From positions 46,073,646 to 46,137,645 of the forward strand of contig OX453272.1 of assembly GCA_949710005.1 (NCBI GenBank): DNA of 64,000 bases, given 5' to 3'. A program made the translations under genes and the position numbers. This DNA is from Ricordea florida (Eukaryota > Cnidaria > Anthozoa > Corallimorpharia > Ricordeidae). This document shows, piece after piece, positions 1 to 64,000 of this stretch. Numbering within the stretch: the first letter of the stretch is position 1; each line of letters begins with the position of its first letter. Below the pieces are notes generated by a model. It searched no databases. It had not been told where the DNA came from and saw nothing but the letters and a program-made list of their open reading frames with translations.

Positions 1-97
1 ACATGTTTACTGAAACTGCTGTGAGGTTGTTTTTCATCATGATTGAAACAAAATGAACTAATATTTATATTGTCTAATTAATGATTTCTTCATGCAG

Positions 98-3000
98 ATT
101 CGATATCGAGGCCCTCTGATCTATTTGAAGAGCAAGAACACAGATTTTTCTCCCAGGTACCACTTAGCGCACGCTGCCAAAGATATGTGGGGGGAGTTGG
201 TAGATGGTGCAATAACAGTACTTATTTGCCCTGGTAATCACTTTACTATGAGCGATGTACCCCATGCTCACGTGACAGGCAGCATCTTGGCAACATCCTT
301 ACTGTTCAGCTACCGGACACTGTTTCCAGACTTCCCTCGCCCTCCAAGAACGTTTAGTCAAAGAAGAGCGGTTGAGAAGCTTTGCAGCGGAGTAACTTGC
401 TTTCTTCATTCAAAGAAAGGTAGTAAACAACATCAACATGCTTTTTTTGATAGGCTATCTCTTTGGAACTGCCCTCAATATCTTTGACCCTTGTTTTGAC
501 CAAGTTAAAAATTTCTGTCTTTTAGGTATTTGTTTATTCTCTTTATAAATACAATTAAATGACTTAGTGATCATACGTTCTACTTTTGTGTTATAGCAAA
601 CAAAAGGCCTCATTTTGGGGAGCTACGTTTTGACGAACAGAAGTTTATTCTGGTGCTGAAATCTAAGAAAGAAGAAGAGGAAAACAAGAAAGAAATCAAG
701 AAAAAGATAATCAGTCTTCAAGGTAAATTTTTAAAGTAAATGAATTTTTGTATTGGTCGAAGGAAACTCGACCATAGAGAACCTAAACAGAACAAGACAG
801 AAGCGTAACCTATAGTACGCCACGTGACCATAGCACCAGTAAAAAAGACGGCAAGGAAACCTACTAAATCGTAATTTTTGCGTACAATTTTATTTCAATG
901 TTCATTAACCCTACCGTACACTGTCGTACTGTGTTATGTTGTCATCTTGGTCTTATAACAGTACGAATCATAATTTAATTAAGAGTGGTGTACAGCGCTG
1001 AAAATGATATCCGACCGCAAATGATCCTCAGACGGGAAATGATTCCCAAATTGGAACGTAGATGATCCCGATGCGCAAATGAACCCCGATGTGGACCGCA
1101 AATGGTCCCGCCGGAAAACGGAATGGCATGGGGTTTGGATTCCTGGAGTTTTTAATTTTTTTTTACTCTTTTTATCTATTTATTTTCATCAACTAAACGA
1201 TAAATTAGATCAAATTAAAGGAAATAATATACTGATGACGTAAACTATAATTTAAATATAATTCTCATGACAAATCCATCTCATTTTCTCTTGAAAACTT
1301 TTCTGAAAAATTACGGAAAAATTCAAGGCTCCTAAACAGAAATACCATTTCTCAACAACCTCGATCTACAACAGCAATAGCTTGATGCTACCATAACTAA
1401 GACATAAACAAGTTTTGTAGATTCCATTTGGACGCCATTTCCATATTAAATAATTCTCTCAAAAAGCCTAATTAACAATACGAGAAGTAACGGCAAAATG
1501 AGTCTAAAATTCGACTCTGCCTATAACAATTGTTTGTGAATATTTAACAGCACTCAGAAACGAATTGTACGTCAGGTAATAATCGATGTAAATATACTTT
1601 TCATGCTAATCCTTTGTCGCGGAGAAAATCACCGAAGAAAACTAACTAACAACAACGGAACAACTACAACAGAATTTCATAGTAGTTCATTACAATTTTA
1701 ACCGGGACACAAGATCCTTATCACGGATAAATCCACGTCCATGCACACTGTATGGTTAATAATTCTCAATCCTGCGTCTCCCAAGTTAGATATCAATGCC
1801 ACGGGAGTATTTAGCATGTTGGTAAGGCCCCATAGTGCAATACAATCATCCCATTTTCCATCCATTGATATCTGTCTCAGGTAAGTATCCCAGCCTGCAT
1901 GATTAATAAATTCACGGTTGTGAATACGATCAGGGGGGGTTGGTTACTTCTGAGGTAGCAGGCAACGCTTAAAAAACCATTTTGACAGATTGTCCTGAAG
2001 GTCATCGACTCTGTTCTCAGTTGTTGATAGATTTAACAAATCCCTTGCCATCTCATTTCAAATACTGTCGTCCTGCTCGAAGTATTCCGTGTTTTTGCGA
2101 ACATCAAATTCCTGGCTAGTAAAGCCTGGTTTCCATATGATCGCAGACGATCGCAGGATCGCAGAAATTACTGAACCGTGTGATCGCAACGATCGCAAAG
2201 CGCACTATTTCCATATGATGGCAAACGATCGCAAACGATCGCAGAATTGACGTTCTTTTGTAGCCCGTATTCCTCGGGCTCAGCGGTTCCTGCCTGATGA
2301 ACTTGCTCTTTTGAAAGTGTCAAATACAGTTCTGTACGTACTTGGGGAGCTACGGACCGAATCGTAAATGTAAATGCCAAGATTTACGACACTAATTACG
2401 ACAAGAAGCCAACTGTTTTTCCATAGAAAGGGGAACCAGTATCATTACAGTATTCAGTTTTCCACTATATTATCTCTATCTTTTTTTATAGTACGATGGT
2501 TCCAATGACGGATAAAAATGCGAGTTTCCTAAACACAGATCCTCCATCCTACATGTGTGTTTCTCTCTTAAAAAGTCAAACTACAGGTTCACAGTGTCTC
2601 CACCTAACTTTTCAGCAGACAAAATTTGATTAATACCGGCATCTAATAGACTGGGGTTTAGTAACTTTGCCTCTAGTCGTTGTTATATGCCCGTTCGTTT
2701 TTGACGCAGCTTTTTCGGGATCAGACTCACCAGGTAATGTCTTTCGCTACCACCACAAATCTGTTCTTGGGCGATTCGTTGCCGTTTGTTTTCGTCCTTT
2801 TTACCTCATGGTATGTACGTCATACCATGAGGTATAGTAATGGTTGGATTGGTCACTCCATTCCCGTTAGACAATTAATTTATGCATTACATTTGCATTA
2901 AATGTGAATTAAACAGGTTCTCCCCTGTCTCCCCTACTAGGTTTGGTTTTGTCCACAAGGTCATGCTTTGTTTTAGGTTCACGTATGTGGGAGGAGGGGG

Positions 3001-4591
3001 TGAGACAAAAGTTGGAGGGTATAATTATTTGACATTGCCCAGCAACAGCGCCTATAATCATTCTTTTGTGTTCTTTTCGAGGTCGGTAAGGGACCGGTCA
3101 TTATTTATCGCCTGGGGGGGAGCGGAGGATTTAGGGGGGGATCAGATGGTTATCTGAAGAACTGAGGGGGGGATCAGCCGTAATTGACAGGCGTAAAGGG
3201 GGGATCAGACCAAAAAAATGGAATTTCAGGTCGCGGCAGGACCCGAGGGGGGGGGGAGGATGGGGGGGGGATCATGACATCTTCCACTACCGATAAGGGG
3301 GGATCATTAAAAAACTAAATATTTTACGTGGGGATCAGGTAATTTCTACGATTTAGCAACAAAAATACTCCGCTCCCCCCCAGGCGATAAATAATGACCG
3401 GTCCCTAAGATGGTGGTTACTCGAGTAGCCGGGCGAAGAGTTGTACCTCCAAAACTGCAGCTAGCTAGCAATACTTTTGTATCTAAATTTTATTTGGTGG
3501 AGAAAAGAACAACCATGTTCATGAACCTCTTTGGCGTAGTTACTAAATAATATCAACATCTTGTCTTTTGAGAGGTTTATTTTTTTTTGTTGCTCAGCTG
3601 ATACCTCTAAAAATTCTTCATTCCGCGTAAACAAAATTGAGTTTAAATAATTATCAAGACGATCTAAGATCGTAAGTCGGACAACAGGTAGACGTGCTGT
3701 TATGAGTGTTGACCACTTATGGTGCGGGGTGGTCCAAAAAAGAAATGCTAAGGATACCAAGGTCCTGGTTTCCAACTTGGCATCTTTGTTGTCGTTTCCT
3801 CGAGTTTCATCGCGAGGCACCTCGTCTTTATCAAAGCAAATGCTCTTCTGTCACTCTGTCCACATGTTCTGTTCACTGGTAACTCGTTTGATTTCTGGTT
3901 TGATTCTAGTGAGACATTCGCTAAATCATTTGAATCTTTTGCTATTTTCAGCTCCCGGAACGACCCGTTTCGAAATATACGCTCATTACACACGCCATCT
4001 TTTAGAGTGGGTCTACCGCGAACGGTTTGTGGGTCTGTATGTTTGAGCGTAGAAAAGATGACACCATTTGTTTTCAACATATTCGCCATCGACTTCGACA
4101 TCGTAGAAAGGTTGCGCCCGTATTACGTGTCTGCGGTATTCCCCATTGCACGTGACTGCGATTTGCGATGAAACTCGAGTGTAAACCTATAGTCGGTTGC
4201 CCGACTAATAATTCAAGATGACCGCCAAATTTATGAATCTATTGCTGTTTACATTATCATGATTATTATATTACCTCATTCTATTAATCGTCTTGGCCCT
4301 TTTTCTTCTAATTTCAAGTCACATAAAAACGCTTATAGCTCTAATCTTATTTTGTCTCTTCAAACAGATCTTCGTGTGGTTCAACCAGCAAAGGTCGTCT
4401 TCGCTTCCATCAAATATGCGACTCGAGTGCGAAGGGTGGGAGCGTATCGGAGCGGAAACCTGCGACAAACCGCCTCAGTAATCACAAGCCGAAGGGTGTA
4501 CAGCTTTGAATTCACTGATTTTACAGATCTAAAGGCATTTTATAGTATGATTGAAGCCGTTTTTTCATTGCCACTAACTAGTGTAAAGTAA
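98..4591 (+). CDS. Polyketide synthase copy A, 3' end (thioesterase C-terminus plus C-terminal extension)
   Basis: These are the last three exons of a large type I PKS gene whose body lies left of the window: 98-419, 597-722 and 4368-4591. All boundaries have AG/GT signals, and the phases (0, 1, 1) match the last three exons of copy B (54944-55265, 55449-55574, 57923-58146), with exon lengths of 322, 126 and 224 nt in both copies. The first exon carries the thioesterase catalytic-His motif GNHFTM (His codon near 239) and a conserved FSYRTLFPDF segment. The second encodes a Lys/Glu-rich stretch. The third ends in PLTSVK before a stop. The protein is closely similar to copy B, so this is a tandem paralogue. 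The thioesterase would release the finished chain. What precedes it in the left neighbour is unseen, so the fusion described for copy B cannot be confirmed here. Confidence 0.85.
1004..1120. repeat. Degenerate minisatellite
   Basis: About four diverged 25-35 bp units share the core CGCAAATGATCCC and variants such as ATGATTCCC, ATGAACCCC and ATGGTCCC. No coding potential is evident. Confidence 0.5.
2126..2246. repeat. GATCGCA-rich tandem repeat
   Basis: Two units of about 78 bp both begin TTTCCATATGAT and carry multiple GATCGCA heptamers (seven or more in 120 bp). The spacing of units is seen directly. The family is not recognised, and a MITE-like origin is possible. Confidence 0.55.
2802..2834. 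repeat. Perfect short palindrome
   Basis: Two perfect 14-bp arms (TACCTCATGGTATG and its complement) flank a 5-base spacer. Confidence 0.7.
3087..3408. mobile_element. MITE with about 40-bp terminal inverted repeats
   Basis: The left end reads AGGGACCGGTCATTATTTAT and continues through CGCC and a G-run. The right end is its inverse, CGATAAATAATGACCGGTCC followed by CT. The interior is G-rich with repeated GGGGGGATCA motifs and has no coding frame. This is a non-autonomous DNA transposon, and the superfamily was not assigned. Confidence 0.75.
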
Positions 4592-5337
4592 ACAACAATT
4601 TAGCGAATATTCATTGGGATAACACGAGCAGAGATGTTATCATTAGAAATCAAATCAGTATCAGAAAACAAAATAACCAGAGAGTATCTGACATTAGTAA
4701 AAATCTACTTGTAGACTAATGCAAATGCGGCAGTCTGATTGGCTACACTACTACAGGACTGACGCTTTCTTTCGTCTTATTCCCAAATAGATATTTCGTC
4801 AACTGGCTTTGCTAACTTTATTACTGCTTTTTCTGTCCGACTAGTTGGGTGATACTAAAACAATTAGACAGCACTTGATTGAAGATCATTTTCAAAATGG
4901 CGACGTATGGGCGCTTTTGACAAAGTTTCGCAGGAAGATTTATTATTTTGGTGTTTTATTCGCCGACACACGATTTGATTATTTGCTTTCTATGAGGTGA
5001 TAGTTGATCCGGCCTTCGACCTCATCAACTTTTACCCCTAATAGTTCACCACTAAATTTTCTCTGATTCTTGTTAGTTTAATTTGATCACGTGACCCGGT
5101 AGTGCTCGTCCGCGGAGAGACACTATCAGCCCATGGTGCCCTTTCGAGGAAAATACCCGGATGGGTAGTACTCGTCCTTGAAAATGTGAATTTTCTGACA
5201 GTTATATCGTATTTTTTAGCCAATGTAAGTTGAGATTTATTGAAATTTAGGGTTGTACGCAAGGATAAATATTTGAACTACATTTAATGGGCTTTTTACT
5301 GCTGTTTTTCAACTGGCGCGCAGAAGAAAATTTAGTA

Positions 5338-5436
5338 AACTATCGGTCTGATAGTTGCCCCTTGGATATTTGATGTTCTTAAAGCTAGCATATTAAGAAC
5401 ATCAAATTGCCGCGGGGCAACTATCAGCCGATAGTT
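5338..5436. mobile_element. Hairpin MITE
   Basis: This is a nearly complete inverted repeat of about 99 bp. The left arm begins AACTATCGGTCTGATAGTTG and the right arm ends CAACTATCAGCCGATAGTT. Inner arms (TTGATGTTCTTA and TAAGAACATCAA) extend the stem almost to the centre. Confidence 0.75.
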
Positions 5437-5905
5437 CCTCGACAGAAATCTTGAGCTCATAATCTAATTGTTAAATAGTCTCCTTCGCAGCCAATGTGTG
5501 GCTTGTCACGCAACACCTCTCCACGCGTGACAAGCCAGACAACTGCTGTTTATTAGACTAGAATGATTTTGACAATATGAGAGGAGGAGACTAACCACCG
5601 GGAACACAAAATCCCCAAATGACTTTTTCCTCCTGTTATGTATTTAATATCATGGGTAACAAATTACTCCTTAATTTTGGTGCGAAATTTCAGCGTTAAT
5701 GTATATTGTCACATGTGAAATTGCAATGTTGTTAAGGCAACTTTTCCTACGGTGCAAAATGGCGTCTATGTTTGAAAATGTTAAGGAGAAATTGTCACCC
5801 ATGATATGAATTAGTTAGCAAATGGTACGCTCGTGAATATAGGGAGTAATTTTACGCGCATTTTGTCAAAATTCTGATCATTTCCCGAGTCTTAAGGCGA
5901 GAGAA

Positions 5906-6029
5906 ATTAGTATGTGCAATCAACTGGTGACGGGGGAATTTAGGGAATAAATCCACGCGCGTTTTGGACACAACGCGCGTGGAATTATTCCCTAATTTCA
6001 CTGGTCACCATTTGATTGCACATACTAAT
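5906..6029. mobile_element. Hairpin MITE
   Basis: Outer arms ATTAGTATGTGCAATCAA and TTGATTGCACATACTAAT pair perfectly. Inner arms around ACGCGCGT also pair, with short interruptions. There is no coding content. Confidence 0.75.
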
Positions 6030-6651
6030 CACACCCAGCAAAAAGAACGCTCGAGACCGTTGGATTTAGCTTCCTCTCAATGGTAGTTTTTCTCCATATT
6101 TACTGTAAAGAAAACTTGTATAGAGATTTTGCACGCATCACGTGGTCCCACAGCAACGGTAACTACGCCACCATCTTGCATGCCAAACACTGAACATAAG
6201 CAGAACAAGCTTTGAGAGAATACGCTACGATGGAAAGATTTTGCTACGGACGCGGACACGTTAAACTTGACTTTTATGGTCACTTCTATTGTTAGAAACC
6301 TGTATCAGACGGGCACTGCAAAAAGGATGTCTGTTTGTTGTTCACGTTTTAATACAGGATATGTCATTTACCTTTGCCGACAAAAGAGCTGTGACATGTT
6401 TGTAGAAGAAACAGGAAATATCATATCTAGCAGTCCAATTAAAAAAGGATAAAATTAGTAATACGTAACCTCGATGAAAAAACATTTGTATGACAAACAG
6501 GAAATTCATGTAACTGGTCATCTGATTTGAAGCAACTAATTGACTTTACTGATGGCCAGTAAAAGATCATCCCTTCCATGATAGCGAGAATACTCCTGTT
6601 ACATACCTGTCATGTTTTATGGAAGCATAGTATATTCCAGAGTTGTCAAAT

Positions 6652-6840
6652 AGTAAGGGATTGCCGATTTCGGCGCATTTATCAAACTCCACCCGGATCA
6701 TGTTTTAAATATTAACCCAAAATCGACAGTCCACACCTATTCCATTCTAAATGTAAACCAGAAAAAACATTTGTCCACCAACAAGCTATCAAACGCCTTC
6801 CGTGAAAACAAAACAAATTTTAAATCATTTTTCATCCCAC
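6652..6840 (+). repeat. Eroded Polinton-type terminal repeat
   Basis: The segment begins AGTAAGGGATTG and aligns, with substitutions, to the terminal inverted repeat at 61148-61312. Shared blocks include CGCATTTATCAA (versus GACATTTATCAA), CTATTCCA and AACGCCTTCCGTGAAA, then AAATTTTAAATCATTTTTCA. It is probably the left end of an older Polinton of the same family as the 61-kb mini-element. No matching right end was found. Confidence 0.6.
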
Positions 6841-7177
6841 ATCCAATCAAAGTCTAATCCATACCCTATCCGCGGACGAACGTAGCCTTACGCGCACTAC
6901 ATTCTGCGCATATGCAAAACATAATAGATTTACCATTCTTTGGAGTAGTATATTCTTCACTTCCATCTACACACTCAGTAAACGTTCTCTGTTTAAAGTA
7001 ATAAGTTAACATATATACCTACTAACACACATGCTTCTAAATATTGTTTATTTTAAAACTTAAAGAAATTGAACCTTATCATAATAATCAATAATGGGTA
7101 GTCAAACCCAAAATATAAAAAATGAACCAATACCTGAGACTAATGTACCTATTCTACAACGATGGGGTGATCGATGA

Positions 7178-7282
7178 CTTTTATGGCTAACGGTTAAGAA
7201 TTTCGAATGTTTTTACGGCTAACGGTTAACATTTTTTACGGCTAACGGTTAAAATTTTCTAATTTTTACGCCTAACGGTTGA
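7178..7282. repeat. Minisatellite with TACGGCTAACGGTTAA core
   Basis: Four copies of a 20-30 bp unit share the core GGCTAACGGTTAA preceded by a T-run. The last copy has CCTAACGGTTGA. Confidence 0.75.
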
Positions 7283-7554
7283 CCCATTGAGATCCTCAAC
7301 AACTAACTCCGTAAGTTGAGCCCACAATCAGCTAAAGCACGCTACGTGGATTAGTTAACAGGCTTGCTGCATCTACAAATCGAGAGCTTCGAAGGTTGAC
7401 TGATTGGCTCCTATTTTAAGTCCATCCACCAAAAAAAAAACAGTAAACACACGAGTCGGAAAGCTAAAGGAGAAGTTAAATAAAATATACAATAGTTTAG
7501 ATAAATATACACCAAAGAACACCTAACGGCCATTAAAATATTTCTAAAAACCTA

Positions 7555-8850
7555 TTGTATTAATGATGATAGTGGTGATGCAGAGTCATTCTTAATTAAA
7601 ATTTTACCTAGTGTTATCTTACAATGCAAATTTGTAAGGGATACACCAACTGCTTCCGAGCCGGTTGTAAGTTATGCGTATACTGGTAAAACTATGCTAA
7701 TATCTCAATCGGATGATTTAACAAATATTATTGCTTCTATGTTTGATAATATTCTTGAAAAAAAAAGGCAAATTATCGAGAAGAGGGTACTGGCCGGTAG
7801 TCTGTTAGTGTTGAAACCTTCGATATACACAAAATAAAACCAGACCCACCAGCCGGTAGCTCATATATCCCTCTTCCAAAATTTATTACAAAAAAGAAAG
7901 CTGGAATTAACGTAAAGAATGAACGTGATAATGAGTGTTTTAAATGGGCAGTAACATCTGCTGTTTATCCAGTTAAAAAAGATCCCCAACGACACACTAA
8001 ATAAATGTACGTTGCCTCAAAAAAATTCAACTGGAGGGGAATAAAGTTCCCTGCAATATACAAAGATATTGATGTGTTTGAGTGGCAAAACAACTACGCT
8101 GTTAATGTTATAGGTTACGATAACAATCATAGTCATAAAATGTTCTTTCGTTACGTATACCGATGCTTTAACTCCTGCTGTAAGGCCGCTTTAGATAAAC
8201 ACGATGTTGTTGTATGTATGTATGTATATAAATGTAAATCTTTATTTAAACACGGGAAATCGTCAGTTAAACTAAGTAAAAACTAAAATTAATTACAACT
8301 GCTTTACATGATTGCCGTGTGGGAATCCGACGTATCAGCTACCTTCCTGATATTTCGCTTAAAATGCTCAACGGGTGCAACATTTTTTAAGTTTTTGGGC
8401 AAGTTATTCCATAACATGGCCCCGCTTTAAGAGAAGCTTCGTTTCAACTAATTAGTGTTTGGTTTGGACAGGGTCAACCTTCCCTCAGAGTTTCTTAAGT
8501 TGTTAATGTTAAAATGCCAATCAATAAGGTCGGAAGTCCACAATATATTTATTTTAAAAACTATAATAGGAAGATGAGAATTCCATTCGTTATTTATGCA
8601 GATTCTGAGTGTTTTAGAAAAACTATAGACACCTGCCAATCGAGTAGTAATAAAACAATTCAATCAAAAATATCAAAAGCTTACGCTATCCGGTTTCTGC
8701 TATCTCATTGACCCAAGCGATGACGCCATCTGTCAGCCTACACTTACGAGCTACAGGGCCGAATCCCCAGATGATGCCGGACGGGGCTAAACCATTTGTC
8801 GAATCGTTGAAGCGCTATATCAAGCAAATTTATAATGGTAATTAAACTGA
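7555..8850 (+). pseudogene. Polinton DNA polymerase B relic (N-terminal half)
   Basis: Reading frames along this stretch align piecewise with the polymerase at 12188-16067. The region before the exonuclease runs from about 7560 to 8150, with landmarks SSYIPLP, ECFKWAV and a following FEWQNNYAVNVIGY. The exonuclease I region lies at about 8514-8660, with YIYFKNYNRKM and VIYADSECF. A tail near 8790-8845 resembles the later ESL...IKQIYN segment. There are in-frame stops (such as the one just before 8005), frame changes, and an insertion of about 345 bp at 8166-8510. The Asp and Glu of the exonuclease motif survive, but the gene is dead. It is older and more decayed than the 12-16 kb copy. Confidence 0.8.
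8166..8510. other. Unclassified insertion inside the polymerase relic
   Basis: Polymerase homology stops near 8160 and resumes near 8514, so this block is an insertion. It contains GTATGTATGTATATAAATG and an A/T-rich segment that recalls the tail of a retroposed sequence on the minus strand. No terminal repeats or target duplication could be established. Confidence 0.4.
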
Positions 8851-8979
8851 GTGGAGTGCAATTTGGTCTGAAATCATAGGCGTGATTTCAAATATCGAAC
8901 GAGCGCATAGCGCGAGTTTGATTTGAAATCACAAGTATGATTTCAGACCAAAATTGCACGACACGAAGTTCAATTACCA
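8836..8979. mobile_element. Hairpin MITE
   Basis: The left arm starts TGGTAATTAAACTGAGTGGA and the right arm ends with the inverse ...CAATTACCA. Long inner arms (GTGCAATTTGGTCTGAAATC and GATTTCAGACCAAAATTGCA) are near-perfect. The following 250 bases (8980-9226) are A/T-rich, contain further GCGATTT motifs and carry no gene. Confidence 0.8.
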
Positions 8980-9226
8980 CTTTATTACACTCATTTTGAA
9001 ATCACAGTTTTTTGTCAACACTACTTATTTATTTATCCACTTCAGGAAGCCCAGTTTTTGAAGAAGAGTAACTTCTTAAAAATGATGCGATTTAGAGCAA
9101 AAAATGGTGCGATTTGGGAATAAATCACACTGCTATGAACCAATCAAATTGCAAGGATCGCCTGTGATTTCAAAATGGATGTAATAAAGAATCAAATCCC
9201 ACTCCCCGCCATGGGCAATAGATAAG

Positions 9227-9508
9227 ATGAGTTATAATCTGTGTGTATGGCGTTGTTTGGCTATCCATCAAAGAATTTTAAAAGGGCGAAAGAGACCTGA
9301 AGAGGATAACGGACACTGTTTTTATATCAAAGACATAGAACTATTAACCCAACATTGGGAGTGTACTGGGTGTCAGCAAAGATTTTCACAACATAAAAAT
9401 TTACACAGGCACCTAAAGGAACATTCATGTCATGGTGGGAAATCGAAATTAGTCTGTAAAGTGGCGAAATTTAAACGTGTTATGAAAGTCTGTAGACGGA
9501 TTGAGTAG
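9227..9508 (+). pseudogene. Fragment of a second type of Polinton polymerase, with a C2H2 finger
   Basis: A 93-residue open frame begins MSYNLCVWRCLAIH and continues to a C2H2-like finger (CTGCQQRF...HKNLHRHLKEH), then a basic CKVAKFKRV segment. The combination of an NLC.WRCLA motif, a single finger and a short basic stretch is what I recall from the region before the exonuclease domain in some metazoan Maverick polymerases. It is not the same lineage as the 12-16 kb polymerase, whose finger has a different context. It ends at the palindrome at 9504, where the next element begins. The identification is from recollection of the family and should be treated as tentative. Confidence 0.5.
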
Positions 9509-9579
9509 ATGTAATTGGCCGATTCTAGCACACCCCCTGAACCCCCACACACCGACCCGAATCAACAATTACATCTACT
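9504..9579. repeat. Palindrome at the left boundary of repeat element R
   Basis: Fourteen-bp arms AGTAGATGTAATTG and CAATTACATCTACT flank a C-rich 48-base centre. The same AATTACATCTACT string ends the second copy of R at 39311, so it is probably the element terminus. AG...CT ends are shared with the Polintons in this window. Confidence 0.6.
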
Positions 9580-11351
9580 AACCAATTAAAACCCGGTCAA
9601 ATTTTAATAACTAATTTAATTTTTATTTTTATTTTCTTGAGATTTTTGACCTGATATTTTTGATTTTGATTTTGATCGGACTGATTTTAACGAATTTTGG
9701 TTAATTTTGGTTGATTTTACATCTCAAGACTGTCTAAAGAGATATTTTTATCACCTAGAAGAATTTGATCTGTTCGGATATCGTAGCTGAAAATTAAAGT
9801 GTTGGATAATTTTAGGGAATTCATATTTTCTTCATTTCAGAAATTGCTAGCTTGACGACGCCTTCTAAAAACGTCTCAACAAACCATTTACTCATCCGAA
9901 ATTGCTAGGTGAACTTTGTAAGTGACAAAAATTGCAAAAGTATCCTTTCCGAAAACGTAAGCGACTGTTTTTCCCTTGTTGGGACCCTTTTAGGTGATGT
10001 TTTAGGACTGAAAATCTCTTCAGATATACCGTTCGAAAATCCGAGGGTCTGTGTGTTCGGTACTCAAATATTCTAGCTCACCTTGCTTCCGAACAAATTT
10101 TTACCGAAAATAGTCGTTGGGTGCCCTTGAATAACTATCTTTGTATCTCTTCAATAGTTAAATAAACAAACCGTTGCTAGGATTCTTGCTATATGGAGGA
10201 ATTCGCAGTCTCTCAGAAATTTACAGAGAATGTTTTTTTTTACCGACCGGTTAGCTCAGTTGGTTGAGCACTGGACTGTCAGTCGGGAGGTGGTGGGTTC
10301 GAACCTCGGCCGGACAATCACTCAGGGTCTTTAAATTACTGAGGAGAAAGTGCTGCCTTTGCACAAGAATGACATCTGTAAATGTTTAGACTCTCTAGTC
10401 TTTTCGGATAAGGACGATAAATCGTACGTCGGGTCTCTTTTCCGCACAACCCTTGTTGGTATGACTCCGTGGGACGTTGAATAAATCACACACTGTTCGC
10501 AAAGAGTAGGGGACGTAGATCCTGGTGTCGACATAGGGCCTTTGTGAGCGTAATTCCTATTGAACTGTACTCGAGTCGAGCAAACGCCCATCTGTTTCAA
10601 CGCACTTTATTAGTTTATTACAAAAACTCGCCTAGAAAAGCGGTAAAACCTGAGAAAAGTTACAAATAAAATTATAACTATTAAATCTTACAACAAATAT
10701 CAAAAGTGAAACAACAAAACACTTACAACATGGTGTTTTATGTTTTTTTAACAATGCTTTTCTCGAGTGTGGCGACGGCCACGTTTTTTACTTTTTCCCG
10801 CCACCAATGCATTCTGGCCCGACACAGGTATTCCAAAACACCATTAAATTTTGTGATCGCGAGATAATAAAAACTACAATTCCGATACAGTAACCCTAAT
10901 GTTGGAAAAAGTATTTCCTGTTGAGGGTTCTCCTGTTGATACTAGTCTATTTATAGTCTATTACTGAATATAGGCCGTATATATGTCGCACACTTTATTA
11001 ATGTCAATTTCTGAATCACGGGTGCGCGTACTTAGTCTTTAGCAAGAAGAAAAATCAGCTGTATGCTAAATCCACAAAATGAAAAGGATTGGGTCACCAG
11101 GCTTCTTTCAACTTCGTTTACACAATTGCAAATTCCAATTTTTCCTGGAAAAAAGATTATTCCCTGAAAGGCGTTTCTCATTCCTTCCAGAATTTCATTG
11201 TTTACGAATCATTTTTCAGAATAAAAAGTACTATCTATTTCTTATGCAAAGAAGTAACGTTCAATGGAAGACAACCAAGCAGAATTCTTATGCGCTGCAA
11301 CAGTTTCGGATTTGTTAGAGCAAAACTTGTCAGATTTGTGGGACGCAAATG
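9580..11351 (+). mobile_element. Repeat element R, copy 1, left part
   Basis: This stretch is collinear with 35250-36660 in the second copy of R, starting with the A/T-rich block GATCGGACTGATTTTAACGA. Both copies carry the same SINE at the same place, so the SINE predates the R duplication. Relative to copy 2 there is an extra segment of about 330 bp at 10563-10893. The part after 11000 is one unit of a roughly 1-kb repeat, cut by the adintovirus at 11351 and resuming at 26765. No convincing protein gene is seen. Open frames near 11079-11352 are translations of the repeat. Confidence 0.65.
10245..10575 (+). mobile_element. tRNA-derived SINE (copy 1)
   Basis: The head (10245-10315) resembles a tRNA-Asp: A box TTAGCTCAGTTGG, an anticodon loop with GTC, and B box GGTTCGAACC. 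The acceptor stem has an A-A mismatch and the T stem is imperfect, so it is not a working tRNA. A tRNA-unrelated body of about 260 bp follows, containing ACTCAGGGTCTTTAAATTAC and GGACGATAAATCGTACG. The same unit recurs at 35876-36190. The A and B boxes suggest the RNA polymerase III promoter typical of SINEs. Confidence 0.75.
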
Positions 11352-11444
11352 AGTAATTGGAAATGGAGAGTTCTGGCGCAATGGGCGTGGTCATTAATTT
11401 TTCGGCTCAAAATGGTTTTATGTAAATTAGGGTGTGGCCAAAAT
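11352..11444 (+). repeat. Left terminal inverted repeat of the adintovirus
   Basis: This is a 93-bp arm, identical to the inverse of 26672-26764 except at two positions. Weaker similarity continues to about 11490, close to the first gene. The left target copy is 11347-11351 (AAATG). Confidence 0.9.
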
Positions 11445-11513
11445 ATGTTAATTAGTGGTGGTAAAATTGAAAGTTGATTTTGGGTGTTGGTAGTGATTTG
11501 TATTAGAGCAAAG

Positions 11514-12071
11514 ATGGCAAGAAATGCGAATGATGATGAACTTAGTTGTGTTGAATTGGTTTATACTAATAATAAAAATTTAGGTGTTTATGATTTTATA
11601 GAGTCAGTAAAAGTAGATTTGCTATACAATCTTTCGAAGTGTCGTGGGTTTTTTGATGAAATTCGTTTTGAGTTTAAAATGAGAAATTTCGCAATGATGC
11701 CTGGTTTTTACCGTGGAAGGGAATTTGGTATAAATGGTTTTTCTACTGATAATATTGCTAAAGATGTATTAATTCTTGCCAATGATGAGCATAATTTGGC
11801 TTTGGAATTATATTTTGATTATGATGGACCTTATGAGATAGTATATGGTCTTAATGATATCCATATTGACTTCTTTAATGTTCATATATTTACATATGTA
11901 TATAAGATGTTACACAAGAGAGATTTTTATAGAGACTTGTATGATGATTTAATGCCTAAAGCATGGCATCCTAGTAGAGCATGGGATTGGTGTTTTGATA
12001 ATGAACACAAGGAAGATGCTGAGAAATTATGGAATGGTTTCTTGGAAGATCTCCATGTGTTTAATTGTTAG
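11514..12071 (+). CDS. Uncharacterised adintovirus protein, 185 aa
   Basis: This is the first gene inside the left terminal repeat, and I do not recognise the family. The first ATG is at 11514; an upstream in-frame GTG at 11484 is not a likely eukaryotic start. The protein is acidic and rich in Asp, Phe and Tyr, has no membrane segment or signal peptide, and ends with a Trp/His-rich region (KAWHPSRAWDWCFDNEHKED). I recall short motifs of this kind near the ends of some giant-virus proteins, but that is a weak recollection. It lies 116 bp before the polymerase start. Position next to a terminal repeat would fit an early or accessory role, but nothing in the sequence proves it. Confidence 0.6.
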   Translation: MARNANDDELSCVELVYTNNKNLGVYDFIESVKVDLLYNLSKCRGFFDEIRFEFKMRNFAMMPGFYRGREFGINGFSTDNIAKDVLILANDEHNLALELYFDYDGPYEIVYGLNDIHIDFFNVHIFTYVYKMLHKRDFYRDLYDDLMPKAWHPSRAWDWCFDNEHKEDAEKLWNGFLEDLHVFNC

Positions 12072-12187
12072 TCATAGACGATAACTTTTGTAACGCGACT
12101 CACGTTACAAATGTTAAAAATTTAAAGTTGGGCTTGGGTGACCTATTGATTGTTTTAAGAATTAGCCAATATTACACTAATTCCAAT

Positions 12188-15100
12188 ATGGAGAACTTAC
12201 CAGTGAAAGAGTTGAGAGAAATAGCTAAAAAAGCTGGAGTACAGGGTTATGGTAGATTCAGAAAGGCTGAATTACTCGAGGTGTTAGCTGATGTTCAGCC
12301 CGAGAATTTAACAGTGAGGGTACTAAGAATCATAGCAAAGAAACTTGGTACAAAAGGCTATGCCAATATGCGTAAAACAGAACTTATCAATGTTTTTGGA
12401 TTAACACAAGCATCTGAGGCTAATATTCCAATTTCTGGGCCAGTTAGACCTACAACAGCAAAACCATCTCGCGCTTCAAACAGGAAAGTCATTGATTTGG
12501 CAAGGAATGAAATTAAGAAGTTTACAGATTGGATCCTAACATACATCCCAGACTCAACTAAGAGGGCTGTGAGCAAAAGACTAAGAGATCTTCGGAGGAA
12601 GGTAGTTAGTATCGCTGAAGAAACACCACTTGATTACTTTATCCCTGAAAGACATCAAACGGCTCTGAAAGGGTTTTTGAAGACATATATAATAAAGGGT
12701 AGAAGTGGCTATGACCCAGCTTCATTCCTGAAGAAGGCTAGGTCACAGTTCTATGTATTAATGCGTAAACAGAGGAAGCCACTCAAATCAAAGTGTATAT
12801 TTACATGTAGCTTTACAAGGAGGGATAATCAGAATAATCGTGTTATTGAGAGGAGTGAAGGGCACTTTCATTCACAGATGGAGATAGTAGCAGCTTCAAC
12901 AAACACATTTAATATGTTTGATAGCATTTCAGCTAGATTGATTGAATTGGTACAAAGATATGAGAATGAGCGCTCTGTATGGGTATTTGACCATGTTGTG
13001 GACCTTCGTATACATATGAACCCATTTAGCCCCTTTTCTGGAAGTTCATATATTCCACTACCACCCAAATTGGCTGCCAAGAAGGCAATCATAAATGATA
13101 AGAACGAGAAAGACCAGGAGTGCTTCAAATGGGCAGTGAGATCTGCTGTGTTCCCAAGGGAGAAGGATGCTGGAAGACTAAACAAGGAGATGAGAGAAAA
13201 CTCAGAGAAACTAGACTGGTCAGGAATAGAGTTCCCAGTGTCAGCACTTGGTACAACTCAGATTGATAAATTCGAAAGGCAGAACCCATATGGCATTAAT
13301 ATTCTTGGATATGAGAATGGTGAGCCAACATTAATAAGGCGTAGTAGTAAATCGGGGGTGTCAAAGATAAACCTGCTATTCATATCAAACGATGAGACAA
13401 ATCACTTTTGCTGGATAAAAAATATGTCAAGATTGATTGATTATAATAATCGTAATGGTGCTCGTTTTCATTGTGACAATTGCCTAAATTCATTTCGGTC
13501 AAAGAAATCACTAGACACGCATATGGAATACTGTCTAAACAACGAAGCAGTGAAAGTACAGATGCCCATGGACGAGGACGGAAACCCAAAGTACATCACT
13601 TTCAAAAACCGTAACAGAAAGATGCAAGTCCCATTCGTGGTTTATGCAGATTTCGAGTGTTTTACGGAGAAGATGGATACTTGTTCACCTGACGATAAGG
13701 AGAGCTTTACGAACCAATATCAGAAACACAAGCCATCAGGGTTCTGTTATCTTATCAAGTGTTTTGATGATGAGGCATTTGAACCCAAGCTCGTGATGCA
13801 TACAGCCACTCATCAGAGGATGAGATACCCCAAATGTTCCAGGAAAGCTTAGAGGAGGACATTAAGGAGATCTATAACCAATTCAAGTCTGAAAAGAGTC
13901 TAATAATGAGGATGAGTGATCATAGGAATCATGATAATGCGACTCATTGCCATATTTGCGAGGGTGAATTAGGGGATGACAAGGTGATTGATGACTGCCA
14001 TATTACAGGTAGGTGCCGAGGAGCAGCTCATAGTAAATGCAATCTGGAATTAAAGGTCCCAAAGTTCTTCCCGGTAATATTCCACAACTTGTCTGGATAT
14101 GACAGCCATTTATTCATCAAGAAGCTTGGAGTATCAGAGGGTAAGATAAACTGTATTCCCCTCAACGATGAGAAGTATATCTCATTCACAAAGGATATTG
14201 TGGTGGATACCTTCAAGAAGGATGGGAAGGAGGTTCAGATTAAACGCTCCATTAGATTCATAGACAGTTTTAGATTCATGTCAAGTGGTCTCGCAAGTTT
14301 GGTGGATAACCTACCAAGAGAGTCTTTGGAAAATCTTGAGAGCTACTATGAAGGAGAAAACCTTGACTTATTGTCTAGAAAGGGCGTATTCCCGTACGAT
14401 TGGTTCGATTGCTTTGATAAGCTACAAGTAACTAGTCTACCACACAAGGATGAATTCTACTCGAAGCTTTATGATGTTGATATATCGGAGGAGGATTACC
14501 AACATGCTGAAAACGTGTGGGAAACCTTTGGGATGGAAACTTTTAGGGACTATCATGACCTATATCTTAAAACGGACGTACTCTTATTAGCTGATGTCTT
14601 CGAGAACTTCAGAGGCGTCTGTATGAGAAATTATAAGCTGGATCCTGCATGGTACTACACTGCACCTGGATTGGCCTGGGATGCTACATTGAAAATAACT
14701 AAGGTGGAATTGGAACTATTGAGAGATCCAGATATGCTTATTATGATTGAGAATGGTATCAGAGGTGGGATCTCAATGATTTCCACTAGGCATGGTAAAG
14801 CCAACAATCCATACATGAAGGAGTATGATTCAGCCTTGCCTACAAAGTATATCACATATTTGGACGCGAATGGATTGTATGGCCACGCAATGACCAAGGC
14901 TTTACCAACTCATGGTTTTGAGTGGATAGATGATCAAGAATTATCAAACTGGATGGACTATCCATGCATATTGGAAGTGGATTTGGAATACCCACACCAG
15001 CTACATGATTTACATAATGATTATCCCTTAGCCCCAGAGAGGCTGGATGTAGAAGGGGTAGACAAGCTAATTCCAAACCTGATGGACAAAACAAAGTACA

Positions 15101-16067
15101 TAATACACCATGAAGCACTGAAACAGTATCTATCTCTAGGATTAAAACTAACCAAAGTACACAGAGGTATCCCATTCGAAGAATCAGCGTGGCTAAAACC
15201 TTACATTGACTTGAATACTAATTTGAGGGCTAAAGCGGAGAATGACTTTGAGAAGGACTTCTTCAAACTAATGAATAACTCAGTGTTCGGGAAGACCATG
15301 GAGAACATCAGGAAGGGAGTGGACATTCAGTTGGTAACGAATGAGAAGCAAGCACGCAAGTTGATTGTCAAGCCGAATTTCCACCATAGGAACATCTTTT
15401 GCGAGAAATTGGCTGCATTTCACATGAAGAAAACCAAACTGATCTTTGATAAACCCATTTACTTAGGCTTATCCATTCTAGACATAAGCAAGATTACCAT
15501 GTATGATTTCCATTACAATTACATAAAGCCCAAGTATGGGGAGAAAGCCAAGTTGCTGTTCACAGATACGGATTCCCTAGCCTATGAGATAGACACTGAG
15601 GACTTTTACAAGGATATAAGCCCAGATGTTAGGGATAAGTTCGATACCAGCAACTATACCAAAAATCATCCATCTGGAATTGAAACGGGAGTGAACAAGA
15701 AAGTTGGAGGCATGTTCAAGGAAAAGCTGGTGGTGAACAGATTACGGAATTTGTGGGTCTAAGGGCTAAGCTCTACGCATTCAAAACAGATAAACAGAAA
15801 GAAGTTAAGAAGTGTAAAGGTGTAAATAAGGCAGTTGTGAGTAAGAGTATAAGTTTTGAGGACTACAAGACTTGCCTTTTCAGTGGCTAATCCCAGAGAA
15901 GGCAGATGAATACCATTAGAAGTCATAAGCATGATATTTACACTGAAACAGTTAATAAGGTTGCATTATCACGCGAGGACGATAAACGTGTGATAATGTA
16001 GGATGGGGTGAATACCTATGCACGTGGTCACTTCAGAACACTATCAGGTGGCAATTCGGTATCCTGA
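12188..16067 (+). pseudogene. polB: Protein-primed DNA polymerase B, broken
   Basis: This is the replicative polymerase of the element. From the ATG at 12188 (chosen because the SAP/Rho_N-like modules start there) it has two tandem LPVKELREIAKKAG-type modules, a basic linker, a C2H2-like finger (CDNCLNSF...HMEYC), exonuclease motif I (VVYADFECF), a Cys/His insert resembling endonuclease VII (CHICEGE...DDCHITGRCRG), exonuclease II (NLSGYDSHLF), exonuclease III (YLKTDVLLLADVF), and polymerase motifs A (YLDANGLYG), B (NNSVFGKTMEN) and C (FTDTDSLAYE). The catalytic Asp residues are present. The frame changes between about 13800 and 13835 and again at 15721-15726, next to an A-run, and in-frame stops lie at 15888 and 15999. 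The two stops support real decay. The last 40 bases overlap the integrase gene tail to tail. Confidence 0.9.
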
Positions 16068-17016
16068 GGCACAAACTGAAGTTCTTCTCTAACAAATCCT
16101 CGTTTTGGGCCTCCATCTAAATAGTACAAGACTGGTTGACCCGGTTCAACTATAGTTCGAGCTAAATCATAGACCTCAAGGCTCCATATGGGATCAGTAG
16201 CCCTTCGTTTGTCTCCACCTTCATCTTCACCAGGGGCATACAGATACCTGACTTCAACGTCTGGAGGTAATCTCTTCTCATCCAATCCCACAGGCCGCTT
16301 ATACTCTGGAGGCTTAATACCAATTGACTCTATTTTCAAAGCTTCCTCAGGCTCTTTACCAGTGATACGAGTCGGCTCGCTATTCAGAGTCTTCATGATG
16401 GCAGGCAATCTTTTCACCCAAACTGTGGATCGGTTACCACTAACCATCTCTTGAGCGTATTGATGGCTGAATAATTTCTCACCAAGAGTTCTATTGGCTC
16501 TCTCAACAAAAGCCTGAGCTCGATGATTTCCAGCTTCACTCCGCTGGATTGTAACTTTATGCTTATTCATCAGACTTGTTACATCACCCTTGAATTCTGT
16601 GCCAGGATCAACCATTAATGTGTGTGCCATTTTAACTTACGGGCATAAATCCTCTCAAAGGCATTGGCAACTTCACCACTGTCCTTTGAAGTCAATGCTT
16701 CAGCATCCTTATACCTTGAAGCAATATCAATCACGACTAGCGTATAGCGATATGTTTTTCCTCTCACTGTATCGTGAGGAAGAAACAACAAGTCTGCCTG
16801 ATGGAATTGATTTGGCTTATCTACACTCCAATGCGGCCTGGGTATATACTTTGGGGCTGGGAGATATATTTGCCATAAGGCTTGCTTCCCCAACCACTTT
16901 TTGGCAATCTTTTCACTGACCTTGGCTGCTTTGGCCAATTTGGGTATGGCTGAGTATCCTTTCCAGTATCCATCAGTTGAGTAGTATAACTGACTTAAAA
17001 CATCTGAAACACTCAT
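16028..17016 (-). pseudogene. Retroviral-type (rve) integrase, broken by one frameshift
   Basis: This is the Polinton integrase, which inserts the element and makes the short target duplication. The N-terminal frame (16615-17016) has a helical DNA-binding-like region and the first catalytic Asp in HQADLLFLP (residue 75). The second frame (16028-16630) has the second Asp in VDPGTEFKG and the Glu in VERANRTLGE, with 34 residues between them, so the DDE triad is complete in sequence. The two frames are offset by one base near 16625-16640, beside an A-run, so either mutation or a base-calling error is possible. No chromodomain is evident at the C-terminus. It runs opposite to the capsid gene, 27 bp away, implying a shared divergent promoter. 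Confidence 0.9.
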
Positions 17017-17043
17017 TTATAAACAAGTCTGTGAATATTTTTA

Positions 17044-18285
17044 ATGGATTATGGTAATGTTATATCAGGCTTAATTGATCCCAATCGTGTTCCAAGGATT
17101 CGTAAAGGTTTGAAGGCAAGGGCGTCATTAAATCGGATCACATTAAATCCCTCATCAGCAAATCCTGGTGAGACATTATTCATTGACATACCAAAACTGG
17201 AGAATGATATGGTGATTGTGCCTGGCAGCGTTTACATCACTTTCGATATTAGTGTAACAGGTCATAAAAACAACACCCTTGTTAATAACTTGGGAAGGAA
17301 TATAATTTCACAACAAAGGGTTCTATTCGGTGGTGAAATTATAGAGGATATTAATAGGTTTGATTTATTCAAGACTTATCACGATTTGTTTTTGGATAAT
17401 GCAGATCGTGAGAACAGATTGAGACAGGGCATATCATCTGAGAATGTTAGGAAAACTAGAACAAATGTAGGGGACAAAGCATCAATTGCAAAGGATAAGC
17501 TTCTAGCTGATATACATAACACTAGGTATGCAAAACCATTAGACCATAAAATACTTAAAGATCATGGGATATTCTATCCAAGAGCCTTACCTCACCAACT
17601 AACATTTGAAATAACTCTAGCTCCAGTTTCTAATGTAGTGGTTTACTCAAACGTTGAAACACCACCTGATTACAAATTAACAAACATGGAACTGGAGTAT
17701 CAGTGCATATTAAGTGATGAATTGGTCAAACAAGCTAAAGACTCCTATCAAATTGGAACGGGGTTTACGTATGAGAAGATACTTCTTCACAAAACGTTTA
17801 AAATCTCTAAGCCTAATGATGATGTGATTAGTCAGCATATTAACGTGCCTAGGAAATCTATGACTGGGATACTATGTATTTTCATAGCTCCTTATACAGC
17901 GGGTGCTAGGGATTCTGAGATCTTTGTAAACCCGGATATTACATCGGTTAAAATTAACATAGATGGAGTGCCGAACCGACTTTATTTGAAAGGAATGGTA
18001 CCCAGTGATTTATGGCAATCGATAATTAAACGAGTTGGTGTAAGTGATTCTATCAAGGAGGTTGATTTCTACACGGATAAGTTTGCTTTGTGGATTGACA
18101 TGAGGACTTACCCAGATAATAATATTCATGGAAACGGTTTGAAGATCATTAATACTCGTGATGGTGTAAATCTAGAGATTAGAAGGAAGAAGACTAGAGG
18201 TAGGGGTCTTAACTGCTACATGTTTGTGGTAGCGGATGCAGTTATGGGCATTATGAATAGTAATCTAGATAGTATAGTATATTAG
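17044..18285 (+). CDS. Probable major capsid protein (double jelly-roll), 413 aa
   Basis: This is probably the hexon-like coat protein of the adintovirus. The assignment rests on position (between integrase and packaging ATPase), length, a beta-rich composition without membrane segments, and conserved landmarks: NDMVIVPGSVY near residue 58, ALPHQLTFEITLAP near 180, INVPRKSMTGILC near 270, and FALWIDMRTYPDNNIHG near 350. Two decayed homologues occur in this window (61624-62839 and 33637-33840), which shows it is a widely copied Polinton gene. The frame is fully open with a good ATG directly after the divergent integrase start. I cannot prove the double jelly-roll fold from sequence alone. The 516-residue protein at 24320 is the other candidate, but it looks less capsid-like. 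Confidence 0.75.
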   Translation: MDYGNVISGLIDPNRVPRIRKGLKARASLNRITLNPSSANPGETLFIDIPKLENDMVIVPGSVYITFDISVTGHKNNTLVNNLGRNIISQQRVLFGGEIIEDINRFDLFKTYHDLFLDNADRENRLRQGISSENVRKTRTNVGDKASIAKDKLLADIHNTRYAKPLDHKILKDHGIFYPRALPHQLTFEITLAPVSNVVVYSNVETPPDYKLTNMELEYQCILSDELVKQAKDSYQIGTGFTYEKILLHKTFKISKPNDDVISQHINVPRKSMTGILCIFIAPYTAGARDSEIFVNPDITSVKINIDGVPNRLYLKGMVPSDLWQSIIKRVGVSDSIKEVDFYTDKFALWIDMRTYPDNNIHGNGLKIINTRDGVNLEIRRKKTRGRGLNCYMFVVADAVMGIMNSNLDSIVY

Positions 18286-18378
18286 GCTATCAGATGCTTT
18301 CTTCTCACCTTGTCCTGAGAAGAAAACATTAATCTAAAGGAGTTAGTGTATTGAGTAAGGATAAATGAACTCAAAGAT

Positions 18379-18990
18379 ATGATCCCCTTCAATTGCATCA
18401 TCACTGGTCCCACGAATTGTGGAAAGACCCAATACCTGGTGGAACAGCTTCGAGGGCATTATAGGGGAGCATTCCATTATATTGTATTGGTTTGCCCAAC
18501 ATATGCCTATAACAAGACTTATAGAGACTTTGCAAAGGGGGATAAACGATTCTTTGTATTATCACCAGATTCGAGTGATCAGGATGAAATCAATGAATTG
18601 TTAACTCTTTGCTCCTCATTCTTCTCAGGTGAGAATGCGCTCATAATATTGGACGATTGCGCCGTTTCAAAAGACTTGAAGAAGAGATCAAACAAATTCA
18701 TAGACTTAGCCTTCTCTGGCAGGCATATAGGGATATCAGTGTGGGTTCTCACTCAACAGCTCACATCGATATCCAAACCATTCCGAGAGAATGTGGCCTG
18801 TGTGGTTTCATTCCATAATCCATCACAAATAGCAATGAAGATGCTTTTCGAGGAGTATGGTGGTGACTTAGATGCTGAAACTTGCAAAAAGTATAAGAAG
18901 CATCTTAAGAAGGAAAAGTACGCCAGACTGTGCTTCTCCCTTAGACACCCATTCAAAAATTATTTAGAGATACCAGCGCTTACAGCATAA
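18379..18990 (+). CDS. A32/FtsK-HerA-type genome-packaging ATPase
   Basis: This P-loop ATPase would pump viral DNA into the capsid. The Walker A motif is GPTNCGKT at residues 10-17, Walker B is ALIILDD near 92, and a sensor-like LTQQ lies near 130, matching the short A32-like packaging ATPases of Polintons, virophages and nucleocytoplasmic large DNA viruses. At 203 residues it has the minimal length for the group. It follows the capsid gene by 93 bp, the usual virion-morphogenesis pairing, and its stop is only 2 bases before the next ATG. All key residues are present, so it appears functional. Confidence 0.88.
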   Translation: MIPFNCIITGPTNCGKTQYLVEQLRGHYRGAFHYIVLVCPTYAYNKTYRDFAKGDKRFFVLSPDSSDQDEINELLTLCSSFFSGENALIILDDCAVSKDLKKRSNKFIDLAFSGRHIGISVWVLTQQLTSISKPFRENVACVVSFHNPSQIAMKMLFEEYGGDLDAETCKKYKKHLKKEKYARLCFSLRHPFKNYLEIPALTA

Positions 18991-18992
18991 AC

Positions 18993-19490
18993 ATGGCAAC
19001 TCTTGAAAATATCTTGAACGATGAAACCCCTGTGGGCAATGCCACTGATGATGATTTGCAATCGAAACGAGAATCACTTTCAATACTAGCATGTTTAGGC
19101 TCTACTAAGGAGTACACTGGTGTTGACATGGATATTAAAGATACACATAAATTATCAGACAAGGATGTAGAAAAGTACTACAAAAGGTATCAGGTTGTGT
19201 CTGGGAAGAAGATAGCTGATGGATTAGTAGATCCTTCTTTACAACTAATAGCTTACTTGGTTGCTAAGTTTGTTAGTATAGATGATATAGAAGCTCTAGT
19301 AAATGACTGGAAGAATGATCAATTAATTAGAAAAGAGATATCAGAATTATCTGGATTACTAGTACTAAGGGGTGGTAGACTTACTGCATTACTAACAGGA
19401 GTTATTCACATTGCTAAGCATTTCAAAATCAGAGAACATAATGCTGAGCCAATTACTACAGAGCACGTTGGAGTTGATACTGTTCATTGA
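18993..19490 (+). CDS. Uncharacterised adintovirus protein, 165 aa
   Basis: The function is unknown. The N-terminal third is acidic and polar. A central motif DVEKYYKRYQ is followed by two amphipathic or hydrophobic helices (LQLIAYLVAKFV and LSGLLVLRGGRLTALLTGVI). I recall similar proteins beside packaging ATPases in cnidarian Polinton-like elements, but no role has been assigned to my knowledge. It starts 2 bases after the ATPase stop, pointing to joint late expression. It lacks the His, Asp/Glu and Cys arrangement of an adenain-type protease, so it is not an obvious substitute for one. Confidence 0.6.
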   Translation: MATLENILNDETPVGNATDDDLQSKRESLSILACLGSTKEYTGVDMDIKDTHKLSDKDVEKYYKRYQVVSGKKIADGLVDPSLQLIAYLVAKFVSIDDIEALVNDWKNDQLIRKEISELSGLLVLRGGRLTALLTGVIHIAKHFKIREHNAEPITTEHVGVDTVH

Positions 19491-19583
19491 AATTTATGGG
19501 TTTGAAAAAATTGAAAACTGAACAAGACTAGACACGGAATCAGTATATCCACTCAGAAAAACAAAGTGGCGCAATCTAATTCA

Positions 19584-20450
19584 ATGAGAAATCGTTTCGT
19601 ACCAATTGAAGAGACTGATTTTAATTGGGACTCTCTTATTATAGAAAAGCCTGTGAAGAACAGTAATGGCTCTTCTTCTTCAAAGGTATTTATAGTTGAA
19701 GACGGGGAGAAAAAGAATCTTTCCTTCCAGCTGGCAAATCAGAATATATTAGGACTGTTTTATAGTTATAAATATGAGAAGAGACATGAAAAGAAGGTTG
19801 AAGACATCAATGGTATTCAAGTGAACTATCCATTGACATCATTTAAAACGATGGGTGAAGCAACTGAGTATGAACAAGAAACTATAGATAGGATTAATTT
19901 AATTGTGGGCAAAGTAGGGGATGCTATTCAAGAATTCTATAGTAATGAAGATACTAAGAAAAAGATGCCTGAGATAAGCCAAAGTAAACATAAATTAAAT
20001 TTATTGAAAACACAGCCAATGGACTTGGTAAAAGTACCATACTCATATCCAAAATCTAATGATGGATTTCAAAAGCCACTATGCATGTATATTAATTTTA
20101 AGACTAGTGGATCAGGTTCAAATTTGAAATGCCACACTTCATTTATAGGTCGTAAAAGGAATGAGACCTATAGTCAATACATATATACTAAAGGAGCTGA
20201 TACCAAGTCATTCGCAAACATTTCATTAAGATTGGATAGTATATACTTTGGCCCACATGGCGCAAGTGATTTCATTGCTTCTTTGAAATTTATAGTTAAA
20301 TCAATTAGATTAACTAAACCTATAATTAAAGTAGAACCATTACAAGATGAAGAAAACGATTTCAAAGATCTTGGTTTTGAAGATGAGGAAGAGGAGGAGG
20401 AGGAGGTCGAATTATTTGTAGAAGATACTGTTGAAAATATGTTGACTTAA
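19584..20450 (+). CDS. Candidate single-stranded DNA-binding protein with acidic tail, 288 aa
   Basis: The first ATG is at 19584; a GTG 18 bases upstream is in frame but an unlikely start. The protein has an extended beta-rich core with CMYINFKTSGSGSNLKCHTSF near residue 172 and SLRLDSIYFGPHGASDFIASL near 215, followed by a tail of about ten consecutive Asp/Glu residues (residues 265-276). An OB-like core plus an acidic C-terminal tail is the layout of many replication single-strand binding proteins. This is inference from architecture only, and a structural virion protein is the alternative. The low confidence is for the function; the open frame itself is solid. The 61 bases before the next gene hold no motif I recognise. 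Confidence 0.55.
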   Translation: MRNRFVPIEETDFNWDSLIIEKPVKNSNGSSSSKVFIVEDGEKKNLSFQLANQNILGLFYSYKYEKRHEKKVEDINGIQVNYPLTSFKTMGEATEYEQETIDRINLIVGKVGDAIQEFYSNEDTKKKMPEISQSKHKLNLLKTQPMDLVKVPYSYPKSNDGFQKPLCMYINFKTSGSGSNLKCHTSFIGRKRNETYSQYIYTKGADTKSFANISLRLDSIYFGPHGASDFIASLKFIVKSIRLTKPIIKVEPLQDEENDFKDLGFEDEEEEEEEVELFVEDTVENMLT

Positions 20451-20511
20451 TTAAATAATGTTTAGTTTCCTAGTATGACTCTTACTAGGTTAGAATGGAT
20501 TAACTCATAAC

Positions 20512-20907
20512 ATGTCTGCAGAAAACACTGAGCAAATCACTAGAGAACCTGAAGTTAAAACAAAGGTCAAAGACCCCAAGAGAGTAAAGGCTGGTAAGGC
20601 GATACAAGCCAAAAGAAATGAGGCTATGGCCTTTTATAAGCGAGCGCAGGAGAAAGAGGAGGCCAAGTCAAATAAAAAGGATGAAAATGGTGTTAATGAA
20701 TGGCTACTCAGTCTATCCTTCCAGAATGTGCTAACACTTGGATCCATTGGACTCGCTGCCTATGCCATATTCAAAAACTATAGGGATAGAATACCTGATT
20801 TGCATGTACCAGTTCACAATTTCAATCCCCCTCCAGTCAAAATCATGGACAATAGTGCAAGTCAGCCACCCAAAGAAGAAAATAATTTAAAAGATGAGTG
20901 GATGTAA
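20512..20907 (+). CDS. Small adintovirus membrane protein, 131 aa
   Basis: A highly charged N-terminal region (many Lys and Glu, with KDPKRVKAGKAIQAKRNEAM) precedes one membrane segment at about residues 73-90 (VLTLGSIGLAAYAIF) and a Pro-rich C-terminal tail (NFNPPPVKIM). I recall comparable KDPKR-type proteins in other cnidarian adintovirus-like elements, but the role is unknown. It starts a compact cluster of membrane genes. A virion membrane or DNA-condensing role is possible given the basic N-terminus. Confidence 0.6.
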   Translation: MSAENTEQITREPEVKTKVKDPKRVKAGKAIQAKRNEAMAFYKRAQEKEEAKSNKKDENGVNEWLLSLSFQNVLTLGSIGLAAYAIFKNYRDRIPDLHVPVHNFNPPPVKIMDNSASQPPKEENNLKDEWM

Positions 20908-20914
20908 TCCATAA

Positions 20915-21133
20915 ATGTCTGACAATAAGCTCGTAAAGACAGTTACTGACTCTGCAGTGCTCATTGGGCTATCTGCCGCTATGGGTTATGTTGGAAAGAA
21001 GGCTCTCAGAGAATCATTTATTGGAGATCCATCATCAAGTATAATGAATTATGGTAAATGGGTAGCTGTATTATCAGCAAGCATGTTTCTCAAAACTTAC
21101 TTAGAGGATCAGAAGATATTACCCAGTAGCTAA
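20915..21133 (+). CDS. Small adintovirus membrane protein, 72 aa
   Basis: Two hydrophobic segments (about residues 12-28 and 47-61) separated by a short polar loop suggest a hairpin membrane protein. The stop codon shares its last base with the next ATG (TAATG at 21131-21135), so the two are probably translated from one RNA. The function is unknown. Confidence 0.6.
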   Translation: MSDNKLVKTVTDSAVLIGLSAAMGYVGKKALRESFIGDPSSSIMNYGKWVAVLSASMFLKTYLEDQKILPSS

Positions 21134-21537
21134 TGGCGAGTATAGCGATCATGCTTGGAGGAGCAGTCTTCAATGCAACAGCCTTCATTGGTGGGAATTA
21201 TATAGCAAAGGCCCTTAGTGGGTCATCTTCAGCTGATCTCCAACTCGAAAGAGAAAGGCATGACAAAGCAATGGAGAAGTACCAGAAAGATTACGCTGTG
21301 TACCAAGAGAAGCGAATGAATTATATTGACTTTATGAATAGGAGGAAGGGTGACGAGAACCAGGCCTCTGAGAACATATCAAAGACTGATGAAGCGCTCA
21401 AATTGTACAGTCAAATGGGTAATCCACCCAAATTCTCTGACTACTATAGACCTAATTCAGATAAAAAAATTGGTGAAATGGCTTATGTATCTGGTGGGAT
21501 GTTAGCCTTGGGATACATTACGAGCAAGTGGCTATAA
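21133..21537 (+). CDS. Adintovirus membrane/coiled-coil protein, 134 aa
   Basis: Hydrophobic N-terminal (residues 2-22) and C-terminal (about 116-130) segments flank a charged helical middle (LERERHDKAMEKYQKDYAVY). Both ends of the gene sit in TAATG stop-start overlaps, with the preceding gene and with the RPB6-like gene that follows. The family is unknown to me beyond a recollection of similar proteins in cnidarian Polinton-like elements. A virion membrane scaffold is a reasonable guess. Confidence 0.6.
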   Translation: MASIAIMLGGAVFNATAFIGGNYIAKALSGSSSADLQLERERHDKAMEKYQKDYAVYQEKRMNYIDFMNRRKGDENQASENISKTDEALKLYSQMGNPPKFSDYYRPNSDKKIGEMAYVSGGMLALGYITSKWL

Positions 21538-21800
21538 TGTCAGACAAAGTAACAGATAATACAATAACTCCTAATGAATACATTCGTATGGTAGGTTTAA
21601 GAGCCACACAACTCAAATTTGGTAAGAAACCTGTTATAGAATGGAAAGGAGCCTTTGATCCCATAGCCATTGCTAAGAGTGAAATCAAACAGCGTGTTTT
21701 GCCAATGTCCATAGTGAGAAAGATCCCAGATTGCACTTCAGAGACTGGTTTCCGTGATGAAATATGGAACATCAAAGATATGAATATCCGAGACTTTTGA
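21537..21800 (+). CDS. RPB6/omega-like RNA polymerase subunit, 87 aa
   Basis: This small protein matches the RPB6 (eukaryotic)/omega (bacterial) subunit pattern. Residues 13-24 (NEYIRMVGLRAT) correspond to the tKYE-R-RxLGTRAlQ helix of RPB6. They are followed by GKKPVIEWKGAFDPIAIA, aligned to the vexexDPLxIA strand and helix, and by LPMSIVRKIPD, aligned to the IPxxIRRyLPDG motif. The C-terminal FRDEIW parallels the acidic Trp-containing end of RPB6. The acidic N-terminal tail of cellular RPB6 is missing. RPB6 stabilises the RNA polymerase clamp. Large DNA viruses such as asfarviruses encode one, but it is not part of the Polinton core as I know it. The ATG overlaps the upstream stop (TAATG). 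No other polymerase subunit is visible, so it would have to act on the host enzyme. Confidence 0.75.
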   Translation: MSDKVTDNTITPNEYIRMVGLRATQLKFGKKPVIEWKGAFDPIAIAKSEIKQRVLPMSIVRKIPDCTSETGFRDEIWNIKDMNIRDF

Positions 21801-21835
21801 AATCAATTTAGAAGTTCCCATATTTAGCATCAAAT

Positions 21836-22780
21836 ATGGCAACTGCTGATCCTGAGTTAGACCCTACTACACTAAATGAACCTGGGGCTGCTGGTGGTGA
21901 TGATGGGGATGAAACGTTTTATCTTAGCCCAATAACCACAAAGACATCCACCACTCGTGAAGATCCTGATATAGAAGAAACTTCATTTGGTGGTGATGAT
22001 GAAACCAGGCCCTTGATAGATAGAGAGAGAGCCCAAGATGAAGCTTGGTCTAAAATCAAAGAAAAATTCCCCAAAATTAATATTATAAATTCTAAATTAA
22101 TTGCTAGTATGGATGAGTATGATAGAGTGGTTGTACAATTGAACAGGTCTAATGCTAGAAAATACTTCTTCTTCAAAGCTGATGGTGAAGTAAATGATGA
22201 AGTTTTGAAGCTGAAGGGTGTACGAGCTGCTCTAGGGCCAATCGCAGAAAAAGCTGTAGAAGCCAACTATGGTGAGATAACTAAGAAAAAGGGAATAGTC
22301 ACTAAAATGAAGGAGATGCTAAAATTCCATAGAGATAAGCCATTAAATACCCCAGACGAAAAAAGTCAAATAGAAACTCTCGAGAGGCAAATTGGTGAAC
22401 AGGAGCAAGAGATAGCTAACCTAGAGGAGGAGAATGAGCAAATCCAGGAACGAATGTCATTGCGAGACCGGGTGAAGGCTATATTCAAGAAATATGGATT
22501 CACAGTCTTTGCCGTTATGAGTGCAGTTGGAGTGGTAATTGGTGTTATAGTCTCCAATCTCTCCAAAGGACTCTCGAAATTGGGTAAAGGCGTTGGTGAT
22601 GGACTAAAGACAATTGGTAAGAAACTAGGCGAGTTATTACCTGGTATGGTGGGCGCCATTGTAAGCTTCTTATTCAAGACTGTGGGTGAAGTCTTTTCAT
22701 TCCTTGGTAAAAATGCTCGGCTGTTAATAGTTGCAATTGTACTTTATTTCATAGAGGAATTAAAGAAAAAGCATAAGTGA
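21836..22780 (+). CDS. Adintovirus coiled-coil membrane protein, 314 aa
   Basis: The layout is: an acidic disordered N-terminus (residues 1-75), a charged helical region, a Glu/Gln-rich coiled coil (about 178-205, with TLERQIGEQEQEIANLEEEN), a first hydrophobic segment (KYGFTVFAVMSAVGVVIGVI, near 222), a Gly/Lys amphipathic stretch (GKGVGDGLKTIGKKLGELLP), a second hydrophobic helix (MVGAIVSFLFKTVGEVFSFL) and a third (LLIVAIVLYFIEEL), ending in KKKHK. Amphipathic Gly/Lys helices between membrane segments suggest a virion membrane-remodelling or membrane-disrupting role, but this is inference. I recall related proteins throughout cnidarian Polinton-like elements without known function. Confidence 0.65.
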   Translation: MATADPELDPTTLNEPGAAGGDDGDETFYLSPITTKTSTTREDPDIEETSFGGDDETRPLIDRERAQDEAWSKIKEKFPKINIINSKLIASMDEYDRVVVQLNRSNARKYFFFKADGEVNDEVLKLKGVRAALGPIAEKAVEANYGEITKKKGIVTKMKEMLKFHRDKPLNTPDEKSQIETLERQIGEQEQEIANLEEENEQIQERMSLRDRVKAIFKKYGFTVFAVMSAVGVVIGVIVSNLSKGLSKLGKGVGDGLKTIGKKLGELLPGMVGAIVSFLFKTVGEVFSFLGKNARLLIVAIVLYFIEELKKKHK

Positions 22781-22786
22781 ATTTAA

Positions 22787-22966
22787 ATGAAGAGCTATTG
22801 CATCAAAGAGAGAAAACAAACTGAATGCATGCCTGGCAGTGAAACCTTCACCAAAACATCCAAGGGTATGCCTATGATGAAGTGTAAATGTGCTAGCTGT
22901 GGAATCACAAAGACTCAATTCCTCTCAGAGGCTAAATATAGAAATTTAAAGGAAACTAAGGAGTAA
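22787..22966 (+). CDS. Small zinc-ribbon protein (DUF5679-like), 59 aa
   Basis: The gene lies in the gap between two larger genes. The product begins MKSYCIKERK and has Cys at 5 and 14 and a CKCASCG knuckle near residues 33-39, giving a possible four-Cys zinc ribbon, followed by TKTQFL. The YC.K.RK...KC..CG.TKT pattern is what I know as DUF5679, small proteins common in DNA viruses and Polintons. No function is established. It starts 6 bases after the preceding stop and ends 6 bases before the next ATG. Confidence 0.75.
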   Translation: MKSYCIKERKQTECMPGSETFTKTSKGMPMMKCKCASCGITKTQFLSEAKYRNLKETKE

Positions 22967-22972
22967 TCCAAA

Positions 22973-23608
22973 ATGTTGAGCGTTACCATGTACGAGTCTG
23001 AAACTAGGGTATACTTGGATCCTCCTCTAGAAAAGGTTCGGGAGATACAACTCCTGGATTGTATGATACCTAAACGATTGGTGAATTTCAAAAACCGCCA
23101 GGAATTAGTCAGGGATAATCAACAACAGCCCTTCATAATAATCAGGCCAGGAACATATTCATTGCGAAGTATCCATGAAATATTTATAGATGATACGGAG
23201 AATGCAAAGATATCAATTATTGAGACTGATAATGCTGATTATTTGTACTCAAATAAGAACTATAAGGTTATACTTTCCAGAGGGTTACAAGTTGGACTGG
23301 GGGTGCCTGAAGTCATAAAACCTGGCAAGTTATACCCAATGAATCTCCAAATCAAGGAGCCCCTGAGACTTACGTGCAGTCTAGTTGATAACTTGTCATC
23401 CTATACGAATAAAGTTCAATCAGTGAGCCCTGTTGATATCTCCCCCTCATATCTACTTGCTAACATACCATCACAGGATTATCCAGTCATCCCGGCACAG
23501 AAATCCAATAGTCCCATAAATCACTTCGATTTAAGAATACTCGACAATGAATGGAAAAAGTTGGATTTGAAGGGTTCTCCCATCACTGTCACCTTAAGTT
23601 TCAAATAA
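22973..23608 (+). CDS. Candidate minor capsid/penton-like protein, 211 aa
   Basis: This is a beta-rich protein with no membrane segment. It opens with a hydrophobic or acidic strand (LSVTMYESETRVYLDPPLE), has a Pro/Gly-containing PGTYSLRSIHEIF motif near residue 60 and ends NHFDLRILDNEW...GSPITVTLSFK, a C-terminal strand pair I associate with virion surface or minor capsid proteins of Polinton-like elements. Length suits a single jelly-roll penton. The ATG begins 6 bases after the zinc-ribbon stop. It could instead be another virion structural protein, and the assignment rests on composition and position. Confidence 0.5.
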   Translation: MLSVTMYESETRVYLDPPLEKVREIQLLDCMIPKRLVNFKNRQELVRDNQQQPFIIIRPGTYSLRSIHEIFIDDTENAKISIIETDNADYLYSNKNYKVILSRGLQVGLGVPEVIKPGKLYPMNLQIKEPLRLTCSLVDNLSSYTNKVQSVSPVDISPSYLLANIPSQDYPVIPAQKSNSPINHFDLRILDNEWKKLDLKGSPITVTLSFK

Positions 23609-23640
23609 CATTTTAAAAGGAAGTTATAGTCGTAACAAAT

Positions 23641-24249
23641 ATGGATGAGTATAACAGAATCTATCCCGAGTTACCTCCAGCGGCTCCCCCTCCCACATCT
23701 GATGGTCCATCATTCAGACTTCAACAATGTTGTGATGCTTTGAATAAGCTTAAGTATGAATTAAGCCACTATGAGACAGTACTCAAAAAATACAACCGAT
23801 CCAAAGGCGTACTAATGAATGTAAGCTCAACCTGTGGTATACTCTCTTGCGTTTTAGCAGCTGGTGGATTAGGTACATCTCTTAGTGGAGTTGGAATCAT
23901 AGCATCGGTACCCTTGGGGGTAGTAAGTGGTGTATTTGTATGCGCATCAATAGCATGCCAACAAATATCCAAGAACCTATCCAAGAAAGCTGTAAAGCAT
24001 CAAAATACAATTACACTGGCTAAATCAAAAATAAACACCATTGAAGACTTGGTTTCAAAAGCGCTTCGTGACAATAAGATTTCTGATGAGGAGTTCTCCA
24101 TGATAATCGAGGAACTTAAGAAATTTGAAAAGCTCAAGGCTGATATAAGAGCCAAAGCTCAAAAAAATCTGCCGAAAGAATACGATCCAGTGGCTGTGGA
24201 ACAGAAAGTATTAGAAGAGCGCCTCAAAAAACTCAAAGGAGGACGATAA
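23641..24249 (+). CDS. Adintovirus membrane protein with Pro-rich N-terminus, 202 aa
   Basis: The N-terminus is a Pro-rich tail (YPELPPAAPPPTSDGP), similar in kind to the late-domain tails that recruit budding machinery, though no exact PPxY or PTAP motif is seen. A helical region follows, then a Gly/Ala/Ser-rich membrane hairpin at about residues 60-110, and a long charged C-terminal helix with INTIEDLVSKALRDNKISDEEF, which looks EF-hand-like but lacks a complete calcium loop. I recall numerous close relatives in cnidarian genomes, always unannotated. Possibly it is a virion membrane protein. Confidence 0.6.
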   Translation: MDEYNRIYPELPPAAPPPTSDGPSFRLQQCCDALNKLKYELSHYETVLKKYNRSKGVLMNVSSTCGILSCVLAAGGLGTSLSGVGIIASVPLGVVSGVFVCASIACQQISKNLSKKAVKHQNTITLAKSKINTIEDLVSKALRDNKISDEEFSMIIEELKKFEKLKADIRAKAQKNLPKEYDPVAVEQKVLEERLKKLKGGR

Positions 24250-24319
24250 CCATAACTTATGACAAGGTATCTTATTGAGTTAAACACTATAACCCTTCTA
24301 CCCAAACACTGGATAGAAG

Positions 24320-25870
24320 ATGGGCTTACTCGATGATTTCAAAACTAGATATCCAAAAGCTGACTTGAGCCAGTTCAAATTTGTTTATGATAGCTATGGT
24401 GGGTATATTAAATGGGCGCGTAATGGGTTAACAGTCATGTCTTATGATGACCCTACTGGCAAGACATGGACTGATAGCCTTGCACCCAATTTGAAGATAC
24501 TACTTTGGATTGATCTGGGTTTGAATGATAAGACAGTAAGCTCATTCCCAGATAGTCTAACCATAACAAATCATCACTACCCAATACCAGCAGTTGACTT
24601 TGATGACTTTACCAGTAACACCACATCCATGTTAACCTCATTGGACATTTACGTGTCAAACACCAAGAAGTTCACTGCTAAGATGCGTAATGTGTTTACA
24701 TCCCAAGTTGTAACCTTTAAGTTTGGAAAGCAGGGCCGAAAGTGGTTGAACGCACCTGACATGAATTATTGGCCTCAACAGCTTAATTTTGCAGTATGGT
24801 GTGCAACCTCTGGCTGTGGTATAAGCCCCTTTGAAAGTTTGAACTATCCCAAAGTGGTGGCTGGCTTCATGAAGTTTCACATCTACTTCACCATAAGGCG
24901 TATACTATACGAATTGAGTGTACCATTGCCTGATGAGCAACCATTTGTCATAAACAACAATCCTTACAGTAAAGTTGCTTACCAAAGATTGTGCGCTGAA
25001 TTCGGGATCTCTAATAATTCTGATTTTAGATGGAAAGGAGGTAGAAACCATGGTCTAGGTGATATCTTCCTTGATTATGGAGCTGGTTATCACGGACGAG
25101 GTGGTGGATTTCAAAATGTTCATGTGATTCGAAATTACGATAAGGATGCAAACCAATGGTCTGGCGAGGGTGGTAAATTCTCGGATGATGGTGGTAAGAA
25201 GGAAAAAGGTAATCTCATCTCATTCATTCGTAATGATGACTTTGCTGATTACAAGTATGCCTGGTTCATTCCAACTAGTGGTTATGGGCTCACCAAAGCA
25301 GGACTTGGTAGATTGAATAGATCTGCTGAGGCTTTCGTTTACTGTGTATTGGGTTCACAAGTTAACACCCGAAATTCGATTGTAGGTACTGGTGGTGGAG
25401 TAATTGAAACTCAACAAGAATTCTTGGCTTTATTTGAAAGTAGTGTGATAGAAAACGATATCTCAAGCTCAGTACAAAGGTACCAGTTGGCCACTCAAGA
25501 AGCTAAATTAAGACTAGATTTGGCCATTGCACCTGGAATATGGTTAATGCCTAGTAATATGATTATAAACACAGAGAGTGTGATTGGATACAATAACAAC
25601 CTTATGAAAGCTACTGATAAGATGAAATTCGGTGTTAACTCAAATGTGAACCTGGAGACTAAAACTGTAGGGATAAGCCATAACCTAGGTTCTTCAAAAG
25701 TGAAGTTACCACATGCAGCTGTGAGATCCAAGCCAACACCACCACCAAAGATGGATTCTCAACCTATAATCAAAGAATCCACACCAGAAAAGACGACTAC
25801 TAATCATGAGGATATTTTGATAGTATTAACAATTGCAGCTGCAGCTATAGCTTGGATTATTTTCAGATGA
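24320..25870 (+). CDS. Large adintovirus virion-associated protein with C-terminal anchor, 516 aa
   Basis: This is the longest intact gene after the polymerase. Residues 1-200 contain repeated aromatic strands and a YWPQQLNFAVWCATSGCGIS segment near 149. A Gly/Asn-rich loop region spans about 240-310, and the C-terminal 20 residues (DILIVLTIAAAAIAWIIF) form a membrane anchor preceded by a Pro/Thr/Lys stalk. The N-terminus has no signal peptide. It may be a tail-anchored structural or attachment-associated protein. The family is not recognised. An alternative role as a capsid protein is less likely because of the anchor and because another gene fits the capsid better. Confidence 0.55.
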   Translation: MGLLDDFKTRYPKADLSQFKFVYDSYGGYIKWARNGLTVMSYDDPTGKTWTDSLAPNLKILLWIDLGLNDKTVSSFPDSLTITNHHYPIPAVDFDDFTSNTTSMLTSLDIYVSNTKKFTAKMRNVFTSQVVTFKFGKQGRKWLNAPDMNYWPQQLNFAVWCATSGCGISPFESLNYPKVVAGFMKFHIYFTIRRILYELSVPLPDEQPFVINNNPYSKVAYQRLCAEFGISNNSDFRWKGGRNHGLGDIFLDYGAGYHGRGGGFQNVHVIRNYDKDANQWSGEGGKFSDDGGKKEKGNLISFIRNDDFADYKYAWFIPTSGYGLTKAGLGRLNRSAEAFVYCVLGSQVNTRNSIVGTGGGVIETQQEFLALFESSVIENDISSSVQRYQLATQEAKLRLDLAIAPGIWLMPSNMIINTESVIGYNNNLMKATDKMKFGVNSNVNLETKTVGISHNLGSSKVKLPHAAVRSKPTPPPKMDSQPIIKESTPEKTTTNHEDILIVLTIAAAAIAWIIFR

Positions 25871-25912
25871 AAATTGAAATAACCAATCCATGGATATGCC
25901 CATTTGTAAATC

Positions 25913-26278
25913 ATGATATCACTAGCTATCGTTGGTAGTGAGAACTTCTTTGACAGTGACTTCTTGAAAGAGCAAATAAGGAAGGCTCTTAAGAAATGGA
26001 AATTGAATCTCTCAGACATTGAATGTATCGTATCTGGATGTGAAATGGGTGTTAACACTATGGCTGAAGAATTTGCAATTCAAAATGGAATACCATTCAA
26101 GAAGTTTGAACCTCAATGGGAATATTATGGTAAAGCAGCTGGGCCAATTCGTAATAGGGCTATTATGGAGTGTGTAACACATGTATTAGCCCTAACTTCA
26201 ATTTGCTCAACAAGTACTAAGTCAGCTATCAAGATTGCTAGGAAGTACAAGAGGGAGGTTATAGTAAAATATGTGTAA
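25913..26278 (+). CDS. SLOG/YspA-like (cpYpsA, DUF2493-type) Rossmann protein, 121 aa
   Basis: The protein starts with a Rossmann strand and turn (ISLAIVGSENF, residues 2-12), has a second strand with IECIVSGCEMGVNTMAEEFA at about 37-56 corresponding to the SGGArGaD..AE motif of the family, then GIPFKKFEPQWEYYGKAAGPIRN, matching the W..YGkaAGPiRN signature almost exactly, and a final STSTKSAIKIARK helix. These are hallmarks of the SLOG superfamily, which binds nucleotide-derived ligands and is common in phages and bacteria. The GGARGAD loop is altered here to GCEMGVN, so ligand specificity may differ. This is an unusual accessory gene for a eukaryotic Polinton, probably acquired horizontally. 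Confidence 0.8.
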   Translation: MISLAIVGSENFFDSDFLKEQIRKALKKWKLNLSDIECIVSGCEMGVNTMAEEFAIQNGIPFKKFEPQWEYYGKAAGPIRNRAIMECVTHVLALTSICSTSTKSAIKIARKYKREVIVKYV

Positions 26279-26329
26279 TAGTAATTAAATTGTGTTTTCT
26301 TTACTAGATCAAGTAAAGAATACTTAATA

Positions 26330-26593
26330 TCACAACTTATTTGGAGTGCAATACTTACATAAATACTTAAATTTACCATGTTCACAATCGATGGATTCAT
26401 TGCACTCTCTACAAAATAAACTATTATTAGCATGTATACATTTTTTAATTTCAGAATCATGATTAACAAAACTTCTAGAGATAATACAATACTTACATTT
26501 ATACTTATTCTTACCATGTTCACAAATTCCAGAACCCCCACACTCTTTACAAAAGTACTTTCGCCTACCATGAATACACTTCTTTTGCGGCAT
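26330..26593 (-). CDS. Cys/His-repeat zinc protein (EsV-1-7-like), 87 aa
   Basis: Tandem zinc-binding repeats of about 18 residues carry the pattern C-x-H-G-x5-C-x2-C, for example KCIHGRRKYFCKECGGSG, then ICEHGKNKYKCKYC, and two more after a linker. Such Cys/His repeats are known from brown algal virus EsV-1-7-like proteins and from giant viruses. The start at the internal ATG (26593) is preferred because the upstream 21 codons run toward the terminal repeat and lack the repeat pattern. It is on the minus strand, facing inward from the right terminal repeat, so its promoter would lie within or next to that repeat. A nucleic-acid-binding regulator is a reasonable guess. Confidence 0.7.
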   Translation of the reverse strand: MPQKKCIHGRRKYFCKECGGSGICEHGKNKYKCKYCIISRSFVNHDSEIKKCIHANNSLFCRECNESIDCEHGKFKYLCKYCTPNKL

Positions 26594-26671
26594 TGCTTTA
26601 AAAAATATACCCAATCCATACCTCCACCCAAACCCAACTTCCAATTTTACTAACACACCCCACTAAAATAA

Positions 26672-26764
26672 ATTTTGGCCACACCCTAATTTACATAAAA
26701 CCATTTTGAGCCAAAAAATTAATGACCACGCCCATTGCGCCAGAACTCTCCATTTCCAACTACT
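26672..26764 (-). repeat. Right terminal inverted repeat of the adintovirus
   Basis: This is the inverse of 11352-11444, ending CCAACTACT. It is followed by the right target copy ACATG (26765-26769), and then by repeat DNA that continues the sequence interrupted at 11351. Confidence 0.9.
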
Positions 26765-27298
26765 ACATGACTGCATCATTTGTCTTACAATAGCAAAAGT
26801 CATGTGGCATCCATAATTAGAGCACAAAGTGCACTTTCGATTAGACAGGACAAGGGAGCTTTACAGTGTTCACGTGCTAAAAAGGGAGTTAGCTTGACTA
26901 GGGTCAAACCTCCCTAATGTTCATGTTTACATCAATTGCAAAATTCTTGGAATTTTTCATCTGACAAGAATTTTGTGTTTTGTCATTGTCCGAAAGTGAA
27001 AATAAGATACGTTATGATACTGGCTGGTTTATCATCCATTCAGTTGCAAATGATATTTTTTAAACACATCTTACCTTCAGGTTAAATAGTCCTTTGCTAA
27101 GCAGTGGTTTCACTAACAATTATGTGCACTGAAGTCAGTTATCCCATTACCCCTAAGCCCTGTGTTTAAGTAAAGCTCTGTACTTTTATTTCCGTTGTTT
27201 GTGTTGGTGTATCTTATTCATGCTGTCAGCATTGGGATTACATTACTTTGAAACTTTTTTGAGGCTAAGAAGTGATATTTGTGTTCCTGAGGTTTATA

Positions 27299-28176
27299 CA
27301 GTTGAACCCCGCTATAACGAGCCCCGCTATAACGAAGACCCCGTTATAACGAACAAAATCTGAAAGCCCGGCAGAATTACAGTAAAATATGTGGATACGA
27401 ACTCCGCTCTAACGAACCCCGCAATAACGAATTTCCCGCTATAACGAACAGATTTTGACGGTCCCAACGCACAATTTACCCCGCTATAACGAATATTTTG
27501 TCCGATCGCTTGCAGCAGTCAGTAAAGACGACAGATTTGAGTAGAAAACACATCTTGCTTTATTCCGGTTTCGACAAATACGGTACGTGTACTTCTTGTA
27601 GTCTTGAATGTATCCTTCAGCGTGCCGACACGCCTTCCTTATAGTCAATTAGGGACACAAGCCTTGACACTTTGGACGGCTTCTTGTGCTCAAATTTCTA
27701 GGTGGCTGGAATTTCCAAGCCGATGCTTTAGTTTCTTCTTTTCCCTGTGACTTCGACTGAGATTTTTCCTCCAATGTTTGAATAAATGAAATGCTTCCGA
27801 GGCGAATGCTGCAGTACGACTAGTGACACGGGGAACATTTTTTGTGCAGAGACAAATAGGGAATCGATTCCTCAGAGGTGTTACTGTTACTTCTGAATTT
27901 TAAAGTTTATTGAAATTGTTTTTGAATTTGATGTCTTGATGGTCAGCGTGTTACACTCACAGTTTACAGTATCAAATGAATAAAAATGTTTTCTACGTAC
28001 ATGTACAGTATTGAATTATTGGGTAGTTGTTGTTTATCAAGTTACCACGCTATAACGAATATTTTTGCTGCTAACCAGATAATTCGTTATAGCGGGGTCT
28101 TCGCTATAACGAAGACCCCGCTATAACGAACATTTTTTTCGGTACCGCGGCACTTCGTTATAGCGGGGTTCCACTG
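27299..28176. mobile_element. pogo/Tc1-like MITE, 878 bp
   Basis: The ends read CAGTTGAACCCCGCTATAAC and its inverse GTTATAGCGGGGTTCCACTG, flanked by TA on both sides. Several internal CCCCGCTATAACGAA copies cluster at both ends. Paralogous repeat units at about 29968, 31714 and 37186 show the empty site with a single TA. It has no transposase, and the middle carries no gene. Confidence 0.85.
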
Positions 28177-28931
28177 TACCTACAAAAAGCATTAATTGTT
28201 TTAATTAATTGTCAAGAATTTCATTGTTTACGAATCAATTTTCAGAATAAAAGGTACTATCTATTTCTTATGCAAAGAAGTAACGCTCAATGGAAGATAA
28301 CCAAGCAGAATTCTTATGCGCTGCAACGGTTTCGGATTTCTTAGAGCAAAACTTGTCAGATTTGTGGGACGCACATGACTGCATCATTTGTCTTAGAACA
28401 GCAAAAGTCATGTGGCATCCATAATTAGAGCACAAAGTGCACTTTCCATTAGACAGGACAAGGGAGCTTTACAATGTTCACATGCCAAGAAGGGAGTTAG
28501 CTCGATTGGGGCGAAACCGCCTTGGAGTTCATGTTTACATTAATTGCGATATTTGGCAAGATTTCCGCACCGGTCCCTACTTCATTATGCATGCACCAAA
28601 TGAATTGTTCACATGTAAACAATTTTTGTTATTGCAGAATGAAACAATATGGCTACAGCATGCATAATAAAGTAGGGACCTGTGCGGAAATCATTCCCGA
28701 TATTCTGACAAGAATTCTATGTTTTGTCTGTATCCGAAAGTAAAAATGAGATTCGTTACCATACTTGCTGGTTTATTGTCCTGTGCAGATGATATTTTTT
28801 AAACATAACTTACCTTCTCTTAATAGTCTTTTGCTAATGTATGCTAGTGGTTTCACTAATAACTATGTGCACTGAAGTCCGTTATCCCCTGATTATACCA
28901 CTATGCCCTGCCTTGAATAAATCTCTTTTAT

Positions 28932-31900
28932 TTTCACTGTTTGTATTTGAGTATCATATTTATGCCGTCGGCATTGGGAATCCATTGCTTTGAAACTTCA
29001 ATTAGGCTAAGATGTGACATTTGTGTCCCTGACGTTGATACCTGTAAAAGTATTAACTATTATCTTAAAGAATATTAGAATTATATCCCACATTCTGTTA
29101 ATGGGAATTTCTGAATTCATAGGCTTACTTTCCTATCTTTAACAAGATGAAAAAGTAACTTAACACTGTATCCACAAAGACCAGGATGGCCATAGGGTAT
29201 TCTTCAACTTCATTTGCATTAAATTTATTGCATCTTCAGATTTTTCCTGGAAAATGACTATTCTCTTAAAAGCTGTTCCCTTTTCTTTTCAGAAGTTCGT
29301 TGTTTACGACACAATTTCTAGACGAAAAGGGCCTTTGACTCACTTTTATTCGAAAAATAATTTTTCATACAAGGAAGTAGCATTCAATGGGTGGTAACCA
29401 AATGGAATTTTTATGCGCTGCAACGGTTTCGGATTTAGTCTTGAAGCAAACATCTGAGACGCACATAACTACATCATTTGCTTTACATAGGAACCTTCAC
29501 GTGACATCCATAAATATAAGTAAAACAATAAAGCTTTACAGTTTTCACATGCTAAAAAGGGAGTTAGCTCAACAGGAGTCAAACCGCCTTGGAATTCGTA
29601 AGCTACATAAATTGTGATATTCTTGGAACTTTTTCATTAGACAAGAATTTTGTGTTTTGTCAGCATCCGAAAGTGAAAATGAGATGCGTTACGATATTGA
29701 CTGGTTTATCGTCCATTGCAAATGATATTTTTTAAACATACCTTGCCTTCAGGTTAAATAGTCTTTTTCTAGGAAGTGGTTTCACTAACAATTATGCGCA
29801 CTGAAGTCAGTTATCTCATTACCCCTAAGCCCTGTGTTTGAGTAAAGCTCTGTACTTTTATTTCCGTTGTTTGTGTTGGAGTATCTTATTCATGCTGTCA
29901 GCATTGGGATTACATTACTTTGAAACTTTTTTGAGGCTAAGAAGTGATATTTGTGTTACTGAGGTTTTTACCTACAAAAAGCATTAATTGTTGTCTTACT
30001 GGGGAATATTAGAAGTATATCGCACACTTTATCGATGGAAATTTCTGAATTATGGGTTTACTTACTCTTCAGTTAACAAGACGAAAAAAATAGCTGTATA
30101 CTTTATCCACAAAGGCCAGGGGGCATCCTTCAACTTTATTTAGATTATTGCATCTTCCCATTTTTCCTGGAAAAAAACCTTGAAAACTGTTCCCTATTCT
30201 TTCGTGAAGTTCATTGTTTACGACACAATGTCTACAAACGAAGTACCGTCGACTCTCTTCTATTCTAAAAGCAATTTTTCATACAAAGAAGTAGCACTCA
30301 ATGGAAGGTAACCAAACAGGGTTTTAATGCGCTGCAACGGTTTCGGATTCAGACTTGAAGCAAACATCTGAGACGCACATAACTACATCATTTGCTTTAC
30401 ATAGCAAACGCCACGTGATATCCATGATTAGGGACAAAGCAAGCTTTGGATTATGAACAAGGAAGTTTTAGATATGCATATAATAAGATAGAAGTTAGCT
30501 CAACTAGTGTCACTCCGTCTTGGTATTCATGGTGATCAAACGCTTGCCGAGCAAACAGAAGTTGAAAACAGTCAACACAGAAATGGTCAGCTATGGAAGA
30601 TGCTGGAAGGTTGAGAAGTGATTTGATGCAAAATATTGGGCCAAAGTATGGATTCTTTTTATCCGTTTTATAGTTTTTTTCACTGTTTGTATTTGAGTAT
30701 CATATTTATGCCGTCGGCATTGGGAATCAATTGCTTTGAAACTTCAATTAGGCTAAGATGTGACATTTGTGTCCCTGACGTTAATACCTGTAAAAGTATT
30801 AACTATTATCTTAAAGAATATTAGAATTATATCCCACATTCTGTTAATGGGAATTTCTGAATTCAAAGGCTTACTTTCCTATCTTTAACAAGATGAAAAA
30901 GTAACTTAACACTGTATCCACAAAGACCAGGATGGCCATAGGGTATTCTTCAACTTCATTTGCATTGAATTTATTGCATCTTCAGATTTTTCCTGGAAAA
31001 TGACTATTCTCTTAAAAGCTGTTCCCTTTTCTTTTCAGAAGTTCGTTGTTTACGACACAATTTCTAGACGAAAAGGGCCTTTGACTCACTTTTATTCGAA
31101 AAATAATTTTTCATACAAGGAAGTAGCATTCAATGGGTGGTAACCAAATGGAATTTTTATGCGCTGCAACGGTTTCGGATTCAGTCTTGAAGCAAACATC
31201 TGAGACGCACATAACTACATCATTTGCTTTACATAGGAACCTTCACGTGACATCCATAAATATAAGTAAAACAATAAAGCTTTACAGTTTTCACATGCTA
31301 AAAAGGGAGTTAGCTCAACAGGAGTCAAACCGCCTTGGAATTCGTAAGCTACATAAATTGTGATATTCTTGGAACTTTTTCATTAGACAAGAATTTTGTG
31401 TTTTGTCAGCATCCGAAAGTGAAAATGAGATGCGTTACGATATTGACTGGTTTATCGTCCATTGCAAATGATATTTTTTAAACATACCTTGCCTTCAGGT
31501 TAAATAGTCTTTTTCTAAGCAGTGGTTTCACTAACAATTATGTGCACTGAAGTCAGTTATCTCATTACCCCTAAGCCCTGTGTTTGAGTAAAGCTCTGTA
31601 CTTTTATTTCCGTTGTTTGTGTTGGAGTATCTTATTCATGCTGTCAGCATTGGGATTACATTACTTTGAAACTTTTTTGAGGCTAAGAAGTGATATTTGT
31701 GTTACTGAGGTTTTTACCTACAAAAAGCATTAATTGTTGTCTTACTGGGAAATATTAGAAGTATATCGCACACTTTATCGATGGAAATTTCTGAATTATG
31801 GGTTTACTTACTCTTCAGTTAACAAGACGAAAAAAATAGCTGTATACTTTATCCACAAAGGCCAGGGGGCATCCTTCAACTTTATTTAGATTATTGCATC

Positions 31901-32423
31901 TTCCCATTTTTCCTGGAAAAAAACCTTGAAAACTGTTCCCTATTCTTTCGTGAAGTTCATTGTTTACGACACAATGTCTACAAACGAAGTACCGTCGACT
32001 CTCTTCTATTCTAAAAGCAATTTTTCATACAAAGAAGTAGCACTCAATGGAAGGTAACCAAACAGGGTTTTAATGCGCTGCAACGGTTTCGGATTCAGAC
32101 TTGAAGCAAACATCTGAGACGCACATAGCTACATCATTTGCTTTACATAGCAAACGCCACGTGATATCCATGATTAGGGACAAAGCAAGCTTTGGATTAT
32201 GAACAAGGAAGTTTTAGATATGCATATAATAAGATAGAAGTTAGCTCAACTAGTGTCACTCCGTCTTGGTATTAATGGTGATCAAACGCTTGCCGAGCAA
32301 ACAGAAGTTGAAAGCAGTCAACACAGAAATGGTCAGCTATGGAAGATGCTGAAAGGTTGAGAAGTGATTTGATGCAAAATATTGGGCCAAAGTATGGATT
32401 CTTTTTATCCGTTTTATAGTTTT
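28932..32423 (+). repeat. Recent tandem duplication of a 1,746-bp block
   Basis: 28932-30677 is repeated as 30678-32423 with roughly a dozen differences seen by eye (about 99% identity). The junction lies in a short T-run before CACTGTTTGT, consistent with unequal exchange. Each block holds two of the roughly 1-kb R units. Confidence 0.8.
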
Positions 32424-33636
32424 TTTACTGTTTGTCTTGATATCTTTGTTGGTAGGCGTGGAGGCTTCTGGTTCCTGTTTCTTTTTCTTTGTATTTAATT
32501 TGGTTAAGATTTATAGTACTGCATCTTTAAACGGGAATTGAAGATTTTTTCTATTGTCTTACTGTATCAAGAAACGTATGTTGTCCTGTCAGTTAGAGTA
32601 AGTTTACATTGGATCAGTGAATTCAGTTCAAACATAGTGCTTTACTTCTACATTCAATACTACGTAAAAGACAACTGAATGAGAAACACTGGTAATGCAG
32701 ATTTATATTAGCTGCAGAAAAAAGGAGAGGGGGATTTGTTGTAGTATTTCTTCTAATTACGCTGATTTAACCCTTCTGCGAAGAATGGTGAATGCACTGC
32801 ATTCATGGGCGTGAGTTGACTCTTTCGGCTTGCTTATTTAACCACACTGTACAAAGTGAAAGCGAATCTGACACTGAAACAAAAGTCCAGGTTAATCGCA
32901 ATTCTTTTTCCGGCAGTTTTCATTGTTAATCATAATATTATCTCGAATTATTAATGTAAAGGAAAAGCAGTCTATCTAGCCATTTAAGGTAGAACACAGA
33001 TTTTAAGCCATTAGGTAAAAAAATTTCCATTCGCTTGAGTTGTTTGTACCCGTGGACCTTGAAAACAAGCGCTATATTTTTTTCCGTCCCATAACAGTAG
33101 CTTAGTAGCCTCCTCTTTTTTTCGATTTATTTCATTCTTTTTTGAGTAACTGTTCACTCACTGAGGTCCAGCACACGACATAGAATTTGGAGATGCCGTC
33201 CGTTCTAGCTATATCGAGCAATGCACGCCCTTTGGTGTTTCGAACATATGAGATTAATTTACGGATGTGACTTATTGCACGAAAAACCCAAAAATCGAAA
33301 GTAGTAGTGTAGGAGAGCCGGTACCAGCGCAGCAAAAAATAAATGAATTCTCCCTAACAGGATTCCAGGAAAAGTTGAAATGAAAAATAAACCAAAATTA
33401 ACCAAAATTTGTTAAAATCAGACCAACCCTCCCCAAAATCATTTCAATTAAAACCAAAGTAAAAAAATTAAGATAAAAAAATCTCAAAAAATTAGATGTA
33501 ACAACTCCCAACAACTTCTAACAAAATCCAGTGTAATAATACAGAGCAGAATCAAAATTAAAATCAGAGCAAAAAAAAAAAAACAATTTCGACTAATTTC
33601 CTTACAATATCCACTGATATTAGTAACAGGCGCGAG

Positions 33637-33840
33637 AGTGATTTTTACGGGGATAAATTGGCCTTATTGGTGGATCTTAGATCTCATTTTTATAATACTA
33701 TCCATGGATCAGGTTAGTCTTTAAGTGATACACATGACGGCGTCCTACTTACCATCTGACGAAATACGACGGGCTAAGGAAAATTAACTTGTTATATGTT
33801 TTTGGTGGCGGATGCATTAATTGAAATTAAGGGCGAATCA
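33637..33840 (+). pseudogene. Polinton capsid gene fragment (C-terminal)
   Basis: Translation gives GDKLALLVDLRS, then an IHG segment and a THDG segment, and after a frame change CYMFLVADALIEI. These match FALWIDMRTYPDNNIHG, NTRDG and CYMFVVADAVMGI of the capsid protein at 17044-18285 in the same order. The rest of the gene is absent. It lies immediately outside the right end of element R, so R may have inserted into an older Polinton. Confidence 0.75.
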
Positions 33841-34244
33841 TTACTGTCGACCAAATATTGACTATTCTTGGTGTATTTGTTGATAATCTGTTGGTATTTT
33901 GCTTGCAATTTGTTCAAAATTTCCTAGGACGTTCTAGGAGTTGCTAGATGGTGCTAGGGGGTAGAATATTTATATGCCATCAGTAGATATTTTTATTATA
34001 TATGTACTGAGATTTACCCACTGAAAAGGCGCGAAATAAATTTGGTTCACAAGGTGGTCTAAGAACCCGACAGCCAATGAAATGGCGCGTATCGCATTTT
34101 CCACGTGTGAGGAAAACGATACGTCCAATCAGGTGCTGCGTATCATATTTTTTGACGTGTGAGCCGTAACAAGGTGATTTTCATTCAGCTGGCAGCATTT
34201 CACTTTGTTAAAGAAATCTTTCGCAAGCGCTGAAGTTTAAAAAC
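33841..34244. other. Gene-free A/T-rich stretch
   Basis: No gene is seen. Two related blocks (CGCGTATCGCATTTTCCACG and CTGCGTATCATATTTTTTGA) precede the Crypton remnant and could belong to its 5' flank. Confidence 0.4.
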
Positions 34245-34867
34245 ATGAGCGAGAAAAGGTTTGTTGATCACGATACTTCAGTCGAGGATTACGTGGAAAG
34301 TCTCGAAAACAGGAATACAAAAGAGATAACGAAACGAGATGTGAAATTGCAAAATGAAAGACAGACAAAAACAAAGTCTGGAGTAGACGCTTCAAACGTT
34401 CGAAAAGTTTCCCCGAAAATGTTTTCAACTGGTGATGAACGAGATCTTGTCGTGGCGTACAAAATTTACCGTGAAAAGCGACCGGAAAACATGATGGTAG
34501 ACGATGCGCCATAAACCACACGAAAACAGACGGCTCCAAAAAACACTGGTTCAAGTCGGCACGTATGGGTGTAAATAAATTAAACACTTTGATGAAAACA
34601 ATAGCTTCAAAAGCAAACATCAACAACGAGCGACTCACCAACCATAGTGCTCGTAAACACATGATTCAAAAACTTAATGACAGTGAAATGCAGTTAAGTG
34701 GGCACAAGAACGTGCAAAGCATAACAAACTATAGCAGCTTAAACCTAAATCAACAAAACAACATATCGGGAATCTTAAGCCGAGCATCGTCACAAACACA
34801 AGTAAATGTTAAATTTCTGGCAGAAATTCAAGCTTATGTTATAACCTTGCATGAGTTTTTAACTTGA
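34245..34867 (+). pseudogene. Crypton-type tyrosine recombinase remnant
   Basis: Two open pieces are present. 34245-34514 resembles the N-terminal SAM-like domain of cnidarian Crypton proteins (KRF...NTKEITKRDVKL). About 34530-34867 carries the C-terminal catalytic part: GVNKLNTLMKTIA, the Arg-bearing LTNHSARK, QLSGHKNVQSITNYSSLN (His and nucleophilic Tyr) and a QQNNISGIL tail. The central part of the catalytic domain is missing and a stop lies at 34512, so the gene is internally deleted. Tyrosine recombinases of this type move Cryptons without terminal inverted repeats. An exapted Crypton-like host gene is unlikely given the deletion. Confidence 0.75.
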
Positions 34868-34957
34868 ATTCACGTAACAGAGTTTTGTCTTGGTCTGTCA
34901 TTAAAGACGATAAACAAGAATTTAAATCTCAGTATATATATAATAAACACAATACCA

Positions 34958-35095
34958 CATGGAAAGTGCTTTGTACGGTATTTACGCACTCGTTGTTTTT
35001 GTATCAGAAATCTCACTCGTTCGCTACGCTCACTCGTTCGATTTCTGATACGTCAATAACGCGTGCGTAAATACCGTACGCCCACACTTTCCATG
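34958..35095. mobile_element. Hairpin repeat of 138 bp
   Basis: Arms beginning CATGGAAAGTG and ending CACTTTCCATG pair along most of their length, including GTACGGTATTTACGCAC with GTGCGTAAATACCGTAC and TATCAGAAATC with GATTTCTGATA. It has no coding content and lies just downstream of the Crypton remnant. Confidence 0.75.
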
Positions 35096-35159
35096 AAGTA
35101 TTCTCTATTGAGAAAATTAGTCGAAACGGTGGGTCGGATGGTTGTCAGGGGTCGGTCCA

Positions 35160-38100
35160 ATAAATTTTGATTGAGATTTTGCTCTGATTTTAATTTTGCT
35201 TCTGTTCTATATGATTACACTGGATTTTGTTGGAAGTTGTTAGATCCATTTTTTGAGATTTTTGATCTGATATTTTTTATTTTAATTTTGATCGGACTGA
35301 TTTTTGTGGGGTTGGTCTGATTTTAACGAATTTTGGTTAATTTTGGTTGATTTTACATTTCCAGACTGTCTAAAGAGATATTTTTATCACCTAGAAGAAT
35401 CTGATCTGTTCGGATATCTTAGCTGAAAATTGAAGTGTTCGACAATTTTAGGGAATGATATCTTCATTTGAGAAATTGCTATAGGGACGACACCTTCTAA
35501 AAACGTCTCAACGAACCATTTACTCATCCGAAAAAGTAATATGGATAATACTTGTAATACTTGCAAAAGTATCCTTTCCGAAAACGTAAGGGACTACTTT
35601 TTCCTTGTTGCGACCCTTTTAGGTGTCGTTTTAGGACTGAAAATCTGTTATGATATACCGTTCGAAAATCCGAGGGCCTGTGTGTTCTATATTCAAAACT
35701 TCTAGCTCACCTTGATTCCGAACAGATTTTTTACCGAAAATAGTCGTTGAGTGCCCTTGAATAACTATCTTTGTATCTTTTCACTAGTTAAATAAACAAA
35801 CCGTTGCTAGGATTCTTGCTATATGGAGGAATTTTGCAAAGTCCCTCAGAAATTTACAGAGAATGTTTCTTTACCGACCGGTTAGCTCAGTTGGTCGAGC
35901 ACTGGACTGTCAGTCGGGAGGTGGTGGGTTCGAACCTCGGCCGGACCATCACTCAGGGTCTTTAAATTACCGAGGAGAAAGTGCTGCCATTGCACAAGAA
36001 TGACAACTCTAAATGTTTAGACACTTTAGTCCTTTCGGATAAGGATGGTAAATCGTACGAAGGTCCCTTTTCACAACCCTTGTTGGTATGACTCCGTGGG
36101 ACGTTGAATAACTCACACACTGTTCGCAAAGAGTAGGGGACGTAGATCCTGGTGTCGACATTGGGCCTTTGTGAGCGTAATTCCTATTGTAAATTGAGGT
36201 AACCCTAATGTTGGAAAAAGTAGTTTCTGTTGAGCGTTCTCCTGTTAATACTTGTTGTCTATTACTGAATATAGGCCGTATGCCGCACACTTTATTAATG
36301 TCAATTTCTGAATCATGGGTGCGCGTATTTAGTCTTAAGCAGGAAGAAAAATCAGCTGTATGCTAAATCCACAAAATGTAAAGGATTGGGTCACCAAGCT
36401 CCTTTCAACTTCATTTACATAATTACATTTTCAAATTTTTCCTGGAAAAAGATTTTTCCTTGAAAGGTGTTTCTTATTCCTTGCAGAAGTTCATTGTTTA
36501 CGAATCAATCTTCAGAATAAAAGGTACTATCTATTTTTTGAAAAGTAAGTTTTTATGCAAAGAAGTAACGCTCAATGGAAGATAACCAAGCAGAATTCTT
36601 ATGCGCTGCAACGGTTTCGGATTTCTTGAAGCAAACTTGTCAGATTTGTGGGACGCACATGACTGCATCATTTGTCTTACAATAGCAAAAGTCATGTGGC
36701 ATCCATAATTAGAGCACAAAGTGCACTTTCGATTAGACAGGACAAGGGAGCTTTACAATGTTCACGTGCTAAAAAGGGAGTTAGCTCGACGGGGGTCAAA
36801 CCTCCCTAATGTTCATGTTTACATCAATTGCAATATTCTTGGAATTTTTTTATCTGACAAGAATTTTGTGTTTTGTCATTGTCCGAAAGGTCCGAAAGTG
36901 AAAATAACATACGTTATAATACTGGCTGGTTTATCGTCCATTCAGTTGCAAATGATGATTTTTAAACATATCTTACCTTCAGGTTAAATAGTCTTTTGCT
37001 AAGCAGTGGTTTTACTAACAACTTTGTGCACTAAAGTCAATTATCCCATTACCCCTAAGCCCTGTGTTTAAGTAAAGCTCTGTAATTTTATTTCCGCTGG
37101 TTTTGTTTGAATATCTTAGTCATGCTGTCAAAACTGGGATAATTTACATTACATTACATAATGATATTTGTGTCCCCGAGTTTTATACCTACAAAAAGTA
37201 TTAATTGTTGTCTTACGGCGGAATATTAGAATTATATTGCACACTTTATCAATGGAAATTTCTACATTTATGGGTTTACTTACTCTTAAACAAGACGAAA
37301 AAATAGCTGTTTACTGTATCCGCAAAGGTCAAGATGGTCTGAGGGCATCCTTCAACTTTATTTACATCATTGCATCTTCCTATTTTTCCTGGAAAAACTT
37401 TTCCTTGAAAGCTGTTCCCTATTCTTTCCAGATGTGCATTGTTTACGACACAGTTTCTAGAAACGAAGTACCGTCGACTTACTTCTTTTCTAAAAGTATT
37501 TTTTTTATACAAAGAAGTGGCACTTAATGGAAGGTAACCAAACAGGATTTTTATGCGCTGCAACGGTTTCGAATTCAGCCTTGAAGCAAACATCTGAGAC
37601 GCACATAACTACATCATTTGCTTTACATAGCAAACGCCACGTTTTATCCATAATAAATGACAAAGTAAGCTTTCGATTATGAACAAGGAAGTTTTAGATG
37701 TGCATATAATAAGATAGAAGTTAGCTCAACTAGTGTCACTCCGTCTTGGTATTGATGGTGATCAAACGCTTGTCGAGCAAACAGAAGTTGAAAACAGTCA
37801 ACACAGAAATGGTCAGCTATGGAGGATGCTGAAAGGTTGAGAAGTGATTTGATGCAAAATATTGGGCCAAAGTATGGATTCTTTTTTGCAGTTTTATAGT
37901 TTTTTCACTTTTTGTCTTGATATCTTTGTTGGTAGGCGTGGAGGCTTGTGATTTCTGTTTCTTTTTCTTTCTTTTTAATTTGGTTAAGATGTATTGTACT
38001 GCAACTTGAAACGGGAATTGAAGATTTTTTCTTTATCTTACTGTATTAAGAAACGTAAGTTATCCTCTCATTTAGAGTAAGTTTACATTGGATCACTGTA

Positions 38101-39311
38101 TACAGTTTATTGCAACACGGCGCCGACCAAACATAGTGCTTTACCTTCACGTTGTTATTAAGTTATTTTTTTGTCAACTATCTATTGCCATTCTTAATAG
38201 CTAGAAACCAAATAATCTTCTTTTTCGGGCTCCTTTGGTCATGATAACCTCAACGGAGAAGTTACAAGTTTTAGTCTGGAAGAATTGAGAGCGCGAAAAA
38301 CTGGAAACGCACATTTATATTAGCTGGAGAAAAAAGGAGAGGGGGATTTGTTGTTATTTAACCATACCGTTCACACAAAGTGAATGCAAAATGAATGGAA
38401 CAAATGTCCAGGTTAACCGAAATTGTTTCTCCGGCAGTTGCCATTGTTAATCATAATATTATCTCTCATTACTAATGAAAAAGGAAAAACAATCTATCTA
38501 GCCGTTTTACGTAGAACACAGATTTTAAGCCATTAGGTAAAAAAAAATTCTATTCACTTGAGTTGTTGGAAGCTATGGGCCAAAAAAACGAGCACTTTAT
38601 TTATTTTATTCCCATAACAGAGCTTAGTAGCCCGCTCTTTTTTTCGATTTATTTCATTGTTCTTTTTTGAGTGACTGTTCACTGACTGAGGTCCAGCACA
38701 CGGCATAGAATTTGGAGATGCCGTCCGTTCTAGCTATATCGAGCAATGCACGCCCTTTGGTGTTTCGACTGACATATGAGATTAATTTACAGATGTGACG
38801 TATTGGACGAAAAACCCAAAAATCGAAAGTAGTAGTGTAGGAGAGCCGGTACCAGCGCAGCAAAAAATAAATGAATTTTCCCTAACAGGATTCCAGGAAA
38901 AAATGAAATGTAAAATAAACCAAAATTAACCAAAATTTGTTAAAATCAGACCAACCCTCCCCAAAATTATTTCGATCAAAACCAAAGTAAAAAAATTAAG
39001 ATAAAAAATGTCAAAAAATTAGATCTAACAAATCCCAACAACTTCTAACAAAATCCAGTGTAATTATACAGAGCAGAATCAAAATTAAAATCAGAGCAAA
39101 AAAAGAAAACATTTTTTTGCTAATTTCCTTACAATATCCACTGATATTTGGTCCGATTCTTGGGAATTTTGATCAGATTTTTGGGATTTTTGATCCGATT
39201 TTGGGGTTTAGTTCGAATTTGGTGTATTTTACTGGTTTTTGCTGGATTTGGGTGGTTTTAGGTGTTGCTGGATTTAAAGCAGAGAGCCAGGACGCCCGAA
39301 TTACATCTACT
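35160..39311 (+). mobile_element. Repeat element R, copy 2
   Basis: The left A/T-rich block (35170-35355) is inverted at 38900-39110. The interior is collinear with copy 1: SINE, a type-1 repeat unit (core at 36604), another unit (core at 37556) and the same right-hand unique segment with the 67-69 residue minus-strand frame. Copy 2 lacks the adintovirus, the pogo-like MITE and the 1.75-kb duplication, so it records the pre-insertion state. The right end reads AATTACATCTACT at 39299-39311. The left terminus is unclear. No transposase was found. Confidence 0.6.
35876..36190 (+). mobile_element. tRNA-derived SINE (copy 2)
   Basis: Same tRNA-Asp-like head and body as 10245-10575, with small differences, at the same position inside element R. 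It was therefore inherited with R rather than inserted twice. Confidence 0.75.
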
Positions 39312-39380
39312 CCTTCCTTCTAGCTATATCGAGCAATGCGCGCTTTTTTGTGTTTTGAACATATTAGATTAAGTTACGGC

Positions 39381-39703
39381 AAGAGAAAATGAGGTAAGAG
39401 AATTCATCCTTCATACTGGGTTCTCTTACTATGATAAGGGGACAGAATCTAATTTTTAGATCCGGAAACTATTTTAACTGACCAATGGCTGACCTCCTTC
39501 TCATCACATGGCTGTAATTTCAATGCGCCATGTAGATCGAGTTTCGTTTGACCTCGACTTTCCAACTGCTGTATTTTGAAACCGCGCAGCCATGGAACGA
39601 GAGATAAATCATGGGCTCCTGGATAAATAGATTCAGCGCTAAAAATAGATTCTGTCCCTTATCATATCAGACGGGGTTATGTTCTCTTTCCTCATTTTCT
39701 CTT
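39381..39703. mobile_element. MITE with about 70-bp imperfect inverted repeats
   Basis: The left end is AAGAGAAAATGAGG and the right end is CCTCATTTTCTCTT. Inner arms share ATAAGGGGACAGAATCTA and its inverse. It splits a further, eroded copy of the R right-end segment (TCTAGCTATATCGAGCAATG at about 39321, resuming after 39704). Confidence 0.75.
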
Positions 39704-41629
39704 GGTTACTGATGTGACGTATCGCACGAACAAGCAAAAATTGAAAGTTTTTAAGTGCTTTTATCTGAGTTTGCCAATCAATCAAAAAAAAAAAAACACT
39801 CAACTCAGATCCACACACACACACACAAGCACACTGTCGAGTTCACTTGAGTTCGAGTGACAGTTCTGTTATACAGAACCCTGAGAGTTGTTATTTCATT
39901 GAACGCATCAACCATGACGATTTAACTATTCTTTGAAACCTGCTTTTTTGTTGTGCATGAAGTGATTTGAAAATCTGTCCCTGGAAGGGAGCGTGGGTCA
40001 ACTCGTTAGTGACACGTGTGTCACAGTAACTCTCTTGTTGTTTTGCAAAACGAATACATGGACTAGAAAGATTCACACAGATAATGGAATTTTGCTCGTA
40101 TTTTTGTTGCAGAGCGAGCGGAGCAGCAATTCATAATCAAAATTTAACATTCAGCGGATCACAATGCTTCGCGCTGTTGTAAAGCCTCGTTTTCAGCGGC
40201 CAGAATGCACTGCGCATTGGTAGAGCCTCGATTTGAAACAAGGACAACAACAAAGAAGGCCTGCACTGTCATCTTCCTTTTCGAGTTTCGTCTGAGCTAG
40301 TTATCAGAATCTAATCAAATGTGGATTGATAACAGTGTTTGCGAGAAAGGTTGACTCAGGGACGTATCATATGTATATTGTAAAACCATGCGAGTCAAAA
40401 TGATGAACTTGAAACGGCGTTCCGCTGTTCTTTGGCGTATTTATTTTTCGATACAAGGCTGTTGCCTTGGTGGGGAGACTTGATTTACGGTCTGGAGCTG
40501 TGTCGCGCCTTGCCGTGTCAGAGCCGATCAATCAACTTTTGCAGAATAATGCAGTATAGTATTCAAAGCTAGCAGTTCGAGATTTAATGTTTGTTGGTAA
40601 TATCTTCGCATCTCAATTACAAGATTAATTTATTTCCGATTGCACGGCCTTTTTTATGCTAAGAAAGCGAGCCATTCTTCCGAGGCAATACGCAGTGGTA
40701 GAGTTGAATTTCCTACAACGATCACAGTCATAAATTTCCGAAGCACTTTTATAGTCCTGGCTACACTAGTATATATCTTATTTCTCCGAGTCAGCAAACC
40801 AGTCTAGATACCAAATTGACTGGAAAAGGCAAAAATATCTGTTAACATGCTTTTCAGTGATCTTAATTTTAACCTGATGCAATTTGTTTTGTGGTAGGTG
40901 ATGCGCAGTTTGTGACAGTGTTGTTCAAGTATTCGATGCGCCTACACAATCCTACCCAAAACCTTCATTCCGTGCTTCATCATTAGCTTAATTTGTTTTG
41001 ACTAACAGTTTACCAGAAATTGACCCTCTCAGCAAATCCTCTACCAAATTTTCCCCTACCAATAGCCATGCATAGATTTCTCAGGTTTTTTTTTGATAGA
41101 TTTTTCGGTGTACTTAAAGGCGTCCTAATTTCATAATTGTATAATTATCGGGACCAAGTTTTCCTTATAAAGACTTAAGGGGGCCGTCTAGTCAGATTTT
41201 TTGTTAATTTTCGGTCATCCAACCATTTTTTATATTTTTACTTAAAACTATAGTTTAACCAATTTGACGTTTCGAGCGTTAGCCCTTCGTCGGAGCATTC
41301 GCTCCGACGAAGGGCTAACGCTCGAAACGTCAGCACCTCCCATTCACCTTACGGTGGTATAACTTACTTAATCAACTCGTTTGATTTATCCAATTTCTTA
41401 TAGTATCAGGTAAGTCTGATTGCCAACTTGTCAGGTTCCAGTGTTCACTTTTCTTTTGACTAATTGAGAAGATTATGACAATCTTCGTCTAATTCTAACG
41501 GTTTTCTTTTGGGAAATATTACTCATAAATTCAGCCTCTGTCACTGTTACTCTTCTACTCAGAGTCGTAACTTATTTCTTGACTCTACTTTCTATAACTT
41601 TAAGACAGCTAAGTAAACGACATAACTAA
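39704..41629. other. Intergenic region upstream of PKS copy B
   Basis: No gene is recognised. It contains a short (AC)n run near 39814, GC-richer motifs at about 40100-40230, and the perfect palindrome at 41265. The promoter and the exon carrying the initiator ATG of copy B should lie here or further left, but neither could be identified by eye. Confidence 0.45.
41265..41332. repeat. Perfect 32-bp-arm palindrome, Penelope/hammerhead-like motif
   Basis: The arms carry ACGAAGGGCTAACGCTCGAA and its complement, separated by ATTC. The motif resembles the minimal hammerhead cores I recall from Penelope-like elements (CUGANGA, stem, GAAAC, GUC), with one core change. A related, damaged copy is at 47702-47735. 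Confidence 0.6.
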
Positions 41630-41713
41630 GTAATTGTTTACGTCGAAGTTTCAGATTATTCTTTCTACATTATTAGATACGACCATTCCCATAGAAGAGG
41701 GAAGATACCTCAA

Positions 41714-44280
41714 GTGAAGTGTCACAGCACCATTTTCAAATGGTGGAGAAGACTGTCACTTTGGATTCTTGTGGCCCAAGAGAAGGCATTTGAGCGGTTT
41801 GGGTTTTTTCTTGCTCGTAAGCCATTTGCTGTCGCTGCGACAGTACTCATAGTTGTAATTGTAAGCTGCCTGGGTTCCATTCGAGTCCATGTTGAGAAGC
41901 CATCTGAGGATCTGTTTATCGCAGCTCAGAGTCCTTCACGGCAGAGTCTGCACCAGGCGGCTAAGTTTTTTCCTCTCCTTAGTTCACGGAAAGAACAATT
42001 AATCATGCTACCAAAAACTAAGCACAATGTTTTGAGTAGAGATTGCTTGAAAGACGCTGTTCTCATACACAAAGCAGTAGTAAACATAAGCGCCTACAAA
42101 GAAATATGTGCAAGACAGCATCTGGGAACTTTCAGCTTACAAAACAACAATTGTGTCATCAAAAGTCCGTTGGAGCTGTCTGGGAACCGGTTTGAAAGTT
42201 TAGAAAACTTGTCTTCTATTCTACTCAGTGAATTGAAAAAGCCCAGTATCATCCTTTCTACGGGTCAAACATTTAATTCATCCCACAGAGAAATGCTGGC
42301 TAATTTCCGCTCAGATCAGGGAATCGCCTGGGCTGATGCAATGAGAATAATGTTCTTTATAAAAGAGCCAGTTACTCAACTAGAGAAAGAAAAGGTGATG
42401 AACTTTGAGAAATCTTTTGAGAGTGTAATTGCATCTGTTAGTCAGCAGCTCAAGTGTTCCTCAGTTTCCTTCAAGACCAATAGAGCAGCAAGTGATGCTA
42501 TAGAAGATGTCCTGCAGCCCAAAGTCACACCGTTATGTTTGTCAGCTTTGATTATTGCAGGGCTCGTGGTTATTGTGTTGTACCTTTTCACTTCTACTGA
42601 TCTAGGATTCCTTGCAATTTTCTCTCTGGTTTTTGTTGCTACATATTTGCCTCTGGCAATTACTGCAGGGGTTTATTCTATGGTAGGTCAGCCTCTTCTT
42701 CCAACAGACTTGTTTATTTCGTTCCTGTTGTTGGGAAAAGGTGCATCTGACTTACTGCTCATCTTGAGGGAGTGGAAAAGACAGAGAAATGTGCCATCAC
42801 TTGAATATAGAGTAAGCGCCTGTATTTTTCGTGCTGGACTCCTTGCAAGCTTGTCTTCCATTTGTGGGATTATACTCTTTGGAGTTGCTACAAAATCTTC
42901 CTTTCCGGGGATTTTAAACTTCTTTGTTTTTAGTTTTGTAGTTTTTTCGGTATGTTCCCTTATAATCACAACTCTAGTTATGGTGCTGTTACTGTACTAT
43001 GAGCGGAAAACTATACAACACTGTCTACGAAGAGACTCCCCAACAGTCGAGGAAATGCCTGCGGGAAATGGCCTATTTAAACATGAAGGGACACTGAGAA
43101 GAACTCTAAAAAACATAACACGGTCCATGACATCTATGGTTGGAAAATGTTTTTTTGTTTTTATTCTAGCTTCAATCATAACCTTATGTGTGATCTCCGC
43201 TTTAAGACCACAAGATAGAATAGGAGAAGTCGAAACTCTTTATCAGAGTAAGAACTATGAGAATTTTAATGCCTTTCGTGTCAAGTACTTTAACATAGAA
43301 ATTGATGCCCACATTGTCTTTGCACAAAAACTTAACTATTCACAACCAGATGTGCAGCAGAAGATTACAAGAATTTGCGAGGACCTCGGAAAAGCTTCCT
43401 ATAGCAGAGAAGATTCAACCTGTTGGATAACAGCCTTTAACAGTTGGAGAAAAGTTGAAGATATGACATGCTCAGGTCTGGACTTTTACAAGTGTTTGAA
43501 GCAGTTCCTTAATCAGAGCACAAGCTTCCAATACCATCAGGACCTAAAGTTTGACTCTGTTTCTGGCATTTACGTTACCCGTATTCATCTTCATTTGACA
43601 AGGCATAGTGAGATTCAAGAAGGCAGGCGAGCACTCGGATCTCTTCGTAAGGATCTCTTAAATTCAGTGTTGAAGGCTAGTGCAGTTTCAGAAGAGTTTT
43701 TCCGTCTGGATGATTTTGATTTTTTTTATGAAGAAATTCTTAATGTGCTCATCTTTGGATCTGTTGTAGTGTTTTTGTGTTCTGTATTGGCAAGTGCCAG
43801 TGTTGTGTTTAGTATCTACCTCACTGTTACATTCAATTTTCTACTGCTGGAAACTGCCAGTCTGATGCAGGTATTAGAAATTGAGCTAAACCAGATCTTG
43901 TTCCTCGTCCTGTTTGCTGGAGCAGTATTATCATTAACCTTTAACATCCAGGTGGTTCAAGCATTTGCTTGGTCAGGAAAACAAGACGTAAGAGCTCGCA
44001 CAGTTGATGCTATGCGGTGTGTCTCCTTGTCAATACTGCTCTCAGCATTTCTGTACATTGTTGGGTCGATTTCATTGGGTCTCATCTTTCCGCATCTCAA
44101 GATAATTTTCTTTGTCGTTTTTCCTTTGATCATTGTGATTGGGCTTCTTCACGCCCTAATCCTGCTGCCTCCTCTTTTGAGTCTGACCGGCAAACTGTTT
44201 GGCAGATTTGATCCCTCGGATATTGATGAACTTGTGCCATCAAAACGTCGTGAAAACGTACCACTGTCAACTATGGACAG
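41714..44280 (+). other. N-terminal Patched/RND membrane module of the PKS
   Basis: Residues 1-855 have the RND/Patched-domain layout. TM1 is at about 36-55 and is followed by an extracytoplasmic domain (60-270). TM2-TM6 (about 274-428) form a sterol-sensing-domain-like block, then come TM7 (479-497), a second extracytoplasmic domain (500-675) and TM8-TM12 (676-850). In TM4 the usual GVDD motif of Patched-type proteins reads GASD (residues 343-346, within LLGKGASDLLLILREW), so one of the two acidic residues used for ion coupling is replaced by Ser. Relatives move sterols and other hydrophobic molecules. Here the module is in the same exon as the ketosynthase, so the fusion cannot be a splicing or gene-model artefact. 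Confidence 0.85.
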
Positions 44281-47200
44281 CTATAAAACGCATTCCAAAG
44301 GAAAACGACCTGGTGTTGCTATCGTAGGAATCAGTTGTCAGTTTCCGGGAGCCAGCAGTAAAGATATGTTTTGGGATATGCTTGTTAAAGGAAAGTGCCC
44401 TATAGGCCAGTATCCAAGCAACAGATTGGAGGAGCACAAGAAATTCCATGACCTGTACCACCCAGAGCGCTTTGTTAGTGGCCGTATCTGTGCTACCAAG
44501 GGCTCGTATCTGGAAGAAATCCAGGCCTTTGACAACACCTTTTTCGGAATTTCACACCAAGAGGCTCGTGCAATGGACCCTCAGCAAAGAATTCTCTTAC
44601 AAGTGGTTTATGAAGCTATCGAAGATGCAGGAATGCGACTGGAAGATCTCCAGGAGTGCAGAACTGGAGTCTTTGTCGGTGTGATGAACTTAGATTACGG
44701 AGCTCTGACAACGGATCATTCAAATTATAAGAACATTGATCAGTTCTCGTCAACGGGAATAACAGCATCCATAATTGCCAACAGGATATCCTTTTGTCTT
44801 AATCTCAATGGCCCGAGTGTTGCAGTCGACACAGCTTGCTCGTCGTCACTTACAGCGCTTAAAATTGCATGTGATAATTTGCATCATGGAGACTGTGAAG
44901 TTGCAATAGTATGCGCATCTAACGTCGTTCTTCACCATGCCATGCAGATGGTCTCGAGTATGGCGGGTCTTCTAGCACCTGATGGACGCTGCAAAAGTTT
45001 TGATGCCTCTGGAGATGGTTATGGAAGAGGAGAAGGCATTGCTGCAGTTATTTTGAAGTTAACAGCTGCAGCTTTAAATGACAGAGATGACATGTACTGC
45101 GAAATAGCTGCCTGTGGAATAAACAATGACGGACAAAGCTCTGTACCAATTACGGCACCAAATGCAAAAATGCAGGCTGAGTTATCCAGGAGGGTTTTGG
45201 AGCAGTCTGGATTGAGCCCTGAAGATGTCGATTACGTCGAGGCACACGGTACAGGTACAGCCATTGGAGACGTTGTAGAAACTAATTCCATAGCAGAAAT
45301 TTATACAAAGGGAACATTACACACCCGAAAACTTAGAGTGGGTTCCGTTAAGTCAAATGTTAACCACACAGAGTCAACATCAGGTCTTGCTGGCCTGATC
45401 AAGGTCGCTTTGATGATAAAGAATGGAATGTTTGTTCCAACTGTTAACGTGCGTACTTTGAATCCTAAACTTAAACTACTCGAGAAGGGATTGGTTGTGC
45501 AGCAGACATGCGAGACGTGGAGAGCTACGAGGGGAAAACCACGAGTTGGAGCTTTAAATTCCTTTGGTTATGGCGGATCCAATGTACACGCTATTGTTCG
45601 TGAAGTTAAAGAATCAGAAGAGGAAACACTTCAAGACAATCGAAGACGTCTGAACTATGTGCTCACCATTTCAGCGCGTTCAGAGTCAGCTCTCAAACAG
45701 ATGGCAGCATTGTATGGACAATGGTTAGAACGTCATGTCAATGATAATCATCATACATTAACAGCAAACATCTGCTACTCCCTTACAGATCGTCGAAGTC
45801 AACTTCCACATCGCTTAGTACTTTCATTTGATGTCAGCTCAGATGCATGCAGGTCTCTAACAGCATATGCAAACGAGTCAATTGGTTGGGACAAGATGGT
45901 TTCTTATGGTGAAGTGGTGTCAGTGGATCGGAAGCTTGTATTTATGTTTGGAGGACAAGGTTCTCAGTGGTATGGCATGGGGAGGCAGCTGATCGAGGGT
46001 GAGGTTGTATTCAAAGAAGCCATAATAGAAGTAAGCAGCATCATTAAGAAGTTAGGGGAGGACTGGTCGCTTTACGACGAGTTGATGGCAATCGAGGACA
46101 TGTCAAGAATTTCAGAGAATTGGCTGGCACAACCGGCAACGTTTGCTGTGCAATATGCGACTGTACAACTGCTTAAGTCTTGGGGTATATACCCTGCTGC
46201 TGTTCTTGGACACAGTCTGGGAGAGTATGCTGCTGCAACTACTACAGGAATAATCACATTAGAAGAAGCGGTTAAGCTTGTGCTAATGCGTTGCAAACTA
46301 CAAGAGAAATGCACCTACAATGGAGCTATGGCTGCAGTAGGCATGTCTGAGGAAAAAGCACTGGGACTTTTCGAGGAGTTAAAGCTGAGCAATACTCTTG
46401 AAGTAGCCGCAGTCAACGATGCAAACAGTGTAACTGTTTCCGGGGATTCTGATTCTGTAAAAGCCCTGGGTGATCATCTAAAGATGCACGCAAGTGGAGT
46501 ATTCTGGCGCGTTTTAGGAACAAAACGTGCTTTTCATAGCTTTCACATGGAACTCATTAGACAACATTTTCAGTTGCACGCCAAGCGTCTTATTCTAAAA
46601 CCTAAACCGTCCAAAATACCAATGTATTCCACTGTCACTGGTGAAGTGGTTACTGGTCAGGAGTTGATTGGTGACTACTGGTGGAGAAATATTCGATGTC
46701 CAGTACAGTTCTATGCAGCTTTTAAACACGTCCTAGAAGATGGTTACAAGCATATTATCGAAATCAGCACCCAGCCAATTTTAGCCCACTACGTCAAACA
46801 GATAGCTTCACAGGAGAATCTCAAAGATGACAAACGACCAATTGTACTGGAAACCCTTCCCCGAAAGAGAGTACCAGTCAATAACCAGCACAAAAGCTTT
46901 CTTCAAAACACTGTCTGCAAACTGTACTCATTAGGGTACCCAGTTGATTGGAACCGTCTGCAAGGACGTCCGAACGCGAAATTTGTCCGTCTACCGAGCT
47001 ATCCTTGGCAACGCAGCCTCTTCTGGTACCGAGACCGGCTTCCTCTAGAGACGATCAAGCCTCTCTCCACTGACCAACACCCAGCCGACAGTCAGGGCCC
47101 CATGACAGATCATGGAGAACAGACTCATCCGTTTCTGGGAAAAGTTTTGTCAACGCAGCAATTTTCAGGCCTTCATTGCTGGGAAACCGAGATTGACCTC

Positions 47201-50200
47201 CATCAAACTCCATATCTGAAAGATCATGCTCTTATCCAAGGGGGCGCCATAATGCCAGGAGCTGGGTATCTGGAGATGGCTTTAGCAATGACCAAACACG
47301 AGTTCTTAGGACTTACTGGAATGGAGCTCAGCAATGTGACATTTTCCAGTATTTTAACACTGCCAGAATCACAGGTATGTGAAGTAATAAGACTAGGCTA
47401 TCAACATTCTGTTTATTGAAACATAAAATGTAAAATTGAGTGATACTGTGTTCTGAGAACCATGGAGCGATAATTAGATATCTCGCTCAGTGCTGTGCAT
47501 TCAGGAGAATTTTTCATTCACTACTTAGTGTTATGAACATTAGAGAGGCGTTTATCATTACTTAGTGTTACGAAAATACAAGAAGGAGCCGTTCGTTGCC
47601 ACTTGTTATGAACGATGGAGAATCATTAGTTCATTAGAAATTGGGATAATCATACAAGTTGATAAAGTAATTTGTTCCACCGTAAGATAAAAGAGTGGGG
47701 TGCTGACTTTTCGAGCGTTAGCCCTTTGTCAGAGCAAATGAGGATTATGTGTTACGTGCAATTTATATAGAGAGGTTTGGAGCTATGCCATTGGTGGAGC
47801 CCTAGCAGCGTGTGAACTCTAATTAAATGAATTAAAAACGTTCGTTGATATCTTGGGGATTAAGAGAAACGAGTTGGAAGATAAATCTTTGTTCTACGTT
47901 TCTACGGCTTTCTGTGCTACCCTGATGTAGGAAAAGGCCGCAGATCGCCATATTTTGACTGGAATGGTTCGGCAGATTAAAGTGTCGCGCTACTGGTTTG
48001 GATGCATCACTCAGGGTAATGAGAATAAGAGAACCATCCTACAATTACTCAATCTTACGAACTATTCATATTTAGATCCGGACTCTACGCCTTCGCCTTT
48101 TGAAAACTGATAAGGTGAGCGAGGCTGGATTCAAGGTGACTAGCGTACAGGACGATCGCACAGAGATTATGTTGTGCCAAGGAAAGGTTACTGCGGATTT
48201 TTTGCAAAGAAAGGGGCAGCATTGCGAACAAGGTATCATTAAGCTTAAATTAGATTGACTTTATCGTGCTTTTTAAAAGCTCATTGTTCCTCTCGTGTTT
48301 TATGTCTTTTAGTTTCTCTTAAATTGATGTGCTTATGTTTTTATTTTATAAGTACAATAAGTGTCCGCTATACATTTTCAGGTTCACGTTTCCGAACATA
48401 TACAATGTACAATTTATACGCACGCCTTCTCAATTTATTTACTCTGCAGCTTTTATTTTCAGCTTCTTCTACTCCTAATACTCCATCCAATTTCTTATAT
48501 ATTAAATTCCTGAGGAAGGATTAGATACAATACTTTGAGGGAGTCGCTTGTCTTCCAGGAGATGAAGTGACTGTCGTAATAATTTGCTGTTTCTTTTTTT
48601 CCGTTTGACTCACAGCTTCACATCATGTTGGAAAAGTCATGCTTGAACTCCTTCAAGATATGGAGGAACTGCCAATAGAGCAATTCAGAGGAACAACAAA
48701 GAGGTTTGGGTTTAATTATGGGGAAACCTTCTCTAGCATCAAACGGGTATGGAGACGAGACAACAGGGGAGTTTGTTTCATTGACATCAGTCAAATAGAA
48801 GGCGTAAAAAGAGAGGCCAAGCGTTATGTCATTCACCCTTCCATTTTAGATGCATGCCTCCAATCGTGCTTTGTTCCACTTGAAGTCAGCATGAGTGAGG
48901 ACAAGACATTGGTGCCGGTTGGTTTCAAAAGCATTGCAGTAAGTGGTGTTCCTCGTACTACTCAGTTGTTCTGCCACGTGACGGCAGATGTGTCAGATTT
49001 TGGAATATTTAATGTTGTACTCACAAGTCCAAACGGAGAAGTTCTTCTGACTATGACTGGGTTTCGTGTAGCAGAAATGACGGGTTTGTTGCGCCAAGCG
49101 TCTTTTCCTGAACTTGCCTATGAAGTACAGTGGAGGGAAAGCAGTGAGACACTGCCAACAGTAGCAAGACCGGATTTAACTTGCATTGTCCTGAAGGACT
49201 CTTCCCAGTTTTCAAGCGCCCTGGTAGATAGACTTCAGCAAGCTCAAGTACGTGTCATTACCGTTGAAGCCCCATCACTGGGAGTCTGTGATAGTGAAGC
49301 AGAGAAAACAGTCACCACTGCCTTTGCTCAAGTCATTGACCGCAATATGGAAAATTTCAGAGTAATAAACCTATGGCCGATAGATGCAACTCTTCTACCA
49401 AATGACGTCGAAGTCACTGAAAAAGCGCAGAGCCTTGCCTTTAGATCCTCAGCATTTTTAGCAAAGATTCTGATAAATTCGCAGTGTCTAGAACCTCGAT
49501 TATTCCTCATCACACGTCGCACACAGATGATAGAAAGCAGTGATAGTTCATTGGAGAAAACCTCGTTGCCTTGGGGCTCAACAGTGTGGGGCCTTAAAAG
49601 AACCGCCAACCTTGAAGACTACAACCTAAAGGTTGTAGCAGTTGACATCGAAGACAACGAAGGGCTTCAGGATTTAAATTTACTGACTAAGGAGGTGCTG
49701 GGTGAAAGTATTCAAGATGAAGTCGCCTTTAGAGGGGGAAGACGATTTGTTAATCGTCTTGTTAGATCGGAACTATCCAATGAGCATTGTGCATTACCCC
49801 AAGAGGAAAACGGTTTACTCTGTTTGGCAACGTTCCCGTCCTCTGGAACACTCTGTCTGAGACGACAGAGTTTCTCGCCGCCCTTAAGCTCCGAACTCCA
49901 AATAAAGGTGCTACATTCTTGGACGCCCTCTGAATCAATATTTGATTTGTGTAAACCACATGGTTGTATCTTTGTAAGCGGAAAAGTCACCCAACTTTCC
50001 AGTGAGGGGGTTGATTGCTTTGGGATTGGTGATGTGGTTTGTAGTGTTGTTTCCTCTGGTCGGGTTGGTAATTTTATCAACGTCAAGGTCTCTCACTCGC
50101 TTGTGAGACCAACTGTTTTGACGCCCAAGCAGGCTTCTTACATCCCTGGCTGTCTTGCTCTGGCCTCACATGCACTTAAAAGAGTTTCGTTAGGCGAGGA

Positions 50201-53200
50201 AAGCGAGAGTCTGCGAATATTGATACATGAAGCTAATCGAGGTCCCGGACCGGCGGCTGTCCTTCTTGCAGCGGCTATGAACCACAGAGTTGTTTGCACA
50301 ATTCCCGACAATTGCAGCAGTGCCTGTAAGAGCCTTATCCATGAAATGGGTGCCGAGGATGTCCTCTACCAGAGATCCCCAGCCTTTAATGTAGAATCCA
50401 TCGACAAGTTTGATGCCGTCCTGTTTTTCTACCAGCCCTCTGCAAACGTTTTTCAACGGAGCACTCGGGTTCTTAAGAAAGGAGGAAAACTGTTGATTTT
50501 GAATTCCAGTTCGGAGGGTGACTTGGTTTTCTCCGCGAGCAATCAAGTAAGTTACGAGAGAGCTGATATAGCAGATGTTTTGTTATCCCAAACTGCCTTT
50601 CAGTCACTCAGTTTACAAAGTCTAGAATTTCTGGAAACCAAGGGACTTCTAAGGAAGCTCCTTCGATTAGATGTGCAGTTATTCGACATTCTTTCAACTC
50701 TTGAGAAGATTAATGGATCTGCTGAAGAGCGCAAGAAGCATAAGGAACAAGAACCTTGTCCACAGTCTGAGAACAACATTTCGTTCACAGTTTATTCGTA
50801 TGCACGATTTGACGCAAACAAGAGCAGGATTGTAGTTCTTCCGCGTGGTTTAGATGATTGTGGACTTAAAGAGAACCGCACTTATGTTGTAGCAGGTGGA
50901 AATGGAGGTTTTGGGTTTGAAGTCGCAAAATGGATGGCACATAGAGGAGCTAAGACGATTGTGCTGCTGGGTCGTTCTAAGCCTTCGTTTAAAAACCGGG
51001 AAGAAATCATGGAAATGGAAACCAAGACGGGTGCAAGGTTTCACATGCTCCAGGTTAGTATGTAGTACTTCAAGGCTTTGTTTTCTACAGTTGCCAGAAT
51101 GGTTCAGGCTATAATAGGGTCGAATTTTGCCAAGAGAGTATAACTGACTTGTAATCAGGGCTATTTTGTTTTAAAGGTTGACATATCGAATCAAGAACAG
51201 ATGGCATCACTCATGCAACAGCTGCAGTCCTTCCCAAGTGTAGCCGGAATCGTGCTTACAGCCATGATTCTTAGAGACGAGTTTATCAAAGACTTGACAT
51301 TTGAATGTTTTGTTGAAGTCATGGGTCCTAAGATCAAAGGTAACATGTTTGTCGCTTTCACGCTACGCTATCATTCCGTCCTACTTATCGTAGTAGCAAG
51401 ACTAACTAAAGGACGTGTTACGCTGTAGTTGTTCAGAGTTTGGTCATGACTCTCATTCCATATTCCTTTGAAACAACCAGCTGTCAGAGCTATCCGCGAC
51501 TTATTCATATACGACAGAAATAGGAAGAGGACGATTCTTTTCAACATACAAGGAATGGCCCTTCAGCTCAATATTTTAAGCGTGTTGGAAACCACACCGC
51601 TTGCAATCCAGTGCAAAGGTTTAGAGGGCGGTTCTTAGGGGTTAAACTTTGTTTGACAATGGTGATGGTTATGATGATATTAGTAGTGATGATGATGTTT
51701 TTTTTTTGCCGTTGTTGTTCATGTTTTGTTCATAGGATCACTTTTACTGCATCAAATGAGTCTGAACATGGATCTGGATTTCTTTGTCATGTTTTCGTCC
51801 ATGGTATCCATCGTTGGTAACATGGGACAAGCTTCCTACTGTGCAGCAAATGCTTTTCTAGATTCTCTTGCTGTGTACCGTCGCCACGTCCTCGGTCTCC
51901 CGGGGCTGTCAATCAACTGGGGACCGATAAGTGGGGCTGGGCTAATGGCGAGAGAAGCTGGTATCGTTAAACTGTTAGAGATGGCAGGGTTGAGATTCAT
52001 AGACGCAAAAGAAGGTTCGCTCATATTTGTTGATAATAAAGGAAATCTTGATGCTTTTTGAACATTCGCAAGAACAGTAGATAGATCAATTTAGATTATA
52101 TGATGATACAGCTGCTACGTTACTGATTTCAACTCGACGAAAACATTTTGTTCAATATGTTACAGTTTAAAGAGACTCAAAGTTCAAGCAAATAATGCAT
52201 TAAATGCATGTTGTGAAATCAGATCTTTCTACACAGTATTTTGTCTTCTGTATAAATTAAAAAAAAATATGGTTATTTTTGTTAACAGGAGTTGAACACA
52301 TGGCAAAGGTGTTGATAGAAAACCCAGGTTGCTGTCAAATAGCCTTGTTTGACGCTGACTGGCCCCGTTTTCTAAAAAGCAACATGGGATTAGGAAAATC
52401 GCCAAGACTCGCCGACATCTCAGCCGAAGCCGACGGTTCTGAGGCTCGCTTATCAGAGTCACTAGCACAAAGGGTTGTTTTGGAGAAGGATAAAGACAAA
52501 AGGGCAAAGCTTGTGAAAGAGTATGTCGGTGCTTCGTTAGCAGAATGGACCAATAACCCCTCGCCTTCCGAGGGGGATCTGAATAAAAGCTGGTATAGTT
52601 ACGGAGTGGACTCTACAGCAGCTCTGACACTTAAGATTCAACTGGAATCGAATCTTCAGGTCTCATTTGAGGTTGGTTCACCAACGTTTAACAACATATA
52701 AATAACAACAGTGCAACTTCACTTACACGTGTAATCTTTTTCTACTACCTTTTCAGGTGTTCTACTTTATGCAGCCGGACACCACTCCCCTGAAAATGAT
52801 AAGTGACATAACAGCCAAGCTCAGCAGGCAACACTCCAGTTCTGAGGTACCAAGTAACGATTCGCAAGGTACAGACCGTACAGAAGCTACTGCTGTAGAA
52901 CCACAGCCAGATTCAACCAAACACTCAGGAGATCCAGTACAGGTAGTTCCGCTGTACACTCCCGCAGGCACAGCCGTAAAGTTTTTCTGTCTCCATCCGT
53001 CGCATCGTTACGCCATGAGTTTGGTTCCAATTTCTTCAGGCTTTCAAGGACAGGTAAATACTGACCAGTATTTAAGAGAAAAAAAGAAATGTAAAACAAA
53101 TGATAACGCATTGGTCAAGCATTTTCTTACGATATTTCTGTTAGTTTTAAAATCTTTCTAATATTTGGCCATAAGTTTCAGTTCAATTTTGATTCCTTTC

Positions 53201-56200
53201 TTTTTCTTAACTAGTGCGTTATCTTACTTTGCCTTGTTTATTCATCCGCCATCTCATGTTGCTTTCTGTTGCGTTACCATTTTGTTACGTAAGATCACCC
53301 TTCTAGAGTAGTATCACTTATTAATTCATATATATATATATATATATATTTGCTCTTTTTGGTTGACCACGCGGCTTGTGTTAATTTCTTTCTATTGTTA
53401 TTGTTAGCGTTTTCTCAAGTTTTTCTTCGATTTGTTTCAGAGCTAGATCCTATTCGAACCACAACTCAGACGCCGAACGCCACTCGCTTCCAAACCACAC
53501 TTCACATCGTTACCTTGGAATATAGCAATTTTCGATAGAATAAAGTTTTGTGTTAAACATATGCGCATTCGAATTATCTTCTTAAGGTCACAGGTTCAAC
53601 ATACTCAAGCAGCTAATTAAACACATGGCAATGTACACAATGAACGCGTTATCAAGTTTCAAGTGACCATGTTCGGTAGGAGACTAGGGGCTTTTGGCTC
53701 TTGCACCTTGCCACTATAATATCGACCTGCTTATGCTGAATATCCTGAATGCACCCCTGGTTATCATGTGTTCCCTTACTTACTTGACTGCAAAACAAAA
53801 TTCACTCATGTGAGAGTTTATTTGTTTTATTCAGGAATTAGTGTCCTTCTATGCATTGGGCTTTACCGATCCCACAGCAGTGAGTGAAGACTGGGGCGGG
53901 GTGCGTCAACTGGCCACTCATTATGTTCAGCTCATACGTGATGTACAACGTCATGGACCGTACTTTTTGGGAGGTTACTCGTACGGTGGTTTGGTTGCGT
54001 ATGAGATGGCTTCAATATTAACAGAGAAGAATCAGAGGGTGGAGATTGTTGCTATGATTGACACATTTCCCTGGTCTCAACCTACAAGTACCATTAGCAC
54101 TAGACTGGCTTCCTTGAAAGAGAATGACAACTTAAAACAACACAATGTCGAGGTTTGTGATAAATTGACCGTCCGTTGCTTTCTAGTGTTTTTGACAAGT
54201 GACAAACACTAGAAAGGTTATTCTCTTTATTTTGCAATTGTTGAGGAGTTAGTTTTGAAGGCGTGCTGCGTCGCTGGGAAATTGTGGTCATCAAACTAGT
54301 TCATTAAAAAATTTCATATTACCTTATCATCATAAAGAGGATGAAGTTTCTAGCGGTTGCCTTCAGTCGTACCAGTTTCTTTACAATGTGAACCTCCCTC
54401 ACATACACAACTGTATTACACATGATTTGAGGGTAACTAATTTTATCCACGTAGTGTACAATTATAATTCACTGGTTGTCCTTTTTAGCCTTAGGTCCTC
54501 GAATTATTCGATCGGAGAGAGTGAGTTAAATTATAATGTTTTGAATCACTAGAACCCAACGGCTTAAGCCGTCGAGTTGCTAAATGATTTGAAATATTCG
54601 TATTTTAGATGCAGTTAGAAAGCCATATGAGAAAGTTGGCTATAGATACCTTAAAGATTCCAGTTGACCATTACGAGTCACTAACAAAAGGACGAGATCA
54701 AGACTGGATCATGGACGAATTAGAACGAAGATGTCACTTGGAGAATGTTGCTTCTTATGACCTGAAGGCACTCAAGGAGTCTTTACTGAGGGACCATGTT
54801 ATGGCCAGCAGAACACACCGTCAGTGGCAGCCACCGAAGGTAATACACCTGTTTACTGAAATTGTTCTGAACTTTTTTTTCATTATAAATGCAACAAAGT
54901 AAACTAATTTTCATTTTGTCCTATTATTGATTTCTCCATGCAGATTCGATATCGAGGCCCTCTAATATATTTAAAGAGCGAGAGAACAGATTTTTCTCCG
55001 TGGTTCCACTTAGCGCAAACCGCTGAAGATACGTGGGGGGAGTTGGTAGATGGCGGAATAACAGTGCTTATTTGCCCTGGTAATCACTTTACTATGAGTG
55101 ATGTACCCCATGCTCATGTGACAGGTGGTATCTTAGCAACATCGCTTCTGTTCTCCTACCGGACGCTGTTTCCCGACTTCCCTCGAACTCCAAGAACATT
55201 CAGTCAAAGAAGAGCAGTTGAGACGCTTTGCAGGGGAGTAACTTGCTTTCTTCATTCAAAGAAAGGTAGTAAACGAAATCAAAATGCTTTTTTTGACAGG
55301 TTATTTCTTTTGAACTGCCATCAATATCTCTGACTCTTCCTTTCATGATCACCAAGATGAAATCATCTGTCCTTTAGGTATTTGTTTATTCTCTTTCTAA
55401 ATAAATTCAAATGACTTGGTGGCATACGGTTTGCTTTTTTTGCTCTAGCAAACAAAAGGCCTCATTTTGGGGAGCTGCGTTTTGACGAAAAGAAGTTTAT
55501 TCTGGTGCTGAAAGCTAAGAAAGACGAAGAAGAAACCAAGAAAGAAATCAAAAAAAAGATCATCAGTCTTAAAGGTAAATTTGTAAAGTAAATTAATTTT
55601 GTATTGATCGCGGGAAACTAGACAATGAAACATTTGATGTTACTTAGTTCCCCAGGAAGACGTCTATTTCTAGTATTGGGCTACATGTCATTTGAATTCC
55701 AGATCACTCCTACCGAGACATATTCAGTAGTCATACTGAGCACTCATTATGGCCGCCTGCGTCATGTTTGTTTATTTGATAGCTCACGATTTAGGTGAAA
55801 AGGCCTTGTTGTTTGATGCAAAAAGTTGTCGTAGTTATGCCTAACAAAACACTAGCGTCAGTGTAGAAGACGGCGAGAAAACACTCCAGACTGTATTTTG
55901 TACGCGTAGATTCATTGCAATGTTCAGGAGTGCTATCGTACACTGTCGTACTCTTTTATGTTGTCATCTTGGTTATCGTACGAGATGCGCCTGCACTACA
56001 TGACGTTTATAAAAAGTGAATCTCCTATAGAGTAACTTACCGCTATTTTAAAACATATTTTCTATGCTATGGAGGCTTCAAGCCTAAGGAGTGTCTCGCA
56101 ACTATAAACTAGGCGTCGCATTACTGCAATGTCCATAGAAATTTGCCTCTCTATCGAGCAAACCGTGCAGTTCAATGTACCAAGGAAAAGAACCAGTTTA

Positions 56201-57462
56201 ATTGGCGCATGTGTAGCGGCGTGCGCTACGAGAGGCGAGTGGCATGTTGCCCAACACAACGTTAAAACTTCAAAGAAATGTTTGAGACAGCCGGTATGTC
56301 GACAAGTAATCGGCTTCTGAATTCAAATATTGCACAGAAATAGCGCCTTTATCATTTTTTTTCTCTTCTTTTCGTGGTTTTTAAGTGGATGATAACTCGA
56401 GCAGGGGGAGGGGGTTGGGGGACTCAAGCAGATATTAGGAGAGTAACGCTGCCTCTAAAATTTCGGCCACCAAACAGTATTCAATGTTAAACTAAGAACA
56501 TGTTTAACAACCTGTTTTTTTGGAAGGTTTATCGTTGCCAAACTCATACCTCTAAAAATTCTTATTTTCGTTCTGTTAGTAAATCCTAAAACGGCAACTA
56601 TTGCAAAACGTACAAGTGACACAGCACTTTCACGCGCGTTATTTTTCCTGATCCATTAAATTTCAAAGGCGCCAACTCTCACCCTATAATCGACATTTTT
56701 TTACTTGCTACATACTTACCCAATACAATGAATAGTCGATTTTCGAAGGAATGAACTTCATCGGTGCTAAAGTCAATTTTCTGCGAATTTTCTTATCTGG
56801 CCATTTGGCGGCCATTTTGAAAACAGTCGGATTTTGTGTCACGTGGTGTAAACGTCACAGGTCAACTTTGAAATGAAAATGCCTACTTATAATCCCTGGT
56901 ACTGTTTAGAATATTTACGCCAAAATCTATTAAATTTAAGCACAGAATTGAAGTGCAAACAGCCATTAAGTACTTCGACAACCCCCAAATGAACAAGAAA
57001 ATCTAGGATAAAAGGAAATATTTGTATTTTTTCTTACGGGAGAACGTACGTTCTACCATTGAGTTAGGGTACACTTCGAACGATAATAATGATGCTCAAC
57101 GTGTAGAGGTAAATAATACGACTTGAACATGAACAAATGTCACTAGCTGCTGAATATCAAGAAACTATTCCACTGGGGAGGATCTGACTGTAGTTAGTAT
57201 TGAAGACTTGAGATTGTCCCGTATCAGTATTCCAAGAAGATGAAGATTATTAGTCAAGGGTACCATCCCATTTATGTCTGCGCCACACGTTTCCTCTCAG
57301 TAGCCCTTTTCATTATAAAGCAGTGTTAAATCAGAACAACAATTAAACAGTTTTATAGTAGTAGCTCAAATACTGTAAGAAATACCTGGTACAGATTGCA
57401 TTTTTTTAAAAATAGCACCCAGATACCTCAACACGTACACTAATAAAAGAAACAGTATCTAG

Positions 57463-57509
<47 letters not shown>

Positions 57510-58146
57510 ATACTACCACTGCCACTGCTACTGCTACTGCTACTGCTACTGCTACTACTACTACTACTAAAATTAAATCAAATGCTGGTTTTTGTTACCA
57601 ACACATCACACCGATGAAGTTCATTGGTTCGAAAATCGACTATCCATTGTATTAGGTTAGTATTTAGCAAATAAAAAAATATCGATTTTTTAGGCGAGAG
57701 TTGCCCTTTAAATCTTAGTCAAATTCCTTGTCACTCAACGCTTGTCCCCCACCAAGGAGCGTTGCAACGGCTGCGGTAGAAACTATACGTTTCCCGCCAA
57801 TTTGATGAATATTTTCGCTGTTTACTCTATTACACCTTATTATGTCAATCCTCTACTTCTTTCTCAGTTTGTCACATAGAAACACTGCTATTTCTAAACA
57901 CTTCTTTTGTCTCTTTGAACAGATCTTCGCATGGTTCAACCAGCAAAGTTCGTCTTTACTTCCATCAAATATGCGAGACGAGTGCGAAGGGTGGGAGCGT
58001 ATCGGAGCGGAAACCTGCGACAAACCGCCTCAGTAATCACAAGCCGAAGGGTGTACAGCTTTGAATTCACTGATTTCACAGATCTAAAGGCATTTTATAG
58101 TATGATGGAAGCCGTGTTTTCATTGCCACTAACTAGTGTAAAGTAA
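41714..58146 (+). CDS. Patched/RND-fused type I polyketide synthase (copy B)
   Basis: Twelve exons are supported by AG/GT boundaries and matching phase: 41714-47374, 48076-48232, 48616-51053, 51177-51339, 51736-52014, 52289-52671, 52757-53053, 53835-54152, 54609-54839, 54944-55265, 55449-55574 and 57923-58146. They total 10,599 nt, an exact multiple of three. The first exon has no early ATG: its frame is open back to 41630, 41714 is a GTG, and a small upstream 5' exon is likely. Order of modules: 12-span Patched-like membrane module, KS, AT, DH, degenerate ER-like region, KR, ACP, thioesterase and a C-terminal extension. This is the composition of a reducing animal PKS with an N-terminal transporter-like half, predicted to sit in a membrane with the catalytic part cytosolic. 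All canonical KS, AT, KR, ACP and TE residues are present, so the gene looks functional. Its tandem paralogue ends at 98-4591. Confidence 0.9.
44296..47050 (+). other. Ketosynthase and acyltransferase domains of the PKS
   Basis: KS (about residues 861-1290): opening VAIVGISCQFPGA, catalytic Cys in DTACSSS (residue 1042), His in EAHGTGT (1178) and His in KSNVNHTES (1218), so it can condense. AT (about 1410-1740): GGQGSQWYGMG, nucleophile in GHSLGEY (Ser 1501), and second motif AFHSFHM. The HSFH sequence is closer to the malonyl-type HAFH than to methylmalonyl-type YASH, so malonyl-CoA extension is favoured. The post-AT linker ends with RLPSYPWQRSLFWY, standard for animal and fungal PKSs. Confidence 0.92.
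47120..52014 (+). other. Dehydratase, degenerate ER-like region and ketoreductase of the PKS
   Basis: DH spans exons 1-3: HPFLG, catalytic His in LKDHALIQGG (residue 1838, spacing to the following Gly and Pro one residue longer than the usual HxxxGxxxxP), and catalytic Asp in HPSILDACLQS (near 2018). A medium-chain reductase-like region (about 2370-2590) has RGPGPAAVLLA where active ERs have a GGVG-type NADPH motif, so ER activity is doubtful. KR (about 2690-2900, exons 3-5) has the intact cofactor motif GGNGGFG and the active-site FSSMVSIVGNMGQASYCAAN with Ser, Tyr and Asn. The predicted outcome is reduction and dehydration, probably leaving double bonds. Confidence 0.8.
47702..47735. repeat. 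Damaged Penelope/hammerhead-like motif in PKS intron 1
   Basis: GCTGACTTTTCGAGCGTTAG continuing to CCCTTTGTCAGAGC is a diverged half of the palindrome at 41265. The remainder of intron 1 (47375-48075) has no other recognised feature. Confidence 0.55.
52430..52830 (+). other. Acyl carrier protein domain of the PKS
   Basis: Encoded across exons 6 and 7. The phosphopantetheine site is YGVDSTAAL (Ser near residue 3007), followed by the usual helices (KIQLESNLQVSFE, then VFYFMQPDTTPLKMISDI across the splice). There is a single ACP, as in iterative enzymes. A Ser/Thr/Pro-rich linker leads to the thioesterase. Confidence 0.85.
52960..55190 (+). other. Thioesterase domain of the PKS
   Basis: Exons 7-10. 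The nucleophile elbow is GGYSYGGLVAYEMA (Ser near residue 3176) and the catalytic His is in PGNHFTMSD (near 3358). The opening FCLHPSHRYAMSLVPIS stands in for the usual oxyanion strand. This releases the product by hydrolysis or cyclisation, as in animal fatty acid synthase. Confidence 0.88.
53328..53349. repeat. (TA)n microsatellite
   Basis: About 11 TA repeats in the intron between the ACP and thioesterase exons. The rest of that 781-bp intron is unremarkable. Confidence 0.9.
55575..57922 (+). other. Last intron of PKS copy B
   Basis: Homologous to the last intron of copy A over its first about 400 bases and near 56500-56580. It contains a trinucleotide microsatellite. Small open frames at 56062-56320 overlap on opposite strands and show no domain. 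Confidence 0.6.
57462..57570. repeat. (TAC)n microsatellite
   Basis: Roughly 35 trinucleotide repeats, mostly CTA/TAC with an interrupted middle of CTG-containing units. Confidence 0.9.
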
Positions 58147-58559
58147 ACAGCAAATTAGCGAATATCCAGTACAATAACGCGAGCAATGATTTAATCATTA
58201 GAAATCAAATCAGTATTAGAAAGCAAAATCACCAGACAGGTGGTGACAATCGCCTCCTTCGCGCTGCTTTATGGTTCGTCATGCAACGCCTCTCCACGCG
58301 TGACAAGCCAGACAACGGCTGTTAATGAGACAAGAGTGAAAACCATTAACACAGATTGAAAATATGAGGAGATTAACCACAGAGAACATAAGATCCCCAA
58401 ATGACTTTCTGTCCTCCAAGCCCCAATCAGTCGAACCCCGCACGCCTCCCCCCACCCAAAGAGCACTCAACGCCCAAATTGCTAGCGAGCCATCCCGTAG
58501 TTATATGCAGTCCTAGAGTGCTTATTTTTGTTGTTATTGTTGTTATGTTGTTATTTTGG
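58147..58559. other. Duplicated 3' flank of PKS copy B
   Basis: Aligns with 4592-4640 and 5470-5640 downstream of copy A, including CTCCACGCGTGACAAGCCAG. It marks how far the tandem duplication extends. No gene. Confidence 0.6.
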
Positions 58560-59740
58560 GATTTGAGACCATGTCCTTGAATAGTTTACCGCACAGCATG
58601 TCTCTTCTCTCAGTAAGTTTTTGAAGTTTTGCCTCCTCGATCGCAGCATTATAGGATAGTTCTGGAAATATTATGTTAATGGCTCTATTTTGAATTTTTT
58701 CTATTTCGTTTGATAGGTATGCTACTGTGATAGACTTGGCACGAATATTTCATGATAGATCTAATACAACTACCATAGAACCGTATAGGATCAGAACTAG
58801 AGACATCATATAGCTTTTTTAAGTTGACGCAGTAAATACAAGCGTTTACCAGCCTTGGATATTATTGATTCAACATGGCTACTCCATTTGAGATTGTCTG
58901 AAATATTAAGGCCAAGGACTTTTGCTGATGACACTCTTTCAATAAGCCGACTGTCCACGTTTATTCTATCGTAATCAATTTTCTTGAACGAGAAAACCAT
59001 TTCTTTGCATTTTAAAGATTAAGTTGGATTATTCAAAGTCCACGTGTTGATAGAACTAACTGCATCTTGCAAGACGCTTCGTGGCTGTTTATGAACTAAT
59101 TCGGACAGAGTTGTGTCGTCAGCAAATTTCCACAATGAAAAATTTTCACGTTCCATTTTGAGATGATTGATCATTACTAAGAACAACCAAGGACCAACTC
59201 TGGTTCCCTGGGCAATACCAACAGGTACCTTCAGCCATTCCGAATAACATTCAGCATTAAGCTTCACTCGTTGCGTTCTATTTCTAAGAAAGTCGATTAA
59301 CCATTTGACAATGGTAGACTTGATGCCAAGACTATAAAGTTTTGCAATAAGTAAATGATGGTCTCAGCCAGCAATCGAACATTGAAATGAGAGCGAAAGT
59401 AGTTGACGATTCATTAATAAAGCCAAACTGGGAAGGATCGATTGATTTAGATATAATTGGGTCGAGTTCTGTATCAATGGTAAAGCTCTCGGCAATCTTT
59501 GATAAGATCGATGTTAAGGAGATTGGCCTCAGGTCCTTGTTGAAGTCTTGAATGGTTTGTGCTTTTGGTATGGGTACGATGTCAGCTAATTTCCAAATCT
59601 TAGGAGCTTTGCATTATCTGAAGGATGTATTAAGGATCTCCGCTACGGGATGGGCCAAGATGTGAGCATATTCTTTTAGTACCCAGTTGGGGATATTGTC
59701 AGGGCCACCTGCGCTCGACGCACTCATCTGTCCAAGTTTT
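58560..59740 (-). pseudogene. Non-LTR retrotransposon reverse transcriptase, decayed
   Basis: Read right to left: LRPISLTSILSKIAE-like motif near 59540, VKWLIDFLRNRTQRV near 59300, GIAQGTRVGPWLFLVMINHL (59019-59267, fingers/palm motif), KFADDTTLSE (the FADD catalytic box) and the thumb region SSAKVLGLNISDNLKWSSHV (58806-59000). Frame changes and stops separate the pieces. The pattern fits the Jockey/CR1/L2-like group common in cnidarians. No endonuclease domain was found, so it is 5'-truncated as usual. Confidence 0.85.
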
Positions 59741-59829
59741 ATGGCTACCGAATGCACACTTAGAGTAAGTGGTGGATCGTATAACTTGCAAGTTGAGTTA
59801 AAAATATAAAAACTTTAAGAAAGATTTCC

Positions 59830-60210
59830 TAAACAAACAACACCGCAATGTTATACTGTTCTGTAGACTTTCTAAAGAACGATCACAGGGCATGGTTTGA
59901 TCCACAAATAAAAAAGTTAGAACCAAACGGTATAGTAAAAGAGAGAGCTCAACAATACAGTACTGTTCAGTAGCCGTTTCAGTGAATGATCACACTGAAA
60001 AGTTTGATTCACGTAAAAAGTCAAAGCTGCACTGATAGTATAGTTTATCAAATGCACAGTAGAGTAATTATATTAATTTGCGTTTCAAAGAATAGCCAAA
60101 CGCTATACATGGTTCGATCCACAGATAATAAGATTGGAACCACTCTGCATAGTAAAACAAACAGTATCCACCGTTGTTTAGTAGCTTTTAAGGAAATAGG
60201 CTGACATTGC
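59830..60210. repeat. Degenerate tandem repeat, about 110-bp unit
   Basis: Three or more diverged units share GGTTTGATCCACAAATAA-like and GTTTAGTAGC/GTTCAGTAGC blocks with GAACGATCACA/GAATGATCACA. No coding content. Confidence 0.55.
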
Positions 60211-61147
60211 ATGGTGTTCATTGATCTTAAGGTAAAGTCAAAACCAAAAGTAGAATATATTATCTTTGTGGTGCACCTTGGTGGGAAAATAAAAAAATTG
60301 GTTTATCAAGCGAGTTAACAATTAAGTTTATTCAGGAGCCCATGACTGGTTTATTACCTCAATATTAAACAGGAGCCTGACCAGTTGGAGCCTTTGTCGC
60401 AGCTAACGGTGCAATTTCGGTGCTGTTATATTTAATTGTCTTTCCTACGAATGGTAACAGTGGCTTTGCGTTGTTATTTCCAGAGCTACTCTTACGGCAT
60501 AGTCAAGTTCTCTTAGCTTCTTAACGAAATGTTCATTTCTGCAGTTTGTCAGACTCGTACGTTATCAGTCACTGCACCAGCCGCTGGAAATATTCCACAA
60601 CCTGACTCAGTTTTCCAATTTTAAAGGCTTCCGACCGACATAAAATGCTTAATCCCTATATCTATCGCGCGATATCCATGACTCTCTGCCAACTCTTTAA
60701 ACTCTAAAAGAAAAATTGAAAAGCTTAGGAACAAAGACAACTTGGCAGGAGAGGTACATACATCTTCGGTTAAAAAAACTCGGGAAAGGAGCGTCTGTGA
60801 TTTGCCGTTGATAATTGTGTTCACATACCACGTGACTTTTCCCGGAATGTGTGGAAAATAATTTGACTGGCTAGCTAATACCAACAGATCATAACATCAT
60901 TGAAACAACGAGTTTGGTTGACTTTCATTTTCGCGAGGTTTGCAATCGGAGCCTTCTAAAGCTAAGCAATCTCTCGAGAAGTGTTGACGGGCCTGCGCGA
61001 CTCCCTCTGTTCGCCAAATGATCGTGTGTCTTCAGAGTTGACCAGGATATCTTTTAAGGATTCTCCTTTGCGAGATGATAATAGAGAAGGCTCGTGAATA
61101 TTTCTCCTACATGTGGCTGGTTTTGAGCTAAATGCCATTTCCCAATA
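60211..61147. other. Intergenic stretch
   Basis: No gene is recognised. Minus-strand open frames at 60621-60884 and 60962-61177 have no domain, and the second runs into the mini-element terminal repeat. The target copy CAATA lies at 61143-61147. Confidence 0.45.
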
Positions 61148-61500
61148 AGTAGATAGACCTTGGGCATCCTGAGACATTTATCAATTTTCATGCTCAGAAC
61201 ACCCAAGCGACTCTATTCCAATCTAATCGTAAACCATAAAACCATCCATCCACCAGAAAACACCTAAACGCCTTCCGTGAAACCGTAAATAAATTTTAAA
61301 TCATTTTTCATATTAATAACACATCCACCAGCAAGCGTAATTAATCATCTTGTTTACCAGTTGCGTAGGTATCTAGGAAAAATCTAGATTTCATCTAAAT
61401 CCAGAATCAAAATCTAATCAAACCAAATCTGGTCAGAATCAAAATCTAATCCCTCCCCCAGAAGGCACCAACAAGAATTTTGCGCAAATAATTCAGTGCG
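61148..61500 (+). repeat. Left terminal inverted repeat of the mini-Polinton
   Basis: Inverse of 62925-63277 with scattered differences. It includes TTTATCAATTTTCATGCTCA near the tip and CACCAACAAGAATTTTGCGC at the inner end, and is related to 6652-6840. Confidence 0.85.
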
Positions 61501-61623
61501 GGTAGGTAAACTCTCCACATCCGCTGCTGACGCAACCACTCGTTTAGCCAACCCAAATGAAAATATATCTTAAATAATTTCTCATAATAGGACATTTAAA
61601 ATTGATTGAATATTAAATTTTAG

Positions 61624-62839
61624 ATGGCTGAGGTCATAAGCGAAAAGTTAGATCCGAACCGAAACCTACGAACACCCTTTGGGTTGAAAGCCGAATCGAC
61701 ACTCCACAGAATTACATTACATCCAACAACTGCCGGTCCTGGGGAAAACACTGTTATTAATTTTCCACAGTTACTTGATAATATGGTTATTGTACCTGGC
61801 AGCGTGTATCTGATATTTAACTTAACAGTGTCAGGTCCTGAAAATAATACCGTAGTTAATTAACAATATAGGCCGTAATCTTGTCCAAAATCTTCAAGTG
61901 TCATTTGGTGGCGAACGGCTGCAAGATACTCTAAGATATGATTTATTTATAACCTATACTGACTTATCTCTAACAGCCAACAGCTAAAGAACCTAAAGAC
62001 AGACTGCGACAGGGCATATCCCCAGAAAACATAAGACGACTCCGGACCAATGCTGGAGATAAAGATAAATCAAACGCCAAAGACTTTCTCCTTGCAGCCA
62101 TTCATAACATAAAGTACTGCATACCATTGGGTCGTCACGCTCTTGATGATGGTGGAGTATTTTCTATCCAATAGCGTTTTCACATCCCCTTAAATTTGAA
62201 ATTACCCTAGCTCTAGTTGATGATATCGTTTTCTACTCTAATGCAACCAAACCGCCGAATTACGAAATCACTAACCTTGAGATGGAGTACCGATACATAA
62301 CTAGCGAGCATTTAGCCCTAAAAACAATGGCAGCATACCAGGTAGTCAATGGATTTTACTATGAAAATATTAACCTACTCGAAACTTTTAACATTAACAG
62401 AAAGAAACAGTATTATTAATAAACACATCGATATCCCGAGACGGTTGGCAACAGGAATATGTTTATTTACTAATAATAATTCTGGTGGAACGAGGGACTC
62501 AAAAATTTATTAATCCTGATATCAAATCCATAAACACTGATATTGATGGTATAAACCGATTACATTCTGCGGGAATGATCGAGTCTGATTTTTGGGAATC
62601 TATCAAACAACGGTACCCGGTATGATGTAGTTAATAAAAGCGAAAACGATTTTTAAAATGATAAATTTGGTTTGTGGATTGAATTAAGATCCCACTTTGA
62701 TAATGGTATTCATGGATTGGGGTGGGCATTAAGGAACACGCACGACGGGGTAAGGCTTACGATCCGGAGAAATACTGCTGGCTCTGGCGAAATCACATGC
62801 GATATGTTTCTTGTAGCTGACACACTAATGGAATTGTAG
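61624..62839 (+). pseudogene. Polinton major capsid gene, decayed
   Basis: Homologous end to end with the capsid gene at 17044-18285. An ATG is followed by an 80-codon open frame containing HRITLHPTTAGPGE and NMVIVPGSVYLIFNLTVSG, ending in a stop at 61861. Later frames show LRQGISPEN, NLEMEYRYITSEH and FGLWIELRSHFDNGIHG, and end CDMFLVADTLMEL before a stop at 62837. Several frameshifts separate these pieces. The ATG and stop correspond to those of the intact gene, so the copy was once complete. Confidence 0.88.
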
Positions 62840-62924
62840 TTAAAACACTAAGGGCAATGGTGTATTAACTACTTGCTTAAGAGTTTGCTTAAGATTCTGC
62901 TAGTCTTTGTTTAAGATTCACTAA

Positions 62925-63277
62925 ATTATTTGCGCAAAATTCTTGTTGGTGCCTTCTGTAGGAGGAATTAGATTTTGATTCTGCCCAGATTTGCCCTGAT
63001 TAGATTTTGATTCTGTCTGGATTTAGATGAAATCTAGATTTTTCCTAGATTCATACGCAGTTGGTAAACAAGATGATTAATTATGCTTGCTTGTGGGTGT
63101 GTTGTTAGCATGAAAAATGTTTAAACATTTATTTACGGTTTCGCGGAAGGCGTCTAAGTTTGTTGGTGGATGGATGGTTTTATGGTTTACGTTTAGAATG
63201 GATCATTATTGGATTAGCTTCGGTATTTTGAGCATGAAAATTGATAAATGTCTTAGGATGCCCAAGGTCTATCTGCT
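62925..63277 (-). repeat. Right terminal inverted repeat of the mini-Polinton
   Basis: Inverse of 61148-61500, ending GGTCTATCTGCT and followed by the target copy CAATA. Confidence 0.85.
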
Positions 63278-63329
63278 CAATAGGCATATTCTTCAAATTT
63301 GTGGATTCAACGTATACATTTTTTAATGG

Positions 63330-63480
63330 CTCACAGATTATATTTTTGGCAACTGAGAAATACCTTGGTGTACATGTTCATACAAGTTATCTTGGATTAA
63401 TAACACTGACATCATCATCAGTAAAGCCAACAAAATGCTGGGCCGTACCAACGAATGTGATCAGAGAACATTAATAATTT
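63330..63480 (+). pseudogene. Reverse transcriptase thumb fragment
   Basis: EKYLGVHVHTS, then after a frame change SWINNTDIIISKANKMLG, matches the KYLGV...LSW..HI..I..KA...LG pattern of non-LTR reverse transcriptases. Only about 50 codons remain. Confidence 0.6.
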
Positions 63481-64000
63481 TATTTATAATACAGTCCCGA
63501 TACTACGCGCGATATGATTGGTCCAAACAGCGTCCTTTATCAGAGTATAAAGGACGGTGCTCGTGTCATCCCCCGGCTTTGCGTAGTGAAAAAAGAGGCG
63601 GAATTTTTAAAGAGTTTACTAGCTTTTCGTAAAATATTCTGAACGAGCTCGGACAAAGCATCCCTTACATTTACAAGAATGCGAAGATGAGGAGATCTAG
63701 GAAAATGTAGATATACAGACCGAGTTAAACAACTAAGTCAGTACTTGTAAAAATGGGGAGTTAAATTAAGAAAAACAGGACTACGATATCAACCACGAAA
63801 CCATCAAACAATGGCGTTTATGAATGAAACAATAAAATTGCCGAGCAAATTACAGTTCGGTTGGTTTCAGTGCCAAGCTATGCAAAACAACAACGTGAAG
63901 TGACCAATTTACAAGTCTTCTCCGCTAAAGACGTGAAGGTTGACGGCAAAAATTCGAAATGGACTGCAAACGGACTAAGTGGAAAATTCTACAGTTTCAA
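63481..64000 (+). other. Unassigned right edge, possible partial exon
   Basis: Mostly no feature. From about 63826 a frame stays open to the window end (with VRLVSVPSYAKQQREVTNL and VDGKNSKWTANGLSGKFYSF). It has balanced composition, but no family was recognised and its right side is cut off. Confidence 0.25.

Follow-up and report, generated by a model that had tools for sequence, protein, structure and literature searches.

The window analysed, a stretch of 64,000 nucleotides of the corallimorpharian Ricordea florida (contig OX453272.1), carries on its forward strand a gene joining a Patched/NPC1-type RND module (41714..44200, +) to a polyketide synthase (PKS). One stop-to-stop frame of 1929 codons (41630-47419, +) leads from the RND module through the ketosynthase (KS) and the acyltransferase (AT) to the start of the dehydratase (DH). 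The long exon holding the RND module, a linker, KS, AT and the first half of DH covers 41677..47374 (+), with an acceptor-like TTATTAG on its 5' side, ending at 41676, and a donor, GTATGT, on its 3' side; position 47374, where the first-pass annotation had ended the frame, is indeed the last base before the GT of this donor (CACAG/GTATGT). The codon at 41714 is GTG, and an upstream in-frame ATG is absent. Because TTATTAG ends at 41676 and the frames of four out of five paralogues run on through this acceptor site, the exon probably begins at 41677, and the start codon probably sits in an exon further upstream; a search for that exon upstream of 41677 found none. Beyond 47374, nine more GT-AG exons supply the rest of DH, an enoylreductase (ER)-like region, the ketoreductase (KR), the acyl carrier protein (ACP) and the thioesterase (TE), and the gene reaches at least 55273, with a tail to about 58131, further than the earlier annotation had followed it.

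With regard to the PKS part, KS (44315..45451, +; Pfam PF00109/PF02801, 267 and 125 bits) and AT (45938..46819, +; PF00698, 200 bits; GHSLG and RAFH motifs) retain C1042/H1178/H1218 and S1501/H1608, respectively (P0001 numbering), in 49/49 fusions examined, which bears out the earlier claim of intact catalytic residues. The DH (47126..49076, +; exons 41677-47374, 48076-48232 and 48616-51053; PKS_DH_N 59 and PS-DH 73.7 bits) has its His and Asp, and the KR (50880..52014, +; exons 48616-51053, 51177-51339 and 51736-52014; Pfam KR 48.3 and 129.5 bits) its Ser and Tyr. Between them lies a divergent ER-like region (49974..50591, +) with weak profile scores (ADH_zinc_N 16.5 for a cut-off of 31.8, quinone_pig3 49 for a cut-off of 296.8, and about 25 bits for PKS ER chains). 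It carries RGPGPAA, in five out of five full-length sequences, where a glycine-rich motif is usual in ER, and the enoylreductase activity predicted for it is uncertain. The exon bearing the ACP (52289..52671, +; YGVDSTA) retains the serine, though its PP-binding score of 17.4 bits is below the Pfam cut-off of 20.8, a threshold around which the relatives also fall (20.9 in Stylophora P0039, 17.5 in Oculina P0024). The TE (52985..55102, +; exons 52757-53053, 53835-54152, 54609-54839 and 54944 onward; PF00975, 67.3 bits) displays GYSYGG and GNH motifs. By sequence, KS, AT and ACP with their catalytic residues are thus predicted on a single chain, as in a type I PKS.

The C-terminal tail exons (54941..58131, +) were located by tblastn with Oculina P0024 (54941-55273 and 57928-58131) and by eye (55415-55591). 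This tail is strongly conserved, with 73-89% identity to P0024 in three other full-length proteins; its reading as a PH domain is weak (14.6 bits for a cut-off of 25.1, and no significant PDB match). The window also holds the 3' exons (95-427 and 4367-4576, +) of a second, tandem gene copy that starts upstream of it and had been overlooked.

The RND module can be aligned over both halves with Patched-like genes and, by hydropathy, has the two-half RND layout, in which each half would consist of one helix, a large extracytoplasmic domain and five helices. In a 34-row alignment, which combines the window sequence with 33 of the 48 database fusions and underlies the RND profile, hydrophobic stretches occur at about residues 37-53, 275-344, 376-422, 477-493, 677-744 and 772-825. 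Large loops lie at about residues 54-274 and 494-676, the right places for an RND protein, and are taken as extracytoplasmic. Eight loop Cys are conserved in 48 or 49 of 49 fusions, sequons N124 and N165 occur in 32 of the 34 rows, and the N-terminal stretch 1-36 contains eight Lys and Arg versus two Asp and Glu. The module matches NPC1 (1.3e-9) and PTCH1 (1.1e-8) in the PDB, and its NCBIfam NPC1 score of 60.6 bits is far under the cut-off of 1016.5; Pfam gives no match to the NPC1 N-terminal luminal domain (PF16414) in P0024, P0039 or the window exon. The sterol-sensing domain (SSD, PF12349) scores 30.5 bits here (Pfam, 41714-47416), 35.0 in Stylophora P0039 and 18.7 in Oculina P0024 for a cut-off of 22.3, and is listed in 17 of the 35 matches of one protein search; by such profile matches, this signature is fading across the fusions. 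The Patched family (PF02460, cut-off 23) scores 17.8 bits here, 20.9 in P0039 and 28.7-32.4 in four paralogues. Residues about 830-867 (44201..44314, +) form a fast-changing linker from the last membrane helix to KS.

The residues of the ion relay set the fusions apart from their unfused relatives. In TM4, the motif is rewritten to G-K-x-x-[S/A/T]-D (G341, K342, D346; 42734..42751, +), K342 being found in 48/49 fusions, D346 in 46/49, and Asp at position 345 in none of the 49. In TM10, position 742 (43937..43939, +), an Asp in unfused Patched-like genes (VDYSAH), is acidic in 0/49 fusions (34 Asn, seven Ser, six Thr, one Arg, one His). As a control, GxGxDD was kept in all 14 distinct unfused loci scanned, a scan that omitted L106 (partly N) and C7:22.79 Mb from the places found with the Patched profile. 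VDYSAH was matched in seven out of nine distinct Patched-like loci, whereas in L007 and L008 the TM10 pattern went unmatched and in L101-L105 no match to it was accepted. The relay acids of NPC1 and PTCH1 likewise differ from those of the fusions. The pair of TM4 Asp plus an acidic TM10 residue that marks an ion-coupled RND protein is therefore not found, a single TM4 Asp being retained in 46/49. The replacement of the TM4 and TM10 relay acids in nearly all fusions makes direct ion-driven export less likely, and the module is unlikely to be a standard pump of this kind. The first-pass annotation had not noted this loss of the customary relay residues.

An initial, narrow scan of genome contigs detected no relative. 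The R. florida genome contains at least six copies of the gene, two of which the Patched-profile search itself had overlooked, and the first exons of the five other copies are open over 1906-1937 codons. In the protein database, 48 fused relatives were found, with stony-coral proteins from Oculina, Stylophora and Desmophyllum among them. Two relative searches scored 7999 and 8000 candidates, those with the most shared words. When the RND module was searched on its own, five of the strong matches carried a KS and the only other one was a fragment, and the proteins of 473-1505 aa that were scored included no unfused full-length one with a strong RND score. The counts over 49 proteins refer to 43 database proteins of at least 1600 aa and our six copies, leaving out P0048-P0052 (fused, 1036-1226 aa) and P0053 (a 489-aa RND fragment). 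Across these 49, distances in RND and KS-AT are correlated (Mantel r 0.916, reached in none of 2000 permutations), and RND identity between fusion members falls to 35%. In 15 pairs, dN/dS amounts to 0.25-0.36 for RND, 0.07-0.28 for KS and 0.14-0.23 for AT, and both halves are under purifying selection. For the loops, it is 0.15-0.41 in loop 1 and 0.21-0.47 in loop 2 (11 pairs with computable dS). The linker gives 0.85-1.94 in the five comparisons with p12; of the other pairs, nine range over 0.22-0.69 and one, whose dS is very small, reaches 2.70. The in-frame Patched/RND-PKS chimaera proposed by the first-pass annotation thus holds, with a single open frame, relatives that conserve it and selection on both halves. 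On sequence grounds, the fusion is common to several stony corals and R. florida, and is multicopy.

The nearest unfused relatives found for the RND half come from the same genome: they are Patched-like genes, of which six are intermingled with the fusion copies in the cluster and further ones lie at C1:31.6 Mb or on C7. Fourteen distinct exon-size Patched-like frames score 155-183 bits each, and some C7 frames 19-88 bits. Unlike the fusions, these genes have their RND part split over two main exons, keep the GxGxDD and VDYSAH acids, and carry no PKS. For KS-AT, PDB matches to bacterial PKS (7zma, CurL and EryA; 608, 511 and 497 bits) surpass those to animal FAS (342 bits) and the FAS-like EcPKS1 (300 bits), with aligned extents that differ among matches. 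By these PDB scores, an origin from animal FAS-like PKS was rejected; FAS and EcPKS1 are also animal multi-domain synthases, but the KS-AT of the fusion is nearer to bacterial PKS by score. No close bacterial donor emerged, the best 80 of 584 relatives obtained with two peptide patterns sharing 33-39% identity. The RND profile found no match among 1097 frames of at least 250 codons in those 80 loci, a search that distant RND genes could escape.

We propose, with a probability of about 0.6, that the protein is a bacterial-type PKS tethered to a membrane, with an RND module that senses the lipid product or passes it on. Both the N-terminus, which is positively charged, and the RND module's end would be cytosolic, and from this placement the PKS would have access to malonyl-CoA and NADPH and build a partly reduced lipid-like chain, which the TE would release as an acid beside the RND cavity. 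The RND module, with its eight conserved loop Cys, would bind this amphiphilic product, which it would either monitor or move on to the lumen or outer leaflet. Considering that Lys and Asp replace the TM4 relay, and a non-acidic residue that of TM10, the module is probably no standard pump driven by protons or cations; it would instead act as a regulator of the SSD kind or as a facilitated conduit.

SCAP and HMG-CoA reductase have sterol-sensing domains that act in regulation and are not known to move lipid. By analogy, the RND module might be an SSD-like anchor and sensor that holds the synthase at the membrane, adjusts its activity to sterol or product, and moves no lipid. We regard this as clearly less probable than our proposal, yet as its most serious competitor: SSD is the top Pfam call for the module, and nearly all fusions have lost the TM4 and TM10 relay acids while GxGxDD is kept by all 14 unfused loci, but both large loops and their cysteines, unneeded by a pure anchor, are maintained under constraint, and K342 and D346 hardly vary, as though serving a new role. 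A standard ion-driven RND exporter joined to its own synthase is improbable, for general RND/NPC1 homology and the frequent retention of D346 are countered by a position 345 that is never Asp and a position 742 that is never acidic. Still less credit is due to the idea that the halves work apart, alternative starts or processing at the linker separating the RND protein from a PKS that would be soluble. The linker does change fast and the database models P0003 and P0004 begin within the RND part, but full-length models from Oculina and Stylophora hold both halves, their distances co-vary, and the scored proteins of 473-1505 aa include no strong unfused full-length match. Lastly, the probability of an assembly or annotation artefact, for which we found no supporting point, is negligible: the genomic copies with open first exons and the 48 fused relatives exclude chance or an assembly join, so that two of the three refutations foreseen in the first-pass annotation, a join error at about 44280 and absence of the fusion from related species, failed, the third being one that concerns transcripts.

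In stony corals, a bacterial-type PKS joined to a Patched-derived RND module with a rewritten relay may conceivably sit at the calcifying membrane, make an amphiphilic lipid and release it directly into the space where calcification takes place, so that aragonite is seeded there, although we consider this doubtful. In its favour, the excerpted text of PMC4604110 reports that medaka PKS is apical and that extracts of PKS-expressing fungi rescued otolith mineralisation, that sea urchin spicules require pks-2, and that a 2015 survey recorded PKS in a coral and its absence from Nematostella and Hydra. It is opposed by the soft zoantharian Palythoa, reported with two PKS genes (data not shown) in the consulted section of PMC11413580. 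With the gene in hand, the proposal of coral PKS in skeleton formation becomes open to concrete experiments, and the rewired RND relay offers a natural case for study.

With respect to known systems, no description of an animal RND-PKS fusion was found in open-access full texts. The first-pass annotation knew of no described example, a statement that must be narrowed in view of Chromera velia and Acropora. In the available text of PMC7464705, where they occupy a few sentences and table rows, two 'ACR-B coupled' KS genes of C. velia, a coral-associated alga, are described (Cvel_8275.t1 and Cvel_22311.t1; 4523 and 4384 aa), with an N-terminal AcrB-like/sterol-sensing structure on a PKS-like single module and a predicted signal anchor. 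By this text, they share the RND/SSD N-terminus and the one PKS-like module with our fusions, but C. velia is an alveolate, and the question arises whether corals and this alga made such fusions independently or share one. The Chromera proteins were not recovered by the RND searches, which require short shared words. For Acropora digitifera, the 2015 table excerpted from PMC4604110 has three PKS genes, two of them sharing a scaffold, with the types 'other-KS-AT-DH-KR-ACP*-TE' and 'other-KS-AT-DH-KR-TE'; the domain order is that of the fusion, the N-terminal part being labelled just 'other', and these PKS probably belong to the RND-PKS family. NPC1 and PTCH1 are RND/SSD relatives by sequence that carry no PKS, and the fusions lack the NPC1 N-terminal domain. 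In mycobacteria, the RND permease MmpL7 interacts with the type I PKS PpsE, and coupled lipid synthesis and export has been proposed (PMC1238737, as excerpted), a precedent for linking a synthase to an RND protein. Those are two separate bacterial proteins, the RND partner being of the MmpL family, whereas here the coupling would be given by the fusion itself, in one predicted animal protein kept despite RND divergence, and a cell could thereby produce a fatty molecule and pass it on in the same place.

The open frame at 41630-47419 on the plus strand comprises 1929 codons, and Pfam models applied to 41714-47416 recognise a sterol-sensing domain (30.5 bits, cut-off 22.3), followed by KS, AT and the start of a DH, which bears out the claim of the first-pass annotation that an RND module is fused in-frame to KS-AT within a single exon. 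A GT donor closes this first exon at 47374, and nine more plus-strand exons (48076-48232, 48616-51053, 51177-51339, 51736-52014, 52289-52671, 52757-53053, 53835-54152, 54609-54839, and 54944 onward), modelled over nine GT-AG introns, yield one frame of 3450 residues with a stop near 55333. The downstream exons bring DH (73.7 bits), KR (129.5 bits) and TE (67.3 bits) in Pfam; the ACP is weak (17.4 bits, cut-off 20.8), as is an ER-like stretch. This domain order is common to the full-length proteins of Oculina (P0024, 3570 aa) and Stylophora (P0039, 3533 aa). Both run on into a conserved tail whose exons can be followed in the window as far as about 58131, which makes it likely that the final exon we modelled is spliced ahead of its stop. 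The tail following TE (window 54941-58131; proteins P0024-P0026 and P0039) shares 73-89% identity with P0024 in the three others, and is faintly PH-like with no other assignment. A 5' exon carrying the start codon of the window gene was looked for and not found.

Several other elements lie in the window. Short segments at 41265-41402 and 47634-47763, one of them an inverted repeat, recur near paralogues and perhaps represent a small mobile element, and a reverse-transcriptase-like fragment was noticed by eye at 59022-59363 on the minus strand. A virus-like mobile element, made up of numerous frames in succession, occupies 11478-26275. Among these frames, Pfam recognises a packaging ATPase of the Pox_A32 type (47 bits), a protein with a Rho_N domain and, weakly, a major capsid protein (21 bits, cut-off 24); two others match no Pfam model, and by eye the layout of the element is Polinton/Maverick-like.

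A Patched-profile search of the same genome revealed four further frames between 45.83 and 46.78 Mb of this chromosome, open over 1906-1937 codons and 57-87% identical to the window exon across 1609-1750 aligned columns. Yet another copy sits in tandem just upstream of the window, with its 3' exons at window 95-427 and 4367-4576. This brings the copy number to at least six, and the first exon is open in all of them. The copies span 3438-3531 residues of P0024, and five of them look complete. Copies p11 and p12 are stop-free within every match to this protein, and the in-match stops of the window gene, the upstream copy and p10 appear to fall at places where the match crosses an intron of the window model. 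The remaining copy, p09 (loci L013, L019 and L109), may be decaying, because its frame shifts close to the TE serine and nothing in it matches the tail.

Relatives in other species, for which the first-pass annotation had proposed a search, were indeed found. Three protein searches returned 48 distinct fused proteins (16, then 27 new, then 5; counted as clusters at 90% identity), and the named carriers, Desmophyllum pertusum, Oculina patagonica and Stylophora pistillata, are all Scleractinia. In five assemblies, matches on contigs of identical length suggest two or three fusion copies per contig. When the RND part alone served as query (8000 candidates scored), the strong matches were five KS-bearing proteins and a 489-aa RND fragment, the only one found besides the 48 fusions, and the sole other match was a Patched-family protein of Staphylotrichum (7.5e-5). 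The copies of the window's genome cluster with the database fusions P0003 and P0004 in the RND and KS-AT trees alike. An assembly artefact is ruled out by the further RND-PKS copies with open first exons in the same genome, and the join error raised earlier as a possible refutation is not upheld, given these copies and the 48 fused relatives. From the sequences, we regard the fusion as real and conserved.

Pairwise distances of the RND and KS-AT parts correlate with r 0.916 across 49 proteins (6 own copies and 43 from databases), a value reached by 0 of 2000 permutations (maximum 0.29). On average, two members of this set are 53% identical in the RND part and 75% identical in KS-AT. Among 15 pairs of own copies, dN/dS amounts to 0.25-0.36 for RND, 0.07-0.28 for KS and 0.14-0.23 for AT, and that of the short linker to 0.85-1.94 in the five pairs that include the most distant copy. 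The RND and PKS parts appear to form one unit under selection.

With regard to the synthase, the best KS-AT matches in the PDB are bacterial type I PKSs (7zma, 608 bits; CurL, 511; EryA, 497; mycocerosic acid synthase, 456), compared with 342 bits for animal FAS and 300 for EcPKS1, the aligned stretches differing in extent. The NCBIfam models indicated are Pks2 and PKS_plus_SDR, both far under cut-off. Catalytic residues of KS, AT, DH, KR, ACP and TE are present in the window and in four full-length coral proteins, so that the KS and AT residues are intact as first proposed. The AT carries a RAFH motif, which we take to suggest malonyl-CoA. The ER-like stretch reads RGPGPAA and scores low, so that the product may be reduced to a greater or lesser degree.

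RND transporters are driven by acidic residues in TM4 and TM10. All 14 distinct unfused loci scanned, nine of them Patched-like and five other, carry the TM4 motif GxGxDD. The TM10 motif VDYSAH was matched in 7 of the nine Patched-like loci, but not in L007 or L008. Among the fusions, K342 is found in 48 of 49 and D346 in 46 of 49, position 345 is S in 36, A in 10, T in 2 and L in 1, and TM10 position 742 is N in 34, S in 7, T in 6, R in 1 and H in 1. By these counts, the driving acids are mostly replaced, with Lys and Asp one turn apart in TM4. Eight loop cysteines are meanwhile retained in 48 or 49 of the 49 fusions. From this pattern, we read the RND module as still binding something outside the cytosol, but powered or gated differently.

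In the PDB, this module resembles NPC1 (1.3e-9) and PTCH1 (1.1e-8); the closest relatives found that lack the fusion are Patched-like genes in the window's own genome. Fourteen distinct exon-size frames from such genes each reach 155-183 bits against a profile built from the fused RND modules, compared with 94-101 bits for whole NPC1-like proteins (P0018-P0020, P0054) and 19-88 bits for frames of two loci on contig C7; no frame of at least 100 codons matched at E 1e-3 in the other Patched-profile loci (L101-L106). The fetched stretch of L106, on contig C5, partly reads N. The fusion may have descended from a Patched-like gene of this kind. On contig C1, six unfused Patched-like genes are located among or next to the RND-PKS copies (45.90, 46.01, 46.19, 46.26, 46.45 and 46.58 Mb), and others at 31.6 Mb of C1 and on C7. 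Over about 1 Mb (C1, 45.83-46.78 Mb), six RND-PKS copies are interleaved with these six genes, forming a cluster of transporter and synthase genes on the chromosome of an animal.

Most likely, with a probability of about 0.6, the protein would be a membrane-tethered PKS with an RND module that handles or senses the lipid made, independently of the usual ion relay. That it delivers a mineral nucleator is a bold extension, which we consider improbable. Palythoa has no stony skeleton. Two PKS genes are mentioned for it (PMC11413580), weakening a strict link between PKS and calcification. PMC4604110 localises medaka PKS apically in cells of the ear, reports that extracts of PKS-expressing fungi rescued otolith mineralisation, suggests a PKS role in coral skeletons, and lists no PKS in Nematostella or Hydra; three Acropora digitifera PKSs are tabulated there as 'other-KS-AT-DH-KR-ACP*-TE' or 'other-KS-AT-DH-KR-TE'.

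Searches of open-access full texts turned up no animal RND-PKS fusion, and a term search of the accessible text of a 2024 paper on FAS-like PKS (PMC10764717) returned no coral, Patched, transporter or transmembrane. The animal fusion is thus new by the literature searched, and the first-pass remark that no described example was known stands, within that literature, for animals but not for the general architecture. MmpL7 is reported to bind PpsE (PMC1238737). The one brief precedent for the general architecture comes from the coral-associated alga Chromera velia, two genes of which resemble a single PKS module in their layout and are joined to an N-terminal structure that is AcrB-like or sterol-sensing (PMC7464705).
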